From Fodinicola acaciae (GTDB lineage Bacteria; Actinomycetota; Actinomycetes; Mycobacteriales; HKI-0501), in NCBI RefSeq assembly GCF_010993745.1, contig NZ_WOTN01000004.1, positions 372,001-436,000 of the forward strand: a stretch of DNA of 64,000 bases, read 5' to 3'. The notes beneath the pieces are model-generated. The model was not told the DNA's origin and did not search any database. It was given only the letters and a program-made list of their open reading frames with translations. The stretch's first letter is position 1. Every line of letters starts with the position of its first letter. Both the position numbers and the translations under genes were made by a program. Below, piece after piece: positions 1 to 64,000 of the stretch.

Positions 1-141
1 CGTCTGGCGGTGCGGCGGGACCGCCCGGCGCGGCAGCGCCACGTGGGCGGTTTCGCCGTGCCGTCAGACGGCCCGAGACAGATGTGACAGCGGCTCGGCC
101 ATCGCCGCGTGGGACTTCGAAACAGGCCCTAGCCGGGACGG
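1..141. other. Window edge, no assignable gene
   Basis: This stretch precedes the first recognisable gene. Several frames stay open because of the high GC content; one plus-strand frame runs from the window edge to a TGA at 85-87 and could be the tail of a truncated upstream gene, but nothing in it is recognisable. The hexamer CGTCTG at the very start and CAGACG near 65 are complementary, so a long-range fold is possible. Confidence 0.3.
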
Positions 142-477
142 TCACTCGGCGGACTGCGAAGGCTCCAGTACGAGCGTCACGCGGCCGTCGGTGATGCTCT
201 TCAGCGTCACCATGGTCTGCGCGATCGTCCGGCTCTGGCCGACCCGCAGCGGCAGCGGCTTGGCGTTGATGGAGACGATGGCGCCGTCCTGGTCGACCGA
301 GTCCAGCCGCACGACGGTCTTGATCTTGTCGATGGTGACCAGCGTGCCGTTGCCGGACAGCTGCGCCGTACACCGCTCGCCTTCGCAGCTCACCTGCGCG
401 CGCGGTGTCGCGTTGCAGCCGGCCACCGCCAACACGGTGGCCAGCGTCGCGGCCACCACCCACCGCCGCATGTCCAT
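142..477 (-). CDS. Small secreted lipoprotein, unknown function
   Basis: The protein of about 111 residues begins with MRRW, has a hydrophobic stretch and then a lipobox ending LAVAGC, with the modified cysteine near residue 21, so it should be exported and lipid-anchored outside the membrane. The remaining ~90 residues are polar and beta-rich in appearance and contain two further cysteines close together (SCEGERC). No family was recognised. Two starts are possible (477 or 471); neither has a strong ribosome binding site. It is transcribed divergently from the aldolase gene that follows. Confidence 0.65.
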   Translation of the reverse strand: MDMRRWVVAATLATVLAVAGCNATPRAQVSCEGERCTAQLSGNGTLVTIDKIKTVVRLDSVDQDGAIVSINAKPLPLRVGQSRTIAQTMVTLKSITDGRVTLVLEPSQSAE

Positions 478-542
478 TGGCACAACGTAATCCGTCAACG
501 TCACTTTGCCGGAGCCAGGTGCGGCCGGAGATGATGGGAGGC

Positions 543-1169
543 ATGCTGACGAGCCGCGAGCTGCGGGATTTGCTGGCCACTCATCGCCTGGTGGCGATCG
601 TCCGCGGCACGGACCCGGACGCCGCGTTGCGGACCGTGGTGACGCTGGTCGAGTCCGGCGTGCCGCTGGTCGAGGTCTCGCTGACCACTCCGGACGCGGC
701 CAAGGTCATCTCCGCGGCGGCCGCCGAGCTCGGCCAGGGGGTGGGCGCTGGTACGGTCCGCAGCGTCGCCGACGCGCAGCTGGCGCACGACTGCGGCGCC
801 ACCTTCGTCGTCACACCAGGCCTGTCCGCCGGCGTACACGCCGCGCTCGACGAAGGCCTGCCGGTGCTGGCCGGCGCCTTCACCGCGACCGAAGCGCTGC
901 AGGCCGACGCGGCCGGCGCGACCGCGGTCAAGCTGTTTCCGGCCGCGACCGGCGGTCCGGCGCATCTCAAGGCGCTCCGCGATCCGCTGCCGGACCTCGA
1001 CTTCGTACCCGTCGGCGGCATCGGTCCCGACGTCGTCGCCGACTACTTCGCCGCCGGCGCGCTGGCCGTCGGTGTCGGCTCACCGCTGGTCGGCGACGCG
1101 GCCTCCGGTGGCGACCTCGGCGAGCTGAAGCAGCGCGTCAAGGCCTTCCTCAGCATCATCGGCGGCTGA
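543..1169 (+). CDS. eda: KDPG/KHG-type 2-keto-3-deoxy aldolase
   Basis: A class I aldolase of about 208 residues that should cleave 2-keto-3-deoxy-6-phosphogluconate or a related 2-keto-3-deoxy acid to pyruvate plus an aldehyde. Family hallmarks are visible: the catalytic glutamate in PLVEVSLTTP (about residue 44), GAGTV (69-72), and the Schiff-base lysine in AVKLFPA (about residue 130), followed by GGIG. Length is normal for the family. The start is uncertain: ATG at 531, 534 or 543; the GGAG at 527-530 suits 534 or 543. There is no neighbouring dehydratase or kinase here, so the physiological substrate is open. It could in principle serve a 2-keto-3-deoxy sugar acid route such as the one at 36-45 kb, but that is speculation. 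Confidence 0.85.
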   Translation: MLTSRELRDLLATHRLVAIVRGTDPDAALRTVVTLVESGVPLVEVSLTTPDAAKVISAAAAELGQGVGAGTVRSVADAQLAHDCGATFVVTPGLSAGVHAALDEGLPVLAGAFTATEALQADAAGATAVKLFPAATGGPAHLKALRDPLPDLDFVPVGGIGPDVVADYFAAGALAVGVGSPLVGDAASGGDLGELKQRVKAFLSIIGG

Positions 1170-1284
1170 GACGGTGGTGGACGCAACGAACCGCGCGTCC
1201 AGCTGACGCCTGCGCAACGTTCTTGCGCGGATCGACATGGCGAGCCGCTGTCACCGATGCCCGGATGGCCCCGATACTGACAGC

Positions 1285-2487
1285 GTGACCTCGCTGACCA
1301 GCACCCCCGTGTCGTACGCCGAAGCCCACGCGGCCCACAACTACCACCCGCTGCCGGTGGTGATCGCCGAAGCCGAGGGCAGTTGGGTGACCGACGTCGA
1401 CGGCAAGCGCTACCTCGACATGCTGGCCGGCTATTCGGCGCTGAACTTCGGCCACCGCCACCCCGCGCTGGTCGCCGCCGCCACCGAGCAGCTGAGCCGG
1501 CTCACGCTGACCAGCCGCGCCTTCCACCACGACCGGTTCGGCGAGTTCTGCGAGAAGCTCGCGCGGCTCACCGGCAAGGACGCGGTGCTGCCGATGAACA
1601 CCGGCGCGGAGGCCGTTGAGACCGCGATCAAGGTCGCGCGCAAGTGGGGCTACCAGGTGAAAGGCGTGCCGGACGGGCAGGCCCGGATCGTCGCCTGCGG
1701 CGGCAACTTCCACGGCCGTACGGTCAGCATCATCTCGTTTTCCACCGACCCGGACGCGCGCGCCGACTTTGGCCCCTACACGCCCGGCTTCGTGGTCGTC
1801 CCGTACGGCGACCTGGACGCCGTGACCCGCGAGATCGCCGATGAGCGTACGGTCGCCGTGCTGGTCGAGCCGATTCAGGGCGAGGCCGGCGTGATCGTGC
1901 CGCCGGCGGGTTATCTTGCCGGCATCCGCGAGGCCTGCACCAGGCACAACGTGCTGATGTTGGCCGACGAGGTGCAGTCCGGCCTCGGCCGCACCGGTGC
2001 GACCTTCGCCTGTGAGCACGAAGGTGTCGTGCCCGACCTGTACGTCCTCGGCAAGGCGCTCGGCGGCGGCATCCTGCCGGTCTCCGCGGTGGCCGCCGAC
2101 TGGCCGGTGCTCGGGGTGATCAAGCCCGGCGAGCACGGCAGTACGTTCGGCGGCAACGCGCTGGCCTGCGCGGTCGGCTCCGCGGTCGTCGATCTGTTGG
2201 AGACCGGTGAGTTCCAGCGCCGTGCCACCGAGCTCGGCGAGCACCTGCACGCACGGCTGCGTACGCTGCCGGCCGACGCCGTCACCGCCGTACGTGGCCG
2301 GGGCCTGTGGGCCGGCGTCGAGTTCGCGACCGCGGTCGGCACCGGACGGCAGGTGTGCGAGCGGCTGGCCGAGCATGGTGTCCTGGCTAAGGACACGCAC
2401 GGCTCGACCATCCGGCTCGCTCCACCGATCGTGATCACCGCCGACGAGATCGACTTCGCGGTCGAGCAGATCCGAGCGGTGCTTTAA
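1285..2487 (+). CDS. rocD: Ornithine aminotransferase
   Basis: A fold type I PLP aminotransferase of 400 residues, converting ornithine and 2-oxoglutarate to glutamate semialdehyde and glutamate in arginine/ornithine breakdown. The N-terminal AHNYHPLPVV is typical of ornithine aminotransferases; the PLP-contacting aspartate lies in LADEVQSG (about 228) and the Schiff-base lysine in VLGKALGGG (about 257). GTG at 1285 was chosen because GATACT at 1273-1278 looks like a -10 element 6 bases upstream, which implies a leaderless start; an in-frame ATG at 1237 lacks a ribosome site. The stop overlaps the stop of the opposing gene by 4 bases inside a palindrome. Lrp-ddaH at 14-15.5 kb may be functionally linked. 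Confidence 0.9.
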   Translation: MTSLTSTPVSYAEAHAAHNYHPLPVVIAEAEGSWVTDVDGKRYLDMLAGYSALNFGHRHPALVAAATEQLSRLTLTSRAFHHDRFGEFCEKLARLTGKDAVLPMNTGAEAVETAIKVARKWGYQVKGVPDGQARIVACGGNFHGRTVSIISFSTDPDARADFGPYTPGFVVVPYGDLDAVTREIADERTVAVLVEPIQGEAGVIVPPAGYLAGIREACTRHNVLMLADEVQSGLGRTGATFACEHEGVVPDLYVLGKALGGGILPVSAVAADWPVLGVIKPGEHGSTFGGNALACAVGSAVVDLLETGEFQRRATELGEHLHARLRTLPADAVTAVRGRGLWAGVEFATAVGTGRQVCERLAEHGVLAKDTHGSTIRLAPPIVITADEIDFAVEQIRAVL

Positions 2488-2493
2488 AGCACC
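2478..2493. terminator. Perfect 16-bp palindrome over two convergent stop codons
   Basis: GGTGCTTTAAAGCACC is fully self-complementary and contains both the rocD TAA (2485-2487) and the TAA of the opposing gene (2484-2486 on the minus strand). As RNA it forms a 5-bp stem with a TTTAAA loop. A bidirectional termination or RNA end-processing role is inferred; there is no long U-tract. Confidence 0.45.
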
Positions 2494-3578
2494 TGGATCG
2501 GCACGTTGACGGGCGTTTCACCGCTGGCGTCGATGATGACGACGTTCAGCGGTGGCATGCCGGTCGCCGCGCACGGCACGCTCGACGGCAGCGCGCCGGT
2601 GGCCATCGTGTGGTCGCCGAGGCCCACGAAGCCGAGGCTCTGGATCGGTCCGCCGTAGGTCACCCCGACCTTCGGACCGTGAAACGGCACAACGGTCGCC
2701 ACATACACCGTCTTGCCGCCGGCCGCGCAAAACGCGACCTTTCCCTCGGCTGACTTCACGTTTGCCAAAGCATCGCTGGAAAGTACGCGCTGCCGACCGG
2801 CGATCGTGGCATTGATGGTGACTTTGTCGCCCGACTTGGTCGCCCATGCCTTGGCTCCGGCGCCGAGGTCCTGCTTCTCGCCGTACTCGAATGGCACGGT
2901 GGTCTCGATGACGTTGGAGCAGCCGGCGTGCTCGCCGGTGTAACCCATCGCGTCTGACTGCAGCTCCGGAAGGCTGATCTGCGGCGTCATGCACGCGGAT
3001 CGCTTCAGCTGCGCGGAAAGCAGCCACAGGTCGCCAATCCGGGTCGCGGTCAGCGCCGCCTTGGTCCGGCCGGAGTAGGCCCAGCCCGGCGCCGGCCGGT
3101 CGGTGACCAGGCCGATCGGTACGGTCTGCGCACCTGGCGCCACACAGGTGAGCGGCGACGCGAACCTGTCGGCGATGTCGGTCTGCGAGACGGCGCCGCT
3201 CTTGTCCAGCCGGTTCGGCTCGTCCTTCGGACAGCCGGTCACCTGGAAGTGGAAGACGAGTTTTCCACCGTCCTGGGCGATCCAGGCGTACGCGCCGCCC
3301 GGCTTGCTGGGATCGCCGATCGGCACTTTCTCGCCGATCTTCACGGCCTTGACCTTCGTCACCGGCGGTGCCGCCGGCCGTACGGTCACGTGGTCGGCCG
3401 GGCGCAGGGCCACGCCACCGGCGATCACGAGAGTGACCGCGCCGGCCACCGCGGCCGCCGTGAGGCCGCGCCGGCGGCGCATCCGCTTGCTGGTCGTCAG
3501 CGCCCGTTGGCCGAGACCGACCGGCGGTTGGAGATCCTCGACCAGATCGCTCAGAGCGTCGCGCAGTTCGTTGGTCAT
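2484..3578 (-). CDS. Membrane-anchored partner of a SigE-family sigma factor
   Basis: This protein of 364 residues has a cytosolic N-terminus of about 35 residues ending in a basic patch (KRMRRRRG), one membrane helix at about 37-57, and an external domain of ~300 residues with paired cysteines. Its ATG overlaps the sigma stop by 4 bases (ATGA), so the two are translationally coupled and probably function together; an anti-sigma or signal-sensing role is inferred. No HxxxCxxC zinc anti-sigma motif is visible in the cytosolic part. The external domain was not recognised. The same layout recurs at 50119-51749 and 57478-59503. Confidence 0.7.
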   Translation of the reverse strand: MTNELRDALSDLVEDLQPPVGLGQRALTTSKRMRRRRGLTAAAVAGAVTLVIAGGVALRPADHVTVRPAAPPVTKVKAVKIGEKVPIGDPSKPGGAYAWIAQDGGKLVFHFQVTGCPKDEPNRLDKSGAVSQTDIADRFASPLTCVAPGAQTVPIGLVTDRPAPGWAYSGRTKAALTATRIGDLWLLSAQLKRSACMTPQISLPELQSDAMGYTGEHAGCSNVIETTVPFEYGEKQDLGAGAKAWATKSGDKVTINATIAGRQRVLSSDALANVKSAEGKVAFCAAGGKTVYVATVVPFHGPKVGVTYGGPIQSLGFVGLGDHTMATGALPSSVPCAATGMPPLNVVIIDASGETPVNVPIQVL

Positions 3579-4084
3579 ATCGTCGCTTCCTGATGGAAAA
3601 GCTCGCGAAGCTCAGGAGCGAGCTCGCGCAGCCGGGCCAGTGCACGGGAGGTCTGGCTGCCGACAGTGGATTCCGAGCAACCGATGATGTCCGCGACCTG
3701 ACGCTCGCTCAGGTCCTCGAGAAACCGCAGCACGATGACCGCACGCTGTTTCGGTGCCAGCAGCCGCAACGCCTTCTGCAGGCTCATCCGGATGAGCGTG
3801 CGGTCGCTGTGGTCCGGCACGGCATGGTCGTCGGTCAACGGCGTCTCGGCGAAGTGTTTTCGCCGCCAGCCGGTGACGCACTCGTGATACATCACCCGCC
3901 GCACGTACGCCTCCGGGCTGGTGTGCACCTTGGCCCAGCGCAGCGCGGTCCTGGCCAACGCCGTCTGGATCAGGTCCTCGGCGGCGTGCCGGTCACCGGT
4001 CAGCGCGTACGCGGTGCGGAACATCGCCGTGCCGCGATAGGCGACGAAGTCCAGGAACTCACGTTCCAGTTCTGCCTTCACCAT
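3575..4084 (-). CDS. SigE-family RNA polymerase sigma-70 factor
   Basis: An ECF-like sigma factor of about 169 residues. Region 2 includes FRTAYALTGDRHAAEDLIQTALAR and the following VRRVMYHECV helix; region 4 includes LPKQRAV-like APKQRAVIVLRFLEDLS and the helix-turn-helix ADIIGCSESTVGS. It should direct RNA polymerase to a small set of promoters. A strong GAGGAGG lies just upstream, 2 bases from ATG 4084 and 5 from GTG 4081, so GTG 4081 may be the real start. It is coupled to the membrane protein downstream (ATGA overlap). The DUF3151 gene lies 50 bases upstream on the same strand. Confidence 0.9.
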   Translation of the reverse strand: MVKAELEREFLDFVAYRGTAMFRTAYALTGDRHAAEDLIQTALARTALRWAKVHTSPEAYVRRVMYHECVTGWRRKHFAETPLTDDHAVPDHSDRTLIRMSLQKALRLLAPKQRAVIVLRFLEDLSERQVADIIGCSESTVGSQTSRALARLRELAPELRELFHQEATI

Positions 4085-4134
4085 GACCTCCTCACCGCAC
4101 TAGACGCGAGTCGGAGACCAAATCTTGCAAGCGA

Positions 4135-4545
4135 CTATCGAAGAGCTTCGGCGGCGGCCGGATCGCTGTCCTTCAGAAACTGCGCACAGCGGGTCGCCTC
4201 GTCGGCCTCCTCGATGGCGGCGGCGGCGCGGCCGAGCGCGTGCAGTGCGCGGAGGAAGCCGCGGTTGGGCTCGTGTGACCACGGCACCGGTCCGTGGCCC
4301 TTCCAGCCGGCGCGGCGCAGCTGGTCCAGGCCGCGGTGATAGCCGGTGCGCGCGTACGCGTAGGAAGCGACCGGGTCGCCGGCCGCGAAGGCTCGGTCGG
4401 CCAGCGCGGCCCAGGCGGCGCTGGAAGCCGGATAGCGTGCCGCGACCGACGACAGGTCGCCGTCGCCGAGCTCGGACAGTGCCTGAGCGGCCGGGTCGGC
4501 GGGCAGCAGGGTGGGGTCGGGTTCGCCAAGCAGGTTGTGCGTCAT
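4135..4545 (-). CDS. DUF3151 family protein
   Basis: A 136-residue soluble protein recognised as DUF3151, an actinobacterial family of unknown function, by its MTHNLLGEPDPTLLP start and the alpha-helical repeat-like body (AWAALADRAFAAG, YAYARTGYHRGLDQLRR, GWKGHGPVPW). The helical pairs resemble tetratricopeptide folding. The start at 4545 is preferred over the in-frame ATG at 4554 because a GCAGG lies about 9 bases upstream. It lies between the BNR membrane protein and the sigma factor on the same strand and may be co-transcribed with them. Confidence 0.8.
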   Translation of the reverse strand: MTHNLLGEPDPTLLPADPAAQALSELGDGDLSSVAARYPASSAAWAALADRAFAAGDPVASYAYARTGYHRGLDQLRRAGWKGHGPVPWSHEPNRGFLRALHALGRAAAAIEEADEATRCAQFLKDSDPAAAEALR

Positions 4546-4579
4546 GGTCCCCATCCTGCACCGGCGAACTCGGCAATCG

Positions 4580-5722
4580 TCAGCTGGCCGGCACGGTCAG
4601 TGGCCGCAGACCGCCGTCGCCGGTGACGACCCAGTAGGCCTTTTGCCACCTGTCCTGCACCACGCACGTGCCGTCGGTGGCGCGCAGGAGCTGTCCCGGA
4701 TGTACGCCGCGCGCGGCCGGCCGGAAGGTGCTGCCGTGATCGCGACTGATCGAGAGGGCGGTCGTGTCCTGGTCGCGTACGACGGCGAGCAGGTCGCCAT
4801 TGGCGAGTACGCAGGTGTCGCCAACCGGCGACTGGAGGTCACTGGCGACCGTCTGCCAGCTGCGGCCGCCGTCCAGGGTCCGAAGCACCGACGTGCCACG
4901 CTGGTAGAGATCGGTCAGCGCGTACGCGTATCGTCCGTTGGCGGCAAAGGAAAACGTGTCGTCGTACGCGATTTCCCGTGCCGCCCATGACTTTCCGGCG
5001 TCCCGGCTGACATAGACGCGGTTGTCGGTCTTGACCCACAGCGTGCCGGACGGATCGTGGATTGCGTTGGTCGGATCGGTGTCGGGTCGTACGCCGGTCA
5101 GCGTGCTGATCAGGTGTTGGACGCCGGTCCGCGGATCGACCGCGGAGGCTTCGCACGACTGCGTGCAGTACGGCTGCAACGGCCAGCCGGCCGGCACGGT
5201 ACTGATCGGGTCGCCGAGCTTCAACGGAGGCATTCGCGGCCCCAGCGCCGACGGGCTGCCCATCGTCCAGCTCCGACCGTCGTCGGTGGTGACGTACGCG
5301 CCGATCTGCACGCTGTGCGCGGCCAGCAACACCGGCTCGTACTCACCGAGGCCGCGGTTGACCTGGTCGGGAAGCTGTTGCGCGACCCAACGTCTGCCGG
5401 CATCCGTGGTGCGGGCCAGCGCGTAGTCTTCGGTGCCTGTGTTGACGACGGCGAAATGCGTATCGGCGTCCACCGGCAGGAGCCAGCGCAGCTTCGCGCC
5501 GAGCAGTGAGACCGAACCACCTGGCAGGCTCGGCGTCGAGAACACGATGCTGGCGACCAGCGCGGCGCATACGACGATCGCGGCGCCGGCCACCCCGGCC
5601 GCGATCAGGCGAGGCCGGCGGCGGCGCCGCGGCGGCGCGTACGAGGCGCTGAACGCCTCCGGATGCCGCGTACGGTGCCACTCGTCCTCGGACAGCAGCG
5701 GATCCTGGCGTTCGATCTCCAT
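4580..5722 (-). CDS. Membrane-anchored BNR/Asp-box beta-propeller protein
   Basis: This 380-residue protein has a cytosolic head of about 38 residues rich in arginine, one membrane helix (about 39-61) and an external domain carrying at least five Asp-box motifs: TTDAGRRW, TTDDGRSW, SRDAGKSW, RTLDGGRSW and SRDHGSTF. These mark a sialidase-like (photosystem II stability factor-like) beta-propeller. Catalytic sialidase residues were not identified, so a binding or sensing role is more likely than hydrolysis. ATG 5722 is supported by GGGAGGG 7 bases upstream. It lies upstream of DUF3151 and the sigma/partner pair on the same strand. Confidence 0.75.
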   Translation of the reverse strand: MEIERQDPLLSEDEWHRTRHPEAFSASYAPPRRRRRPRLIAAGVAGAAIVVCAALVASIVFSTPSLPGGSVSLLGAKLRWLLPVDADTHFAVVNTGTEDYALARTTDAGRRWVAQQLPDQVNRGLGEYEPVLLAAHSVQIGAYVTTDDGRSWTMGSPSALGPRMPPLKLGDPISTVPAGWPLQPYCTQSCEASAVDPRTGVQHLISTLTGVRPDTDPTNAIHDPSGTLWVKTDNRVYVSRDAGKSWAAREIAYDDTFSFAANGRYAYALTDLYQRGTSVLRTLDGGRSWQTVASDLQSPVGDTCVLANGDLLAVVRDQDTTALSISRDHGSTFRPAARGVHPGQLLRATDGTCVVQDRWQKAYWVVTGDGGLRPLTVPAS

Positions 5723-5806
5723 GCGACGCCCTCCCGTCAGCCAACTATGGGCATGACGCATGCGACGCACAACCCCGAAGCGGTCGCGGCTGGATGCGTT
5801 GCGTAG

Positions 5807-6212
5807 CCGCCTGACGACCCGCTCTATCTTCCGGAAGAGGACCTGAGAATCGACTGGATTCTCAACGAAGCCGTCATTCGCCGAGTCGTCGGCAGCCGCG
5901 AGGTGATGGCCGATCAACTGCACCATCTCGCCACCTTCGACACCAATGCCAATCTCAGCATCAGAGTCCTGCCTTACGCCGCTGGCGCACACACGGCGAT
6001 GATCGGTCCTTTCGACATCCTCGAATTCCCTAAGGACAGCGAGCCGACGACCGTCCACATCGATGGCCTGACCGGCAGCCTCTATCTGGAAAAGGAAAAG
6101 GAGATCCACGCATATCGCCGTATTTTCGAGAAACAGCAGCAACGCAGCGCTCAGCCGAAAAGAGTCGCGAGACCTGATCTTGCGAACCGCGAAGGAGTTC
6201 AGCAGTGCCTGA
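5807..6212 (+). pseudogene. Truncated, frameshifted DUF5753 (Scr1-type) regulator
   Basis: The reading frame from 5807 encodes the C-terminal half of a DUF5753 regulator: a segment WILNEAVIRRVVG, then VRVLPYAAGAHTAM, FDILEFP and GSLYLEKEKEI are all family landmarks. The N-terminal helix-turn-helix half is absent and a TAG stands at 5804-5806 directly before the homology. Near 6130 the frame changes: the expected tail (LSRKESRDLILRTAKEF) continues in another frame and ends at TGA 6210-6212, whereas the unshifted frame runs on to 6307. With both an amputated N-terminus and a frameshift it is almost certainly non-functional. Intact family members pair with a DUF397 protein, as here. Confidence 0.75.
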
Positions 6213-6297
6213 CGTTTCCAGTTTCCGGTGGCGCAAGAGCAGTCGCTCCGGCAGCCAAGGCGGCGAGTGTGTCGAGGTCGCCGGTGACCGCCGCTGA
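6205..6297 (+). pseudogene. Truncated DUF397 protein
   Basis: GTG 6205 follows a good ribosome site (GAAGGAG, 8 bases) and overlaps the end of the DUF5753 remnant, the normal arrangement for this gene pair. The 30-residue product begins with the DUF397 signature FRWRKSSRSG and GGECVEVA but stops after VAGDRR, losing the second half of the ~60-residue domain (the usual VRDSKDP and W-containing part). The hydrolase gene on the other strand ends 13 bases later, so a deletion or rearrangement probably removed the tail. Confidence 0.75.
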
Positions 6298-6310
6298 CGC
6301 CAAGTGAGCG

Positions 6311-7255
6311 TCAGCCCACGAACGCCGACAGCGCGCTGACGACCGCGGCCGGCTGTTCCTCGACCAGGAAGTGCCCGGTGTTGTCGATCTTCTCGACCTT
6401 GACGTTCACCCCGCGGGTCGGCAGGTCGGCGCTGAAGTAGTCGTAATTCATCGGAGATGCCAGGCCCAGCAGCGGCGCGGCGATCTTGCCGTAGGTCTTC
6501 CCGTCGGCGATGTCCTGGTTGAACGCCTTGTACCAGGCGTTGCCGGCCCTGATCGCCTCCGGATGGTCGTACGCGGCGGCGTAGATCGCCCGGTCGCGGT
6601 CGTTCACCGCCGCACGGTTTTCCAGCAGGTTGTCGAAAGTCCAGTCCACCAGGTAGCGGAAGCGGCCGGCGAGCAGCTGTTCCGGCAGGCCCTGCACCTG
6701 GTTGAAGGCAAACCACCAGAGGTTGAACGGCTGTCCCGGCGGCGTCAGCATCGGGATCCGGAAAAGACCCTCGTCGGGATGGCTGACGTCCATCAACGTG
6801 ACCGAGCGCGTCGCGTCCGGATGGTTGACGGCGAAACTGAAAGCCACCATGGACCCGATGTCATGACCGGCGACGTGCGCCGACGAATAGCCCAGCTGCC
6901 TTATCAGCTCATAGATGTCCTTTGCCATGTTTTTCTTGTCGTAGCCGGCGGCCGGCTTGTCCGATCCGCCCATGCCGCGCAACTCGGCGACGATCACCCG
7001 ATATCGCTGGGCCAGCGCGGGCATCACCTTGCGGTATTCCCACCAGGTCTGCGGCCAACCGGGCAGCAGCACCAACGGCTGTCCCTGACCGCCGGCGACG
7101 TAGTGCAGTCGCGCACCGTTGACTTTCGCATACGCACTGCGAAAACCGGCCGGCAACGAAGCCGCAGACGCCGACGCCGCGGCTGGTCCGCCAACGACGG
7201 CGGCGCCGGTCACGGCCGCACCGATGGACAGCAGATTTCTCCGGTTGATCGACAT
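6311..7255 (-). CDS. Exported epoxide hydrolase-like alpha/beta hydrolase
   Basis: The 314-residue protein starts with a Tat-type signal (NRRNLLSIG then a hydrophobic alanine-rich core to about residue 33). The hydrolase domain has the oxyanion HYVAGG...LLPGWP segment, the nucleophile elbow GHDIG with aspartate (about 132) rather than serine, and a catalytic histidine in NTGHFLVEE (about 295). An Asp nucleophile is the mark of epoxide hydrolases and haloalkane dehalogenases; the GWPQTWWEYR motif favours epoxide hydrolase. Substrate unknown. Folding before export via Tat is inferred from the twin arginine. Confidence 0.85.
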   Translation of the reverse strand: MSINRRNLLSIGAAVTGAAVVGGPAAASASAASLPAGFRSAYAKVNGARLHYVAGGQGQPLVLLPGWPQTWWEYRKVMPALAQRYRVIVAELRGMGGSDKPAAGYDKKNMAKDIYELIRQLGYSSAHVAGHDIGSMVAFSFAVNHPDATRSVTLMDVSHPDEGLFRIPMLTPPGQPFNLWWFAFNQVQGLPEQLLAGRFRYLVDWTFDNLLENRAAVNDRDRAIYAAAYDHPEAIRAGNAWYKAFNQDIADGKTYGKIAAPLLGLASPMNYDYFSADLPTRGVNVKVEKIDNTGHFLVEEQPAAVVSALSAFVG

Positions 7256-7419
7256 CTGTACGTCACTCCCGCACGTCGATTGAACAGCTGGCGCCGCCTG
7301 AAAGTAACAGCCTGGTGAGGCGACATCCGCGATATCTCCTGACGAGATGACGAATGTAATGGACCGGCCGCGCTTGCCTGTCGGACATTTTGCCGCCGTT
7401 TCGTCACACTGGATGCAGG

Positions 7420-8226
7420 TCAGGTCGCGAGGAAGGTGAGAACGTCGCTGAAGAAACGCTTCTGGGTGACGATGGCGTGGCCGGCGTTCTCGTACATGAC
7501 GAATTTTCCGTGCGGCAACCGCGAAGCCGTCTCGCGAAACATCTCCGGCGTCCAGAAATGGTCGCGCGCACCGCAGATCACCAGTGTCGGCGTCTGAATT
7601 GTCGCCAGCCGGTCGCGGATGTCGAATCCGTCTTCGGCGCGGAGCACGGCGGCCGGGTCGCCGGGGTCCTTCACCCGTACGAAAACGCTCGACAACGACA
7701 GCGGCACCGTGAGCAACCTCTGCAGGACCGGACTGGCGGTGAAACCGGCGGCCATCGACGGCGCGTGGAATTTCCCGGTCTTTTCCAGCTCTTCGGCCAG
7801 CTCCAGCTGAGCTTTCTTCGCAACCGGGCCGAGAGTGTAGGCGGCACTGGCCGCGACGGCCCTGCGTACGACCTCGGGATGGTCGGCGATCAGTTGCAGC
7901 ACGAGGGATCCGCCGGTGGAGTGGCCGATCACGTCGACCGGCTCACCAAACTCCTCGGTCAACGCCGTCGCGTGGTCGGCGGCGAGGTCGGCGAAGGTGG
8001 TGCCGCGCGCCAGACCCGGCGCGCGGTTGGTGAAATAGACCTCGTAACCAGCCTCGGCAAGCGGTCGGATCGTACGGAGTGCGATCCGACGGCCGAAGCC
8101 GGTCGGGTTCTCGTGGACCGGCGTGAAGCCGCACAGATAGACCAGCGGCCGGCCGGCGCCGAGCTTCAGATACGGCATGCCGCCTTTGAACGTCCCCTCG
8201 ACGACTGCTGGCATCGAGGCGTCCAC
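7420..8226 (-). CDS. Alpha/beta hydrolase (serine type)
   Basis: A 268-residue cytosolic alpha/beta hydrolase. The nucleophile elbow is GHSTGGS, the acid lies in CGARDHFW and the histidine in NAGHAIVTQ, so the triad is complete. The N-terminal part LVYLCGFTPVHENP is the oxyanion loop region. The start is uncertain: GTG 8226 and ATG 8214 are the only plausible in-frame codons near the end of the response-regulator gene, whose stop is 19 bases upstream, so it is probably co-transcribed with the two-component system. Substrate unknown. Confidence 0.75.
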   Translation of the reverse strand: MDASMPAVVEGTFKGGMPYLKLGAGRPLVYLCGFTPVHENPTGFGRRIALRTIRPLAEAGYEVYFTNRAPGLARGTTFADLAADHATALTEEFGEPVDVIGHSTGGSLVLQLIADHPEVVRRAVAASAAYTLGPVAKKAQLELAEELEKTGKFHAPSMAAGFTASPVLQRLLTVPLSLSSVFVRVKDPGDPAAVLRAEDGFDIRDRLATIQTPTLVICGARDHFWTPEMFRETASRLPHGKFVMYENAGHAIVTQKRFFSDVLTFLAT

Positions 8227-8245
8227 GATCTCATAGCGTACGTCG

Positions 8246-8878
8246 TCACGTCTGCGAGCGGGCAATGATGGCCGCCTGTACGCGGCTGCGCAGGCCGAGC
8301 TTGGCGAGGATGCGGCTGACGTGTGTCTTCGTGGTGGCCTCGGCCATCGACAGCTCGGCCGAGATGTCCTGGTTGGACAGTCCGCGGCCGATGCACTCCA
8401 ACACCTCACGCTCACGGGCGGTCAACGAACTCAGGTCAACGTCGGTGGCCAGCTCGGACGGCGCCGAGACCTGCGCGAACGCGGCGATCAGCCGGCGGGT
8501 GACGGCCGGCGCGATCAGCCCGTCGCCACTGGCCACCAGGCGTACGGCGTCGACCAGCTTGTCGGCATCGGTGTTCTTCAACAGGAAACCGGCTGCTCCA
8601 GCGCGCAGCGCGCCGAAGACGTACTCGTCGAGGTCGAAGGTCGTGAGGATGAGTACGTCGCAGACGCCGGCCAGCTCGCGGGTCGCGGAAATGCCGTCGA
8701 GCCGCGGCATCTGGATGTCCATCACCACCACGTCCGGCTTCAGCTCACGGCACAGCGCGACCGCCTGCTCGCCGTCCTCGGCCTGGCCGACGACCCGCAC
8801 GTCCGCCGCCGCATTGAGGATCATCACCAGGCCGGCGCGTACGGCCGGCTGGTCGTCGGCCACCACGACGCGAATCAT
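8246..8878 (-). CDS. NarL/LuxR-family response regulator
   Basis: A 210-residue DNA-binding response regulator. The receiver domain has the acidic pair DD (8-9), phospho-acceptor Asp 54 in VVMDIQMP, Thr in ILTTFD and Lys in FLLKNTD. The C-terminal GerE helix-turn-helix reads LTAREREVLECIGRGLSNQDI. Its ATG overlaps the kinase stop by 4 bases (ATGA), confirming the pair. It should be phosphorylated by the adjacent kinase and regulate unknown targets, perhaps including the downstream hydrolase gene. Confidence 0.93.
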   Translation of the reverse strand: MIRVVVADDQPAVRAGLVMILNAAADVRVVGQAEDGEQAVALCRELKPDVVVMDIQMPRLDGISATRELAGVCDVLILTTFDLDEYVFGALRAGAAGFLLKNTDADKLVDAVRLVASGDGLIAPAVTRRLIAAFAQVSAPSELATDVDLSSLTAREREVLECIGRGLSNQDISAELSMAEATTKTHVSRILAKLGLRSRVQAAIIARSQT

Positions 8879-10029
8879 CTGACCGGCAACTCCGCTCGTA
8901 CTCGCCACTGTCGGTCCTCCGGACCCGCCTGAAACTCGCCACCGAGCATCTCCGCACGCTCGGCCATGCCGACCAACCCCGACCCGCTGCCCTGTACGCG
9001 TGACGACCCGCCGCCGAGCGGACTGTCGACGGTGATCAGCACCGACTCCGGCCGGTAGTCGATGCATACGGTCGCCGCGCCGCCGGCATGTTTCACCACG
9101 TTGGTCAGCGACTCCTGGACGATCCGGTAGGCGGCCAGGTCGACCGCGACCGGCAGCGGCCGCACGGCGCCTTCCACCTTCAGCGTCGCCTCGGCGCCGG
9201 AGGCGTTGGCCTGGTCGATCAGCCGCTGTACGTCGTCGATCCGCGGTGTCGCGCTCGGCTCGCCGTCGGAGTCGTCGCGGAGCAGATAGATCATCTCCTT
9301 CATCTCGGCCAGCCCGGCGTTGCTGCTCTGCCGGATCACCGTCAGCAGCTCGCGGACCGCGTCCTGGTCGAGTCCTGGCACCGACAGGCCGGCGGTCGAC
9401 TGGATGGAGATCGCCGAGAGGTGGTTGGCGATGACGTCGTGCAGCTCGCGCGCCATCCGCGTACGCTCCGCGGTCACCGCCGCCTTCCGGTCGAGCTCGG
9501 CCAACCGCGCCAGCTGATCGGCGCGCAGCCGCTCGTCACGCGCCTGCTCGCGGTGGCGCCGGATGTCGAAGCCAGTGAAGACCGGCACCACGAGCACCAG
9601 TCCGAGCTGCACCGGGATGAGGATCGCCACGTCGAAGCGTCGCTCAAGGATCAGCATGACCGCGGCCGCCACGATGGTGACCGCGGCCGACAGGCTCAGC
9701 AGGACCTGGAACATCCGCCGCGGACCGTACACGGTGGCCGCGTAGAGGACATCGGTGAACATCAACACGGTGCCGAGGGACGGTCCGATGGCGATGTCCG
9801 CGACGAACGCGACCGTGCCGATGCCGAGGCAGAGCACCGGCACGGTCCGGCGGAACAGCATCGCCAGGCCCATCAACAGCAGCGTGCCAATAAGGAACGT
9901 GGTCGGTATGGCCGGCAGCAGCCTGCCGGTGTGCGTGTAGCTGCCAAGCGAGTAGAGCAGCCAGCTGGCGGTCGCCGCGCCGACCGCGATGAGCGTGTCG
10001 CGACGGTCGAAAAGCGAGGTCAGCTGCAC
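8875..10029 (-). CDS. Membrane sensor histidine kinase (HisKA_3)
   Basis: The 384-residue kinase has about four or five membrane helices in the first ~155 residues, a short coiled linker, then the HisKA_3 box ERTRMARELHDVIANHL with the phosphorylated histidine at about 197. The ATPase domain has the N box (IVQESLTNVVKHA) and a glycine-rich GSGSGLVGMAERAEMLGG. There is no large extracellular domain, so it probably senses a membrane-associated signal. GTG start at 10029. It is coupled to the response regulator and divergent from the membrane protein at 10162. Confidence 0.92.
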   Translation of the reverse strand: MQLTSLFDRRDTLIAVGAATASWLLYSLGSYTHTGRLLPAIPTTFLIGTLLLMGLAMLFRRTVPVLCLGIGTVAFVADIAIGPSLGTVLMFTDVLYAATVYGPRRMFQVLLSLSAAVTIVAAAVMLILERRFDVAILIPVQLGLVLVVPVFTGFDIRRHREQARDERLRADQLARLAELDRKAAVTAERTRMARELHDVIANHLSAISIQSTAGLSVPGLDQDAVRELLTVIRQSSNAGLAEMKEMIYLLRDDSDGEPSATPRIDDVQRLIDQANASGAEATLKVEGAVRPLPVAVDLAAYRIVQESLTNVVKHAGGAATVCIDYRPESVLITVDSPLGGGSSRVQGSGSGLVGMAERAEMLGGEFQAGPEDRQWRVRAELPVR

Positions 10030-10161
10030 CCGTACATCACATCACTGAGGTCGTACGTCCGCGTCCGACCGGCGGCGGGACGGCGAGTCCGACGAAGGAT
10101 GTACGCGCGAATCGTTGCCGCTAGGGACGCGGATCGCCGTACTTGCCGGAATGCTTGAACC

Positions 10162-10731
10162 ATGATTGTCGCTGCTATCGCCGCCGGTGAGATCGGCTTC
10201 TGGGTTTTCCTGCTCGGCGGCCTGGCCGTCCGCTATCTGCTGCGCAAGCCCAAGCTCGGCGCCGCGCTGCTGATCTGCGTGCCGCTGGTCGACGTCGGCC
10301 TGCTGGTGGTCACCGCGATCGACCTGCGCAACGGCGCCACCGCCAACTTCACCCACGGCCTCGCCGCCGCGTACCTCGGTTTCTCGGTCGCCTTCGGACA
10401 CAGCATGATCCGGTGGACCGACCAGCGTTTCGCGTATCGGTTCGCTGGCGGACCGCCGCCGGTGAAAGCGCCGAAGTATGGCCGCGAGCGCGTCGTCTAC
10501 GAGTGGAAGGACTTCGGCAAGGCGGCCATCTCCTGGGCCATCAGCTGCGGCCTGATGGAGCTGGCCATCCTGCTGGTGGACGCGCCGGAACGTACGGCCG
10601 CGCTGACCGGCTGGATCCAGCGGCTCAGCGTGATCGTCGGCATCTGGGGGATCTGGACGGTCTGCACCACGATCTGGCCCCCCAAGCCGAAGAAGCCAGC
10701 CGACCCCGAGCGCATCTCCGCCGACCGGTGA
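10162..10731 (+). CDS. Integral membrane protein, unknown
   Basis: A 189-residue protein with probably five membrane helices: residues about 5-25, 32-52, 62-82 (GLAAAYLGFSVAFG), 120-140 and 148-168. A positively charged cytosolic loop with PPPVKAPKYGRERVVYEW separates the third and fourth helices. No family was recognised. It is transcribed divergently from the histidine kinase, with 132 bases between the two starts, and could be a target of that system. Confidence 0.7.
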   Translation: MIVAAIAAGEIGFWVFLLGGLAVRYLLRKPKLGAALLICVPLVDVGLLVVTAIDLRNGATANFTHGLAAAYLGFSVAFGHSMIRWTDQRFAYRFAGGPPPVKAPKYGRERVVYEWKDFGKAAISWAISCGLMELAILLVDAPERTAALTGWIQRLSVIVGIWGIWTVCTTIWPPKPKKPADPERISADR

Positions 10732-10860
10732 CGGTCAGAGAAGCCCCGACCAAACAAGGCCAACTGGCTCTCGTCATGTACGGCGGCCCGACTTCGGGCT
10801 CGGTGCTGGCATAAGTGACGCGAGCGTGCCCCGACTGACGTTGGTGCGCCTGCGTCAAGC

Positions 10861-11445
10861 TCACACGGCACGTAGGCCGTAGAGCGAGGCCGCCGTGTCG
10901 GCGTGCGCGGCGGCGGAGAGCAGCCAGTCACGGACAGGATGGGCGTCCACAGCGGTCGACGTCGTCAAGGCCGCGGCGAGTGCCCGCAGCTGCGCACCGC
11001 TCAGCAACAGACCCTTGCCATCGGCGAGGTAGATGAGGGTGCCGTCGGCGACGAAGGCCGGGACGCGAATTGTCGAACTCTGGCGACCAATGGCCAGGTC
11101 GGTCGTCACTACGGCGACTCGACCAGCCGTACGTAGATCGATCCGCCGCCTACGGAGGCATCGCACAACCAGGACCGTCTCCTCCAGCCAGACCGCACGG
11201 CTGACGCTCATCAGCACGAGCACGCCGGCCGCGGCGACCAGCCAGACGGGAAAGGTCAGGACTCCGAGAACCGCAACGACCTCTCCCGCCGTTGTGCCGG
11301 CCGCGGCGGTCAACCCGATCCCGACGACGATCATGATCGGGCTGACGGAAACCAACAACGCGGCGTTGCCGTAAGGCACGCCCCTGCCGAGACTGATGCG
11401 ATCAACCATCTGGCCGACGCTATTCCCGCGTGGCCGTCCCGCCAT
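10861..11445 (-). CDS. Membrane protein with a PH-like cytosolic region
   Basis: A protein of up to 194 residues with two membrane helices (about 28-50 and 60-82) followed by a soluble region where WLEETVLVVRCLRRRRIDL and the following strands resemble the bacterial PH-like fold common in small actinobacterial membrane proteins. That assignment rests on pattern only. Start codons at 11445 or 11409 are possible; neither has a clear ribosome site. Neighbouring genes give no functional clue. Confidence 0.6.
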   Translation of the reverse strand: MAGRPRGNSVGQMVDRISLGRGVPYGNAALLVSVSPIMIVVGIGLTAAAGTTAGEVVAVLGVLTFPVWLVAAAGVLVLMSVSRAVWLEETVLVVRCLRRRRIDLRTAGRVAVVTTDLAIGRQSSTIRVPAFVADGTLIYLADGKGLLLSGAQLRALAAALTTSTAVDAHPVRDWLLSAAAHADTAASLYGLRAV

Positions 11446-11550
11446 GCCGGATTCGCGCCAGCACAGCTGACGGTCCAGGCGCCTGACCCAAACGGGACAC
11501 GACGAATTCCTGGTGTGGTGTCACTCGGCCAAGCCGGCTAGTTTGCCGCA

Positions 11551-12978
11551 ATGAGCCTGTTCTCGACCTCTCCCACCGGGATCTTCCGGCGCAAGCCGGT
11601 CGACGCGATCGAGCCGGAGACCGAGGGAGGCGGGCTCGCCCCTGTCCTCGGCCTGTGGCAACTGACGGCACTGGGCATCGGCGCGATCATCGGCGCCGGC
11701 ATCTTCGCGCTGGCCGGTACGGTCGCCGCGCAGCAGGCCGGGCCGGCGGTGCTTTTCTCGTTCCTGGTCGCCGGCGTGGTGAGCCTCGCGGCCGCGTTGG
11801 CGTACGCCGAGTTCACCTCGCTCATCCCGCGCGCCGGCACGGCCTACACGTACGGCTATGCGGTGCTCGGCGAGATCGCCGGCTGGTTCATCGGCTGGGA
11901 CCTGCTGCTGGAATACACCGCGATCGTGGCCGTCGTCGGCATCGGTGTCTCCGGTTATGTCGGAGCGCTCGTCGAACAGGTCGGCATTCACCTGCCGGCG
12001 TGGATGCTGGGCGCGCCGACCACCGGTCCCGGCCACGTTGTCGACCTGGTGGCGGCGCTGCTCTGCCTGCTCATCGCCTTCCTCCTGACCCGCGGCGTCC
12101 GGTCGGCGGCACGCGTGGAGACCGTGCTGGTCTGGGTCAAGGTCGGCATCGTCCTGCTGATTCTGGTGGTCGGTGTTTTCTTCATCAGCACCAAAAACTA
12201 CGTGCCGTTCGTGCCTTTTGGCTGGGGTGGCGTGTTTTCCGGTGCGGCGATCGTGTTTTTCGCGGTCTTCGGCTATGACGCGCTCAGCTCCGCCGCGGAG
12301 GAGTCGGCCGACGCGCGCAAACACCTGCCGAAGGCGATGCTGCTCTCGTTCGCCATCTGCATGGTGCTCTACGTGCTCGCCTGTCTCGTACTCACCGGCA
12401 TGGTGTACTACAAGAACATCGCGCCGAAGGGTGCGTTCGCGCACGCCTTCGAAGGGGTCGGCCTGCCCGGCATCGCCACGATCATCTCGGTCGGCGCGAT
12501 CCTCGGCATCGTCACCGTGATGTTCACGTTCATGTTCGCGGTGACGCGCGTCTGGTACGCGATGAGCCGCGACGGCCTGCTGCCGCGCTGGTTCTCCAAG
12601 GTCAGCCCGCGCCACCGCGTACCGACGCGGGTGACCTGGATCGTCGGCATCGCCTCGGCGCTGATCGCCGGTTTCGTGCCGATCGGCGACGCCGCGGAGC
12701 TGACCAACATCGGCATTCTGCTGGCCTTCGTCGTCGTGTGTAGCGCGGTGATCGTGTTGCGCTATCGGCACCCCGAACTCGAGCGGCCGTTCCGCTGTCC
12801 CGGCATGCCCGTGGTGCCGGCGATCGGCATTGTCGGCGCGATCTGGCTGACGATCTACCTCAAGCCGCTGACCTGGGTCCGGTTCGTCAGCTGGTTCGTC
12901 ATCGGCCTGGTCATCTATGCCGCGTACAGCTACCGGAAGTCTTTGCTCGGCAAGCGGATGCAGCTGACCAAGGACTAG
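11551..12978 (+). CDS. APC-family amino acid permease (cationic amino acid type)
   Basis: A 475-residue transporter with about 12 membrane helices. The first helix carries the APC signature TALGIGAIIGAGIFALAG; further landmarks are ALAYAEFTSLIPRAGTAYTY and WDLLLEYT. It resembles the CAT/YfnA branch that imports basic or broad-range amino acids in symport. TAGTTT at 11539-11544 lies 6 bases before the ATG, suggesting a leaderless transcript. The stop codon overlaps that of the opposing desaturase by 4 bases. Confidence 0.9.
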   Translation: MSLFSTSPTGIFRRKPVDAIEPETEGGGLAPVLGLWQLTALGIGAIIGAGIFALAGTVAAQQAGPAVLFSFLVAGVVSLAAALAYAEFTSLIPRAGTAYTYGYAVLGEIAGWFIGWDLLLEYTAIVAVVGIGVSGYVGALVEQVGIHLPAWMLGAPTTGPGHVVDLVAALLCLLIAFLLTRGVRSAARVETVLVWVKVGIVLLILVVGVFFISTKNYVPFVPFGWGGVFSGAAIVFFAVFGYDALSSAAEESADARKHLPKAMLLSFAICMVLYVLACLVLTGMVYYKNIAPKGAFAHAFEGVGLPGIATIISVGAILGIVTVMFTFMFAVTRVWYAMSRDGLLPRWFSKVSPRHRVPTRVTWIVGIASALIAGFVPIGDAAELTNIGILLAFVVVCSAVIVLRYRHPELERPFRCPGMPVVPAIGIVGAIWLTIYLKPLTWVRFVSWFVIGLVIYAAYSYRKSLLGKRMQLTKD

Positions 12979-13934
12979 CCGGCGGCTTTGCGAGCGGCCC
13001 GCTCGCGCATGCGTTCGCGCTGCTCCTCGAACTTGGTCGCCTGACCGTCCAATGTGGACAGGAAGGCGGCCAGCTCGTCGCGGGCCTTCGCGCCTTCGCC
13101 GGTCAGGTCGTCGCGCTCGAAGACCTTCCAGAACCGCAGGATCGGCTGGACGACCTCGTCGTGGTGCAGCCGCAGGTCGTAGATGCCGGCCTTCGCGATC
13201 GCCACGGCCTGCCGGGCGAAGTTGTCCATCGTGGAGCCGGGCATCTCGAAGTTGACGACCTCGTCGCGTACGGCCTGCATGGTCTCGTTGGGCGCCCGGT
13301 CGAAGGCCGCCTTGACCAGGTTGCGGTAGAAGACCATGTGCAGGTTCTCGTCGACCGAGATGCGCGCCAGCAACTGGTCGGCGATCGGGCAGCCGGAGGC
13401 CTTGCCGGTGTTGCGGTGCGAGACGCGGGTCGCCAGCTCCTGGAAAGAGACGTACGCGACGGCCTCGAGCATCGTCTTGTCGCCGGAGTCGTAGCCGGCG
13501 GTCATGTGCGCCATCCGCAGCTGTTCCAGCTTCACCGGGTCGACACCGCGAGTGACCACCAGGTAGTCGCGCAGCGCGATGCCGTGGCGGCCCTCCTCGG
13601 CGGTCCACCGGCCGACCCACTCACCCCAGGCGCCATCGCGGGAGAACCGGGTGGCGATCTCGCGGTGGTAGGAGGGCAGGTTGTCCTCGGTCAGCAGGTT
13701 GACGATCATCGCGGTCTTGGCGGTCTCGTCCAGCTTGGAGTCTTCCGGCTTCCAGTCCTCGCCACCCAGAAACGCGAAGTCGCGGCCCTGGCTCCACGGC
13801 ACGTAGTCGTGCGGGTTCCAGTCCTTGGCCAGGCCGATGTGCCGCTCCAGATTCTGCTCGACCACCGGCTCCAGCTCATAGAGCAGCGCGGTCTGCAGCG
13901 AGGGGTCGGACATGCGGTCAGCCGTGGCGGTCAC
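12975..13934 (-). CDS. Acyl-[acyl-carrier-protein] desaturase
   Basis: A 319-residue soluble di-iron desaturase that should introduce a double bond into acyl-ACP chains. The ligand motifs are present: TEDNLPSYH and EEGRHG from the first helix pair and ISVDENLHMVFY from the second. NPHDYVPWSQGRDF is typical of actinobacterial DesA proteins. GTG 13934 is chosen because GGGAG lies 8 bases upstream, whereas ATG 13913 has none. Upstream are two direct operator-like repeats, so expression is probably controlled by a TetR-type lipid sensor. Electron donor genes are not nearby. Confidence 0.9.
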   Translation of the reverse strand: MTATADRMSDPSLQTALLYELEPVVEQNLERHIGLAKDWNPHDYVPWSQGRDFAFLGGEDWKPEDSKLDETAKTAMIVNLLTEDNLPSYHREIATRFSRDGAWGEWVGRWTAEEGRHGIALRDYLVVTRGVDPVKLEQLRMAHMTAGYDSGDKTMLEAVAYVSFQELATRVSHRNTGKASGCPIADQLLARISVDENLHMVFYRNLVKAAFDRAPNETMQAVRDEVVNFEMPGSTMDNFARQAVAIAKAGIYDLRLHHDEVVQPILRFWKVFERDDLTGEGAKARDELAAFLSTLDGQATKFEEQRERMRERAARKAAG

Positions 13935-13961
13935 TGTGCGTACTCCCAGAACTCGAAGTGG

Positions 13962-14004
13962 CCGTAACTTACGGGAACGTAGGTGTAGGTTACGGCACCG
14001 TAGG
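13962..14004. promoter_or_regulatory. Tandem operator-like repeats upstream of desaturase
   Basis: Two copies of TTACGGnnnCGTAGG occur at 13969-13983 and 13990-14004, offset by 21 bases, that is two helical turns on the same face. The first copy overlaps a perfect palindrome CCGTAACTTACGG (13962-13974). Each repeat is itself a near-inverted repeat (TACG...CGTA). The position, 28-70 bases before the desaturase start, fits a repressor site; TetR-type regulators of lipid genes use sites of this form, but no regulator gene is adjacent. Confidence 0.6.
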
Positions 14005-14034
14005 GAGACGATGATAGGTACTGAGGTAGCCCTC

Positions 14035-14070
14035 ACGTGTGATACCCGAGTAGCTATCCCCGGGTAGTAC
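14035..14070. terminator. Inverted repeat after the Lrp gene
   Basis: TACCCG and CGGGTA form an inverted repeat with a 12-base spacer within this stretch, between the Lrp stop and the desaturase operators. It could end Lrp transcription; no U-tract follows, so confidence is low. Confidence 0.25.
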
Positions 14071-14082
14071 TTCCAGGGGATG

Positions 14083-14532
14083 TCAGGTCAGCGCGGCCGG
14101 CCGCTCCATCAGCATGGACAGGACGATCGTGCTGCGGGTGGAGTTGACGAACCGCTCCGCGCGCAGGCCCTCCAGCGCCTCCTCCAGGTGCGAGATGTCG
14201 CTGACCCGCAGGTGCAGGATCGCGTCCGCGTCGCCGGACACCGTGTACGCGGCGACCACCTCCGGATGCCGCAGCGCCGCCCGGCGGATCTCGGCCGGCG
14301 ACGTACGGCCGGCGCAGAACAGCTCGACGAAGGCCTCGGTCGTGCCGCCGAGAGCGGCCGGCGCGATGACCGCGGTGAAACCGGTGATGACACCTTCGGC
14401 GCGAAGCCGGTCGACCCGCCTTTTCACCGCCGGCGCGGACAAAGCCACCTGCGCGCCGACGTCCGCGTACGAGCGCCGCGCGTCCTCGCCGAGCGACGCA
14501 ATGATCTTGCGGTCAATGGCGTCTATCTGCAA
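14083..14532 (-). CDS. Lrp/AsnC-family transcriptional regulator
   Basis: A 149-residue regulator with an N-terminal winged helix (IDAIDRKIIASLGEDARRSYADVG, then LSAPAVKRRVDRLRAEGVI) and a C-terminal ligand-binding RAM domain. TTG 14532 is the best start since AGGAG lies exactly 7 bases upstream. It is divergent from ddaH, with 67 bases between the starts, and such regulators commonly control the adjacent arginine-related gene; an amino acid such as arginine is the probable effector. Autoregulation is expected for the family. Confidence 0.88.
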   Translation of the reverse strand: MQIDAIDRKIIASLGEDARRSYADVGAQVALSAPAVKRRVDRLRAEGVITGFTAVIAPAALGGTTEAFVELFCAGRTSPAEIRRAALRHPEVVAAYTVSGDADAILHLRVSDISHLEEALEGLRAERFVNSTRSTIVLSMLMERPAALT

Positions 14533-14599
14533 CGAACCGCTCCTCAGAGGCAATGACAACGGCTATCTCGACCGCCGAGCGTAACCCAAACTGATCATC

Positions 14600-15472
14600 G
14601 TGGAGACCAGCATCGGCGCACCGGTTTCGCCGGCCCTCGGATACGCACCGGCCACCGTCCAACCGCGCGTCGCGCGTCACCGGACCTATCTCATGTGCCG
14701 GCCGACGCATTTCACCGTGTCGTACGCGATCAACGCCTGGATGGACCCGTCGGTCGGCGTCGACACCGCACTGGCAGTGGCCCAGTGGGAGGAGATCCGG
14801 CGGACGTACGAACGGCTCGGCCACACGGTGCACCTGCTGCCGGAACAGGCCGGCCTGCCGGACATGGTCTTCGCCGCCAACGGTGGCTTCAGCGTCGGCG
14901 GCGTGTTCTATGGCGCTCAGTTCACCTATCCGCAACGCGCGGCGGAGCGTTTCGCGCACCAGGACTGGTATGCCGGGGACGGCTGGCCGGTCGTGCCGGG
15001 GACGTTCACCAACGAAGGCGAAGGCGACTTCACGTATCTGCCGGGCCGCGACTTGGTGCTGGCCGGCTATGGCTTCCGCACGGACGTACGCGCGCATGCC
15101 GAGGCCGGTCGCGTGCTGGGTCGCGCGGTGGTGTCGCTGGAGCTGGTCGACCCGCGGTTCTATCACCTGGACACCGCGCTGTTCGTCCTCGACGACCAGA
15201 CGATCTGCTATTTCCCGGGCGCTTTCGGGGAAAAAACGCGTGAGCTGCTGGCGGAGCTGTTCCCCGGCGCGCTGCTGGCCACCGAGGAGGACGCGCTCGC
15301 CTTCGGCCTCAACGCGGTCAGCGACGGACTCAACGTGCTGCTGCCGGCATCGGCCACTGGCCTGGCCGCACCGCTCGAGGACCTTGGCTACCGTACGGTC
15401 CTGCTGGCCGACTCGGAGCTGCGCAAGGCCGGCGGGAGCGTCAAATGCTGCACCGCGGAGCTGCGACCCTGA
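14600..15472 (+). CDS. ddaH: Dimethylarginine dimethylaminohydrolase (amidinotransferase fold)
   Basis: A 290-residue guanidine-modifying enzyme that should hydrolyse dimethylarginine, or a related guanidino compound, to citrulline and an amine. The family landmarks are the N-terminal MCRPTHFTVSYAINAWM, the substrate-binding DMVFAANGG, the catalytic histidine in FYHLDTAL (about 189) and the nucleophilic cysteine in SVKCCTAEL close to the C-terminus. Start is GTG 14600 with no clear ribosome site. With the divergent Lrp regulator and rocD at 1.3-2.5 kb it suggests arginine or methylarginine use. Confidence 0.88.
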   Translation: METSIGAPVSPALGYAPATVQPRVARHRTYLMCRPTHFTVSYAINAWMDPSVGVDTALAVAQWEEIRRTYERLGHTVHLLPEQAGLPDMVFAANGGFSVGGVFYGAQFTYPQRAAERFAHQDWYAGDGWPVVPGTFTNEGEGDFTYLPGRDLVLAGYGFRTDVRAHAEAGRVLGRAVVSLELVDPRFYHLDTALFVLDDQTICYFPGAFGEKTRELLAELFPGALLATEEDALAFGLNAVSDGLNVLLPASATGLAAPLEDLGYRTVLLADSELRKAGGSVKCCTAELRP

Positions 15473-15757
15473 CCGGTTTCGCCTGCGGCGGTGGAACTTT
15501 TCCGACAAAACCGGGGGAAAGCCGCGGCCATTCGGGGGGAAATGCCGGTTTGTCCGCGCTCCGTTGCCGCATGGCGATAACGTCGTCACCGCCGAAGGCG
15601 TGGACGGTATGCTCCGTCCACACTGGACGTTCGAGGCGGTCGCGCTGGTCGTGTCGAGCGGTGCAGGACATACGACGAATTGGGACACAGCGCCAGGCGG
15701 CCAGCCGGCCCAGACAGGCGGATTGTGCCGTGGCGAGGCGCGAGGCAGGCTGGAGGG
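15473..15757. other. 285-bp intergenic region
   Basis: No gene was recognised here. The only structure seen is the inverted repeat at 15600-15621; a promoter for the downstream GTPase pair is expected but no convincing -35/-10 pair could be read. Confidence 0.4.
15600..15621. repeat. 8-bp inverted repeat upstream of the GTPase operon
   Basis: GTGGACGG and CCGTCCAC form a perfect inverted repeat with a TATGCT spacer. It lies 128 bases after ddaH and 137 bases before the GTPase start, so it could be either a weak terminator or a regulator site. Confidence 0.4.
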
Positions 15758-17602
15758 GTGCTGTCCGATCGCACTGCCCCGATGGCCGGGGCCCCGGGTC
15801 TGCTCGAGTCGGTCGAGCAGTTGCTGCGTGTCGTCACCAGCACCCGGTTTCCGCTGGCCATCCCCGGCGCGCCGGCCGCTCGTAAGGCGCGCGTCGCGTT
15901 GATCAACCAGGCTGAGGACTATCTGCTGCCCCGGCTGCAGCGGGCCGACGCACCGCTGCTGGCGGTGGTCGGCGGCTCGACCGGCTCGGGCAAGTCGACG
16001 CTGGTGAACAGCCTGGCCGGCAAGCGGCTCAGTCCGGCCAGCGTGCTGCGGCCGACCACCCGCTCACCGGTGCTGGTCAGCCATCCGGCGGACGTGAAGT
16101 GGTTTTCCGACGACCGGATCCTGCCGCGGCTGCGGCGCACCAACGACCCCTCCGCGCAGGACCGCGGCAGCGAGGTGTCCAAGCTCGCCGTGGTGACCGC
16201 CGCCGCGCTCACGCCTGGCATCGCGCTGCTGGACGCGCCCGACCTCGACTCGATCGTCGACGCCAACCGCGACCTGGCCACCGAGCTGCTGGCCGCGGCC
16301 GACCTGTGGGTCTTCGTGACGACCTCCAGCCGGTACGCCGACGCCGTGCCGTGGGATGCGCTGCGTACGGCCGAGACCCGCGGCACGAGCGTGGCGATCG
16401 TGCTCGACCGGCTGCCGAAAGGCGCCGAGGAGATCGCGCAGCACCTGCGGCAGATGCTGCGCAAGGAAGGCCTTGGCACCGCGCCGCTGCTGGTGGTGCC
16501 GCAGACGCCGCTGCAGGACGGCCTGCTGCCCGGCGAGATCATCAACCCGGTGCGCCAGTGGCTCGCCTCGCTGGCCAACGACGGCGACCAGCGCCTCGCC
16601 ATCGCCAACAAGACGCTCGACGGCGCGATCGGCAGCCTCCGGCCGCGGACGACCGCGCTCGTCCGACATGCCAGCGCCCAGGACGCCGCCGCGGCCGATC
16701 TGCGCGAAGACGTGCAGGGCACCTACCTGCGCGAGCTGGAGCAGGTCTCCTACACCATTGACGGCGGCGACATCCTGCACGGCGAGGTGCTGGCGCGGTG
16801 GCAGGAGTTCGTCAGCAGTGGCGAGCTGGCCCGCACGATCCGGGCCAGGGACGGCAAGGCGCGCAACCAGCTGGCGGCCGCGTTCGCCAGCCGGTCCGTG
16901 CCGGGCGAGGCGCTCAGCCGCGCGATCGCCGGCGCGCTGGCCGCCGCGGTCGAGCAGGCCGCCGAGCAGGGCGCCGAGGCTTCGGCGCTGCGCTGGAAGT
17001 CACGCGACGCCGGCGCCGCGATGCTGGCCGAGCACCCCGACCTGGCGCGTGCGTCCACCGGTTTCGGTGCGACCGCCCGCCGAGCCGTCGAGGACTGGCA
17101 GGCCGCGGTGATCGAGCTGGCCAGGCCGACCGTGCCGAGCACGACACCGGCCAAGAACGTGGAGGCGGCCGCCACCGCGGCAGGCCTCGCGGTGATGACC
17201 GCCGCCGTGTTGCCGGTCGGCCAGCTGGTCGACGGCCTGCCGGCGCCGTCCCGGCGGGCCGGCTCGGGCGATGCCGAGGCGCTGGTGAGCTCGGTCCGGC
17301 GTACGTTCGAGGGTCACGACACCCGTCGGATGGCCCGCCGCGCGAAGGGAATGCTGCTGGAATCCGTACGTGACCTGCTGGAGGGCGAACGCCGCCGGTT
17401 CGAGGCCCGGCTGACCGACGCCGGTGTCGGCGAGCGCACCAACGAGCGGCTGCGTGAGGCCGCCGGCGCGGTCGAGGCGGCCAGGCTGGCCGCCGGCGGA
17501 CGGGACCGTCCCCGACCGAGCCGCGCCGCCTCCCGTGAGCACTGGTCGCAACGTCATTCGGCAGGGCCGCCGAGCCCGCGGCCGGTGCGGACTCGGACGT
17601 GA
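15758..17602 (+). CDS. Dynamin-like large GTPase A
   Basis: A protein of about 614 residues with a P-loop GSTGSGKS (about 73-80), switch-like RPTTRSPV and a G3-type DAPDLDS; the G4 NKxD motif is replaced by LDRLPK. A long helical C-terminal part follows, with a short hydrophobic segment near residue 475 (ATAAGLAVMTAAVLPVG). No obvious double membrane helix. Size and layout match the bacterial dynamin-like/YfjP-type GTPases. Start uncertain: GTG 15758 has its GGAGG too close; ATG 15782 or GTG 15725 are alternatives. Its stop overlaps the start of the next GTPase (GTGA), so the two form a pair. A membrane-remodelling or septation role, as for Streptomyces DynA/DynB, is inferred. Confidence 0.75.
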   Translation: MLSDRTAPMAGAPGLLESVEQLLRVVTSTRFPLAIPGAPAARKARVALINQAEDYLLPRLQRADAPLLAVVGGSTGSGKSTLVNSLAGKRLSPASVLRPTTRSPVLVSHPADVKWFSDDRILPRLRRTNDPSAQDRGSEVSKLAVVTAAALTPGIALLDAPDLDSIVDANRDLATELLAAADLWVFVTTSSRYADAVPWDALRTAETRGTSVAIVLDRLPKGAEEIAQHLRQMLRKEGLGTAPLLVVPQTPLQDGLLPGEIINPVRQWLASLANDGDQRLAIANKTLDGAIGSLRPRTTALVRHASAQDAAAADLREDVQGTYLRELEQVSYTIDGGDILHGEVLARWQEFVSSGELARTIRARDGKARNQLAAAFASRSVPGEALSRAIAGALAAAVEQAAEQGAEASALRWKSRDAGAAMLAEHPDLARASTGFGATARRAVEDWQAAVIELARPTVPSTTPAKNVEAAATAAGLAVMTAAVLPVGQLVDGLPAPSRRAGSGDAEALVSSVRRTFEGHDTRRMARRAKGMLLESVRDLLEGERRRFEARLTDAGVGERTNERLREAAGAVEAARLAAGGRDRPRPSRAASREHWSQRHSAGPPSPRPVRTRT

Positions 17603-19224
17603 CGGTGACCGAACCAGCGAAAGTCAGCGGCGCACTGGAGCGGGAGTCCGCGCAGCGCCTGGCCACCGTGTCCAACCGGCTCGACGCCCTGCGGCGGCTG
17701 CTCGCGGCCGGCTCCGGCCGGGTCGACGAGAAGCTGCTGGACGTGGGCCACCGGCTGCTGGAGCGTTCCGGCGAACGGCTCCGGCTGTCCACCTCGCACA
17801 CCGTGGTCGCGCTGGTCGGCGCCACCGGCAGCGGCAAGTCGTCGATGTTCAACGCGCTGACCGGCATGCAGCTGTCGGCGGTGAACGTACGCCGGCCGAC
17901 CACCTCGCTGCCGCACGCCTGCATCTGGGGTGCCGAGGGCGCCGACGAGCTGCTGAAGTGGCTGGCCATCTCGCCGCGGCACCGGGCGATCCTGGACGGC
18001 GACGAGCAGGCCGAGCTGCGGGGCCTGGTGCTGCTGGACCTGCCCGACCACGACTCGACCAACGTCACGCACCGCCTCGAGGTCGACCGGATGGTCGGCC
18101 TGGTCGACCTGCTGGTGTGGGTGCTCGACCCGCAGAAGTACGCGGACGCGGCGATCCACCAGCGCTATCTGCGCGAGATGCCCAACCACGAGCAGGCCAC
18201 CGTGGTGCTGCTCAACCAGATCGACACACTCGCGCCGGGCGATGTCGGCGGGGTCCTGCAGGACGTACGCCGGCTGCTGCACGAGGACGGCCTCGGCGAG
18301 GTGCCACTGCTGCCGACCTCGGCGAAGACCGGCGCCGGCCTGGACGAGGTGCGCAAGCTGTTCGCCGCGTCGGTCGCCGACCGGCGTACCGCCGTCGACC
18401 GGATCTCCGCCGACCTGGACCGCGTGTCCGACACGCTGTCCACGCTGGCCGGGCCGTCGGTGCCGGAGGAGGTCGACCGGCCGACCCAGAACGCGCTGGT
18501 CGACGACCTGGCGCAGGCCGCCGGCATCCCGGCGATCGCCGAAGAGGTGCACGACTCGTACGTGTGGCGCGCCCGCCGGCTGACCGGCTGGCCGTTCGCC
18601 CGGCTGGTCAGCCGCTTCCTGCCGGACCCGCGGTCGGCGGCGGAGAAGGAGCTCGGCGGCGGCCGTGCCGGCGCGAGCGGCGGCTTCGTCACGCCGCGCG
18701 CGATCGGCCGTGCCGAGGTCGACGGTGCCCTGCGCTCGCTCGCCGACCGGCTCACCTCGACGATCCCGTCGCCGTGGCACACGACCATCGCGAAGGCCAC
18801 CCGTGCGCACGCCGAGGACGTCCAGCCGGCGCTGGACCGGGTGCTCAGCGAGACCGACCTCGGCCTGGACCAGAAGCCAGGCTGGTGGCGTGCGATGTGG
18901 GTCGTCCAGTGGATCCTCGCCATCGCGGCGGTCGCCGGTGCCGTCGGCACGGTCGTGGCCGCCATACAGCCGAAGCTGCTGCCAGGCGGTCTGGTGCTGC
19001 CGGTCGCGCTGCTCGCCGGCGGCCTGGTTTTGGGGCTGCTGCTGGCATTGCTCAGCCGGTCGCTGGTCGCCAGCGGCGCGCGTCGAGCGCAGTCACGAGT
19101 GTCGCTGCGGTTGCGTGACGGAGTCGTGGCGGCCGTACGCGAGCACGTCCTCGGTCCGATCCGTGCCGAGCTGACCGCGTACGCGACAGCCCAGGATGCG
19201 TATCAGGTGCTCCGCCGGGGCTGA
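17599..19224 (+). CDS. Dynamin-like large GTPase B, membrane-anchored
   Basis: A 541-residue GTPase with complete motifs: P-loop GATGSGKS (74-81), RRPTTS, G3 DLPDHDS, G4 NQID and G5 SAKTG. Two adjacent membrane helices near residues 430-485 (VVQWILAIAAVAGAVGTVV and LPVALLAGGLVLGLLLALL) form a hairpin, with a cytosolic tail after it. The GTG start overlaps the stop of GTPase A by 4 bases, so the two should be made in equal amounts and probably act as a hetero-complex at the membrane. Candidate roles are membrane fusion, repair or cell-division ring support. Confidence 0.8.
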   Translation: MTVTEPAKVSGALERESAQRLATVSNRLDALRRLLAAGSGRVDEKLLDVGHRLLERSGERLRLSTSHTVVALVGATGSGKSSMFNALTGMQLSAVNVRRPTTSLPHACIWGAEGADELLKWLAISPRHRAILDGDEQAELRGLVLLDLPDHDSTNVTHRLEVDRMVGLVDLLVWVLDPQKYADAAIHQRYLREMPNHEQATVVLLNQIDTLAPGDVGGVLQDVRRLLHEDGLGEVPLLPTSAKTGAGLDEVRKLFAASVADRRTAVDRISADLDRVSDTLSTLAGPSVPEEVDRPTQNALVDDLAQAAGIPAIAEEVHDSYVWRARRLTGWPFARLVSRFLPDPRSAAEKELGGGRAGASGGFVTPRAIGRAEVDGALRSLADRLTSTIPSPWHTTIAKATRAHAEDVQPALDRVLSETDLGLDQKPGWWRAMWVVQWILAIAAVAGAVGTVVAAIQPKLLPGGLVLPVALLAGGLVLGLLLALLSRSLVASGARRAQSRVSLRLRDGVVAAVREHVLGPIRAELTAYATAQDAYQVLRRG

Positions 19225-19245
19225 CCCGGCCCGATATGCCGCTGA

Positions 19246-19279
19246 TTGCGGGTCGGTAGGATGGCGGTAGCATCAGGGT
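19246..19279 (+). promoter_or_regulatory. Leaderless promoter of the toxin-antitoxin operon
   Basis: TTGCGG (19246-19251), a 16-base spacer, and TAGCAT (19268-19273) lie 6 bases before ATG 19280, which would place the transcription start at or next to the start codon. An AGGG just before the ATG could also serve as a weak ribosome site. Confidence 0.45.
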
Positions 19280-19549
19280 ATGACGAGTGCGAACAAGCGG
19301 AAGATCAGCGTGACCATCGACGCGGAGCTGCTTGACGAACTCGAGAAAGCGGGGGTCAACGTGTCAGCCCAAATCAACGAGGCGCTCTCACTCGAGCTGG
19401 ATCGGCGCAGGCGTCAGGCAGCGCTGGCGGCCATGCTGGACGAGATGGCCGCCGAACGCGGCCCGCTCGACTCGGCCGATGACGAGGCGCTGATCCGTCA
19501 CTACATGCGGCTGCTGGGTGGTCCCAGCGCCGCCGCAGCGGCTTCGTAG
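19280..19549 (+). CDS. CcdA-like ribbon-helix-helix antitoxin
   Basis: An 89-residue protein beginning KRKISVTIDAELLDELEKAGVNVSAQINEAL, the beta strand plus two helices of a ribbon-helix-helix DNA-binding domain of the CcdA type. The C-terminal acidic half (DEMAAERGPLDSADDEALIRHYM) should bind and neutralise the toxin encoded 10 bases downstream. Antitoxins of this kind repress their own operon, and the promoter sits immediately upstream. Confidence 0.85.
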   Translation: MTSANKRKISVTIDAELLDELEKAGVNVSAQINEALSLELDRRRRQAALAAMLDEMAAERGPLDSADDEALIRHYMRLLGGPSAAAAAS

Positions 19550-19559
19550 GCCGGCCACC

Positions 19560-20003
19560 ATGCGATTGGTCCTCGATGCCGAGGCAGTCAACGCACTGAT
19601 GGACGCGAACCATCCGGCGGAGCGGCGGGTTCGCGGTGCGGTAGAAGCGGCGCGAAGGCTCCGGCGTGACGTAGTGATCCCGACGGTAACGCTGGCCGAG
19701 CTTTATCGTGGCGCCTCCAGGAGCAAGTGGCTGGACGGATTGCTTGCTCGGGAGCACGGCGACGGCATGCTGTTGCGGGACACCGACCGGCAGCTCGCTC
19801 GGCTCGTCGGCGCCGTGCTGTCGGAGGCTGGCGCGGGTTCTGACCTGCTCGCCGACGCGCATGCCGTCGCGGTCGCCGTCGAGGCCGGCGGTGGCGTCGT
19901 GATGACGGCGGACGAGCCGGATCTTGCTCGGCTGGCCGCACCGTATCGGACGGTCGTGGTGGAAAGCGTGGACGGCGGAAAACGCGCTCGGCGGCGGCAC
20001 TGA
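19560..20003 (+). CDS. PIN-domain ribonuclease toxin (VapC-like)
   Basis: A 147-residue PIN-domain protein, predicted to be a metal-dependent RNase that cuts tRNA or other RNA. The acidic active-site set is present: Asp 6 (VLDAEAV), Glu 47 (LAELYRG), Asp 99 (LLADAHAVA) and Asp 118/121 (TADEPDL). It begins 10 bases after the antitoxin stop, as expected for a type II toxin-antitoxin operon. Nothing suggests inactivation. Confidence 0.87.
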   Translation: MRLVLDAEAVNALMDANHPAERRVRGAVEAARRLRRDVVIPTVTLAELYRGASRSKWLDGLLAREHGDGMLLRDTDRQLARLVGAVLSEAGAGSDLLADAHAVAVAVEAGGGVVMTADEPDLARLAAPYRTVVVESVDGGKRARRRH

Positions 20004-20010
20004 GCGGCGG

Positions 20011-20640
20011 TCAGCGGCGGGGATGCGGAGCCCGCCAGTTGTAGCGCAACGCCAGCATCCGCAAGGCAAAAGCCACCGCGGCCGCGGCGACCGCCAGCAC
20101 CGGCGTGGTGACGTGGACCCAGTAGCCGATGGCGATGATCGTCGCGCCGAACAGCGCGGGGATCGCGTACATCTGGCTGTCCTTACGCAAAACCGCCGGA
20201 TCGCGGCGGGCCAGCAGATCACGCAGTACGCCGCCGCCGACCGCACTCGTGGCACCGAGAATGACCGCTGGCAGGCCAGGCAGGCCGAAGAGCAGCGCCT
20301 TCTGCGTGCCGACGACACAGAACAGACCGACGCCGGCCGCGTCCACCAACGTCACGAACCGCGCGACTCGTTCCAGTTGGCGGTGCCAGACGAAGACCAC
20401 GCCGGTGGCGATCAGCGGAGTGATCAGATAGGCGGGTTGGAAGAAAGCCGCCGGGGTCGTACCGAGGAGCACGTCGCGCAGGACACCGCCACCTAGCGCG
20501 GTGGTCTCGGCGAGCACCGCCATGCCGACGATGTCGAAGTCACGCTCGACCGCGAGCTGAGCACCGGACAGCGCGAAGGCGAAGATGCCTACCAGCTCCA
20601 GGACGAGGTAGCCGGTCGCGAGGGTGTCCACAGCGTTCAC
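20011..20640 (-). CDS. Trimeric intracellular cation channel (TRIC/UPF0126) protein
   Basis: A 209-residue membrane protein with seven predicted helices built from an inverted duplication; each half carries the hallmark glycine motif (ALGGGVLRDVL and AVGGGVLRDLL). Bacterial TRIC proteins form homotrimeric potassium-permeable channels, though glycine transport has also been proposed for relatives. GTG 20640 is preferred; GTG 20631 is possible. A run of eight or more G residues lies about 70 bases upstream. It converges on the toxin gene, 7 bases apart. Confidence 0.85.
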   Translation of the reverse strand: MNAVDTLATGYLVLELVGIFAFALSGAQLAVERDFDIVGMAVLAETTALGGGVLRDVLLGTTPAAFFQPAYLITPLIATGVVFVWHRQLERVARFVTLVDAAGVGLFCVVGTQKALLFGLPGLPAVILGATSAVGGGVLRDLLARRDPAVLRKDSQMYAIPALFGATIIAIGYWVHVTTPVLAVAAAAVAFALRMLALRYNWRAPHPRR

Positions 20641-20792
20641 GGCCGCAGCGTACGTGCCATGGCGCGGTGGCACCGCGCGAAAATACCTGATACGGCGAGA
20701 AACCGCGGGGGGGGTGGGTCCGTATGGCACCTTACATAGATGGAAAGTTGATCTTGGTCGCGCCAAACCCGACGCACGGTCGGCGCGGAGAG

Positions 20793-21794
20793 CTACGAGC
20801 TGCTGCTCGAAGGAGTCGGCGCCGGCTCGGTGGTGGTCGTCGACGGGCTGCTGGTGCCTGAGCCGGTCGGTGGCGGGTCGGAGGCCGGCGGTGACGACGG
20901 CGCCGGCTCGGATGCTGGGTCGGAGGCTGGAGGCGTGGTGCTCCAGTTGCCGGACGGCTGCGGCGCCGGCTGTACGGCGACGCCTGTCGACGGCTCAGGC
21001 GCGCGATGACGGCCCGGAGCGGCCGGCTGTGACGGCACCCGGTGCCGGCCGACGTACGGCGTGCGGGTCGGGTCGGGATGCGAGGCCGGCGGCTGCAGGA
21101 GCGCCGGGACCTTCGGCGTGTCCGGCGGCAGCGGGGTCTCGACCGGCGTCCGCTGCTGCGGCACGTTGACCCGGTCGCACGCGTTCGACGGCAGGGTGAT
21201 CGGCTCGGCCAGCGGACCGTACTCCGGACTCTCCACGGCCATCGACCGCGGCGTGCCGCTGTCGGACGACGACGCGCTGAACGGCGTCGGGATGTGGATC
21301 TTGATGAAGCCGAGATCGATGTCGAACCCGCCGCTCTCCGGCGGTGCCGGTGGCGGGACCGGCGCCGGCTGCGACGGCCAGCTGCCGGTCGGCGGGCGGT
21401 GGTCGGGTGTCTGCGAAACCGGCGGCCGGCCGATGCCGCCACCGGGAAGACCAGGACCGCCACCGGCCGGTCCACCCGGCAACTGACCACCTGGCGGAAT
21501 GACGATGACGCCGGTACGCGATCCCGGCACGACCGGCTGCCCGGCCGGCGGCCGGCCACCGGGACCAACCGGGCCACCGGGACCGCTGGGGACGCTGTCG
21601 CCGCCGGCCGAGCTCACCCACGGCGTGCTGGTGACCAGCGGCAGGTTGAGCTGCGAGGTGCCGAGTACGAGCAGGACGGCGCTGGCGCCGGTCGCGATGG
21701 CGGACAGGCCGGCGATGCCGGCGATCGGCCCCCGTCCGGCCAGTGGGCCGCGACGGATCGGACGCGGGGTGAACCGCTCCGCTGTCCCCGCCAC
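20793..21794 (-). CDS. Proline-rich membrane-anchored envelope protein
   Basis: A 333-residue protein with a short cytosolic head, one membrane helix (about 22-44) and a long low-complexity external part rich in proline, glycine and serine, ending in TTTTEPAPTPSSSSS. A small ordered island near the middle (FDIDLGFIKIHIPTPF) interrupts the disorder. GTG 21794 is chosen because a run of five G residues lies 8 bases upstream. No family was recognised; a cell-wall spanning or surface role is inferred from composition. Confidence 0.65.
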   Translation of the reverse strand: MAGTAERFTPRPIRRGPLAGRGPIAGIAGLSAIATGASAVLLVLGTSQLNLPLVTSTPWVSSAGGDSVPSGPGGPVGPGGRPPAGQPVVPGSRTGVIVIPPGGQLPGGPAGGGPGLPGGGIGRPPVSQTPDHRPPTGSWPSQPAPVPPPAPPESGGFDIDLGFIKIHIPTPFSASSSDSGTPRSMAVESPEYGPLAEPITLPSNACDRVNVPQQRTPVETPLPPDTPKVPALLQPPASHPDPTRTPYVGRHRVPSQPAAPGRHRAPEPSTGVAVQPAPQPSGNWSTTPPASDPASEPAPSSPPASDPPPTGSGTSSPSTTTTEPAPTPSSSSS

Positions 21795-22160
21795 GCCATC
21801 AGCCCCCTCTAGCAGCAGCGAACTGCATACAAACTGACCGTACGGAATGCACCGCAGGTCCGGCACCGCGCGAACGCTTCGAACACCGGGCCCGAACGGT
21901 CCACGCCGCCTCGTCCGATCAACCGACTTGCCGCTGGCCTCCGACCTGTTCTACTGCTGTGCGTGTGTGCTCCGGCTCACCTGTTGCGCCTCAGTCTGAC
22001 ATGCTGGGGAACAGGGTAGCGACAAGGCAGTCACGCGTTGTCGCGGCACGGTAACCCCGGCCGCGGAAATGCGCAAACAGCGTTCTCATGTGAGCGCGCT
22101 GAAGGGCCCCGGCCCGCGTACGGCGATCCCGTGCGGGGACGGTTCACGACAGGAGAAGGC
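21795..22160. other. 366-bp divergent intergenic region
   Basis: This region separates the proline-rich protein from the dehydrogenase operon and must hold both promoters. AGGAGAAGG ends 1 base before ATG 22161 as the E1 alpha ribosome site. No convincing operator palindrome, leader hairpin or small gene could be read here. Confidence 0.5.
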
Positions 22161-23285
22161 ATGTCAGCCATGTCAGGGGGCGATCCCCAGCTCGTTCAGC
22201 TGCTCACCCCGGAGGGTGAGCGAGTCGAGCATCCCGACTATCACCTCCAGCTCTCCGACCAGGAATATCGCGACTTCTACCGCGATATGGAGCTGATCCG
22301 CCGGGTCGACTTCGAGGCGACCGCGCTGCAGCGCCAGGGTGAGCTGGGCATCTGGGCCTCGCTGCTCGGCCAGGAAGCGGCCCAGATCGGCTCCGGCCGG
22401 GCCCTGAAACCGCAGGACATGGCCTTTCCCACCTATCGCGAGCACGGAGTGGCGTGGTGCCGCGGCATCGACCCGATCAACATCCTGTGCACCTGGCGCG
22501 GCAACGACCAGGGTGCCTGGGACCCGAAGGTGCACCGGTGCCAGCTCTACACGATCGTCATCGGCGCGCAGACGCTGCACGCGACCGGCTACGCGATGGG
22601 GATCGTCAAGGACGGCAAGGTCGGCGGCGACGATCCGGCGAAGAACGAAGCGACCATCGTCTACTTCGGCGACGGCGCGACCAGCCAGGGTGACGTGAAC
22701 GAGGCGTTCATCTGGTCGAGTGTGTTCGCCGCGCCGCTGGTGTTCTTCTGCCAGAACAACCAGTACGCGATCTCCGAGCCGCTGGAGCGGCAGACCCGCG
22801 TGCCGCTCTACCAGCGCGCCAACGGCTTCGGCTTCCCGGGCGTGCGCGTCGACGGCAACGACGTGCTGGCCACGTACGCGGTCACCACCGCGGCACTGGA
22901 TCGGGCGCGCTCCGGCGACGGCCCGAGCTTCATCGAGGCGTACACCTATCGGATGGGTGCGCACACGACCAACGACGACCCGACCAAATACCGGATCGCC
23001 AGCGAGGTCGAGTCGTGGAAGCTCAAGGACCCGGTGGCCAGGATGAAGTCGTTCCTGATCCGCCAGCAGCTCGCCGACAACGACTACTTCGACTCGGTGC
23101 GGGCCGACGCCGACGCACTCGCCGCCAAGCTGCGCTCCGAGGTGCTGGCGCTGACCGACCCGGCACCGCTGAGCATGTTCGACCACGTGTTCCCCAACGG
23201 ATCAGCCGAGCTGGACGCCCAGCGCGCCGGCTTCGCGCGATATCTCGACAGCTTCGCCGACGCACCGGCTGGAGGTTCCCGATGA
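22161..23285 (+). CDS. bkdA: 2-oxoacid dehydrogenase E1 component, alpha subunit
   Basis: A 374-residue thiamine-diphosphate enzyme subunit. The ThDP-binding GDGATSQGDVNEAF...NNQYAIS motif is intact, as are the substrate-channel YREHGV and the phosphorylation-loop-like MGAHTTNDDPTKYR. It decarboxylates a 2-oxoacid and passes the acyl group to E2. The sequence resembles the actinobacterial set annotated as pyruvate dehydrogenase but shown in mycobacteria to act on branched-chain 2-oxoacids, so the bkd function is favoured. It starts three coupled genes. Confidence 0.88.
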   Translation: MSAMSGGDPQLVQLLTPEGERVEHPDYHLQLSDQEYRDFYRDMELIRRVDFEATALQRQGELGIWASLLGQEAAQIGSGRALKPQDMAFPTYREHGVAWCRGIDPINILCTWRGNDQGAWDPKVHRCQLYTIVIGAQTLHATGYAMGIVKDGKVGGDDPAKNEATIVYFGDGATSQGDVNEAFIWSSVFAAPLVFFCQNNQYAISEPLERQTRVPLYQRANGFGFPGVRVDGNDVLATYAVTTAALDRARSGDGPSFIEAYTYRMGAHTTNDDPTKYRIASEVESWKLKDPVARMKSFLIRQQLADNDYFDSVRADADALAAKLRSEVLALTDPAPLSMFDHVFPNGSAELDAQRAGFARYLDSFADAPAGGSR

Positions 23286-24271
23286 CCCGCACGATGACGC
23301 TGGGGAAGGCGATCAACGCCGGCCTGCGTACGGCGATGGAGGAAGACCCGAAGGTCGTCCTGATGGGTGAGGACATCGGCCGGCTCGGCGGTGTCTTCCG
23401 TATCACCGACGGCCTGCAGAAGGACTTCGGCGAGGACCGCGTCATCGACACGCCGCTGGCCGAGTCCGGCATCGTCGGTACGGCGATCGGTCTCGCGCTG
23501 CGCGGCTATCGGCCGGTCTGCGAGATCCAGTTCGACGGATTCGTCTATCCGGCGTACGACCAGATCGTCGCGCAGCTGGCCAAGATGCACTACCGCTCGG
23601 CCGGCCGGCTGACCCTGCCGGTCACCATCCGGCTGCCTTTCGGTGGCGGCATTGGCGCCGTGGAGCACCACAGCGAGTCGCCCGAGGGTTACTTCGTCCA
23701 CACCGCCGGCCTGAAGGTCGTCGCCTGCTCCACGCCGGCCGAGGCCAACGTGATGATCCGGCAGGCGATCGCCTCGGACGACCCGGTGATCTTCCTGGAG
23801 CCCAAACGCCGCTATCACGAGAAGGGCGAGGTCGAGCCGGAGGCGTCGCTGGACGACGCGTTTCCGCTGCACGCCTCGCGGGTGCTGCGCGAAGGCGGCG
23901 ACTGCACGGTCGTCGCGTACGGCCCGATGGTCCGCGTCGCGCTCGACGCCGCCACCGCGGCCGCCGCGGACAGCGGTCCGGCGCTGGAGGTCATCGACCT
24001 GCGGTCGCTGTCGCCACTGGACATGGAGCCGATCTATGCGTCCGTACGCAAGACCGGCCGGCTGGTCGTCGTGCACGAGGCGCCCGGCACGCTCGGCGTC
24101 GGTGCCGAGCTGGCCGCGCGCGTGCAGGAGGAGTGCTTCTATTCGCTGGAGTCGCCGGTGCTTCGGGTGACCGGCTTCGACACGCCGTATCCGCCGGCCC
24201 GGGTCGAGGACCACTATCTGCCCGACCTCGACCGGGTGCTGGACGCCGTCGACCGTAGCCTCGCGCACTGA
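23282..24271 (+). CDS. bkdB: 2-oxoacid dehydrogenase E1 component, beta subunit
   Basis: A 329-residue transketolase-like subunit that completes the E1 heterotetramer. It contains GEDIGRLGGVF, the ThDP-activating glutamate region DTPLAESGIVG and FDGFVYPAYDQI. The C-terminal transketolase domain includes VVVHEAPGTLG. ATG overlaps the alpha stop by 4 bases (ATGA), giving 1:1 synthesis. Role and substrate follow the alpha subunit. Confidence 0.9.
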   Translation: MTRTMTLGKAINAGLRTAMEEDPKVVLMGEDIGRLGGVFRITDGLQKDFGEDRVIDTPLAESGIVGTAIGLALRGYRPVCEIQFDGFVYPAYDQIVAQLAKMHYRSAGRLTLPVTIRLPFGGGIGAVEHHSESPEGYFVHTAGLKVVACSTPAEANVMIRQAIASDDPVIFLEPKRRYHEKGEVEPEASLDDAFPLHASRVLREGGDCTVVAYGPMVRVALDAATAAAADSGPALEVIDLRSLSPLDMEPIYASVRKTGRLVVVHEAPGTLGVGAELAARVQEECFYSLESPVLRVTGFDTPYPPARVEDHYLPDLDRVLDAVDRSLAH

Positions 24272-24297
24272 GTGCCTAGTAACTAGGAGCCCGCTGG

Positions 24298-25674
24298 ATG
24301 ACCGTCAAGGAGTTCAAGCTGCCAGACCTCGGCGAGGGGCTGACCGAGGGAGAGATCCTGCAGTGGCTGGTCGAGCCGGGCCAGCAGGTCGTGCTCAACC
24401 AGCCGATCGTCGAGGTGGAGACCGCCAAGGCGGCGGTGGAGATCCCGTCGCCGTACGCGGGCGTGGTCAAGGACCTGATGTTCGAGGCCGGCACGACCGT
24501 GGACGTCGGTGCGGTGATCATCCGCATCGAGACCGACGCGGCCGGGCCGGAGGAAGCGCCGGCCAACGGTGAGGATCCGGACGAAGGCAAGACGGCGCTG
24601 TTGGTCGGCTATGGACCGAAGGCCGTCAGCGCGACGCGGCGACCGCGCCGCCAGCCGTCCGAGCCGGCGCCGGTCGACGGGCCGGATCTGCCGCTGCTGC
24701 CGACCATCCCGGACTCGCTGCACTCGGCGGTGAAGCCGGTGCGCCACGGCGGACTGGAGATCGGCCGCGCCTTCGAGCGGGCCACCGCGGCCGCCAGCGC
24801 GCCGGTGCGCGCGAAGCCGCCGGTGCGGAAGATGGCGCGTGACCTCGGCGTCGATCTGGCGACCGTACGCGCGACCGGTCCCGGCGGCACGGTGACGCGT
24901 GACGACGTGCAGCGAGCCGCCAAGGTGGCCACCGAGCCTGTGCAGGTCGTGCCACCGGTGGCGCGCAAAGCCGACGGACCGCGCGAGGAGCGGCGGCCGG
25001 TCAAGGGCGTCCGCAAGCTCACCGCGGAGGCGATGGTCGCCAGCGCGTACACGGCGCCGCACGTCACCGAGTGGCTGACGGTCGACGTGACGCGGACGAT
25101 GGAGCTGGTCGACCGCCTCAAGGCCGCGCCGGAGTTCGCCGAGCTGCGGGTCAGCCCGCTGCTGGTGGTGGCCAAGGCGGTGCTGGCGGCGATCCGCCGG
25201 CATCCGGACGTGAACGGCACGTTCGAAGGCGAGGAGATCCTCGTCAAGCACTACGTCAACCTCGGCATCGCCGCCGCGACGCCGCGCGGCCTGGTCGTGC
25301 CGAACATCAAGGACGCCGACGCGATGTCGCTGGTCGAGCTGTGCGCGGCGCTGAACAAGCTGGTCGCGGTGGCCAAGGAAGGGCGTACCGCCCCGGCGGA
25401 CATGGCCGGCGGGTCGTTCACCATCAGCAACGTCGGCGTCTTCGGCGTCGATGGGGGCACGCCGATCATCAACCCCGGCGAGGCGGCGATCCTGGCCGTC
25501 GGCGCGGTGAAGCTGATGCCGTGGGTGCACGACGGTGAGGTGAAGCCGCGGCAGGTGATGCAGCTGTCGCTGTCCTTCGACCACCGGCTGGTCGACGGTG
25601 AGCTGGGATCCCTGTTCCTGGCCGACATCGGCCGCGTACTGGAGGATCCGTCGACGCTGCTGCTCTGGAGCTGA
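24298..25674 (+). CDS. bkdC: 2-oxoacid dehydrogenase E2 acyltransferase
   Basis: A 458-residue E2 with one N-terminal lipoyl domain (lipoylated Lys 44 in ETAKAAVE), a variable linker, a peripheral subunit-binding domain (VRKMARDLGVDLATVRATGPGGTVTRDDV is split across the linker around residues 178-206) and a C-terminal catalytic domain ending with the active-site DHRLVDG. AGGAG lies 8 bases before the ATG. No E3 (lipoamide dehydrogenase) follows, so E3 must come from elsewhere. Confidence 0.9.
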   Translation: MTVKEFKLPDLGEGLTEGEILQWLVEPGQQVVLNQPIVEVETAKAAVEIPSPYAGVVKDLMFEAGTTVDVGAVIIRIETDAAGPEEAPANGEDPDEGKTALLVGYGPKAVSATRRPRRQPSEPAPVDGPDLPLLPTIPDSLHSAVKPVRHGGLEIGRAFERATAAASAPVRAKPPVRKMARDLGVDLATVRATGPGGTVTRDDVQRAAKVATEPVQVVPPVARKADGPREERRPVKGVRKLTAEAMVASAYTAPHVTEWLTVDVTRTMELVDRLKAAPEFAELRVSPLLVVAKAVLAAIRRHPDVNGTFEGEEILVKHYVNLGIAAATPRGLVVPNIKDADAMSLVELCAALNKLVAVAKEGRTAPADMAGGSFTISNVGVFGVDGGTPIINPGEAAILAVGAVKLMPWVHDGEVKPRQVMQLSLSFDHRLVDGELGSLFLADIGRVLEDPSTLLLWS

Positions 25675-25744
25675 CCGTGCGATGACTTCCGGCCGGGCCG
25701 CCGGTCTGTCCTGGTGTCGCAGGCCTGACACCGAGGAGGACACC

Positions 25745-26494
25745 ATGGCATACGACCCGGCCGGAAAGCCATCCATCGTCGATCTCTCCACCTGGGAAGC
25801 CGCTCGCGACGAGCTGCTGGTCCGCGAGAAGGCCCATACGCGCGAAGGCGACGCGATCGCGGCCGCGCGCCGGCGACTGCCGATGGTGGAGTTCGACGGG
25901 ACGGTCGAGGTCGTCGGAGCCGACGGCCCGGTCCCCTTCCTCGATCTGTTCCAGGGCCGCCAGGAACTCGTCGTCTACAAGCACATGTGGCACGACGGCG
26001 CGCCGCACCAGGGTCAGTGCGAGGGCTGCACGTACGAGGCGTGGAACCTGAGGGACGCCGTCTATCTCAACGCGCGCGGTGTCTCCTTCGTCATCCTGAC
26101 CACCGGCCGGTGGGACGAGGTGGCGCCGTTCGTCGAGTTCATGGGCTACACGCAGCCGTGGTATTCGGTGCGCGACCTGCCGGCGCCGGTCGGCGACAGC
26201 ATGGGCCACCTCACCTGCTATCTGCGCGACGGCGACCGTACGTTTCTCACATACTCCACGACCGGCCGCGGCAACGAGCCGGCCAACGGATCCTTCGGCC
26301 TGCTCGACATGACGCCCTACGGCCGCGGCGAGACCTGGGAGGACAACCCGGACGGCTGGCCGGAGGGACGGCACGCCTGCTGGTATTGGCGGCTGGACGT
26401 GGACGGAAACGCCGACTGGGGTCCGACCAGCCGGCCGGCGCCGCAGTGGACCCGGCCCGGCGCGACACCGGAGAAAACCCTTGGCCGGCACTGA
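25745..26494 (+). CDS. DUF899 thioredoxin-fold protein
   Basis: A 249-residue protein of the DUF899 family. It has the family start with an N-terminal helix and LVREKAHTREGDAIAAARRRLPMV, a thioredoxin-like strand QELVVYKHMW, and a CEGC motif at the redox-site position, followed by a C-terminal DMTPYGRGETW segment. The reaction is unknown. GAGGAGG sits about 4 bases before the ATG. It begins 70 bases after the E2 gene and may be read through from that operon. Confidence 0.82.
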   Translation: MAYDPAGKPSIVDLSTWEAARDELLVREKAHTREGDAIAAARRRLPMVEFDGTVEVVGADGPVPFLDLFQGRQELVVYKHMWHDGAPHQGQCEGCTYEAWNLRDAVYLNARGVSFVILTTGRWDEVAPFVEFMGYTQPWYSVRDLPAPVGDSMGHLTCYLRDGDRTFLTYSTTGRGNEPANGSFGLLDMTPYGRGETWEDNPDGWPEGRHACWYWRLDVDGNADWGPTSRPAPQWTRPGATPEKTLGRH

Positions 26495-26538
26495 CTTGTT
26501 AGGCGGGCCACGCTCACTGTGATGAACAGATCGAGGTC

Positions 26539-26556
26539 AGGTGAGCGCCCTCACCT
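26539..26556. terminator. Hairpin after the DUF899 gene
   Basis: AGGTGAG and CTCACCT form a perfect 7-bp stem with a CGCC loop, 45 bases after the DUF899 stop. It is a reasonable rho-independent-like terminator without a clear U-tract. Confidence 0.4.
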
Positions 26557-26631
26557 TCGAATCGCTGGCTTTCTGGGCGTACGAGGAGTGTAATTGAATG
26601 CGTAGCCAACGAAGCCTACGAGAGGAAGACC

Positions 26632-26772
26632 GTGCAGAACCTCGTCCGCAAATACCGTGAGCACCGGGCCAGCGTCCGCCGCAGCCGGGCCATCGAGCGG
26701 GCCATCGCCTCGGCGACCTCGCCCTCGATGCGCGAGGAGCTGCTGGCGATCGCGAACCGCGACTTCTCATAA
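26632..26772 (+). CDS. 46-residue basic protein, actinobacterial type
   Basis: GTG 26632 with a GAGAGGAAG ribosome site 5-10 bases upstream opens a short frame ending at TAA 26772. The product starts MQNLVRKYREHRASVRRSR and ends with MREELLAIANRDFS; it is a single charged helical hairpin. Similar short basic proteins are common in actinomycetes and are often missed by gene finders, but no function is known to me. The good ribosome site and helical pattern support it as real. Confidence 0.6.
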   Translation: MQNLVRKYREHRASVRRSRAIERAIASATSPSMREELLAIANRDFS

Positions 26773-26929
26773 GACCGGAGCGCCTGTCCGTCCCCCGATC
26801 GGCGGACGCTCCGCATCGAACGCGCACTGGCGAAGATGCCGGTGCGCGTTCTGCGTGTTTGGGCCTGCCGCGCTGGGACCCGTCCCGGCGACTCGATAAC
26901 GTTGCGGTAGGAGCCAGGAGGGAGCCGAG

Positions 26930-27844
26930 GTGCCTGACGCAGGCGACAACGAGTCGCGGCCGGTCGACGGGCCACCGTCCGGCGCCAAGCCGTGGCCGGC
27001 CGAGTCCGACCCGCCGGCGACCGCCGGCCCGCCGGACGAAGGCGAGACCGCACCGATCGATCCGGCGTTGCTGAAGATCGCGCGGCAGGAGGCGGCGCGT
27101 ACGGCGGCCGGTGCGGCTGACGAGGAGGAAGCCGAGCCGGAGAAGCCGAAGCGGCTCGGCCCCAAGCCTCCTGAGCTGCGTGGCCGGCCGGCGGTGCCAC
27201 CGGCCCAGCCGACCACAGCGCTGCCACCGGCGTTCCCGCCAGGCCCGAAGACGCCACCACCGATGCCATCGCCGTGGGCTCGTCCCGGCAGCCAGCCACC
27301 GCCCGTCCCGCCCGCGGTCCCATCAACAGTCCCGCCGGCAGTCCCGCCGGCAGTCCCGCCGGCAGTCCCGCCGGCACAGCCGTCCACCGGCACGCCGTAC
27401 GCCGGGCCGCCACATCCCGGCCCCGGTCACACCGGCCAACAACCGGCGATCCCGCCACATCCAGGTCCCGGACACACCGGTCAACAGCCGGCCATCCCGG
27501 CCACCGGCCCCGGTTACGGTGCGCCGCCGCGAAAGCGCGGCCGGGTCTGGTGGATCGTCGGTGCCGCGGTCGCGGCCTTCCTGTTGATCGCCGGCTGCGC
27601 GGTCGGCGTGACGCTGGTCGTGGTGCCGTCGATGGCCAGCCAGGCGATCGAGCAGGGACAGTGCGTGAAGCGCGCCGGTGACCGTACGCTCGTGCCGGCC
27701 AACTGTCAGACTCCCGGCGCGCTGAAGGTGCTGCAGCGGCTCGATGGCACCGTCGACGGCTCGAGGTGCCCGAAGCAGACGACGACCGTCTTCACCCATC
27801 GCGAGGACGACGACCCGTACGTCCTCTGCCTCGGCCAGCCGTGA
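26930..27844 (+). CDS. Proline-rich membrane protein with LppU-like external domain
   Basis: A 304-residue protein with a long proline-rich cytosolic N-terminus, one membrane helix (about 206-230) and an external domain of ~70 residues with paired cysteines (GQCVKRAGD, PANCQ, SRCP, LCLG) like the LppU/SCO-type lipoprotein domain. The N-terminal part has four tandem VPPA units encoded by a 12-bp DNA repeat and two PHPGPGHTGQQPAIP units. GTG 26930 follows GGAGGGAGCC. Function unknown; envelope stress or protein scaffolding is possible. Confidence 0.7.
   Translation: MPDAGDNESRPVDGPPSGAKPWPAESDPPATAGPPDEGETAPIDPALLKIARQEAARTAAGAADEEEAEPEKPKRLGPKPPELRGRPAVPPAQPTTALPPAFPPGPKTPPPMPSPWARPGSQPPPVPPAVPSTVPPAVPPAVPPAVPPAQPSTGTPYAGPPHPGPGHTGQQPAIPPHPGPGHTGQQPAIPATGPGYGAPPRKRGRVWWIVGAAVAAFLLIAGCAVGVTLVVVPSMASQAIEQGQCVKRAGDRTLVPANCQTPGALKVLQRLDGTVDGSRCPKQTTTVFTHREDDDPYVLCLGQP
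27327..27374 (+). repeat. Four tandem copies of a 12-bp repeat
   Basis: CAGTCCCGCCGG occurs four times in perfect head-to-tail array inside the proline-rich gene, adding four VPPA residues without changing frame. Such arrays vary in copy number by slippage. Confidence 0.9.
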
Positions 27845-27846
27845 AA

Positions 27847-28114
27847 CCGCAGGGACTCCCTGCGTGCACTTGGCCCAAGTAATACTTGGCTAACAAGACA
27901 TCAAACCGGGCAATTGGCACCCCTGGACATTGAGCTCGACCCGGCGAGCAGTCAGAACAGCATTACTCGCCTCAGCAGTCACACCCCACCAGAGGGGCTG
28001 ACGGTCACGCAGGCGTGAAAGCCGTGTTTCTTTGCATCCAGCGCCAGTAACTCGACATTCACCCCACCGATAAACCTCACAAGACAGACATTTGGCGTTA
28101 GGGAGTCCCTGCGG
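27847..28114. mobile_element. MITE-like element with 15-bp terminal inverted repeats
   Basis: CCGCAGGGACTCCCT at 27847-27861 and its exact reverse complement at 28100-28114 bound a 268-bp block whose base composition is visibly richer in A and T than everything around it. The interior has several small hairpins (CTTGGCCCAAG, CCAAGTAATACTTGG, a CCCC/GGGG stem) and no transposase. No target-site duplication is visible. It lies exactly between two convergent genes, starting 2 bases after a stop codon, so paired terminators are the alternative explanation, but 15 identical bases at both ends are hard to explain that way. Confidence 0.5.
27979..28080 (-). CDS. Possible 33-residue peptide inside the MITE-like element
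   Basis: GTG 28080 opens a 33-codon frame ending at TGA 27979. The peptide runs from MRFIGGVNVELLALDAKK to GFHACVTVSPSGGV, ending in a short glycine-valine tail. A GAGG overlaps the start region but there is no well-placed ribosome site for GTG 28080; GTG 28062 in the same frame has GGTGGG before it. The frame is not recognised and could be chance. Confidence 0.25.
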   Translation of the reverse strand: MRFIGGVNVELLALDAKKHGFHACVTVSPSGGV

Positions 28115-28122
28115 CTGATGGC

Positions 28123-29772
28123 TCAGTGCGAGACGACCGCGCCGGTCTTCTCGTCGAGGATCAGCGACCGCGTGTTGGGCCGCTGGTAGAAGTTGAACAG
28201 GCCGTTCCACCACGGCGACCCGATGCTGGTCGCGCGCGTGTCGTAGGAGTTGTCGCCGATCCGGCCGACGCCCCAGTTGTCCTCCACGAACCGGATGATC
28301 GAGGTCTGGTCGGTGACCCGGTGGTCGACGGAGTTGACCCGGCTGTACGGCGAGATGACCAGCAGCGGCGTACGCGGGCCATAGCCGCACCGGTCGAGCT
28401 TGTGGCCGGCGGCCGGCTTGCCCTGGCAGGCGGCCTGGTCGAGGTTCTGGTCCTGCGAGCCGTTCACCAACGGCGGCATGACGTGGTCATACCAGCCGTC
28501 GGAGTCGTCGTAGGCGATGACGACCGCGGTCGACTTCCACTCCGGCGACTTCTGCAGCTGGTTGATCTCCCTGACCACGAACGCCTGCTCGTCCAGCGGG
28601 TCGGAGTAGCCGGCGTGGCCGTCCTGGTATTGCGGCGCCTTCAGGAAGCTCACCGCCGGCAGGTGGTTGGCCTTCACGGCGGCGTCGAAGTCGGTCACGT
28701 CGTACTGGTGGTTGGCCTGGTCGGTGCTGCCGATAGCGGCCACCGACGACGGCGGCAGGTGCTTGGGGTTGGCGGTGGACTCGTAATACTGGAACGGCTC
28801 GTGGTGCGGGCTGTAGTCCACGACCGAGTTGCCGCCGACGTTGTTGTGCTTCGTGCCGCAGACGGCGTATCCGTTGGCCGTGCCGGTGGGCTTGAAGCCG
28901 CCCTGGAACCAGCCCCAGCTGATCTTCTTCTTGTTCAGCAGGTCGCCGATGTTCTGGCCGGTCATCACGCCGAGTGCGTTTTTGCTGGTGTGGTTGGCAT
29001 CCGAGCAGTCGTCGAAGGCCGGGTCGGGGTCGTTGGTCATCGTCCCGACGCCGTTCTTGTCCGGCGACTGCACCGTGTACGAGTCGCTCACCTTCTCACC
29101 GGTGACCGAGTCGACCGCGTAGATTCCGTGCGTCTGGCCGGAAACCAGGTTGATCGCGCCGGGCGACGACGGACCGTAGACGGAGTTGAAGGAGTTGTCG
29201 CTCATCGCGTAATGCTGCGCGTAATTCCACATCGCGGTGACGGTGTTGCCGTCGTAGTAGTCCATCACCAGGCCCGGCTCGCCGAACAGGATCGGCTGGC
29301 CGGTGCACTTGTCGGTCTCGGTGTGCTGGACGAACTGGTCGACCTTGCCGCCGTTGTAGGCCTGCTGCTCGTTCTTGTAGTTGTGGTTCTGGTCGCAGGT
29401 CATCGCCTGCGACGGCGCGAGCCGCTTGGGGTTGTAGAGATTGGGGTTGTGGGTCAACAAGGCCGGGCTGAGGCCGTTGATCCGCGGCGTGTTCGACTTC
29501 GGATGAAACGGCGTGCCGTCGGCGTTGGTGGCGTGTGGGTAGGTGCCGAAGTAGTGGTCGAACGAGATGTTTTCGCCGAAGATCACCACCACGTGCTTGA
29601 TCGGCGTCGACGTGTGGCTGTGGCCGGCCGCGTCGAACATCGTCACCGAGTCGCCGCTGGCCACCTGCGCCGCGGCCGTCCCGCCGGTCGCGGCCAGCGC
29701 CACCGCCGAGACGCCGGCGACCAGCAACGCCACCGGGTGGCGCCGCCGGAGCTCCTTCACCTTCTGCATCAT
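28123..29772 (-). CDS. Secreted phosphoesterase (phospholipase C / acid phosphatase family)
   Basis: A 549-residue exported enzyme of the alkaline-phosphatase-superfamily phosphoesterase group. After a signal peptide (about residues 15-37) comes the metal-site strand HVVVIFGENISFDHYFGTYPHA and, later, IAYDDSDGWYDHVMPP and GPRTPLLVISPYSR, all hallmarks of the bacterial phospholipase C/AcpA family. It should hydrolyse phosphomonoesters or phospholipids outside the cell. Its ATG overlaps the stop of the peroxidase gene (ATGA) and GGGGA lies 9 bases upstream. Coupling to efeO and efeB-like genes is notable. Confidence 0.85.
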   Translation of the reverse strand: MMQKVKELRRRHPVALLVAGVSAVALAATGGTAAAQVASGDSVTMFDAAGHSHTSTPIKHVVVIFGENISFDHYFGTYPHATNADGTPFHPKSNTPRINGLSPALLTHNPNLYNPKRLAPSQAMTCDQNHNYKNEQQAYNGGKVDQFVQHTETDKCTGQPILFGEPGLVMDYYDGNTVTAMWNYAQHYAMSDNSFNSVYGPSSPGAINLVSGQTHGIYAVDSVTGEKVSDSYTVQSPDKNGVGTMTNDPDPAFDDCSDANHTSKNALGVMTGQNIGDLLNKKKISWGWFQGGFKPTGTANGYAVCGTKHNNVGGNSVVDYSPHHEPFQYYESTANPKHLPPSSVAAIGSTDQANHQYDVTDFDAAVKANHLPAVSFLKAPQYQDGHAGYSDPLDEQAFVVREINQLQKSPEWKSTAVVIAYDDSDGWYDHVMPPLVNGSQDQNLDQAACQGKPAAGHKLDRCGYGPRTPLLVISPYSRVNSVDHRVTDQTSIIRFVEDNWGVGRIGDNSYDTRATSIGSPWWNGLFNFYQRPNTRSLILDEKTGAVVSH

Positions 29773-31016
29773 GAGCTGGTTTTCCCCTCCGATCGGAACA
29801 GGCCGCGACCCAGGAAGTCGGCGCGGTCCCGTACGCCTGGCAGCACGTAGAAATAGCCGCCGCCGTACGGTGAGATGTAGTCGACCAGCGGCTCGTCCAC
29901 GAGCCGGGTCTGCACGGCCTCGAACTGCCGTACCAGATCCTGTTGGTAGCAGACGAAAAGCATCCCCATGTCGAGGTTGCCGACCTCGTCGACGCCGTTG
30001 TCGTAGTTGTACGGCCGGCGCAGCAACACGCTCGACGCGGTTTTCGCCGTGCGCGGGTTGGCCCGCCGGATGTGGCTGGTCAGCGGGATCGTCGAGCCGA
30101 TCGGGTCGGCGGCGAAGTTGGGGATGTCCGTCTCGTGGTTGCCATCCAGCGGCGCGCCGGTGTCGCGGCGGCGGCCGAACATGTTCTCCTGCTCGGACAT
30201 CGCCACCCGGTCCCAGAACTCGACCAGCATCCGGATCAGCCGGACGACCTGATAGCTGCCGCCGGCGGCCCAGGCCGGCTCCGACTTTCCGCTCCACACC
30301 AGCTGTTTCATCAGCGACACGTTGGAAGCGGCCGGATTCGCCGTGCCGTCCTTGAAACCCATCAGGTTGCGCGGCGCGCCGTCCGGCCGCGACGGCGACA
30401 GGAAACCGTCGGCGCGCCACCGGATCTGCATGCCGCCGCGGGTGTGCCGGGCCAGGTCCCGCAGCGCGTGGACGACCGTGTCGCGGTTGTCGGCGCAGAG
30501 CTGTACGGAGATGTCGCCGTGGCAGAGCTCGGGTTTGAGAGCGTCGTTGGGAAACGTCGTCATCGGCTTGAGCTTCGCCGGCTTCCGCGCCGCCAGTCCG
30601 TATCGCTGGTCGAAAAGCGACGCGCCGACGCCGACCGTGACGGTCAGCCGGTCAGGTCGTACGTCCGGGCCAACCACACCGGAGTCCGTTGGCGGTGCCG
30701 AGATTCCGGTGTCCAGCGGCCGGCCGCCAATGCACAGGAAACGTGCGCGATCGGTGATCGTGCGGAACAGGTCGGCCAACTCGTCCTGACTGTCCACAGT
30801 GGAGTCGAAGGAGACGATCGTCGCCTCTTTTTGTTGTGGTGTCACGACCCCGGCCTGTGTCGTGCCGTGAAACGGTACGGCCACGGAGCCTGCCGGCTCG
30901 GCCTCGGCCGGCGTCGACCTGTTGCTCGCCTCCAGGCCGATGGCCGCTCCGGCGGCCGCCGCGATGCCGCCGGTGATGGCTCCGGCGATCAGCCGCCGGC
31001 GCGGAATGGCCGTCAC
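29769..31016 (-). CDS. efeB: Dyp-type heme peroxidase, Tat-exported (EfeB)
   Basis: A 415-residue heme peroxidase with a Tat signal (PRRRLIAGAITGG). The distal motif NLMGFKDGT (GxxDG type) and the proximal heme histidine in TSHIRRANPR are both present, followed by the family C-terminal FVCYQQDLVRQF. EfeB proteins are exported and take part in ferrous iron uptake or heme use. The GTG start overlaps the efeO stop by 4 bases. No EfeU permease gene is present. Confidence 0.92.
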   Translation of the reverse strand: MTAIPRRRLIAGAITGGIAAAAGAAIGLEASNRSTPAEAEPAGSVAVPFHGTTQAGVVTPQQKEATIVSFDSTVDSQDELADLFRTITDRARFLCIGGRPLDTGISAPPTDSGVVGPDVRPDRLTVTVGVGASLFDQRYGLAARKPAKLKPMTTFPNDALKPELCHGDISVQLCADNRDTVVHALRDLARHTRGGMQIRWRADGFLSPSRPDGAPRNLMGFKDGTANPAASNVSLMKQLVWSGKSEPAWAAGGSYQVVRLIRMLVEFWDRVAMSEQENMFGRRRDTGAPLDGNHETDIPNFAADPIGSTIPLTSHIRRANPRTAKTASSVLLRRPYNYDNGVDEVGNLDMGMLFVCYQQDLVRQFEAVQTRLVDEPLVDYISPYGGGYFYVLPGVRDRADFLGRGLFRSEGKTSS

Positions 31017-32182
31017 GAGACCCTCCGCGCGTCGCAGATGACGGCGATCGGCGCGAGCCGTTCCAACGCGTCGCCGAGCGCGCTGCTGATCGCCTGTCGC
31101 CGAGCCGTGGGCAACGCGCCGAACGGCTGGCCCCGACCGGTGTCCAGGGCTGTCTGCAGGCGGTTGAGCGACACGTCCAGAGCCGGCAGACCGGCGTATC
31201 GGCCCTGCAGCACCGGCCGCAAGGTGCCGAGCACCATCCGGGTGCCGTCCAGGTCAGCCTCGGTGGTCGCCACCATGCTGTCGCTGCCGTAGTCGGTGTG
31301 GCCGGTCAGCTCGTCGCGCGAGGCGTCCTCGAGGATCTCGTGCGTACGCAGGCCGAGATCGCGCGGATCGACCTGCGCGTCGGCAAACTGCGACTGCAAT
31401 GTCCTCGTGTCGGCCAACAGCTTGTCGGCGAAGGTCTGCAACGACGGCGGCGGCGCGTTGTGCCACAGGCCGTACTCGATCCGGTGGAAACCGGTGAAAC
31501 CCGCGTCCGTGACGCCGCCAGGCAGGCCTGCGGTCGTGCCGTTGATCGGTCCGTCGATGTCACCGAAGGCGTCGTACGCGGCACCGAGCCGCTGGTAGGA
31601 CAGGTGCGCGGTCAGCCAGGCCGCCTGCGCCGACGCGCGGTCGCCGGACGCGACCGCCTGCCGCAGGGCCGTCGTGTCGCGGATGAGCGTGCCGATCCCG
31701 GCGGAGACCAGCCGTTGGTACGCGCGCACCGGCGCCACCAGGTCGGCCCGCGTCACCGGGCGTATGCCGCTGGTGCCGGTCGCCGCGCCGCCGATCCGTA
31801 CGGTCGGACCGGTGATCGGGTCGGTGTCCTCGATGACGCATTTGAGTGCGTACGCGCCAGCCGGCAGCGACACGTGCATCGGCCGCGTGGTCGCCGGTCC
31901 GAGTGCCTCGACCTCGGCGAACACCGTGCCGGACGCGGCGTCGACGACGTATGCCTCGGCGCTGCGGTCGTCGAGGTTGTGCACGTAAAGAACCTGGTCG
32001 CCGGCGTGCGGCGCGTTCCAGCCGTCACCACAGCCGCTGCGCGCCACCGTGAGCGTGTTGTCCGGCTGTCGCGGACCCGGCGCGAGCGTACGCGTCACCA
32101 GAAAGGCGGCGACGAAGGCCGCCACGGCGATGATCACGTACACCGGCCACCACCAGCGGCGGCTGGCGATCAGGCCGGACAC
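31013..32182 (-). CDS. efeO: EfeO iron-uptake protein: cupredoxin plus M75 peptidase-like domain
   Basis: A membrane-anchored external protein of about 389 residues. One helix near the N-terminus (SRRWWWPVYVII...) is followed by a cupredoxin-like domain (about 45-140) and an M75/imelysin-like domain with the metal motif HRIEYGLW (HxxE). It binds iron for delivery to a permease. GTG 32182 is chosen because it directly precedes the membrane segment; longer in-frame reading upstream crosses the palindromic promoter region. Efe systems normally have EfeU, which is absent here. Confidence 0.85.
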   Translation of the reverse strand: MSGLIASRRWWWPVYVIIAVAAFVAAFLVTRTLAPGPRQPDNTLTVARSGCGDGWNAPHAGDQVLYVHNLDDRSAEAYVVDAASGTVFAEVEALGPATTRPMHVSLPAGAYALKCVIEDTDPITGPTVRIGGAATGTSGIRPVTRADLVAPVRAYQRLVSAGIGTLIRDTTALRQAVASGDRASAQAAWLTAHLSYQRLGAAYDAFGDIDGPINGTTAGLPGGVTDAGFTGFHRIEYGLWHNAPPPSLQTFADKLLADTRTLQSQFADAQVDPRDLGLRTHEILEDASRDELTGHTDYGSDSMVATTEADLDGTRMVLGTLRPVLQGRYAGLPALDVSLNRLQTALDTGRGQPFGALPTARRQAISSALGDALERLAPIAVICDARRVS

Positions 32183-32245
32183 GGCGCCGTGTTCCGCACT
32201 GCGGTGAGCCTCCAGCGATTCTTTACCGAACTTTGACGTAACATT

Positions 32246-32271
32246 TACCGCATATCGGTATCCGTCGGATA
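32246..32271. promoter_or_regulatory. Overlapping palindromes upstream of efeO
   Basis: TACCG-CATAT-CGGTA (32246-32260) and TATCCG-T-CGGATA (32259-32271) are both perfect inverted repeats and abut each other, 64-89 bases before the efeO start. They are candidate regulator sites. They do not match the DtxR/IdeR consensus that I know. Confidence 0.45.
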
Positions 32272-32349
32272 TCTTGGCTGGCTGGGCTCGCCGAAGCAAG
32301 ACACGCCGCGTGCCGTCCAGGCGAACAACACATGATGAACGCGCAGCGC

Positions 32350-32396
32350 TCAGGCCTGTTACGGGACAAAACCGAGTTGTCCCGCAACAGGCCTGA
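32350..32396. terminator. 47-nt hairpin with 20-bp arms
   Basis: Two 20-base arms (32350-32369 and 32377-32396) pair with a single mismatch around a 7-base loop AACCGAG. It stands between the start of the efe operon and the end of the sugar-transport operon, 29 bases after the last permease stop. It probably terminates that operon, but there is no U-tract and the arm length is unusual. Confidence 0.55.
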
Positions 32397-32424
32397 ATGG
32401 GTCAGTGGCCCGAACCGGCCGTGG

Positions 32425-33282
32425 TCAGCTCTTCAGGCCGGAGGTCTTGATCGACTCGACCAGCCGGCGCTGCAGGATGAAGAACATGATCATCGTCGGC
32501 AGCGCGGTCAGCGTGGAGCCGGCCAGCAGGTAGGACCAGTTGGCGCCGCCACCGACGGTGACCTGGTCCTGCAGCAGCTGCAGGCCGACCTGCACGGTGA
32601 ACAGCTTGTCGTCGGCGATCACGATCAGCGGCCAGATGAACGCGTTCCAGTTGGCCAGGAAGAAGAAGACGGTCAGCGAGGCCAGGATCGGCCGGGACAG
32701 CGGCAGGATCAGGTGCCAGTAGACCCGCCAGTGACCGCAGCCGTCCACGATGGCCGCTTCCTCCAGCTCCTTCGGAATGGTGATGTAGTACTGGCGGAGC
32801 AGGAAGATGCCGAAGGCGTTGAACAGCGCCGGCACGATCAGGCCGGCGTAGTTGTTGAGCATGTGCAGCTCGCGGACGATCACGAACAGCGGGATCAGGA
32901 TCACCGGCGCGGTCACCAGCAGGGTCGAGAAGACCAGGACGAAAACCGTGTCCCTGCCCCGAAAACGCAGCCGTGCCAGCGCGTACGCGGCCATCGAGTG
33001 GAACAACAGCGCGACGACGGTGACGATCGCCGACACGAAGAAACTGTTGAGCATGTAACGCAGGAACGGCACCTGCGTGAAGATGAAGACGAAGTTGTCC
33101 AGGGTCGGATGCGCCGGCCAGAACGCGCCGGTGCTCGCCTCGGTCTGGGTCTTGAAGCCGCCGGTGAACAGCCAGAGCAACGGAAACAGCGCGAAGATCG
33201 CGACCAGCACGGCCACGACGAACTGAGCGACCGTGGCCGGACGCATCTTTCGGCGCGTACGCACCAATGTCTCAGTCGCCAT
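32425..33282 (-). CDS. CUT1 sugar ABC transporter permease (MalG-like)
   Basis: A 285-residue permease with six membrane helices and the EAA loop EEAAIVDGCGHWRVYWHLILPLSRP that contacts the ATPase. It is the second permease subunit of an oligosaccharide importer. Its start overlaps the end of the other permease gene by 11 bases. The operon has no ATPase gene, so a shared MsmK/UgpC-type ATPase elsewhere is likely. Last gene before the long hairpin. Confidence 0.92.
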   Translation of the reverse strand: MATETLVRTRRKMRPATVAQFVVAVLVAIFALFPLLWLFTGGFKTQTEASTGAFWPAHPTLDNFVFIFTQVPFLRYMLNSFFVSAIVTVVALLFHSMAAYALARLRFRGRDTVFVLVFSTLLVTAPVILIPLFVIVRELHMLNNYAGLIVPALFNAFGIFLLRQYYITIPKELEEAAIVDGCGHWRVYWHLILPLSRPILASLTVFFFLANWNAFIWPLIVIADDKLFTVQVGLQLLQDQVTVGGGANWSYLLAGSTLTALPTMIMFFILQRRLVESIKTSGLKS

Positions 33283-34222
33283 AGCTGAACCTCCCGCCTC
33301 GGGTGGTCAGGAAGATCGCGGTCGAGCAGATGAGCATGATGACCACCAGGAAAGTGCCGATCGCGGCGGCGTAACCGTATTCGCCGTACTGGAAGGCCTG
33401 TTGGTAGATGTAGAAGATCAGCACGTTGGTGCTGTTGGCCGGGCCACCTTTGGTGAGCACGTAGATCATGTCGAAGGCGCCGGTCAGCGCGGCCACCGTC
33501 GAGGTGAGCAATACGAAGAAGCTGGTCGGCTTGAGCAGCGGCCAGGTGATGTGCCGGAAGTTGGACCACGCGCTGGCGCCGTCGATCCGCGCCGCTTCGT
33601 AGTATTCCAGCGGGATGTCCTGCAGGCCGCCGAGCAGGATCACCATGTAGTAACCCATCTGGACCCAGATGGTCACCGCGATCGCGGTGCCCAGCGCCAG
33701 GTTGGGGTTGCCGAGCCAGGCCTGCGGCGGAATGCCGAACCAGCCGAGAAACTGGTTCACCACACCGACCTGCTCGTCGAGCATGAAGCGCCAGATCAGC
33801 GCCACGACCACGATGCTGATCGAGAACGGCAGGAAGTAGGCCGTACGGAAGAAACCGACACCGGGCAGTTTTTGCTTGACCAGCAAGGCAAGCAGCAGGC
33901 TGACCACAAAACCGCCGGGCACCAGCACGAAAACGTAGATGAGCGTCGTACGCAGGCTGGACATGAACACCGGGTCGGCGAAGATCCGCTGGTAGTTGCC
34001 GAAGCCGACGAAGTCGTACTGGCCGAAGCCGCTCACCTGGAACAGGCTGAGCACGAAGGACAGGATCATCGGGATGCCGACGAAGACGGTCAGGCCGATC
34101 ACGTCCGGCGCCAGGAACAGCGCGGCCGCCCAGCCTTCCCGCTGTTTCCGGCTGAGGCCGGGTTTTCCCTGCGTCGCGACGGTCTTGGTACGCGAAACGT
34201 GCGGGGCTACGCTTGTGGTCAC
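33272..34222 (-). CDS. CUT1 sugar ABC transporter permease (MalF-like)
   Basis: A 316-residue permease with six membrane helices after a cytosolic N-terminus; the EAA loop is YYEAARIDGASAWSNFRHITWPLLKP. Start GTG 34222 overlaps the stop of the binding-protein gene (GTGA). Together with the MalG-like partner it forms the channel for the sugar captured by the upstream binding protein. Confidence 0.92.
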   Translation of the reverse strand: MTTSVAPHVSRTKTVATQGKPGLSRKQREGWAAALFLAPDVIGLTVFVGIPMILSFVLSLFQVSGFGQYDFVGFGNYQRIFADPVFMSSLRTTLIYVFVLVPGGFVVSLLLALLVKQKLPGVGFFRTAYFLPFSISIVVVALIWRFMLDEQVGVVNQFLGWFGIPPQAWLGNPNLALGTAIAVTIWVQMGYYMVILLGGLQDIPLEYYEAARIDGASAWSNFRHITWPLLKPTSFFVLLTSTVAALTGAFDMIYVLTKGGPANSTNVLIFYIYQQAFQYGEYGYAAAIGTFLVVIMLICSTAIFLTTRGGRFSYGD

Positions 34223-35562
34223 AGGATTTTCGCCCCCTCGTACGACTTGAGGTACGCGTCGATGGACGCTGCCGCGATCTCGGCTTCGTCGGCCGCCTTG
34301 TGGCCGGCCAGCATGGTGTTCTGGATGGCGTCGGAGATCGCCTTGTAGATCACCGGCGGATAGCGCGGCTCACCGCGGGTGCCGGGATAGATGTCGTCCT
34401 TGAACTTCTTCATGACCGGCGAGCTGTAGCCGCCCCGGGCGGTGCCGAGGTCCAGCGCCGACTTTCGCGGCGAGATATCGCTTTTCGCGACCGTGCACCA
34501 GTCGGCGACCCGCTTGACCGAGTCGGGGCTCATCGAGCCGACCGCCTCCACGCAGAACTTCGCGGCCGCCTCCGGGTTGCGGCCGTTCTTGTTGGCGCAG
34601 AAGGCCCAACCGCCGGCGATGGTCGCGTAACGGCCGCCCGGCGGGGTCGGCAACCGGAAGATGCCGTATTTGGTTTTCGGCAGCCGCAGGCGAAAGTCCG
34701 AGACGTTCCAGATGCCGCTCTGCCACATCGCCGCCTGGCCCTTGTCCAGGCCGGCCGGCAGGTCGCCGGCGGCCACCGGTGTCCGCGGCGAGACGCCTCT
34801 GTTGACGCCGTCCTGGAACAGCTGCAGCGCCTGGATCGCCGCCTTGGAGTCGAAAACCGACTGGCCGTTGGGCCCGACCGCGTCACCGCCACCCTGCCAC
34901 ATCCACGGATACCAGGTGAAGTTCTGGTAGTAACCCTGCACCGGCTCGAAAACCATGCCGTAGCGCGATGGCGTCTGCAGTTTCTTGGCCAGCTCCAGCA
35001 GATCTTCCCAGGTCTTGGGCAGGTCGGCCTCGGACAGGTGCGCCTGCTCGAAAACCTTCTCGCTGTAGTAGATCGCCAGCGGCTCCTGCTCCATCGGCAG
35101 CGCGTACACCTTGCCGTCGGCCATCCTGGTGTCCAACGCACCGGGCAGATAGTCGGCGATCGCTTCCTTGGTCATGAACGGCGTGAGGTCCATCAGCACG
35201 CCGCCGTTGAGATAGCGCAGGAAATCGCCCGGACTGATCAGGAAGATGTCCGGTCCGCTGCCCGCCGCGAACGCCGTTTGCAGCTTGTTGGTGTTGGTGT
35301 AGTTGGGGATGAACACCGCCTGCACCTGCTGCTTGTTCTTCTTGTTCCAGTCGGCGATGTAGGTGTCGAACCAGCCGCCCTGGGCGATCGAGGTCGGCGT
35401 ACGCAGTGGGTTGGGGGTGTAGAAGTTCCAGAACTGCAGCGGCTCCGAGCTGGTCGCCGCGGACTTTCCGCAGCCGGCCAGCGCGGTCGCGCCGACGGCC
35501 GCGGCACCGACCGCGGTGGCGCCGGCCTTGAGCAGGCTGCGGCGAGAGATGCCGGTCGCCAT
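34219..35562 (-). CDS. CUT1 sugar-binding lipoprotein (Tat-exported)
   Basis: A 447-residue extracellular solute-binding protein. The signal has a twin-arginine SRRSLLKAG and a lipobox ending ALAGC (about residue 32), so it is probably a Tat-exported lipoprotein. The body has the usual family-1 binding-protein pattern (GPDIFLISPGDFLRYLNGG, EQEPLAIYYSEKVFEQA). With GH172 next door it should bind oligosaccharides rather than a monosaccharide. It is transcribed 16 bases after the GH172 gene. Confidence 0.9.
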   Translation of the reverse strand: MATGISRRSLLKAGATAVGAAAVGATALAGCGKSAATSSEPLQFWNFYTPNPLRTPTSIAQGGWFDTYIADWNKKNKQQVQAVFIPNYTNTNKLQTAFAAGSGPDIFLISPGDFLRYLNGGVLMDLTPFMTKEAIADYLPGALDTRMADGKVYALPMEQEPLAIYYSEKVFEQAHLSEADLPKTWEDLLELAKKLQTPSRYGMVFEPVQGYYQNFTWYPWMWQGGGDAVGPNGQSVFDSKAAIQALQLFQDGVNRGVSPRTPVAAGDLPAGLDKGQAAMWQSGIWNVSDFRLRLPKTKYGIFRLPTPPGGRYATIAGGWAFCANKNGRNPEAAAKFCVEAVGSMSPDSVKRVADWCTVAKSDISPRKSALDLGTARGGYSSPVMKKFKDDIYPGTRGEPRYPPVIYKAISDAIQNTMLAGHKAADEAEIAAASIDAYLKSYEGAKIL

Positions 35563-35578
35563 TTTCTGCCTCCTGCTT

Positions 35579-36652
<1,074 letters not shown>

Positions 36653-36710
36653 GGTGTGATTCCTTGTTAACCGAGGGTGAGCGAGTAAACGATTTCTCGT
36701 GACCTTAAGT

Positions 36711-36736
36711 CCGGCTTGTGACCCACGTCAAGCCGG
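36711..36736. promoter_or_regulatory. 8-bp inverted repeat between the two sugar operons
   Basis: CCGGCTTG and CAAGCCGG are separated by 10 bases. It lies 58 bases upstream of the GH172 start and may be a regulator site for that operon or the terminator of the preceding lactonase operon. Confidence 0.4.
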
Positions 36737-36770
36737 CGCCTGAACTGGCTATCGAGCTGTCCGGTTATCA

Positions 36771-36787
36771 CCAGAAATGTATTCTGG
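36771..36787. terminator. Short hairpin after the lactonase operon
   Basis: CCAGAA and TTCTGG form a perfect 6-bp stem with a 5-base loop ATGTA, 8 bases after the lactonase stop codon on the same strand. Confidence 0.35.
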
Positions 36788-36795
36788 CAACGCTG

Positions 36796-37638
36796 TCAGC
36801 CGAGCCGGTAGACACGTCTGGCGGTGGTATCCGACACCGCTTCGCGCTCGCCTGGAGTGAGGCCGGACAGCAGGTCGCGCGCGGTGTCGAGGACGCGCTC
36901 GTACGAGCCGGCCAGCGTGCAGACCGGCCAGTCGGAGCCGACCATCACCCGGTCGGGTCCGAAGGCGTCCAGGACGGTCTGCGCGTACGGCCGGAGGTCG
37001 TCGACCGTCCACCGCGACCAGTCGGCCTCGGTGACCAGGCCGGACAGCTTGCAGGTGACGTTGTGGCAGGCCGCCAGGCGGCGTACCAGCGTCGTCCACG
37101 GCTCCAGCTCACCTGCCGCGACCGGCGGCTTGGAGCAGTGGTCGAGGACGAACGGCACGTCGGCCAGCTCGGTCGCCGTCTCGATGGCGGCTTCGAGCTG
37201 GTGCGGCAGCGTCAGCAGCTCGTACACCAGGCCGGCGTCGCCGACCGCGCGCAGGCCGCGGCGTACGTCGTCGCGGCACAGCCAGCGCGGATCGGGTTCA
37301 CCCTGCACCTGGTGCCGGATGCCGCGCAGAAAGCCGCCTCCGCGGCCCGCTCGCAGCTCGGCGAGGCGCTCGGCGACCGATTCGCCGGTCAGGTCGACCC
37401 AACCGGTCACAGCGCCGATGAGCGGCTCGTTCTCGGCGATGGCCAGCAGCTCCGGCGTCTCCTCGGCGACCGTGACGGTCTGTACGACGACCGTCGTGTC
37501 GACACCCGCCGCCTCGGCCAGCGGCCGAAGATCGTCGACGGTGAAACTCCGCCGGATCGGCGCCATCGCCTCACCGGTGATCCAGTCCTGGTCGCGTACG
37601 TCCAGGTCCCACAGGTGGTGATGCGCGTCCACCGTCAT
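36796..37638 (-). CDS. Amidohydrolase-type sugar lactonase (L-fuconolactonase-like)
   Basis: A 280-residue metal-dependent hydrolase of the COG3618 group, to which L-fucono-1,5-lactonase belongs. The metal site starts with MTVDAHHHLWD (HxH), continues with FVLDHCSKPP and ends with VMVGSDWPV (Asp). It should open a sugar lactone to the acid. ATG 37638 shares its A with the TGA of the permease, so it is coupled to the CUT2 importer. It supplies the second step of the oxidative L-fucose/D-arabinose route. Confidence 0.85.
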   Translation of the reverse strand: MTVDAHHHLWDLDVRDQDWITGEAMAPIRRSFTVDDLRPLAEAAGVDTTVVVQTVTVAEETPELLAIAENEPLIGAVTGWVDLTGESVAERLAELRAGRGGGFLRGIRHQVQGEPDPRWLCRDDVRRGLRAVGDAGLVYELLTLPHQLEAAIETATELADVPFVLDHCSKPPVAAGELEPWTTLVRRLAACHNVTCKLSGLVTEADWSRWTVDDLRPYAQTVLDAFGPDRVMVGSDWPVCTLAGSYERVLDTARDLLSGLTPGEREAVSDTTARRVYRLG

Positions 37639-38627
37639 CAGTTCTGCGACTTTCCACTCGTCAGTCGTGCGAGGACGAGCGCGATCAGGATGATGACGCC
37701 GTAGATGGCCTGGTTCCACTGCGCGGAGACACCGGCGAGCACCAGGATGTTCTGGATCAGGCCGAGGACGATCACGCCGCACAGCGCGCCGAAAAGGGTG
37801 CCACGGCCGCCGTCGAGGCTGATGCCGCCGATGACCGCCGCCGCGAACACGGTGAAGATCATCCCGGAGCCCTGGTTGGCGGCGACCGAGCCGAGCCGGC
37901 CGGCGAGCATCAGACCGGCAAGTGCGGCAAGGAAACTCGCGACGACGAACGCGCCGAGCAGCACGCGGTCGGCGCGGATGCCGGCCGCACGAGCGGCGTC
38001 GACGTTTCCGCCGACGGCGTACAAAGAGCGTCCGCCGCGGAAGAATCCGAGCGTGATCATGCCGATGGCGAAGATGACCGCGCAGATCCAGATCGACGCG
38101 GGCATCCAGAGCCAGCTCGCCGAGCCGAGATAGAAAAACTCCGGCGGAGCGTTGAAAAGGCTTTTGCCGCCAGTGAAACCGATGACGCCACCACGCAGCA
38201 CGATCAGCATGCCAAGCGTCACGATGAACGCGTTGAGGCCACCGCGTACGACCAGGAGACCGTTGAGCAGTCCGACCAGCACGCCGACCAACAGGCAGAT
38301 CGGAATGGTCCAGATGCCCGGCAGTCCGAGATAGGTCGCCACCAGCAGGCCAAGCGCTGGTGCGAGGCCGATGGTCGACTCCAGCGACAGGTCGAACCGG
38401 CCGGCGATCAGCACGAGCGCTTCGGCCAGTACGAGCAACGAAAGCTCGGTCTGCTGCTGGAGGACGTTGATCAGGTTTTCCGGTGTCAGAAAGGTCGATG
38501 GCGACACGAGGACGCCGACGATCATCAGCACGAGAATGGCCGGCAGCAGTGCCAGGTCGCGCAACCGGCTGACCAACAGCGAGTTGGTCGCCCCGCGGAC
38601 CGGCGCCTGTTTAGCCAATGACGTCAC
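37638..38627 (-). CDS. CUT2 (ribose-type) sugar ABC permease
   Basis: A 329-residue permease with about ten membrane helices and family landmarks LVLIAGRFDLSLESTIGL and GSGMIFTVFAAAVIGGISLDGGRG. It transports monosaccharides. GTG 38627 has a GGAGGGGG ribosome site 3-6 bases upstream and overlaps the ATPase gene by 17 bases. It works with the ATPase and binding protein encoded upstream. Confidence 0.9.
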   Translation of the reverse strand: MTSLAKQAPVRGATNSLLVSRLRDLALLPAILVLMIVGVLVSPSTFLTPENLINVLQQQTELSLLVLAEALVLIAGRFDLSLESTIGLAPALGLLVATYLGLPGIWTIPICLLVGVLVGLLNGLLVVRGGLNAFIVTLGMLIVLRGGVIGFTGGKSLFNAPPEFFYLGSASWLWMPASIWICAVIFAIGMITLGFFRGGRSLYAVGGNVDAARAAGIRADRVLLGAFVVASFLAALAGLMLAGRLGSVAANQGSGMIFTVFAAAVIGGISLDGGRGTLFGALCGVIVLGLIQNILVLAGVSAQWNQAIYGVIILIALVLARLTSGKSQN

Positions 38628-40125
38628 TGACCCCCTCCATCCCGGCCACCAGGTCGGCGTCCTGCCAACCGCGTGCACGCTCGTCGGTGACCCGGCCGGC
38701 GAACATCACCAGCACCCGGTCGCAGCCGCGCAGGTCGTCCAGCTCGTCGGAAACGATCACGGCCGCTTTCCCAGCGGCTGCCGCGTCGTCGACCGCGGCG
38801 AGCAGAGTCTCCTTTGCGCGTACGTCCACCCCGGCCGTCGGCCCGATCAGCACGAGCACCTCGGGCTCGCTGGCCAGCGCCCGCGCCATCACGACTTTCT
38901 GTTGGTTGCCGCCGGAAAGACCGGTCAGCGGCAGGCCGACCGACGGCGTCTTGATGTCCAGCGACTCGATGGCCTGCCGCGCATGCTCCGCACGCGCTTT
39001 CGGCGAGACGAACCCGGCCGAGCCGAGCCGGTCCCAGATCGTCATCGTCACGTTTTCGGCCACCGACATGCCTGGCACGAAGCCGGTCGCACGCCTGTCC
39101 TCCGGCACGAAGCCGATGCCGGCCTTCAACGCGGCCGGCACGCTGCCGGGACGTACGCGTTTTCCGGCGGCTTCAACGGAACCGCCGGTCGGCGCCCGCA
39201 TGCCGGCCAGCGTTTCGGCCAGCTGGACGGCACCGCTGCCGGCCGCGCCGGCGATGCCGACGATTTCGCCTGGCGCGACGTCGAAAGACACGTCCGCGTA
39301 CGAGCCGGTCAGGCTCAGGTTTCGGACGGCCAGCGCCTTCGCGCCGGTTTTCCTTGCCGTTACGGCCGTACGCTCACCACGCAGGTGACCGGCACGCGAC
39401 GCGTCCGGACCGGTCATCGCGGCGACCAACGCGTCGGTGTCCAGCTCGTCGACCGGCGCGGTGATGACGTGCCTGGCATCGCGCAACACGGTCACGCGTT
39501 GGCACAGCTGGTAAATCTCCTCCAGGTGATGCGAGATGTAGCAGAAGGTCACGCCGCGTTCCTGCAGGCCGCGGATCTTGCCGAAGAGCCGCGCGATGCC
39601 GGCGCCGTCCAGCTGCGCGGTCGGCTCGTCCATGATGACAAAGCGCGCGCCGTGGCTGAGCGCGCGAGCGACCTCGACCATCTGCCGTTGTTCCACGGTC
39701 AGATCCGCGGCCAGCTGGCCTGGCTTGACGTCCACGTCGTACGACTCGAGCAGCTCGGCGGCACGTTTTCGCAGCCGCGGCCAGGAAATCGGGCCGTGGC
39801 CACTTTGCCTGTTGAGAAACAGGTTTTCCGCCACGCTGAGCGTGTTGATGATGGTCGAGTGCTGATAGACGCAGGCGACCCGGCGCCGCCAGCCGTCCCG
39901 GTCGGTCAGGCTCGGCGCCGGTTCTCCGTTGAACAGCACGGATCCGGCGTCCGCACCGGTCAGGCCGGTGAGCAGCGAGACCAGCGTGGACTTGCCGGCT
40001 CCGTTGCGGCCGACCAGGGCATGCGTCTCGCCGGTCGCGATGGACATCGACACGTCGTCCAGCGCGACCGTCGTACCGAAGCGCTTGGTGAGACCGCGCG
40101 CCTCGGCGATTATTGGTTGGCCCAC
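38611..40125 (-). CDS. CUT2 sugar ABC ATPase (RbsA/MglA-like, two ABC domains)
   Basis: A 504-residue protein with two ATP-binding domains. The first has Walker A GRNGAGKST and the degenerate signature LTVEQRQMVEVARAL; the second has the degenerate Walker A GAAGSGAVQ typical of this subfamily and the intact signature LSGGNQQKVVMARAL. GTG 40125 is the only plausible start and overlaps the binding-protein gene by 16 bases. It powers import of a monosaccharide. Confidence 0.92.
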   Translation of the reverse strand: MGQPIIAEARGLTKRFGTTVALDDVSMSIATGETHALVGRNGAGKSTLVSLLTGLTGADAGSVLFNGEPAPSLTDRDGWRRRVACVYQHSTIINTLSVAENLFLNRQSGHGPISWPRLRKRAAELLESYDVDVKPGQLAADLTVEQRQMVEVARALSHGARFVIMDEPTAQLDGAGIARLFGKIRGLQERGVTFCYISHHLEEIYQLCQRVTVLRDARHVITAPVDELDTDALVAAMTGPDASRAGHLRGERTAVTARKTGAKALAVRNLSLTGSYADVSFDVAPGEIVGIAGAAGSGAVQLAETLAGMRAPTGGSVEAAGKRVRPGSVPAALKAGIGFVPEDRRATGFVPGMSVAENVTMTIWDRLGSAGFVSPKARAEHARQAIESLDIKTPSVGLPLTGLSGGNQQKVVMARALASEPEVLVLIGPTAGVDVRAKETLLAAVDDAAAAGKAAVIVSDELDDLRGCDRVLVMFAGRVTDERARGWQDADLVAGMEGVSDVIG

Positions 40126-41150
40126 AGGCTCTTGTCCGTCGCGGCGACCGACTGGTAGGCGCCGATCTTCTCCGGCTTCACGGTCACCAGCGGCGCCGGC
40201 AGCTGGTCTTCCAGGCCGTTGGGCAGCTGGATGATGGTCGAGCCGTGATCGGTCGGCCCGGGCTTGAAAGTCTTGCCGGCAAGCGCGGCTTTCGCATAGA
40301 ACAGGCCGTAATACGCGTACGTGTCGGCCGGTTGCGAGACGGTGGCGTCGATGTCGCCGCTCTGGATGCCGGTCAGCTCCTGTTTGATGCCGTCGTTGGA
40401 GACGATCTGGATGTGGCCAGGCGTGCCGGCCTTCTTCAGCAGGCCTTTCTGTTTGAGCAAAGCGATCGTCGGTGCGAGGAAGACACCGCCGGCCTGCATG
40501 TAGATGCCCTGGATGTTGTTGTTGGTCTGGCTCAACACGGTCTGCAGGCCGGCGGAGGCCTTGTCGGCCTTCCACTCGGTCGGCACCGCGTGCACCACGA
40601 TCTTCGGATATTTGGCCTTCATGCAGCTGGCGAAGGCCTCCGACCGGTCACGGCCGTTGATGGAGGCCAGATCCCCCTGGAACTCCACGACGTTTCCGGC
40701 TCCGTGCAGCTTCTCGCCGAGATAGCTGCAGGCCTTTTCGCCGTATGCCTTGTTGTCGGCGCGTACGACCATGAAGACCTTGCCGGCGTCCGGCCGGGTG
40801 TCCACCGAGACGACCGGGATCTTCTTGGTGTCCAGCTGGTCCAAAGTGGACTTGATCGCGCCGGTGTCCTGCGGTGCCATCACGATCGCCTTGGCGCCGC
40901 GAGTGACCAGCGACTGCACGTTGGCGACCAGCGTGCCGATGTCGTTGTTGGAGTTGGTCGGCGGCAACAGTGTCACGCCGAGGCTGGATGCCTTCGCCGG
41001 CACGAAAGTGTTGTATGAGTTCCAGAAGTCGGAGTCCGATCGCGGGAAGTCGACGCCGATCTTCGCGCCACCGGCTCCGGACACGCCGCCACAACCGGTC
41101 AAGGCCAACGCCGTCACGGCGAGAAGGGTGACGACCCGCGATCGCTTCAT
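40110..41150 (-). CDS. CUT2 sugar-binding lipoprotein
   Basis: A 346-residue periplasmic-binding-protein type 4 member with a lipoprotein signal ending ALTGCGG (lipobox LTGC). The fold landmarks are IGVDFPRSDSDFWNSY, QSLVTRGAKAIVMAPQDTGAI and VSNDGIKQELTGIQSGDIDATVSQ. GGTGAGG precedes the ATG. It is the first gene of the importer-lactonase operon and has a CCTATAGG operator 21-34 bases upstream. Ligand is inferred to be L-fucose, D-arabinose or a related sugar. Confidence 0.9.
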   Translation of the reverse strand: MKRSRVVTLLAVTALALTGCGGVSGAGGAKIGVDFPRSDSDFWNSYNTFVPAKASSLGVTLLPPTNSNNDIGTLVANVQSLVTRGAKAIVMAPQDTGAIKSTLDQLDTKKIPVVSVDTRPDAGKVFMVVRADNKAYGEKACSYLGEKLHGAGNVVEFQGDLASINGRDRSEAFASCMKAKYPKIVVHAVPTEWKADKASAGLQTVLSQTNNNIQGIYMQAGGVFLAPTIALLKQKGLLKKAGTPGHIQIVSNDGIKQELTGIQSGDIDATVSQPADTYAYYGLFYAKAALAGKTFKPGPTDHGSTIIQLPNGLEDQLPAPLVTVKPEKIGAYQSVAATDKSLWANQ

Positions 41151-41170
41151 CGAGACCTCACCTAACCGAA

Positions 41171-41184
41171 GATCCTATAGGGTC
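41171..41184. promoter_or_regulatory. GntR-type operator, copy 1
   Basis: GATCCTATAGGGTC contains the palindromic core TCCTATAGG also seen at 42960. It lies between the aldo/keto reductase and the sugar-binding protein gene, 21 bases before the latter, and probably controls the importer operon through the GntR regulator at 42255. Confidence 0.55.
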
Positions 41185-41215
41185 GCTTCATCTTTCTGGT
41201 TGGCCGCTGGACCTG

Positions 41216-42199
41216 TCAAGACGGCTTGTGGGTTTCGTCGAGCAAACCCTCGGCGACCAGCTCGCTCCACAGCTCCGCCGGCACCTCCTGACCGTACATT
41301 TCGACACCATCGATCACCTCGGCCGCACTGCGCGCACCGAGCAATATCGTCGCCACTGCCGGATGAGAGGCGGCAAACCGCAATGCGGCAGCTTTTAGCG
41401 ATACACGATGGCGCGCGCAGACATCGCGCATCTTCAGGGCTTTGTCCACGATCGGCCGCGGAGCCACCCCGTAGTTGTAGAGCGCCTGGCCTTCCGGATC
41501 GGCGAGCACGCCGGAGTTGAAGACACCGCCGATCACCACGCTGACGCCGCGCTCGACGCAGGCCGGCAGCAGGTCGGCGGCACCGCTTTGGTCCAGCAGC
41601 GTCCAGCGACCGGCCAGCAGGACAGCGTCGATATCGGTCTCGCGGACGAACCGCGTCGGAATCCGCGACTGGTTCATGCCGACCCCGATCGCGCCGACGA
41701 CCCCCTGCTCGCGCAGCTCGTGCACGCGCGCGTACGCGCTGGTCAGCGCCTCCTCCTCGTGGTCGTCCGGATCGTGAAGGTAGACGATGTCGACCCGGTC
41801 GAGGCCAAGCCGCGCCAGGCTCTCCTCCAGGGAGCGCGAGATGCCGTCGGCGGAGAAGTCGAACTCCAGGTCGGCCGGCTCCGCGTCGGCGAAGATGCCT
41901 TTGGAGCCGCCTTCGCGCGGATGCACCAGCCGGCCGGCTTTCGTGGACAGCACGTACGATCCGCGGTCGATGCCGGCCAGCGCGACCCCGAGCCGCCGTT
42001 CGGACACTCCATGACCGTACTGAGGTGCGGTGTCCAGATAGCCGATGCCGGCGGACAATGCGGTGGAGACGACCGCACGAGCCTCGTCGTCGGCGACATG
42101 ACTGTAAAGGCCGCCGAGCGCGGCACAGCCGAGGCCCAGAGCGGTCACCGAAACGCCGCTGTGGCCAAGGTTGCGGCGCTCGCTGGCGAGATAGGTCAT
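41216..42199 (-). CDS. Aldo/keto reductase, L-fucose/D-arabinose 1-dehydrogenase type
   Basis: A 327-residue NAD(P)-dependent aldo/keto reductase. The tetrad is visible: Asp and Tyr in YLDTAPQYGHG, Lys in LSTKAGR and His in VYLHDPDD. It resembles the D-threo-aldose (L-fucose) 1-dehydrogenase group, which oxidises L-fucose and D-arabinose to lactones. A neighbouring lactonase and fuconate-type dehydratase support this. ATG 42199 is divergent from the GntR gene, 55 bases apart. Confidence 0.85.
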   Translation of the reverse strand: MTYLASERRNLGHSGVSVTALGLGCAALGGLYSHVADDEARAVVSTALSAGIGYLDTAPQYGHGVSERRLGVALAGIDRGSYVLSTKAGRLVHPREGGSKGIFADAEPADLEFDFSADGISRSLEESLARLGLDRVDIVYLHDPDDHEEEALTSAYARVHELREQGVVGAIGVGMNQSRIPTRFVRETDIDAVLLAGRWTLLDQSGAADLLPACVERGVSVVIGGVFNSGVLADPEGQALYNYGVAPRPIVDKALKMRDVCARHRVSLKAAALRFAASHPAVATILLGARSAAEVIDGVEMYGQEVPAELWSELVAEGLLDETHKPS

Positions 42200-42205
42200 G
42201 CTGAT

Positions 42206-42229
42206 CTCATTTCCTACATCGAATAGGCT
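42206..42229. promoter_or_regulatory. Possible weak GntR site between AKR and gntR
   Basis: TTTCCTA and ATAGG occur here separated by six bases, echoing the half-sites of the TTTCCTATAGGAAA operator but with a wider spacing. Its position in the shared promoter of the reductase and regulator genes is suggestive only. Confidence 0.25.
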
Positions 42230-42254
42230 GGATCTTTTCAGAAGGGGGTCGGTC

Positions 42255-42947
42255 ATGGCATCCGTCCCGGTGGATCGGCCCGCGGTGCGGTTGCCGCAGC
42301 GCAACGTGCTCTCCGACGACGTGTACGAGTCGGTGAAAGCGCTGATCATGGACCATGTCGTCGAGCCTGGCGCGCGGATGTCCATCGACGGCCTGGCGCG
42401 CGATCTGCAGGTCTCGCCGACACCGCTGCGCGAAGCGCTGGCGCGGCTGGAGTCCGACGGACTCGTGGTGAAGCAGCCGCTGCGCGGCTATCGCTCGACG
42501 CCACTGCTGACCACCGAGGAGCTGACCGCGCTCTATGACTTCCGGCTGCTGATCGAGCCGTGGGCCGCGGCGCAGGCGGCCGCACGAATCGACGACGCCG
42601 GCTCGGCGGCGCTGCAGGAGGAGATGGAGACCGGCGCACACGTGCCGGAGGGTGGCGACTACGAGACGTTCAAGTCGCTGACCCTGCACGACACCCGCTT
42701 CCACGACCTGGTCGCGCGGCTGTCCGGCAACGAGCCGCTGCGGCTCGCCCTGGAGCGCACCCACTGCCACCTGCACACCTTCCGGCTCTATTACTCCAGC
42801 GGCATCGGCTCGCAGGCGGTCGCCGAGCACCGCGCGGTGGTGAAGGCGATCGCCGGCGGCCGGCCGGAAGCGGCCGAGAAGGCCATGCGGCGCCACCTGG
42901 AGAAGGCGCTGCGCCGGCTCGTGGTGGCGACCACCGACGGCGAATAG
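42255..42947 (+). CDS. GntR/FCD-family transcriptional regulator of the sugar island
   Basis: A 230-residue regulator with an N-terminal GntR winged helix (VYESVKALIMDHVVEPGARMSIDGLARDLQVSPTPLREALARLESDGLV is the domain, residues about 22-70) and a C-terminal FCD domain with metal-binding histidines in HDTRFHDLV, EHRAVV and RHLEKAL. A run of five G residues lies 6 bases before the ATG. Its central place, and CCTATAGG sites before both neighbouring operons, make it the likely local repressor, released by a pathway sugar acid. Confidence 0.9.
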   Translation: MASVPVDRPAVRLPQRNVLSDDVYESVKALIMDHVVEPGARMSIDGLARDLQVSPTPLREALARLESDGLVVKQPLRGYRSTPLLTTEELTALYDFRLLIEPWAAAQAAARIDDAGSAALQEEMETGAHVPEGGDYETFKSLTLHDTRFHDLVARLSGNEPLRLALERTHCHLHTFRLYYSSGIGSQAVAEHRAVVKAIAGGRPEAAEKAMRRHLEKALRRLVVATTDGE

Positions 42948-42959
42948 CGTCACAGGAAG

Positions 42960-42973
42960 TTTCCTATAGGAAA
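42960..42973. promoter_or_regulatory. GntR-type operator, copy 2 (perfect palindrome)
   Basis: TTTCCTATAGGAAA is a perfect 14-bp palindrome located 12 bases after the gntR stop and 53 bases before the dehydratase start. It shares its core with the site at 41171 and is the best candidate binding site of the adjacent GntR protein. Confidence 0.65.
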
Positions 42974-43026
42974 TCCGAGCGGTTTGCTAGGGTCCTGAGT
43001 AAAGCCGGCTCTCGAGGGGACCTGCC

Positions 43027-44322
43027 ATGCCGCGGATAAATGCCATCACCGTCTCCGACGTACGGTTTCCGACGTCCAAGGAGCTGGACGGCTCGGATGC
43101 GATGAACCCGGATCCGGACTATTCCGCCGCATACCTGACGCTGCACACCGCGGACGGTCCGGTCGCGTACAGCATGGTGTTCACCATCGGCCGCGGCAAC
43201 GACGTGGTGGCCGCGGCCGTACGGTCATTGGCGCCGTACATTGTCGGCCGGGACGTCGACGACCTTTGCGGCGATCTCGGCGGTTTCTATCGGGAGCTGG
43301 TCTACGACTCGCAGCTTCGCTGGCTGGGCCCGGAAAAAGGCGTCATGCACATGGCGATCGGCTGTGTCGTGAACGCGGTCTGGGACCTGGCAACCCGCAG
43401 GGCCGGCAAGCCACTGTGGAAATATCTTTCCGACCTGACGCCGTACGAGCTGGTCGACCTGGTGGATTTCCGTTATCTCACCGACGCTCTCACCCGCGAC
43501 CAGGCGATCGACCTGCTCACCGCACAGCAGGCCGGCCGCTCCGAACGCGAGACTTTGTTACGCGCCAAGGGACATCCGGCGTACACGACCACCCCGGGTT
43601 GGCTCGGCTATTCCGACGAGAAGCTGGCCCGGCTGGCGCAACAGGCGGTCGAGGCCGGTTTCGGCCAGATCAAGCTGAAAGTCGGCGACAACCTCGACGA
43701 CGACAAGCGCCGGATGGCGTTGGCGCGCGAGGTGGTCGGCGACGACATCGGTGTGGCCACCGATGCCAACCAGCGCTGGGACGTGGCCGAGGCGATCGCC
43801 TGGATGAACGAGCTGCGCGACTTCCGGCCGGCCTGGATCGAGGAGCCAACCTCACCGGACGACGTCCTCGGCCACGCGGCGATCCGCCGTGGCGTGTCGC
43901 CGATCCCGGTCGCGACCGGTGAGCACGTACAGAATCGCGTTGTTTTCAAGCAACTCCTGCAGGCTTCGGCGCTCGACGTCGTACAGATCGACGCGTGCCG
44001 AGTCGGTGGCGTCAACGAAAACCTGGCGATTTTGCTGTTGGCGGCCAAATTTGGTACGCCGGTGTGTCCGCACGCCGGCGGCGTCGGCCTTTCCGAGCTG
44101 GTCCAGCACCTGGCGATGTTCGACTACGTGGCAGTGTCCGGCACGCACGCCGGGCGGCCGCTGGAGTGGGCCGACCACCTGCACGACCATTTCCAGGTGC
44201 CGGCGCGGATCAGCGGCGGCGCGTACGTGGCGCCGGACAGCCCCGGCATCGGTGCCGAGATGCATCCGGAGTCGGTGGCGCGGTTCAGTTTTCCGGACGG
44301 ACCCGAATGGAGGAGCTCGTGA
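43027..44322 (+). CDS. fucD: L-fuconate dehydratase (enolase superfamily)
   Basis: A 431-residue enolase-superfamily dehydratase. The family-specific segment [18 protein letters not shown], the KxK base motif IKLKVGDN, the metal ligands in [17 protein letters not shown] and ATGEHVQN, and the histidine in CPHAGGVGL match L-fuconate dehydratases. It converts L-fuconate to 2-keto-3-deoxy-L-fuconate; relatives can also take D-arabinonate. Length is as expected. It heads the plus-strand operon behind the perfect CCTATAGG palindrome. Confidence 0.9.
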
Positions 44323-45071
44323 CCGATTTCGACGGCACTGCGGCGATTGTCACCGGTGGAGCTTCCGGCATCGGCCTGGCCGCGGCGACGTTGTTGGCCA
44401 GCCGTGGGGCTCAGGTCGCCTGCCTGGACGTGAAAGCCGACGACGTACCGGCGCCGCTGGTCGGAATTTCCTGCGATGTCACCGATGACGCGGCCGTACG
44501 CGCGGCCGTCGACGCCGCCGTGGCGCGGTTTGGGCGGCTGGATGTCGTGGTGGCCAATGCCGGCGTCGGCGCGCAGGGGACGGTCGAGGACAACTCCGAC
44601 GAGGAATGGCTGCGCGTCTTCGATGTCAATGTTTTCGGCGTCGCGCGTACGATCCGCGCCGCGCTGCCTGCTTTGCGGTCCTCCGACCGCGCTTCCGTGG
44701 TCGTCACGTCGTCCATTGCCGCTGTGGCTGGCATTCCGCAGCGCGCTCTCTACAGCGCGACCAAGGGTGCGCTGCACGCGCTGATGATGGCGATGGCCGC
44801 CGACGCGGTTTATGACGGCGTACGCGTGAACGCGGTTGCTCCCGGCACCGCCGACACACCGTGGGTCGGCCGGCTGCTGGACAGCGCTCCCGACCCGGCC
44901 GCCGAGCGAGCCGCGCTGGAAGCGCGCCAGCCGATGGGCCGGCTGGTGAGTGCCGACGAGGTCGCGCACGCGATCTGCTATCTGGCGTCGCCGCTTTCCG
45001 GCTCCACCACCGGCACGCTGCTCAACGTCGACGGCGGCATGTTTGGCCTGCGCCTGCGTCCCCGAAGCTGA
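44319..45071 (+). CDS. SDR dehydrogenase, probable 2-keto-3-deoxy-L-fuconate dehydrogenase
   Basis: A 250-residue short-chain dehydrogenase with the NAD motif [13 protein letters not shown], catalytic Ser in [14 protein letters not shown] and the C-terminal [10 protein letters not shown]. In the oxidative L-fucose route an SDR oxidises 2-keto-3-deoxy-L-fuconate to the 2,4-diketo acid, and its position right after fucD fits that step. GTG 44319 overlaps the fucD stop (GTGA) behind GGAGGAG; ATG 44307 is an alternative. The final hydrolase of the route is not in the window. Confidence 0.83.
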
Positions 45072-45074
45072 AAA

Positions 45075-45122
45075 ACGGAACGCCCCTTCCCGTGCGGCAC
45101 GGGAAGGGGCGTTCCGTCTTTT
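45075..45122. terminator. Strong bidirectional terminator
   Basis: Perfect 21-bp arms (45075-45095 and 45097-45117) are followed by CTTTT on the plus strand and by a T-run on the minus strand, as the arms are preceded by AAAA. It lies 3 bases after the SDR stop and 4 bases before the end of the convergent S53 protease gene. Confidence 0.9.
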
Positions 45123-45125
45123 GGG

Positions 45126-47147
45126 CTAGTGGACGTAGCCGAGCGTGGCCAGGAAGGCCTCGCCGTTCGGCGTACCCACACCGGTCACGTCGTCATAGCC
45201 GGGCCGGACCCAGATGCTGGTCTTCACGTTGAAAGTGCGCAGCACCGTCGTCGTGCCGGCGCTGGCGTCGACGTTGTTGTTGAAGTTGACCCGCGCCACC
45301 GACGGCACGGACAGGTCGGCGCGTACGTCGTGCAACGCCGCACTGCCGGCCAGCGCGTAGATCGCCGGGTTGACGAACCCGTGCGGGCGACCGGAAATCT
45401 GGTCGGCCAGCGCGATGATGCCGGCGGTCAGTGGCGCCGAGAGGCTGGTGCCACCGATCCGGTATTCGGCGTATTTCACCGAGCCGTCGGGGAAGGTCTG
45501 CGTCTCACCGACCCGGAAGCCGGTGTTGGCGTCGCCGACCGCGGAGATGTCCGGGATCGAGCGAGCCGGCTTGCCATAGCGCTTGGCGATGGACGCCGGC
45601 ACGACCTTCTGCTGGTACCACGGCTGGTCGAAGAGCTGGCTCGTGCCACCGCCGCCGCCACCGGAGAAGCTGCCGGGGATCGGGCCCCACTTGCCGTCCT
45701 TGAGCGTGCTGGAGAAGGTCGACCAGCCGGTCTCGCCGCCATAGCCGTTGTTCTTGTCGACCGCGAGCGAGGTGCCGCCGACCGCGGTCACCAGCGGGTC
45801 GGTGGCCGGGAAGTTGACGCTCGGCTTGCCGTCCTGGTTGACCGTGGAGTTGTCACCGGCGTCGCCGCTGGAGAAGTAGAAGCCGATCCCCTCCAGGGCG
45901 CCCTGGAAGAACACCTGCTGGTAACCCTGCAGCAGATCCGGGTCCTCGCCCTCGCCGGTGCTTCCCCACGAGTTGGAGACGATGTTGGCGAGCTTCTTGT
46001 CGACGACCTTGTTCAGGGCGTCGAGCAGGTCGCCGTCGTCGCAGCTCGCGCCGGCGACGTACGTGACGTTGGCACCCGGTGCGACCGCGTGCACGGCCTC
46101 GACGTCGAGGGTCTCCTCGCCGTACCAGCCCTGCTCACCGCACTGGTCGCCGTTGACCTTGTCGTCGTAGCCATACCGGAAGGCCGCCGGCAGGACCTGC
46201 TTGAACTGGCCCTTCCGGAAGGCCGGCTGGCCGTGGTCGGTGGCGTAGCGGTTGGCGTCGGCCAGGATCGTCGGCGCCGCGTACGCGTCGATGATCGCGA
46301 CCGAGACACCGCGACCGTCGAAGCCGGCCTTGACCGCGCGGTTGAGACCGTACGCACCCTGCAGCTGCGCCGGCGTGTAGCCGCACGTCACGTACGGCGG
46401 CACCTTGCCGTTGGCGGCCGGCAGGCCGGTCCCCGGCTTCTGCGCGAAGTAGTCCGAGCACGGCGGCGCCGGCACGAACGCGGCCGGCGGCGGCGCGTCC
46501 GGGCTCGCCTTGCTGGTGGCCTTGGCCGCACGCGACTGCGCGGTCGTCACCGGGTCGACGGTGTGGTCGGCCTTCATGGTGTTGCCGACGCTGGCGATGC
46601 CGGACACCGCGGTGACGATCTTGGCCAGGCTGGCCGGCACGGTCGTCTGCGAGGCGGCGGCGCGGACCGTACGGCCGTCCTTGGCGTAGTTCTTGACCGA
46701 GGTCTGGAAGGCCTTCTGCACCGCGTCGACGGTGCCGGTCGCTGCGACGTACAGGCGGTTGTCGGGGATCTGGCTGACCTTCAGGCCGTTGGCGTCGAGG
46801 AACTGCCGCACGGCGGCGACGGCGCCGTCGCTCGGCGCGTACTGCGCGCGATATTGGTCTGGCGTCAGGAAATGCCGGTAGCGCGGGCTGGCCGGGTCGC
46901 TCACCGCGCGTACCGCGGAGGCCAGGCCGGCGGTGTTCTGGCCGGCCAGGTAGAGCTTGACGGTCACCTGCTGGCTGGGGTTGGCTGCGCCGGTCGGCGT
47001 GCTGTGCCGCACCCAGTCGGGCTGCGCGTCACGTACGGCCGCACGGCCGTTGTTTGGTGCCGCGAATCCGGCCGTGGTGCCGAACGGCGCGACCAGCGCC
47101 ACCGCGGCCCCGGCCGCCGCGGCGGCGATCAGGTGGTGTTGACGCAT
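45126..47147 (-). CDS. Secreted S53 (sedolisin/kumamolisin) peptidase
   Basis: A 673-residue preproprotein: signal peptide (about 1-32), a large activation propeptide (about 50-200) and the sedolisin catalytic domain. The catalytic Glu and Asp lie in GEETLDVEAVH, the oxyanion region in IVSNSWGS and the nucleophilic serine in GGTSLSAPLTAG; the calcium site is near the C-terminus (VTGVGTPNGE). These are acid-active, pepstatin-insensitive proteases. ATG 47147 gives the signal peptide; GAAGGGG lies 11 bases upstream. Confidence 0.9.
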   Translation of the reverse strand: MRQHHLIAAAAAGAAVALVAPFGTTAGFAAPNNGRAAVRDAQPDWVRHSTPTGAANPSQQVTVKLYLAGQNTAGLASAVRAVSDPASPRYRHFLTPDQYRAQYAPSDGAVAAVRQFLDANGLKVSQIPDNRLYVAATGTVDAVQKAFQTSVKNYAKDGRTVRAAASQTTVPASLAKIVTAVSGIASVGNTMKADHTVDPVTTAQSRAAKATSKASPDAPPPAAFVPAPPCSDYFAQKPGTGLPAANGKVPPYVTCGYTPAQLQGAYGLNRAVKAGFDGRGVSVAIIDAYAAPTILADANRYATDHGQPAFRKGQFKQVLPAAFRYGYDDKVNGDQCGEQGWYGEETLDVEAVHAVAPGANVTYVAGASCDDGDLLDALNKVVDKKLANIVSNSWGSTGEGEDPDLLQGYQQVFFQGALEGIGFYFSSGDAGDNSTVNQDGKPSVNFPATDPLVTAVGGTSLAVDKNNGYGGETGWSTFSSTLKDGKWGPIPGSFSGGGGGGTSQLFDQPWYQQKVVPASIAKRYGKPARSIPDISAVGDANTGFRVGETQTFPDGSVKYAEYRIGGTSLSAPLTAGIIALADQISGRPHGFVNPAIYALAGSAALHDVRADLSVPSVARVNFNNNVDASAGTTTVLRTFNVKTSIWVRPGYDDVTGVGTPNGEAFLATLGYVH

Positions 47148-47397
47148 ACGGTGGTAAGCCCCTTCCGCCAGTTTCACAGGTGTCGCAGAGACTTTCTCCC
47201 CTGCGATCGCCGGCCGCAAGCAAAATGCAAATAATTCTCCCGGACGAGCGGGAATTTTGCCTTGCTGTCGCGGTGAATCACGGTGAATTGGGACAAGGTG
47301 GACCGGGTTAGTAAAGTATTAATGAGCAAACTTCGACTGACTTTTCACGTTGCGCCGGACCGGGCATGATGACATCTGCGACATATTCTGACGGGGA
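47148..47397. promoter_or_regulatory. Divergent promoter region, AT-richer
   Basis: The stretch around 47301-47345 is distinctly richer in A and T than its surroundings. On the plus strand TTGGGA (47288-47293) and TAAAGT (47312-47317) are 18 bases apart and could be the promoter of the broken gene downstream; the protease promoter should lie on the other strand. Confidence 0.35.
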
Positions 47398-48610
47398 GTG
47401 ATCGATGAGTACGCCAACGCCGAAAAAGCGGACCTCGCACTGTTCGACGCGGTCGTACGCGACCTGGCCGCGGTCGAGGACTGGTCGGTGTTCTGGCTGC
47501 CGGTGAACGACTCGCTGCTCGGCCGCGACTACGGCAAGCGCGTACAAGCCGCCACCGGCTGGCAACCCGTCCTCCCGACACCGAAATGCCAAACGGCACT
47601 GTCACCATCGACTTCGACCTCCCCGGCGGAGGCGCCGTCAACGCGTGGTCCACAAGTGTCCAGATCAGCCACCCTTGGCCGGCCTGGCAGCTGGATCTTC
47701 CGGCCGACGCAGTCGACGAGGATCGCCTCGGCACCGCGCGGTCGGCAACCATCGACGCGGCGGACAGGTTCGCGCAACACCTCTCGGCGATGCTTGGTGG
47801 TCCGGATGTGGGGCCGGTGCTGGTGACCGCGGAGACAACGCCAGCGCCTCTCAAGGTCTCCTATCCGGGTACGGTCGCCGGTTGGACACGGACCAACGGC
47901 ACCATTCAGCTCGCGTTCACTCAGCACGGGTTGATGTTTCCCGGTGAAGGCGCCAGTCCGGACTCACCAGCGACCGACCGTAACGCTGGAACGCCTCGCC
48001 GACGCCGAGACGATCGACAAACCGGACCTCTGGGACGACGAGATGGCCGGTGTCCTGCGGCCACACCTGGCAGCCGCCGTCGCCGACCGGCCGGAGATCG
48101 CCGGACGGATTCGGGACGACAAGGCAGACCTGAGCTTTCCGAAGTTCGCCGCGTTGGTCTGGCGAGAGGGGCTTTCGACGCAGTACGCGCGAGGTGGACG
48201 GACAGGTCGGTGTCATCAACACGGCGCCGTACGAGGGACGGACGTGGTTTCAGAACGAGCGGCCCGCCGCGTTGAGCAATGGTCACACCACTCGCGACGA
48301 CATCGCCTACATCGGCTTCACGCACAAGCCGCTGTCGTACGAGCAGGCGAAAACCCAGAAGTCGGAGCCGTTGCCGGCCTTCACCGGGCCGATGACCGAC
48401 CGGCAGGCGGACGCGCACATCAGCTTCCCGCGAACAAACCCGGCCAGGACATGACGGTTGGCTTGCAGACGCACGCCAATCTCGCCGAACTCCTCCAACA
48501 CGCCATGGACACTCGCGACAATGAGCGAGCCAGCCGGCCTCGGCCGCAGGTGCACCGGCCGTCGACGCATCCGCAATGTGCACCAACCAGGCGCGCTCCG
48601 CGGCTCAGGT
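47398..48610 (+). pseudogene. Unknown gene broken by about four frameshifts
   Basis: Coding-like sequence continues through this region but changes frame repeatedly. One frame holds FDAVVRDLAAVEDWSVFW up to about 47566; the next holds MPNGTVTIDFDLPGGG to LAFTQHGLMFPGEG near 47940; another LERLADAETIDKPDLWDDEM to LSTQYAR near 48186; another GQVGVINTAPYEGRTWF to about 48430; and a last short one [17 protein letters not shown] to the stop at 48610. Joined, they would give about 400 residues. The ancestral start may be ATG 47405, which follows GGGGAG by 6 bases, with a further shift at an A-run. The family is not recognised. Neighbouring genes are intact, so decay is more likely than sequencing error. 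Confidence 0.6.
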
Positions 48611-48682
48611 AGCGAGCCGGGCCGGGCGGGATGCAGCATGGATGGCGGATGGCCGGTCCAGCCGAAGGGGAGAACCGACGAC

Positions 48683-50131
48683 ATGTACGACTTCGACCTG
48701 CTGGTGCTCGGATCCGGGCCGAGCGGCCAGAAGGCCGCGATCGCCGGCGCGAAGCTGGGCGGCCGGGTGGCCATTGTCGACCGGCGGCACATGGTCGGCG
48801 GCGTCTGCATCAACACCGGGACGATCCCGTCGAAAACCCTGCGCGAAGCGGTCCTCTATCTGACCGGCCTCAACCAGCGCGAGCTGTACGGCCAGAGCTA
48901 TCGCGTCAAGGAGGACATCACCTTCGGCGACCTGGCGGCGCGTACGCAGCACGTGGTGAGCCGCGAGGTCGACGTGATCCGCAGCCAGCTCGGCCGCAAC
49001 CGCGTCGCGCTGCTCACCGGCTCGGCGCGTTTCCTGGACGACCACACGATCGCGATCCGCAACGAGGACGGCTCCGACGAGCGGAAGGTGTCCGCCGACA
49101 AGATCGTCATCGCGGTGGGCACCAAACCGGCGCGTCCGTCCACTGTGGACTTCGACGGGCGTACGGTGGTGGACGCCGACCAGATCCTGCGGATCGACCG
49201 CATTCCGCGCTCGCTGGTGGTGGTCGGCGCCGGGGTGATCGGCATCGAGTACGCGTCGATGTTCGCCGCGCTCGGCTCGAAGGTGACGGTGGTGGAATCG
49301 CGCGAGCGGATGCTCGACTTCTGCGACCTGGAGGTCGTGGAAGCGCTGAAATATCACCTCCGCGACCTCGCGGTGACCTTCCGCTTCCGGGAAACCGTCG
49401 CTGCGGTGGAGCGCCACGAGGACATGACGCTGACCTTGTTGCAGAGCGGCAAGAAACTGCTCGCCGACACGGTGATGTATTCGGCCGGTCGGCAAGGTGT
49501 CACCGACGAGCTGCGCCTGGAAGCCGCCGGCCTGGAAGCCGACAACCGGGGCCGGATCAAGGTCGACGACAATTTCCAGACCACTGTGCCGCACATTTAC
49601 GCGGTCGGCGACGTCATCGGTTTTCCGGCGCTGGCGGCGACAAGCATGGAGCAGGGCCGGGTCGCCGTGCACCACGCCTTCGGTGAGCCGGTGGAACATC
49701 TGTCGCAGCTCTATCCGATCGGCATCTATTCGATCCCGGAGATCAGCTTCGTCGGCAAGACCGAGGACGAGCTGACCGAGTCGTCGATCCCGTTCGAGGT
49801 CGGCGTGGCGCGCTATCGCGAGCTGGCGCGTGGCGCGATCATCGGCGACTCCTACGGCATGCTGAAAATCCTGGTGTCCAACGAGGACCGCAAGCTGCTC
49901 GGCGTACACGTCTTCGGTACGAACGCCACCGAGCTCGTCCACATTGGACAGGCGGTGATGGGCTGCGGCGGCACGGTCGACTATCTCGTCAACGCGGTGT
50001 TCAACTATCCGACGCTGGCCGAGTCCTACAAGGTGGCGGCGCTGGACGTGCTCAACAAAATGCGTGCCGTGCAACGGATTTCCACGCCGGCCAAGCCGAA
50101 GAAGGCGGCGAAGAAAGCTCAGGAGGCATAG
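48683..50131 (+). CDS. sthA: Soluble pyridine nucleotide transhydrogenase
   Basis: A 482-residue flavoprotein of the disulfide reductase superfamily. It has the FAD motif [13 protein letters not shown], the NAD(P) motif [19 protein letters not shown] and the dimerisation domain, but at the redox site shows [15 protein letters not shown]: the usual CxxxxC pair is reduced to one cysteine, which is the signature of SthA rather than lipoamide dehydrogenase. It equilibrates NADPH and NADH. The lysine/alanine-rich tail [12 protein letters not shown] is an extension. Its end overlaps the opposing gene by 13 bases. Confidence 0.9.
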
Positions 50132-51255
50132 CCGCCGTACGGTTCCCACTGTCCTCGCGTCGGCGCGGATAGGGGCGCCGTGTAAGCCCACACCTCGGCG
50201 GTCGGCGTACGCACCAGGACCACCAGCGTGTCGGAACTGGACATGACAACCGTTGGCGTGCAGGCGATTCGGGTGGTCGCGATATTTGGCGGAGTGCCGA
50301 TCTGCGTCGGCGCACCACCGCCGGACCACAGCCACAGATGTCCGTTGAGGCCGCGAAACCACACCAGTCCGCCGACGATGGACGCGCCGGACGAAACGCG
50401 CGTGTCGAAAAACGGCTTCACCATCCCGGTGCTGGACGAGCCGTCCGCACAGATCTGCTGGCGATAGACCTTGGCATCGCCGTCTCCGCGGGTGGTGACG
50501 GCGGCGCAGCCGCGCGCGTCCCCGATCGGCATGGCGATCGGCGCCGCCGAGGTGGTCACGCCGGTCGCCAGCCAGTTCGCGTCCAGGTCGGCGGGCCGCA
50601 CCACCGCGTATTCCAGCTCGTCGGCTGATTTCCGTACGGTCACGAGAAGTTTGCCGCCGATCGCGGTGATCGACGGAGCCGACGTCGTCGGTCCGCCACC
50701 GAGCGAGGTCCAGTCCGTCCAAGTGCCGCCACTCGTCCATCGCAGCAGCACATCGCCAGTTTTCCCGCGCGCGGCAAGATAAACGTCGTTGCCGAGCGAG
50801 GTGGCCGAAGGCGACGACGTGACCGGCCCGTCGAGCGCGGTCCACACGCCGGATCCGGGCGTACGCACGTTGATCCGGCCATCCCTGCCGCGGGTCGCGA
50901 CCAGCAGCCCGTTCCGGGTCGCCGCACCGGCGACCCGCTGCGGCGAGATGTCGCCGAGGTTCGCCGGCGCCACGACCGGACCGGTGGCCAGCGCGGACGG
51001 CATCGGCGGCGGACTCTGGCGTGCGCTGGACAGCGGCGGCGCCGGCGTGCCGCGGCCGAGGCTCAGGCCGCCGACCGTGCCGAGTCCGATGGCCGCGAGT
51101 CCGACGACCGCCGCGACGCTGGCGATCAGCCGCCGGCGGCGTACGCGCCTGGTGCCGTCGGCGACCGCGCGGTTCACGTCGACCGCCGACGGCACCTCGG
51201 TGTCAGCGGCCACGCCGAGCAACCGCCGTGTTTCGTCCTCGTGTGGATCGGTCAT
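50119..51255 (-). CDS. Sigma-factor partner with external propeller-like domain
   Basis: A 378-residue protein: cytosolic head of about 42 residues ending in RRVRRRR, one membrane helix (about 44-66), a proline-serine linker and an external domain starting [22 protein letters not shown]. The external domain repeats short blocks of the kind [11 protein letters not shown] and APSITAIGG, suggesting a beta-propeller like the PLL/tachylectin-type lectins. The same domain makes up the two secreted proteins at 51909-53941. The ATG overlaps the sigma stop (ATGA). It is inferred to be a sensor that controls the sigma factor; no zinc anti-sigma motif is seen. Confidence 0.7.
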
Positions 51256-51749
51256 CGGGTGGCTCCCGCAGGTGGGTTCAACGCCGTCTTCAGCGCTTCC
51301 AACCCCCGTGCGGTCTGGCTTTTCACCGTGCCGGTCGAGCAGCCGAGCACGTCGGCCGCTTCCTGCACGGAAAGGTCGCCGAAGTATCGCAGGACGAGCA
51401 CCACTCGCTGCCCTTTCGGCACTTGACGCAAGGCGTTTCGGACCGCCAGCGCCTCGGCCGGATCGGCGGCCGCGTGCTCGGCCTCCGGCATCTGGTCCAG
51501 CAACCGTACGCTGGCCCATTTGCGCCGCCGGTCGTCGATGAAGACCCGATAGAGCATCCGGTGCACGTATCTGTCCAGGTTGTCGGCCTTGCTGGCGCGT
51601 TTCCAGTGGACGAACAGCCGGGTCAGCGTCTCCTGCAGCAGGTCGTCGCCACGAGCCGGATCGCCGGCGAGCAGGGTGGCGATCCGGCGCAGTCGCGGTG
51701 TGCTCGCGGTGACGTACTCGACGTAGGCGTCCCGCTCCTCCGTGCGCAC
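51252..51749 (-). CDS. SigE-family RNA polymerase sigma-70 factor
   Basis: A 165-residue ECF-like sigma factor. Region 2 has RIATLLAGDPARGDDLLQETLTRLF and MLYRVFIDDRRRKW; region 4 has VPKGQRVVLVLRYFGDLSVQEAADVLGCSTGTVKSQTARGL. GTG 51749 is preferred: it could be leaderless, with TTGGTC and TACAAC 18 bases apart and the latter 7 bases upstream. The alternative ATG 51812 would add a basic leader. It is coupled to the propeller-bearing membrane protein. Confidence 0.88.
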   Translation of the reverse strand: MRTEERDAYVEYVTASTPRLRRIATLLAGDPARGDDLLQETLTRLFVHWKRASKADNLDRYVHRMLYRVFIDDRRRKWASVRLLDQMPEAEHAAADPAEALAVRNALRQVPKGQRVVLVLRYFGDLSVQEAADVLGCSTGTVKSQTARGLEALKTALNPPAGATR

Positions 51750-51864
51750 GTCGACAGTTGTAACGCGACGGCGCGGTGGGGACCAAACCGCCGTAGTGGA
51801 CAGTACGGACATCCGCTGTCAGCTCGTCCCTGGCCGTACGCGCATCGCCGTCTCCTCCTCGCCT

Positions 51865-51878
51865 GTCATCCCGATGAC
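51865..51878. terminator. Small hairpin after the propeller genes
   Basis: GTCATC and GATGAC form a 6-bp stem around CC, 31 bases past the stop of the second propeller gene on its strand, overlapping a second possible stem TCCCG-ATGA-CGGGA. Confidence 0.3.
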
Positions 51879-51908
51879 GGGACTGGCCGGCGGATCGGTT
51901 GCACGAGG

Positions 51909-52940
51909 TCAGGTGGCGACGCCGCCGAGGCTGGTCCAGGTGCCACCGGTGTCGCCGGTGCCGACCTGGTCGGACGGCGGCTGATAGATCCAGGCACCGC
52001 CCTGGTCGTCGCGCACCAGCACGGTCAGCGGATCCATCGGAAAGATGTCCAGCGGCGGCATCCGATAGCCGGCGACGGTCGGCGTGCCGGCCAGTCGCCG
52101 TCCGTCCGCCGGCACGCCGACCCGCACGCCACTGGCCCACAGCGCGCCATCCGTGCCGCGATACCAGTACATGTTGTGACCGGCGTTGGAGCTGCCCGGT
52201 GTGTACGAGATGCCGGAGGCCGTGGTGTCGCTGACGGTCGGCCGCCAGTCTCCCCCGGGCGTGGTCAGGCACAGCGGACGTTCGACGCCGGTGCCGTTGG
52301 CCGTACGGGCCTGGACATACGCGACGTTCGGCAGGCCGAACGGAGTGGTGCACGCATGCGCGAGGCTCAGCATCGGCGCGGCGGTCGTGACCTGGCCGTC
52401 GACCGTCCGCCAGCCGGTCCAGGACGCTCCGTTGCTCGGTGGCAGCAGCGTCCCCGGCTTGAACAGTCGCACCTGGATCGTGCCGCTGGCGGTGAGCGCC
52501 GCGACCGCCAGATACGCATCCTCACCGTCACCGGCCTCCGGCGCCGCCTGCAACGACGGAGCGCCGTAGGTGGTGCCGCCGATGTTGTGCCAGGCCGTCC
52601 ACGCGCCGGTCGGCTCGCGCCAGCGCAGCAGCACGTTGCCGTTGCTCGCTCTGGCCGCGACGTAAACGCGACGATCCTCGTCGACGGCCGCCGCCGGCGA
52701 GCTTGCCACCTGCGTCCCCATCATCGCCCAGGCACTCTGCTGACCGGCCGGCGACACGAGCTTCTGATAGACATAGCCGGTCGTGCCGCGTACGAAAACG
52801 TGCAGTCCGTCGGCCGCGTACGCGCCGGCGACGCGCTGCGGTGAGATGTCGTACGGCGCCGCCTGCGCCGCCGTCGCGGCGCTCAGGATCCCCAGTGACA
52901 CTCCTGCCGCCGCGTAGATGATTCTTCGGAATAACCGCAT
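51909..52940 (-). CDS. Secreted propeller-like protein, paralogue 2
   Basis: A 343-residue exported protein with a signal peptide cut near residue 27 (AQAAPYD). The mature domain starts [24 protein letters not shown] and contains repeating strands such as VYVAARASNGNVLLRW, WTAWHNIGGTTYGAPS and WTSLGGVAT. Four or more cysteines occur in the second half. Repeat spacing of about 45-50 residues suggests 6-7 blades. GGCGGAGAA precedes the ATG. It follows paralogue 1 by 11 bases. Confidence 0.75.
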   Translation of the reverse strand: MRLFRRIIYAAAGVSLGILSAATAAQAAPYDISPQRVAGAYAADGLHVFVRGTTGYVYQKLVSPAGQQSAWAMMGTQVASSPAAAVDEDRRVYVAARASNGNVLLRWREPTGAWTAWHNIGGTTYGAPSLQAAPEAGDGEDAYLAVAALTASGTIQVRLFKPGTLLPPSNGASWTGWRTVDGQVTTAAPMLSLAHACTTPFGLPNVAYVQARTANGTGVERPLCLTTPGGDWRPTVSDTTASGISYTPGSSNAGHNMYWYRGTDGALWASGVRVGVPADGRRLAGTPTVAGYRMPPLDIFPMDPLTVLVRDDQGGAWIYQPPSDQVGTGDTGGTWTSLGGVAT

Positions 52941-52951
52941 TTCTCCGCCTC

Positions 52952-53941
52952 TCAGGTCGCGATGCCGCCGAGATTGGTCCAGGTGCCGCCGCTGCCGTCG
53001 CCGGCGGCCGGTGCGTAGAGCCAGCTGGTGCCGTTGTTGTCCCTGATCAGCAGCGAATCCGGATCGGTCTGCGGCTGCTCGAAAACCGGCACGCGATAAC
53101 CAGCGACCGACGGCGTACTGGCGATCCGGAGCTGGTCCTCCGGCACACCAACCTCGGAGTCGTTGGCCCACAGCGCGCCATTTGTGCCGCGATACCAGAC
53201 ACGTCCCCGGCCGTCGGCGTCGACGCCGGACGCGGTCGTGCCGACCGTCGGGCTCCAGGTGTCCGGCCGCCCGGCGCAGAAAAACCGGCTGATGCCGGTG
53301 CCGCCGGTCGAACGTCCTTGGAAATACGCGACATTGGGCGGCATGATGTCGTCAGGCGCCGGGCATGCCTTGCCGGCCGACAGCATCGGTGCCGCGCTGA
53401 GCACCTGGCTGTCCAGCGCGATCCATTGCGCGTACACCGGTGACGGCGGAGTCAGGCTGCCTGGCTGGAAAACGCGCAGCTGCGCGCGCCCGGCGCCGTC
53501 TCTGGCCGCGACCACGACGCTCGCCATCTGCTGTCCCTGGTCGGGAACAGCCTGCAACGCCGGCGCGCCGTACGTCGTGCCGCCGACGTTTTTCCAACCG
53601 GTCCAGCTGCCGTCCGGCTCACGCCAGCGATAGAGCACGGTGCCGTTCTGAGCCCGCGCGGCAACGTAAACCCGGCCGTCACTGTCCACTGTGGACGCTG
53701 GCGAGCTGGACAGCGGCGTGGTGTCGAGCACCTTCCACGGTGTTTGCTGACCAGTGGCCGTGACGACCTTTTCGTAGAGATAGTTGGTCGTGCCGCGGAC
53801 AAAGACGTGCAGTCCGTCCGATGCGTACGAGCCGGCGACCCGCTGCGGCGAGATATCGGTCGGCGCGGCCTGTGCCGGCCCGGCCGTCAATGCCAACGCG
53901 CCAGCCAAAACCGCCACACCGACGATTCGTCTTGTGTGCAA
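52952..53941 (-). CDS. Secreted propeller-like protein, paralogue 1
   Basis: A 329-residue exported protein, first gene of the propeller operon. TTG 53941 is the start since GGGAGGG lies 7 bases upstream; it gives the signal peptide HTRRIVGVAVLAGALAL ending AQAAPTD. The mature part begins [24 protein letters not shown] and repeats blocks like WTGWKNVGGTTYGAPA and WTNLGGIAT. It is closely related to paralogue 2 and to the external domain of the sigma partner. Lectin-type sugar binding is the leading guess from the blade pattern. Confidence 0.75.
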   Translation of the reverse strand: MHTRRIVGVAVLAGALALTAGPAQAAPTDISPQRVAGSYASDGLHVFVRGTTNYLYEKVVTATGQQTPWKVLDTTPLSSSPASTVDSDGRVYVAARAQNGTVLYRWREPDGSWTGWKNVGGTTYGAPALQAVPDQGQQMASVVVAARDGAGRAQLRVFQPGSLTPPSPVYAQWIALDSQVLSAAPMLSAGKACPAPDDIMPPNVAYFQGRSTGGTGISRFFCAGRPDTWSPTVGTTASGVDADGRGRVWYRGTNGALWANDSEVGVPEDQLRIASTPSVAGYRVPVFEQPQTDPDSLLIRDNNGTSWLYAPAAGDGSGGTWTNLGGIAT

Positions 53942-54030
53942 TGGACATCCCTCCCCGAAATGGCGGAGACCAGGTGGCCTCCACACCGTGAGGACGGGTC
54001 CGGTGACCGAAACCGTTGCACGCCGATCGG

Positions 54031-54624
54031 TCAGTCGAGGCGTACGACTCCGGCGAGGATCGCCAGCAGCAGGTCATCGAGCCGGACGCGGCCGCGGCCA
54101 AGCTTGGTCGCCAGCTCGTCGCAGGTCGTGAAGCTGGTGATCGCACCGACCGCGGCGACCGCCGTATCGACATCGAACGGCTGACGAAGTCGACTCTCTT
54201 CGGCGAGCCGCGTGACGAACAGCTCCACCTGGTCGAAGCGCCAACCTTCTCGACTGCTGACGACCTGGTGCGCCTCCGGATCGACAGCCGCCAGGCCGAT
54301 CAATCGGCGAAACAGATCGGGGTCCGTACGCCAGAAACGGCACAGCTCAGCGACCATGGCGCGGAAGGCCGCGACCGGGTTGTCCAACGCTGCCGCCGCA
54401 CGCACGCCGGTCACCAGGCCGGCGCGCTGTGACAGGTCTTCCGCGACCGCGTCGAGCAGACCGAGCTTGTTGCCGAACTTCCGGTAGATCGTCACTCGGG
54501 TGACCTCGGCGTCGGCAGCGACCTGCTCGAGGCTGAGGTTACGGAAGCCGGCCGCGATCAGCTGGCGCCGAGCGGCGACCAGGATGTTGGCTCTCGTCCG
54601 CTCGGCCGCGCGCGCTCGTTCCAC
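54031..54624 (-). CDS. TetR-family transcriptional regulator
   Basis: A 197-residue repressor with an N-terminal helix-turn-helix (ERTRANILVAARRQLIAAGFRNLSLEQVAADAEVTRVTIYRKFGNK lies at residues about 6-52) and a variable ligand domain. GTG 54624 is favoured because ATG 54669 would lie beyond the GATAC/GTATC repeats that look like its operator. It is divergent from the SDR gene and should regulate it and itself. The ligand is unknown. Confidence 0.85.
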   Translation of the reverse strand: MERARAAERTRANILVAARRQLIAAGFRNLSLEQVAADAEVTRVTIYRKFGNKLGLLDAVAEDLSQRAGLVTGVRAAAALDNPVAAFRAMVAELCRFWRTDPDLFRRLIGLAAVDPEAHQVVSSREGWRFDQVELFVTRLAEESRLRQPFDVDTAVAAVGAITSFTTCDELATKLGRGRVRLDDLLLAILAGVVRLD

Positions 54625-54633
54625 GGACCTGAT

Positions 54634-54657
54634 GATACAGCTCGTATCTTGTGATAC
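54634..54657. promoter_or_regulatory. TetR operator-like repeats
   Basis: GATAC (54634), GTATC (54644) and GATAC (54653) form alternating inverted repeats spaced 10 and 9 bases apart in the 43-bp gap between the divergent TetR and SDR genes. This is a typical position for a repressor site covering both promoters. Confidence 0.55.
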
Positions 54658-54667
54658 GACTTGTAAC

Positions 54668-55372
54668 ATGACATCGAATCCGGTGGCGCTGGTGACAGGT
54701 GCGAACAAGGGACTGGGGAAGGAGACCGCGCGACAGCTCGCCGAGCGGGGCGTGGTCGTCGTGCTCGGAAGCCGTGACCGTGAGCGCGGCGAGGAGGCGG
54801 CGCGCGAGCTGGCCGGGACGGTGGTCCCGATGCGGCTCGACGTGACCGACGCCGGCAGCGTACGGGAGGTCGCCGGCTGGCTGGAGGCCACCTACGGCCG
54901 GCTCGACATCCTGGTCAACAACGCCGGCGCGGTCGTCGACCAGCTGGCCGAGCGGACGACCGCGGCCGAGATGCGACAGACGTACGAGGTCAACGTCTTC
55001 GGCGTGGTCACGGTCGTGCACGCCATGTTGCCGCTGCTGAACAGGTCGGCCGAGCCGCGCGTCGTGAACGTCTCCAGCACGACCGCGTCGATGTCGCTGA
55101 CCAGCGGCGGCACCGACTTCGGCGGCGACGCCGGCCTGCGGATGGCCTATTCGTCGTCGAAGGCGGCGTTGAACATGCTCACGGTCCAGTACGCCAAGGC
55201 GCTGCCGCACATCAGGATCAACGCGGCAACGCCCGGCTACACGGCCACCGACATGACCCGGCACCGCGGCACGCGTACGGTCGCGGAAGGGGCGCGCGTC
55301 ATCGTCGACCTCGCGTTGACCGCCGACACCACCGGCGGTTTCTTCAACGACCGCGGCCGCGTGCCGTGGTGA
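54668..55372 (+). CDS. Short-chain dehydrogenase/reductase
   Basis: A 234-residue NAD(P)-dependent SDR with TGANKGLGKE (cofactor loop), NNAGA, serine in VSSTTASMS and YSSSKAALN. TGANKGLG matches the carbonyl-reductase-like SDR subgroup that prefers NADPH. The C-terminus is short (GGFFNDRGRVPW). ATG 54668 follows the operator repeats closely and may be leaderless. Substrate unknown; control by the divergent TetR is likely. Confidence 0.87.
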   Translation: MTSNPVALVTGANKGLGKETARQLAERGVVVVLGSRDRERGEEAARELAGTVVPMRLDVTDAGSVREVAGWLEATYGRLDILVNNAGAVVDQLAERTTAAEMRQTYEVNVFGVVTVVHAMLPLLNRSAEPRVVNVSSTTASMSLTSGGTDFGGDAGLRMAYSSSKAALNMLTVQYAKALPHIRINAATPGYTATDMTRHRGTRTVAEGARVIVDLALTADTTGGFFNDRGRVPW

Positions 55373-55390
55373 GGCCTTCTAGAAGGCCTC
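55371..55390. terminator. Perfect 20-bp palindrome across convergent gene ends
   Basis: GAGGCCTTCTAGAAGGCCTC is fully self-complementary. It spans the SDR stop (55370-55372) and encodes the last residues and the stop (55379-55381) of the acyl-CoA dehydrogenase. It probably acts as a bidirectional terminator or transcript end. Confidence 0.5.
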
Positions 55391-57232
55391 TTCCGGCACG
55401 TCCATGAGGTCGAGGCCGGTCGAATCGACGATCACCTTGCGCGCCGCCAGCTCCGGCAACACGGTCTCGGTGTAGAACTTCGCCGCGGCCAGCTTCCCCG
55501 TGTAGAAGGCCTCGTCGGCCGGCTTGAGACCGCCGCGGTCCAGCGCGGCCAGCGCGACCTCGGCCTGCCGTACGAGCAGCCAGCCGACCACCAGGTCGAC
55601 CAGCGACAGCAGGAAGCGCGAGGTGTTCAGGCCGACCTTGTAGACGTTGCGTACGTCCTCCTGCGCCGACATCAGGTGGCCGACCATCGTGCCGAGCATC
55701 CCCTGCACGGCCGCCAGGCCGGCGCCGACCGCGGCGCGCTCCTGCTTGAGCCGGCCGTTGCCGTCGTCGGCGTTGACGGTCGCCTGGATCCGGGTCGCCA
55801 GCGCGGTGAGCGCCTGGCCGTTGTCCTTGACGATCTTGCGGAAGAACAGGTCCATGCCCTGGATGGCGGTGGTGCCTTCGTAGAGCGTGTCGATCTTGGA
55901 GTCGCGGATGTACTGCTCGATCGGATAGTCCTGCAGGAAGCCGGAGCCGCCGAAGGTCTGCAGCGTCTGCGACCCCAGCAGCTCGTACGACCGCTCCGAG
56001 CCGCCGCCCTTGACCAGCGGCAACAGCAGGTCGTTGAGGTGTTCGGCGGCCTTCTCGGCCTCCGCGTCGCCGGCGTGCCGGGCCTGGATGACCTCGTCCT
56101 GCACAGAAGCGGTGAACTGCACCAGAGCGCGCAGGCCCTCCGCGTAGGACTTCTGCAGCATCAGCGCACGGCGTACGTCGGGGTGGTGGGTGATCGTCAC
56201 GCGCGGCGCGGTCTTGTCGGTCTGCTTGGTCAGATCGGCGCCCTGTACGCGCGTCTTCGCGTATTCGAGCGCGTTGAGATAGCCGGTGGAAAGCGTCGCG
56301 ATGGCCTTGGTGCCGACCAGCATCCGCGCGTACTCGATGATCTTGAACATCTGCCGGATGCCGTCGTGCACCTCGCCGACCAGCCAGCCCACCGCCGGCT
56401 CGCCGTCGCCGAAGGTCAGCTCACAGGTGGTCGAGGCCTTCAGGCCCATCTTGTGCTCGACGTTGGTGACGTACGCGCCGTTGCGCTCACCGAGCTCGCC
56501 GGTCTCGTGGTCGAAGTGGAACTTGGGCACCATGAACAGGCTCAGGCCCTTGGTGCCGGGGCCACCGGCGCCAGGCGTGTCGACCGGCCGGGCCAGCACG
56601 TAATGGATGATGTTCTCGGTCAGGTCGTGCTCGGCCGAGGTGATGAACCGCTTGACGCCCTCGATGTGCCAGGTGCCGTCCGGCTGCGGGATGGCCTTCG
56701 TCCGGCCGGCGCCGACGTCCGAGCCGGCGTCCGGCTCGGTGAGCACCATGGTGGCGCCCCACTTGCGGTCGACGAAGATCTGCGCCCACTTCTTCTGCTC
56801 GTCGGTGCCGAGCCGCCAGAACGTGCCGGCGAAGGACGGGCCGCCGGCGTACATGAACGCGGCCGGGTTGGCACCGAGCACGAGCTCGGCGATCGACCAC
56901 CAGAGCGCGCGCGGCGACGCCGTGCCGCCGAGCTCCTCCGGCAGGTCGAGGCCGATGTAACCGGAGTCCATCAGCCGGCCGAAGGTCGCCTTGAAGCTCT
57001 CCGGCATGGTGACCTCGTGGGTCTTCGGGTCGAAGACCGGCGGGTTGCGGTCCGCGTCCGCGAACGGCACCGCGAGGTCCTCGCGGACGAACCGGTCGAC
57101 CTCGGACAGGATGTTGCGGACCGTGTCCGCGTCGAGCTCGGTGAACGGCCCCTTCTCCAGCCGGTCGGCGGTCCCGAACACCTCGAAGAGGTTGAACTCG
57201 AGGTCCCGGAGGTTGCTCTTGTAGTGCGCCAT
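55379..57232 (-). CDS. Acyl-CoA dehydrogenase (long FadE type)
   Basis: A 617-residue flavin-dependent acyl-CoA dehydrogenase of the long class with an extra N-terminal segment and a C-terminal extension, as in mycobacterial FadE5. Landmarks are [13 protein letters not shown] and [18 protein letters not shown] (FAD and substrate binding), [17 protein letters not shown] and the catalytic glutamate in [14 protein letters not shown]. It should catalyse the first step of beta-oxidation. GAGGGAA lies 10 bases before the ATG, and two operator-like palindromes lie 40-76 bases upstream. Confidence 0.92.
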
Positions 57233-57271
57233 CGTGATCGCTTCCCTCGCCAGCAGGGGTCAAGTGCTCTA

Positions 57272-57308
57272 TTACCCGTCAGTAACTCCTGATATTACCC
57301 GCTGGTAA
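57272..57308. promoter_or_regulatory. Paired TTAC...GTAA operators upstream of acyl-CoA dehydrogenase
   Basis: TTACCCGTCAGTAA (57272-57285) and TTACCCGCTGGTAA (57295-57308) are two related imperfect palindromes offset by 23 bases. They fit a TetR-type fatty-acid regulator. The repeats share TTACC with, but differ from, the TTACGG repeats before the desaturase. Confidence 0.6.
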
Positions 57309-57477
57309 CGCGGCACAACAGAGGTTGGCTGTGAAACCGCGCTCAACCTCGGCGTACGTCCGCGCGTTGATACGTCAGAAGGCGCGACGCAATGGTCCTT
57401 GAGGCGGACGTTCAGACCGGAAAGGCGGGATATATCTGACGGTGACTGTGGCGGTGCGCCGGCCGAAGGCGGAGGCA

Positions 57478-57975
57478 ATGGGAGCTGTGACCGGACAGCC
57501 CTACGAGGCTTGCTTCCGCGATCTCTTCGCGCTCGCGTACCGGGTCGGATACCGCATCCTCGGTGACCGGAGCCAGGCCGAGGACGTGGCCGCCGAGGCG
57601 TGTGCCCGGGCGTACGCGCGCTGGCGGACCGTGAGCGCGCACGCGGAGCCGTGGGTCGCCAGGGTCGCCGGCAACCTCGCGGTCGACGAGGTGCGCCGGC
57701 GGGTCCGCTGGCGGCGCCGCGAGCCAGCCCTGCTGGAGCCGGACACCGGCGGCGACCCGCACCGCGTCGAGCGGCTGGACCTGCAGGAGGCGCTGCAGGC
57801 GCTGTCCAAGCGGCAGCGCGAGGTGCTGATCCTGCGATACGTCGCCGACCTGTCCGAGCGCGAGGTGTCCGAGCTGCTCGGCTGCTCCGTCGGCACGGTC
57901 AAGTCGACCGCCTCCAGAGCCGCCGCGCTCGTACGCGACAACCTGGCCGGAGGGGAGGTGCGTGACCGTGTCTGA
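57478..57975 (+). CDS. SigE-family RNA polymerase sigma-70 factor
   Basis: A sigma factor of about 165 residues. Region 2: FALAYRVGYRILGDRSQAEDVAAEACARAYARW; region 4: LSKRQREVLILRYVADLSEREVSELLGCSVGTVKSTASRAAA. The start may be ATG 57478, GTG 57487 or GTG 57442; AAGGCGGAGG lies before 57478. It overlaps the first membrane partner by 14 bases. Neighbouring genes are two paralogous membrane partners, an unusual one-to-two ratio. Confidence 0.87.
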   Translation: MGAVTGQPYEACFRDLFALAYRVGYRILGDRSQAEDVAAEACARAYARWRTVSAHAEPWVARVAGNLAVDEVRRRVRWRRREPALLEPDTGGDPHRVERLDLQEALQALSKRQREVLILRYVADLSEREVSELLGCSVGTVKSTASRAAALVRDNLAGGEVRDRV

Positions 57976-58723
57976 CCTGGACTTCAGCGGACTGGACGAC
58001 CCCGAGCCGCCGGTCGCCACCGACAGCCGGCTGGAGGCCGCGGTGACCCGCGGCCGCCAGTTGCGGCGCCGCCGCGGCGCGCTGACCGCCGGCGCGACCA
58101 TGGCGGCCGTCGTGCTGGTCGTCGCGCTGGCCGGTGTCGTCGGCCTGGTACGCACACACCTCGGGCCGACCGGCGGCGTGCCGGCGGCCGGCGGGACCAC
58201 CAACTCCACCGCGATCGCTCCGCCGACCGCGACACCGCTGCCCGATCCCTCGGCGCCGACCGCGACCCGGGACGTCAAGCTCAGCGAGGTGCTCAGCACC
58301 GACGGCGTGGGGCCGTACATGATCGGCACGCCGACCAAGCTGCTGCAGGCCGACGGCACGCTGCCCCTGCGGCCGGTGAGCGCGGCCTGTCCCAACGTGT
58401 ACGCGCCGACCGGCAAGCTCGACCCGGCGACGCTGCGGATCGTTGCGGAGCCACCGGGTTTCGTGGGGCTGGTCGAGGCCAAGGGCCTGGAATACGTGAC
58501 CCCCAGCGGCGCGTACGTCGGGATGCCGGAGGCTCGGCTGGCCGAGGTCTATGGCGCGCAGCTGCTGCCGGTCGCGAAGGTCGGCGCGAGCTACGCGTAC
58601 ACCGTCGGCACCGTCCATGTCGTCGGCTTCGTGGTCACCGACGGCCAGGTCAGCAACCTGCTGGCCGGCACCAAGCAGAGCGTGGTCGAGAAACTCAAGT
58701 CGGGGACCGTCTTCGACTGCTGA
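57962..58723 (+). CDS. Membrane partner of sigma factor, paralogue A
   Basis: A 253-residue protein with a cytosolic head of about 38 residues (SRLEAAVTRGRQLRRRRG), one membrane helix (about 42-63), a threonine/proline linker and an external domain of ~150 residues with two cysteines. GGAGGGGAGG precedes GTG 57962. It resembles the next gene product in every section (DDPEPPVAT / DDVEPPVAT; GxDPYLIG-like DGVGPYMIG). A role in controlling the sigma factor is inferred from overlap and topology. Confidence 0.7.
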   Translation: MTVSDLDFSGLDDPEPPVATDSRLEAAVTRGRQLRRRRGALTAGATMAAVVLVVALAGVVGLVRTHLGPTGGVPAAGGTTNSTAIAPPTATPLPDPSAPTATRDVKLSEVLSTDGVGPYMIGTPTKLLQADGTLPLRPVSAACPNVYAPTGKLDPATLRIVAEPPGFVGLVEAKGLEYVTPSGAYVGMPEARLAEVYGAQLLPVAKVGASYAYTVGTVHVVGFVVTDGQVSNLLAGTKQSVVEKLKSGTVFDC

Positions 58724-58739
58724 CCAGCGTTTGTTCGAC

Positions 58740-58761
58740 CGGTGCCGGCGGGCCGGCACCG
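58740..58761. terminator. 9-bp stem hairpin between the two partner genes
   Basis: CGGTGCCGG and CCGGCACCG form a perfect stem with a CGGG loop, 16 bases after the first partner gene and 31 bases before the second. It could reduce read-through or stabilise one mRNA segment. Confidence 0.5.
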
Positions 58762-58792
58762 TCCTTCGACATACCCGGAACGGAGGTGACCG

Positions 58793-59503
58793 GTGATCGA
58801 CCTCGACCTTCGCCATCTCGACGACGTCGAGCCGCCGGTCGCAACCGAGCAGCGGCTGGGTCTGTCGATGGTGCGCGGACGAGCGCTGCGGCGTAAGCAC
58901 CACCTGTTCGCGACGACCGCCGCGACCACCGCCGTGGTGCTGGTCATCGCGCTCGCCGGCGTGGTCGGCCTGATGCGACCGCACCTCGGCACCGCGATCG
59001 ACCCGGCCGGCGGCACCCCCACCAGTCAGGCAGGTCCACCGGACGCGTCACCGACCCCGCAGCCGTACGAGATCAACGCCGACGGCATCGATCCCTACCT
59101 GATCGGCGCCGACGCGGAGCCGCTGGCCAAGGCGGGGAAGCTGTCCACGCCGGCAGCCGTGTCGAAATGCCCGGCGACGTACGTGCCACTGGGGACGTAC
59201 AAGGGCGCGCCGCTGCGGATCGGTGTGTCCGACGGCCAGATCGCCATCGTGGTGGCCTCCGGCGAGGTCTTCCACACGCCGAACCACGCGATCGTCGGCA
59301 TGACCGAGGACGAGCTGAAGCGGACCATCGACGCGGCTCAGCTGGTGGCCGTGCCGACACCGCGCGACCAGGCATACACGATCGGCCGGTCCAACGTGAT
59401 GGCCTTCGTCTTCCTGAACGGCCGGATCACCCTGCTGGTGGCCGGCCCGAGGGGCCTGGTCACGCAGCTGCTGCAGACGGGTGCGCTGACCGCCTGCCGC
59501 TGA
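58793..59503 (+). CDS. Membrane partner of sigma factor, paralogue B
   Basis: A 236-residue paralogue of the preceding protein, sharing the head motif (LDDVEPPVATEQRL...RGRALRRKHH), the membrane helix (about 39-60), and an external domain including DGIDPYLIGADAEPL, SKCPATYVPLG and a C-terminal LLQTGALTACR. GGAGG lies 5 bases before GTG 58793. Tandem duplication of the partner implies either two signals or a changed specificity. Confidence 0.7.
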   Translation: MIDLDLRHLDDVEPPVATEQRLGLSMVRGRALRRKHHLFATTAATTAVVLVIALAGVVGLMRPHLGTAIDPAGGTPTSQAGPPDASPTPQPYEINADGIDPYLIGADAEPLAKAGKLSTPAAVSKCPATYVPLGTYKGAPLRIGVSDGQIAIVVASGEVFHTPNHAIVGMTEDELKRTIDAAQLVAVPTPRDQAYTIGRSNVMAFVFLNGRITLLVAGPRGLVTQLLQTGALTACR

Positions 59504-59504
59504 C

Positions 59505-60617
59505 CTACTCCTCGACGGCGGCGTCCCATTCCCAGGCCGGGATCGGCTGGCTGGTGCCGGTGCTGCCGGCGCCGGCGTATTCGAGCAGGACCAGGGCGAT
59601 GTCGTCGTCGAGCAGGTTGCGGACCCAGTCCTTCAGCGCGTTTTCCAGCGAGACCAGGCCGTCCTTGACGGTGCCGTGGCCGAGGATCCGCCAGGACCGC
59701 TCGGCCAGCGGGAAGAACTCCCCGTCGCGGCGCGCCTCGGCGATGCCGTCGGTGTAGAGCAGCAGCCGGTCGCCTGGCTGCAGCCGCTCGACGCGCGGCC
59801 GGGCCACCGGCAGGAAGCCGAGCGGCGGCGCCGGCGCCGGCGGGTCGAGCGGGGTGACGCCACCGTCGCGCAGCAGCAGTGGGGGCGGATGTCCGCAGTT
59901 GAGCACGGTCAGCGTGCCGCCGCGCTCCTCGACCACGGCGGCGGTGACGAAGTCCTCGTAGCCGACCGACCTGGCCACCGCGCGGTCCAGGTCGGCGACC
60001 ACGGCGCGCAGGTCGGCGCGCTCGTGTGCCACGTGCCGGAACGAGCCGAGCACGGTCGAGGCCAGCCGGACCGCCTCCAGGCCCTTGCCGCGTACGTCGC
60101 CGATCAGCAGCCGCACGCCGTACGGCGTCTCCAGCGCCTCGTACAGGTCGCCGCCGATCTCCGCGCCGGCGGTGGCCGAGATGTAGCGGTGCGCGACCCG
60201 CAGCTGGCCGATCTCCGGGTCGATGTCGCGCAGGATCGCCTGCTGCGCCTCCTTGGCCGCCCGGTTGAGCTCGGCGACCGCCTTGCCTTCGCGGCTGCGC
60301 AGCGAGGCGAGCAGGCAGCCGATGCCGGTGGCCGCGGCGACCGCGACCGTACGCGTCGAGGACTCCAGGTCCAGGCCGGCCGCCTGCACGAACGGCCAGG
60401 CCAGGCACAGCGCGGTGCTCAGCGCGCCGACCAGGGCCACCTGCCGGGCCGTGCAGTAGGTGGCCGCGAGCAGCGGCGGACCGACCAGCATCGCCAGATA
60501 GGGCGTCAGCGGCCCCTGGACCCAGTCGAGCACGACGATGAGCACGGCGGCCGCGGCCGCGCCGACCAGGCAGATGGTCGGGATGGACCCGTTACGCGCA
60601 TCCGACGACCGTGCCAT
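59505..60617 (-). CDS. Membrane PP2C/SpoIIE-type protein phosphatase
   Basis: A protein of about 370 residues with three or four N-terminal membrane helices and a C-terminal SpoIIE/RsbU phosphatase domain (ATAGAEIGGDLYEA, LIGDVRGKGLEAVRLAS, LNCGHPPPLLLRDGG, LLLYTDGIAEAR, LLDDDIALVLLEY). It should dephosphorylate an anti-sigma-factor antagonist. The metal-binding aspartates in GDLYE, GDVRGKG and YTDG are present. Start uncertain: ATG 60617 or GTG 60659. It lies next to the sigma/partner locus, but an RsbV-type target is not nearby. Confidence 0.88.
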   Translation of the reverse strand: MARSSDARNGSIPTICLVGAAAAAVLIVVLDWVQGPLTPYLAMLVGPPLLAATYCTARQVALVGALSTALCLAWPFVQAAGLDLESSTRTVAVAAATGIGCLLASLRSREGKAVAELNRAAKEAQQAILRDIDPEIGQLRVAHRYISATAGAEIGGDLYEALETPYGVRLLIGDVRGKGLEAVRLASTVLGSFRHVAHERADLRAVVADLDRAVARSVGYEDFVTAAVVEERGGTLTVLNCGHPPPLLLRDGGVTPLDPPAPAPPLGFLPVARPRVERLQPGDRLLLYTDGIAEARRDGEFFPLAERSWRILGHGTVKDGLVSLENALKDWVRNLLDDDIALVLLEYAGAGSTGTSQPIPAWEWDAAVEE

Positions 60618-60760
60618 CTGGTCAGCATGCACTCTCCGAGGTCGAGTCGTTGCAGTCACCCCCCGGATTCGGTCGTGGTGTTTCAGTTTTGTGCAATCCA
60701 GGCCGGCGCGGCAGTCTGATCCTGGAGGTCTTCACCAGAAACTCAGTTGAGGAGATCACC

Positions 60761-61165
60761 ATGGTGCAAAGTCCGCCGGCTGGCTATCCGGTCATCACGC
60801 CGTACCTCTACTACCGCGACGTCGCCGCGGCCATCGATTTTCTGACCGAGGCCTTCGGCTTCACCGAGCGCACGCGGACGAAAAACCCGGACGGCGACAT
60901 CTCGCACGCGGAGGTCTCCTTCCGCGACGCCGTGGTCATGCTCGGCTGTCCATCGCCGGACTACCAGGTGCCACGCGAGGCGAGCCACCTCGTGCACGTG
61001 TACGTGGAGGACGTGGACAGCCACTTCACCCGCGCCAGGGCGGCCGGCGCGACGGTGATCGCCGAGCCGGAGACCAAGCCCTACGGCGACCGCAACTATC
61101 TGGTCGAGGATCTCGAAGGCCATCAGTGGGGCTTCTCCCAACACGTCGCCGACGTGACCGATTAG
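60761..61165 (+). CDS. VOC-family (glyoxalase-like) protein
   Basis: A 134-residue protein with two beta-alpha-beta-beta-beta units of the vicinal oxygen chelate fold (ITPYLYYRDVAAAIDFLTEAFGF, then HLVHVYVEDVDSHFTRARAAGATVI) and the ending YGDRNYLVEDLEGHQWGF. Metal-binding residues seem partly conserved (His in ISHAEV, Glu in VEDLEGH). Function may be detoxification or antibiotic binding. GAGGAG lies 6 bases before ATG 60761. Confidence 0.85.
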   Translation: MVQSPPAGYPVITPYLYYRDVAAAIDFLTEAFGFTERTRTKNPDGDISHAEVSFRDAVVMLGCPSPDYQVPREASHLVHVYVEDVDSHFTRARAAGATVIAEPETKPYGDRNYLVEDLEGHQWGFSQHVADVTD

Positions 61166-61223
61166 CTCTGCTCACCATCCGCCGGTCCGGCGCGAAACCG
61201 TCGTACGCACCCGCCAAAGTTGG

Positions 61224-61246
61224 CCCCCACCCAGATCGGGTGGGGG
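61224..61246. terminator. G/C-rich terminator between convergent genes
   Basis: CCCCCACCC and GGGTGGGGG form a 9-bp stem with an AGATC loop, 58 bases after the VOC stop and 54 bases before the end of the opposing gene. It probably terminates in both directions. Confidence 0.6.
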
Positions 61247-61300
61247 GTGGGTTCGTGTGGAATGTATGCAAGCAAGAAAAGTTGAGCTTGAAAGTGGACC

Positions 61301-62470
61301 TCAACGACCCGGTGTCAGGATGAGATCCGCGAACGCCTCCCACTGCCTGGCCGGGTCGTCCATGGTGCCGCCGCGGGCGTCCAGCTCGGCGCGCGCGACC
61401 TCGCGGCCGAGGTTGTAGTTGATGACGTAGGCGCGATAGCGACGCATGAAGTCGAGCCTTTTCGTTGCCTGCTCTGGTGTCATCAACGCGTAAGCGGTAA
61501 GCCAGCGGACCGCCTCAGCCTCGTCCATGGTCCCGCCGAGGTGCCGGCGAGCGACCTCATTGGTGGCGAAGTCGAGGCGTTCGGCGATCCGTCGAGCCCG
61601 GTGGTAGTCGGTCACCTGCGCCGGATCGAGCGCGGTCAGCGGGGCAAGGACCTCGCGCAGGTAGTCGAGTCGTTGGGTGCCGGGAAAAGCGACGTCGACG
61701 GCCAGCATCGCGGTCCCCTCCAGGATCAGCGCCATCGGGCTGAAGAGGGGATAGATGGTGAACTCAAGCCAGCCGCGTTCGGCCACCAACCGCTGTTCGT
61801 GCAGGACACCGGCCACGTGATGGCCGGGATACCCCTCGTGGCCGGCCAGGTCGAGGACCCTGTCGATGTGGATCGGAATGTCGACGTTGACCTGGATCCG
61901 GCTGCGTGCGCCGCCGAGATAGGTGTTCTGGCCGCTCCAGGGTTGGCCGGTGACGAGCTCGAGGTCGAAGCTCTCGTCGTCCGGCAGGTCCAGCCGCGCG
62001 ACCGTACGCTCACGGCATTCGGCGATCGCGACCTTGACGGCCTGCTCGAGTTTGTCCGGGTCCACCACGACGTTCCGCGCGAGAGCGGCGTATCGCTCGG
62101 CCGCGGTGCCGGTTCCAGGCAGTACGTCGTCCAGCTCGCTGACCAGGGCCGCGAACTCCTCCTCGGTGTGGCCGGGGTCGACGGCGCCGTAGATGGCCGC
62201 CGACTCCTCGTCGAAGCTCGGCGTCGCGCCGCCGATAATGTCGGCACGCGCGGCCATCGCGCGCAGCTGTCCGGCGAGTTGCCGGCCGCGCTGGCTGTCC
62301 GGTGGCAACTCGGCCGCCGCGGCACGAGCCGCTGTGCCGATCTGCGCGGGCGTCAGATGCTCAGCGTCCTCTCGCCAATGCGCCGGTCCGTAGTATGCGT
62401 CGACATAGTCAGGGTCGTGTCGTCCGAGCGCCAGCACGAGTTTTATGTATCTCTCCGCGATGTCGTCCAT
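61301..62470 (-). CDS. DUF885-like zinc metallopeptidase
   Basis: A 389-residue mostly helical protein with the metal motif GHEGYPGHH (HExxPGHH), typical of the DUF885 family, and a later glutamate in LILEGTAML that could be the third ligand. A carboxypeptidase-like role is plausible but not shown for this branch. No signal peptide was seen, so it is probably cytosolic. ATG 62470 is used; an in-frame codon at 62509 is possible. Confidence 0.75.
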   Translation of the reverse strand: MDDIAERYIKLVLALGRHDPDYVDAYYGPAHWREDAEHLTPAQIGTAARAAAAELPPDSQRGRQLAGQLRAMAARADIIGGATPSFDEESAAIYGAVDPGHTEEEFAALVSELDDVLPGTGTAAERYAALARNVVVDPDKLEQAVKVAIAECRERTVARLDLPDDESFDLELVTGQPWSGQNTYLGGARSRIQVNVDIPIHIDRVLDLAGHEGYPGHHVAGVLHEQRLVAERGWLEFTIYPLFSPMALILEGTAMLAVDVAFPGTQRLDYLREVLAPLTALDPAQVTDYHRARRIAERLDFATNEVARRHLGGTMDEAEAVRWLTAYALMTPEQATKRLDFMRRYRAYVINYNLGREVARAELDARGGTMDDPARQWEAFADLILTPGR

Positions 62471-62574
62471 GGCCTGGATGCTAGGGTCTGGGCCAGCGCG
62501 GACCGACACTTTGGTGTGGTCCTGATCCGGTCGGCCGGTATCGATGCAGACGGGCGCATGAGAGAGTGCTCCGG

Positions 62575-63843
62575 GTGAGGACCGCTTCGTACGAGCAGCT
62601 GATCCGCGAGCCGATCGACGCTCAATACAAAGGCTTTCCGGCGACCGACACGACGCACACGATCGGCACGGTCGCGTCCGCCGGCTGGCAGCTGACCGAC
62701 TTCATGTTCCCGGTGCTCGTGCTCAAACAGGAGCCGCTCGAGCACAACCTGAAGCTGATGGCCGACTGGTGCGCCGAGCACAACGTCTCGCTGGCGCCGC
62801 ACGGCAAGACGCCGATGGCGCCGCAGCTGTTCCTCCGCCAGCTGGACGCCGGCGCCTGGGGTGTCACGGCCGCGACGACCAGCCAGGCGCGGATCATGCG
62901 GTCCTTCGGCGTACGCCGGATCATCCTGGCCAACGAGCTGGTCAACCCGGCCGCGCTGCGCTGGGTCGGCCAGCAGCTCGACGCCGATCCGGAGTTCGAG
63001 ATGTTCTGCCTGGTCGATTCCAGCTACACGGTCGACCGGATGACGGCGCTGCTCGCCGGCGTACGCCGGCAGCTGCCGGTGTTCCTGGAGGTCGGCATGC
63101 CGGCCGGCCGCGCCGGCGTACGCGACCACGCCGAGGCGCTGAAGGTCGCCGCGAGCATCGCCGCCTCGCCGGCGCTGCGGCTGGCCGGCGTGGAGGCCTT
63201 CGAGGGCGTCGCCGGCTCCAACCGCGAGCCACAGACGCTGGCCGAGGTCGACGACGTGCTCAGCCGGATGGTCGAGCTGCTCGGCGAGATCGACAAGGCG
63301 GGACACTTCGACGGCGACGAGATTGTCTTCACCGCCGGCGGCAGCTCCTACTTCGACCGCGTCGTGGCGGCGGCGGAGCGCATCGGCACGCTCAGCAAGC
63401 CGGTGCGTACGGTCCTGCGCAGCGGCTGTTACCTGACCCACGACCACGGCTCGTACGAGGTCACCTCACCACTGCGAGCCGGCCAGGACGGACCATCGCT
63501 GCAACCGGCCCTGGAGGTCTGGGGCGAGGTGCTGTCGACTCCCGAGCCAGGCCGCGCGATCGTGGGCTTCGGCAAGCGCGACGTGCCGTACGACCAGACC
63601 CTACCCACCCCGCTGACCTGGACCGACGCGACAGGCACGCAGACCGGGGTGGCCGGTCGCGCGACCGTCGAGAAGCTCAACGACCAGCACGCCTACCTGT
63701 CGTACGCGGACCTGGACATCAAACCGGGAGACCTGCTGTCCTTCGGCATCTCCCATCCGTGCACCGCGTTCGACAAGTGGCGGCTGATCCCGGTCGTGGA
63801 CGCCGGCTATCGGGTCGTCGACGCCGTGCGTACGTTTTTCTGA
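62575..63843 (+). CDS. Fold-type III PLP enzyme (D-threonine aldolase / amino acid deaminase type)
   Basis: A protein of about 422 residues with the alanine-racemase-like N-terminal barrel. The PLP lysine is in LAPHGKTPMAPQL, with phosphate-binding residues in TAGGSSYFD. The C-terminal HPCTAFDKW matches the metal site (HxC) of D-threonine aldolase and D-serine dehydratase types. It should act on a D-amino acid or hydroxy amino acid. GTG 62566 or 62575 are candidate starts; neither has a strong ribosome site. Confidence 0.83.
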   Translation: MRTASYEQLIREPIDAQYKGFPATDTTHTIGTVASAGWQLTDFMFPVLVLKQEPLEHNLKLMADWCAEHNVSLAPHGKTPMAPQLFLRQLDAGAWGVTAATTSQARIMRSFGVRRIILANELVNPAALRWVGQQLDADPEFEMFCLVDSSYTVDRMTALLAGVRRQLPVFLEVGMPAGRAGVRDHAEALKVAASIAASPALRLAGVEAFEGVAGSNREPQTLAEVDDVLSRMVELLGEIDKAGHFDGDEIVFTAGGSSYFDRVVAAAERIGTLSKPVRTVLRSGCYLTHDHGSYEVTSPLRAGQDGPSLQPALEVWGEVLSTPEPGRAIVGFGKRDVPYDQTLPTPLTWTDATGTQTGVAGRATVEKLNDQHAYLSYADLDIKPGDLLSFGISHPCTAFDKWRLIPVVDAGYRVVDAVRTFF

Positions 63844-64000
63844 GCCCAGGGTCCGTTGCCGGTGATCCGGTGCGGCGTGACCCGGACGATCACCGCGTCC
63901 GGGTCGGGCCGGCGCGGGCCGAGCAGAAACTCCTCGACGCCGAGATAGCGCCTGGCCTCCGCGTCCATCAGCTCGGCGTAGTCGTCGGCGATGTCCGGCC
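63807..64000 (-). CDS. Partial gene at the window end, unknown
   Basis: The minus strand is open from the window edge down to TAG 63807-63809, with plausible coding text: DYAELMDAEARRYLGVEEFLL, then PDAVIVRVTPHRITGNGPW. It looks like the C-terminus of a small enzyme of PPOX (pyridoxamine-phosphate-oxidase-like) type, but that is a weak impression. Its last 37 bases overlap the end of the PLP enzyme gene. The start lies outside the window. Confidence 0.45.
   Translation of the reverse strand, partial: PDIADDYAELMDAEARRYLGVEEFLLGPRRPDPDAVIVRVTPHRITGNGPWAQKNVRTASTTR

Follow-up and report, generated by a model that had tools for sequence, protein, structure and literature searches.

The locus and its distribution

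Fodinicola acaciae is a root-dwelling actinomycete, and the stretch of its genome analysed here (the window, 64,000 nucleotides) contains four genes on the minus strand between 53941 and 50119, in the order propeller A, propeller B, sigma factor and C (Table 1). The start of C shares 4 nt (ATGA) with the end of the sigma gene. A first-pass annotation of the same DNA had given these genes, their place and their strand, and all four were confirmed. It had also described the two secreted genes as lying just upstream in the same direction, which is right, with the correction that A and B appear to stand under a regulatory unit common with the sigma gene.

Table 1. Features of the four-gene locus (positions in the window)
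Feature	Coordinates	Strand	Remarks
Propeller A, secreted, six-bladed PLL-like (predicted)	52952..53941	-	TTG start at 53941; mature part from DISPQ at 53857
Propeller B, secreted paralogue of A (predicted)	51909..52940	-	ATG at 52940; starts 11 nt after A
SigE-family ECF sigma factor	51252..51812	-	ATG at 51812; GTG at 51749 is an alternative start
C, single-pass membrane partner (predicted)	50119..51255	-	ATG at 51255
Promoter-like motif 1, TGCAAC-N18-CGTC	53993..54020	-	Upstream of propeller A
Promoter-like motif 2, TGCAAC-N18-CGTC	51876..51903	-	Within the 96 nt separating B from the sigma gene

The promoter-like motif TGCAAC-N18-CGTC precedes both the sigma gene and A, where it lies within the 89-nt gap that separates A from a TetR-type gene (end at 54031). 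As the motif was first spotted by eye in the two gaps, its weight rests on a second species and on its genome-wide rate. In Fodinicola feengrottensis, a congener and hence not a fully independent case, the same motif is found before A (L023:6158) and before B, with no match directly before the sigma gene. Both whole genomes contain 11 matches, two of them in the operon, and a reversed-pattern control gave 11 matches in the window genome and 5 in F. feengrottensis. The presence of 2 of the 11 matches inside the operon in both species points to the four genes being one sigma-driven unit, and the secreted copies would be tied to the sigma gene by this shared motif, in line with the signalling unit that the first-pass annotation had envisaged. 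The other nine matches per genome were inspected and we claim no further target beyond the operon; the sole site pair identical in both species (L070/L089) is inside a coding frame of the other strand, and L074 and L086 are alike in sequence but stand before different genes. The shorter form AAC-N18-CGTC was dropped as a general SigE promoter because its enrichment before 30 sigma genes was weak (4 observed, own unit included, against a mean of 0.75 and a maximum of 5 in 60 shuffles).

The four-gene set, with its order kept, is also present in F. feengrottensis, and among the genomes searched it was found only in Fodinicola. A search of 298 genomes of the order returned the two Fodinicola and one weak match to a different protein, and in 396 genomes of the phylum the unit was found in the window's own genome only. 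A profile search of 394 genomes of the class recovered the window's own and ten others whose matches were partial and spanned roughly two blades at most; in seven of these ten the proteins, read by eye, look like enzymes with PLL-like blades. No sigma gene was detected within 1.5 kb of the partial-match loci of the ten genomes, or of L022 and L068, by a model built from 26 paralogues, which recovered three of three positive controls. When 84,980 species, a set that may omit the window's own genome, were scanned with two short motifs, 13 stretches matched and one of them encoded a relative. As the searches at order, phylum and class level score no more than a few candidates in each genome, relatives may have been missed. 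The co-occurrence of sigma and propeller genes in another genome, which the first-pass annotation had asked for, was therefore found in F. feengrottensis, within the genus only as far as searched.

These data bear on whether the two gene pairs belong together. It could be argued that sigma/C and A/B are neighbours with no regulatory link, A and B being ordinary secreted adhesins and C having derived its propeller from A or B through gene fusion, as local duplication can give neighbours a shared domain and a unit confined to one genus in our searches has been conserved over little time. However, the spaced motif stands before A and the sigma gene in one species and before A and B in the other, with 11 matches per genome, and the four genes stand in the same order in F. 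feengrottensis; we regard this reading as highly improbable.

The sigma factor and its membrane partner

The sigma factor scored 150.7 bits against TIGR02983, above the cut-off of 141.55, contains Sigma70 regions 2 and 4 (Pfam) and is 73% identical to its F. feengrottensis counterpart. C consists of a cytosolic head (residues 1-42), a membrane helix (43-61), a Pro-rich linker and a six-bladed PLL-like propeller from residue 102; residues 43-61 are its single hydrophobic stretch and are preceded by RRVRRRR, the head being Arg-rich. The pairing of a membrane copy of the domain with a SigE-type sigma gene, as first annotated, is supported by the 4-nt overlap.

A Pfam search with C returned nothing at E up to 1, hence no recognised anti-sigma domain, and an NCBIfam search returned nothing at the same threshold; the RsgI N-terminal domain was absent in both searches. 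In the AlphaFold model the head has no confident structure, with two short helices (7-12 and 27-32) at pLDDT <50. Zinc-type class I anti-sigma factors (ZAS) carry a His/Cys zinc motif, and this class was ruled out as there is no Cys in the head. A CnrY-like class II head has two short helices. The class I type known as ASDI, for which a domain of at least 50 residues served as a length filter (PMC7406223), was also rejected, given the 42 residues before the helix and the lack of a Pfam match. Class II heads are described as short (<50 residues; PMC7406223), and the head of C fits the CnrY-like type in its length, its two short helices being modelled at the low confidence given above.

The genome contains 94 matches to sigma region 2. 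We sampled the 30 best TIGR02983 matches, 8 of them above the cut-off, and a partner of the same build accompanied 26 of the 30, including all 8 above the cut-off (L039, L046, L049 and L051, which have no partner of such build, were omitted from the pair comparisons). Like C, these siblings have a head of about 40 residues, usually with an Arg-rich end, followed by a membrane helix, and the genes often overlap, 17 of the 26 partners beginning at the same 4-nt overlap. Unlike C, they carry other ectodomains, which are of the BNR/Asp-box type in 15 of the 26. Across the 26 pairs, the more alike two sigma factors are, the more alike the heads of their partners tend to be (Mantel r 0.56, p 0.0002). 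The nearest two of the other 25 sigma factors are 47 and 44% identical to the one studied here, and significant alignment of their partners with C is confined to the head; the ectodomain therefore resembles an exchangeable sensor mounted on a conserved head. No headless copy of the ectodomain was found within 1.5 kb in any of the other 25 pairs (four extra matches were judged by eye).

The propeller domain and its candidate ligands

In all three proteins the domain begins with DISPQRVAG; identity is 52% between A and B, and 29% between C and A (BLASTP E 8e-22). A search of the F. acaciae genome with A recovered A, B and C over the domain, along with three further sites where the match was weak and short, and a profile search added one further partial match (C3:1518306). 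The N-termini of A and B, read by eye, are signal-peptide-like. The fold of A was predicted with pLDDT 85.2 and pTM 0.87, and that of C with a confident propeller part (pTM 0.69 for the whole model); with strands grouped by eye, both models have six blades, and there are six sequence repeats. The W-bladed external domain noted in the first-pass annotation is therefore predicted to be a beta-propeller and not another fold.

Among solved sequences, all 8 matched by the profile (E up to 0.01) are PLL/PHL lectins, with PLL2 at E 1.2e-30 and PHL at 5.1e-30. A alone also matches the PLL family (phmmer E 1.6e-23), as does C alone (E 3e-5), and Foldseek with the model of A found PLL3 (E 1.2e-12). Pfam gave a sub-threshold DUF346 match in A (E 0.03) and none in B or C at E up to 1. 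Blade homology and fold are thus common to A and the Photorhabdus lectins (PLL, PLL2-5 and PHL), although those are seven-bladed (PMC6943638, PMC5584973) and the models of A and C six-bladed. The best structural superposition was obtained with the six-bladed fucose lectins (AFL, AOL, AAL, RSL and SapL1), AFL giving Z 24.8 and 3.2 A over 267 residues on A, and Z 25.2 and 2.9 A over 261 residues on C. These are only 6-13% identical to A on superposition, and were absent from the sequence matches against solved structures (8 distinct sequences, E up to 0.01). By sequence and model, the shared domain is a PLL-lectin homologue with a predicted six blades instead of seven.

With three paralogues in one unit, A and B, instead of competing for a ligand, might bind the ectodomain of C directly, propeller to propeller, as soluble ligands or decoys through which the cell would sense its own lectin nearby, and PLL and PHL lectins do form tetramers and dimers (PMC6943638, PMC5584973). 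However, PLL3 is monomeric (PMC6943638) and C shares only about 30% identity with A, and such self-sensing is in our opinion rather improbable.

The kinship with PLL lectins that had been guessed from the blade pattern holds, as these are the closest solved sequence relatives, but the fucose specificity suggested along with it finds no clear support. The fucose pocket of PHL is formed by two tryptophans and a threonine (Trp199, Trp214 and Thr194; PMC5584973). In A, B and C alike, one blade of six, blade 6, has both fucose-site tryptophans, in contrast to the PLL lectins, from which this set also differs in having one member, C, that is anchored in the membrane and whose gene is paired with a sigma gene. 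Both blade 6 tryptophans are invariant across the three proteins, and the threonine position of that blade is occupied by N, D or P. In A and B, blade 1 carries Thr, Tyr and Trp, and blade 5 carries Thr and one Trp; C lacks the blade 1 Thr and Tyr and the blade 5 Thr, its blade 5 keeping a single Trp. The tryptophan of the W..LGG type is kept in five of six blades in A and B and in four of six in C. With most of the fucose-site tryptophans gone and these residues missing from C, the ligand of C may differ from that of A and B. Fucose binding by A, B and C is no more than a candidate property.

These pockets also admit a reading in which the cue sensed by C is not a glycan (but envelope stress, a peptide or another protein), its propeller having degenerated and lost lectin activity, with A and B as non-lectin scaffolds too. 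The substitutions in blade 6, the only blade with both tryptophans, would agree with it, as would the BNR/Asp-box ectodomains of the sibling partners, which are not lectin-like, and the hydrophobic pockets of PLL3, which according to its authors may accept non-carbohydrate ligands (PMC6943638). Against this, the blade 6 Trp pair is invariant and all the solved sequences matched by the profile are lectins; furthermore, soaking PHL crystals with methyl fucoside filled only two of the seven potential fucose sites (PMC5584973), so a small number of intact pockets can be enough. We consider a non-glycan cue unlikely, and a glycan remains our preferred ligand.

The fucose-type island that the first-pass annotation had pointed out nearby is real in outline. 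At 36.8-44.3 kb there are L-fuconolactonase-like and sugar-acid dehydratase-like genes, an ABC import system and a GntR regulator of its own. Ten proteins around it were scanned, and the best name, L-fuconolactonase, reached 209.8 bits against a cut-off of 400. None of the 11 genome matches of the operon motif lies there. The linkage of island and unit is kept in F. feengrottensis, but other neighbours are equally kept, so it says little and was not counted as evidence. A fucose link to the island was rejected on these grounds.

A putative sensing loop

All these data suggest that the sigma factor, C, A and B could form a sensing loop. The short cytosolic head of C would hold the SigE-type sigma factor, and the outer propeller would bind an extracellular ligand, most likely a glycan, via its PLL-like blades. 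Ligand binding would free the sigma factor by an unspecified step, and the freed factor, acting at both TGCAAC-N18-CGTC sites, would drive transcription of the operon to which it belongs and so raise A and B. Outside the cell, these would recognise that ligand or a related one, as the output of the system (adhesion or ligand capture), and they might also act as a brake, since they would compete with the sensor C. This account, with C as an anti-sigma sensor, A and B as its output on the same ligand and the four genes as one self-regulated unit, seems to us evenly balanced between being right and being wrong.

Related arrangements have been described. In the SigI/RsgI systems, as here, a sigma gene accompanies a partner with a membrane segment, and RsgI carries an outer carbohydrate-binding module; in Clostridium thermocellum the RsgI6 sensor module shares 57% identity with Xyn10D, and the cognate sigma factor recognises the promoter predicted for Xyn10D (PMC4711584), a precedent for the kind of loop proposed here. 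However, SigI belongs to another sigma family, the RsgI head has about 165 residues compared with 42 in C, the RsgI sensor modules reported in the consulted part of that article are CBM3, PA14, GH10 or unknown, none of them propellers, and no secreted lectin genes are described there in the sigma operon (PMC4711584). ECF52 (SCO4117) of Streptomyces coelicolor likewise links an extracellular carbohydrate-binding domain to a sigma factor, but there sigma factor, zinc finger and sensor are fused in one protein, and the consulted parts of its descriptions make no mention of secreted sensor copies (PMC8999054, PMC5826349). A literature search over titles and abstract openings did not find a propeller- or lectin-tipped anti-sigma partner, which is no proof of absence.

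More broadly, the genome may hold many receptors that are linked to sigma factors and cross the membrane by one helix, a large family that has for the most part not been described, in which a short anti-sigma head (about 40 residues) changes in step with its sigma factor and the outer domain is exchanged freely, chiefly among propeller types; in the four-gene unit two secreted versions of that domain would also be made from the same motif, as soluble co-receptors or decoys with built-in feedback. We put this forward tentatively, as a possible but doubtful generalisation. If true, the unit would be a compact case in which a single sigma-controlled operon supplies the same lectin-like fold for sensing and for secretion, and would offer a testable feedback loop. 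It would also point to SigE-type sigma factors with short-headed partners and exchangeable, often propeller-type, sensors as a numerous class, and such a class would be a plausible answer to what many of the sigma factors behind the 94 region 2 matches listen to.

The sigma/propeller unit and its distribution

The first-pass annotation had placed at 50119-53941 a sigma factor, a propeller-bearing membrane partner and two secreted paralogues, an observation that we confirmed with the order and strand listed in the table. A and B are separated by 11 nt and B and the sigma gene by 96 nt, while the sigma and C genes overlap by 4 nt; a convergent pyridine-nucleotide oxidoreductase gene lies downstream. 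The host genome comprises 8.86 Mb in four contigs, and F. acaciae GKU 173 is a root endophyte according to an excerpt of PMC7232338. Elsewhere in the window, the region 36796-44322 is a sugar-acid island that carries L-fuconolactonase-like (below the cut-off), enolase-family sugar-acid dehydratase-like and aldo/keto reductase genes and, alongside genes for ABC sugar import, a regulator of the GntR/FCD type.

Positions of the features in the window
Feature	Position	Strand	Remark
TetR-type gene	ends 54031		upstream neighbour of A
Motif before A	54020-53993	minus	
Propeller A	53941-52952	minus	
Propeller B	52940-51909	minus	
Motif before sigma gene	51903-51876	minus	
Sigma factor	51812-51252	minus	
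Membrane partner C	51255-50119	minus	
First tandem partner	57962-58723	plus	
Second tandem partner	58793-59503	plus	

The sigma factor scored above the TIGR02983 cut-off. Read by eye, A and B (52% identical) appear to start with hydrophobic, signal-peptide-like segments that stop ahead of DISPQ. C, which is 29% identical to A, begins with a cysteine-free head of 42 residues; the membrane helix comes after RRVRRRR and is followed by a linker rich in Pro, DISPQRVAG and the propeller. With this length, the head falls below the 50 residues that PMC7406223 sets as the limit for class I anti-sigma domains; an excerpt of this paper links shorter ones to possible class II factors.

In F. feengrottensis all four genes are present in the same order, so the expected co-occurrence of sigma and propeller genes in another genome was borne out, in this species only. 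Identity between the two species is 73% for the sigma factor and about 50% for the readable part of C. Read by eye, both neighbourhoods share the oxidoreductase and then a peptidase gene downstream, and an acyl-CoA dehydrogenase and the next SigE-type pair upstream, and the TetR-type gene and adjoining dehydrogenase (54031-55372) have no counterpart at the F. feengrottensis locus. In this draft (L023, contig C86) the frames of A, B and C are broken and that of sigma shifts near its end; as its estimated completeness is 74%, sequencing error is more likely than decay. Searches with C matched 3 of 298 order genomes (the two Fodinicola and one weak match) and, among 396 phylum genomes, only that of the window, and a profile search matched 11 of 394 class genomes, namely the window's own and ten partial matches with no sigma gene in the matching loci. 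A scan of 84,980 species returned a single relative, F. feengrottensis HKI 0501. The four-gene unit was therefore not found outside Fodinicola in any of these sets.

Fold of the shared domain and candidate pockets

The Pfam scan of A, B and C gave no family above its cut-off, the match of A to DUF346 (E 0.03) staying below it. Separate AlphaFold models of A and C bear out the proposed beta-propeller as a predicted six-bladed one. The model of A (pLDDT 85.2, pTM 0.87) has strands that we grouped by eye into six blades of about four strands each; that of full-length C (pLDDT 73.0, pTM 0.69) is again six-bladed in its confident propeller part, with residues 1-103 below pLDDT 50. The suggested PLL-type relationship held in sequence, as the seven-bladed PLL lectins are the only clear solved relatives (phmmer E 1.6e-23; profile E 1.2e-30), but not in blade number. 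By superposition, the six-bladed fucose lectins fit best, AFL ranking above PLL4 both on A (AFL, Z 24.8, 267 residues, 3.2 A; PLL4, Z 22.8, 259 residues, 3.5 A) and on C (Z 25.2 and 23.8), rows less than 1 Z apart being taken as ties. We read the shared domain as a probable PLL-type domain minus one blade.

A fucose site of PHL involves a Thr, a Trp and a second Trp (PMC5584973, in excerpt). According to our mapping from the profile alignment, the strand Arg precedes the first Trp by seven residues, and the second Trp comes ahead of the LGG-type turn. In a per-blade residue table with anchors picked by eye, both Trp occur together in blade 6 only, in A, B and C alike, with N, D or P at the Thr position. 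In A and B, Thr, Tyr and Trp are found in blade 1. In blade 5, A and B carry Thr and one Trp, and C carries one Trp; the first Trp is absent from the remaining blades. These residues predict one conserved pocket at blade 6 common to the three proteins and make glycan binding plausible, fucose not being established as the ligand.

PLL-like blades were also seen on apparent secreted enzymes of other actinomycetes (L055, L057, L058, L060, L061, L063, L064 and L022), by eye GH27-like, deacetylase-like, metalloprotease-like and tyrosinase-like, as if they served as binding modules.

Sigma/partner pairs in the genome

Sigma region 2 gave 94 matches in the window genome and TIGR02983 gave 75 at E <= 1e-10, eight of the latter above the family cut-off. 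Among the best 30 of these 75, the next gene encodes a head, a hydrophobic segment and an outer part at 26 loci, including all eight above the cut-off; L039, L046, L049 and L051, without such a partner, were left out. The heads have about 36-50 residues and are usually Arg-rich at the end, the hydrophobic segment exceeds the hydropathy threshold in 25 of 26 partners (L026 is below), the sigma stop and the chosen partner start share a 4-nt overlap in 17, and 15 carry BNR/Asp-box repeats (Pfam, E <= 0.01). Head and sigma similarities are correlated (Mantel r 0.56, p 0.0002, 26 pairs), which could also result from joint inheritance. The sigma factors nearest to that of the unit, L034 (47% identical) and L030 (44%), have partners with no Pfam family at E <= 0.01, and their sole significant alignment with C is the head region.

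Four of the 26 loci besides the unit gave extra matches within 1.5 kb, which we read as neighbouring sigma-partner pairs (L033, L040 and L041) or a tandem partner with its own head (L043); hence only this unit appears to have headless secreted copies.

Other arrangements were observed in this genome. At 57442-59503 (plus), a SigE-type sigma gene precedes two single-pass partners in tandem, whose heads are similar and which match no Pfam family at E <= 1e-5; they may be two sensors for one sigma factor. A third pair of the window (L027, 2484-4084, minus), above the TIGR02983 cut-off, has a different ectodomain. In G000:C1:2265805-2272087, four SigE-type sigma genes on one strand within ~6.3 kb (L033, L041, L040 and L031) are each followed by their own BNR/Asp-box partner, forming a tandem sigma-sensor array. 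The partner of the L032 sigma gene (G000:C3:1591532-1591993) has a YkuD L,D-transpeptidase and a bacterial Ig domain outside, both above the Pfam cut-off, a predicted cell-wall enzyme fold in sensor position.

Promoter-like motif and possible signalling role

The motif TGCAAC-N18-CGTC, whose blocks resemble ECF -35 and -10 elements, is present in both gaps of the unit, the 89 nt ahead of A and the 96 nt ahead of the sigma gene. It was spotted by eye in the window first and checked afterwards in F. feengrottensis, where it precedes A and B, again with a spacer of 18, and not directly the sigma gene. Aligned, the four sites agree fully in both blocks and at a few inner positions. Counted over both strands, exact matches number 11 in each genome, two of them in this operon, against 11 (window genome) and 5 (F. 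feengrottensis) for the reversed pattern; from the genome counts, we calculate an expectation of ~1e-4 matches for the two gaps, 185 nt together. The motif is a candidate for recognition by the unit's own sigma factor. A site ending CCCGTC in F. feengrottensis (L086, G001:C26:96177-96204) closely precedes an apparent small secreted protein start and is a possible further target, at a frequency of chance level.

The closest working analogy is SigI/RsgI. There, according to an excerpt of PMC4711584, the anti-sigma factor carries a carbohydrate module on the outside and controls enzymes for polymers of the same kind; in RsgI6 this module is similar to Xyn10D, and the same sigma factor recognises the predicted promoter of Xyn10D. 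Because of the layout of the unit, A and B could have a titration or feedback role. The signalling-unit interpretation is partly supported, with fucose as a possible specificity. In our reading, two points are new: a PLL-like propeller would serve a SigE-type sigma factor as its sensor, and two secreted copies of this sensor belong to the same unit.
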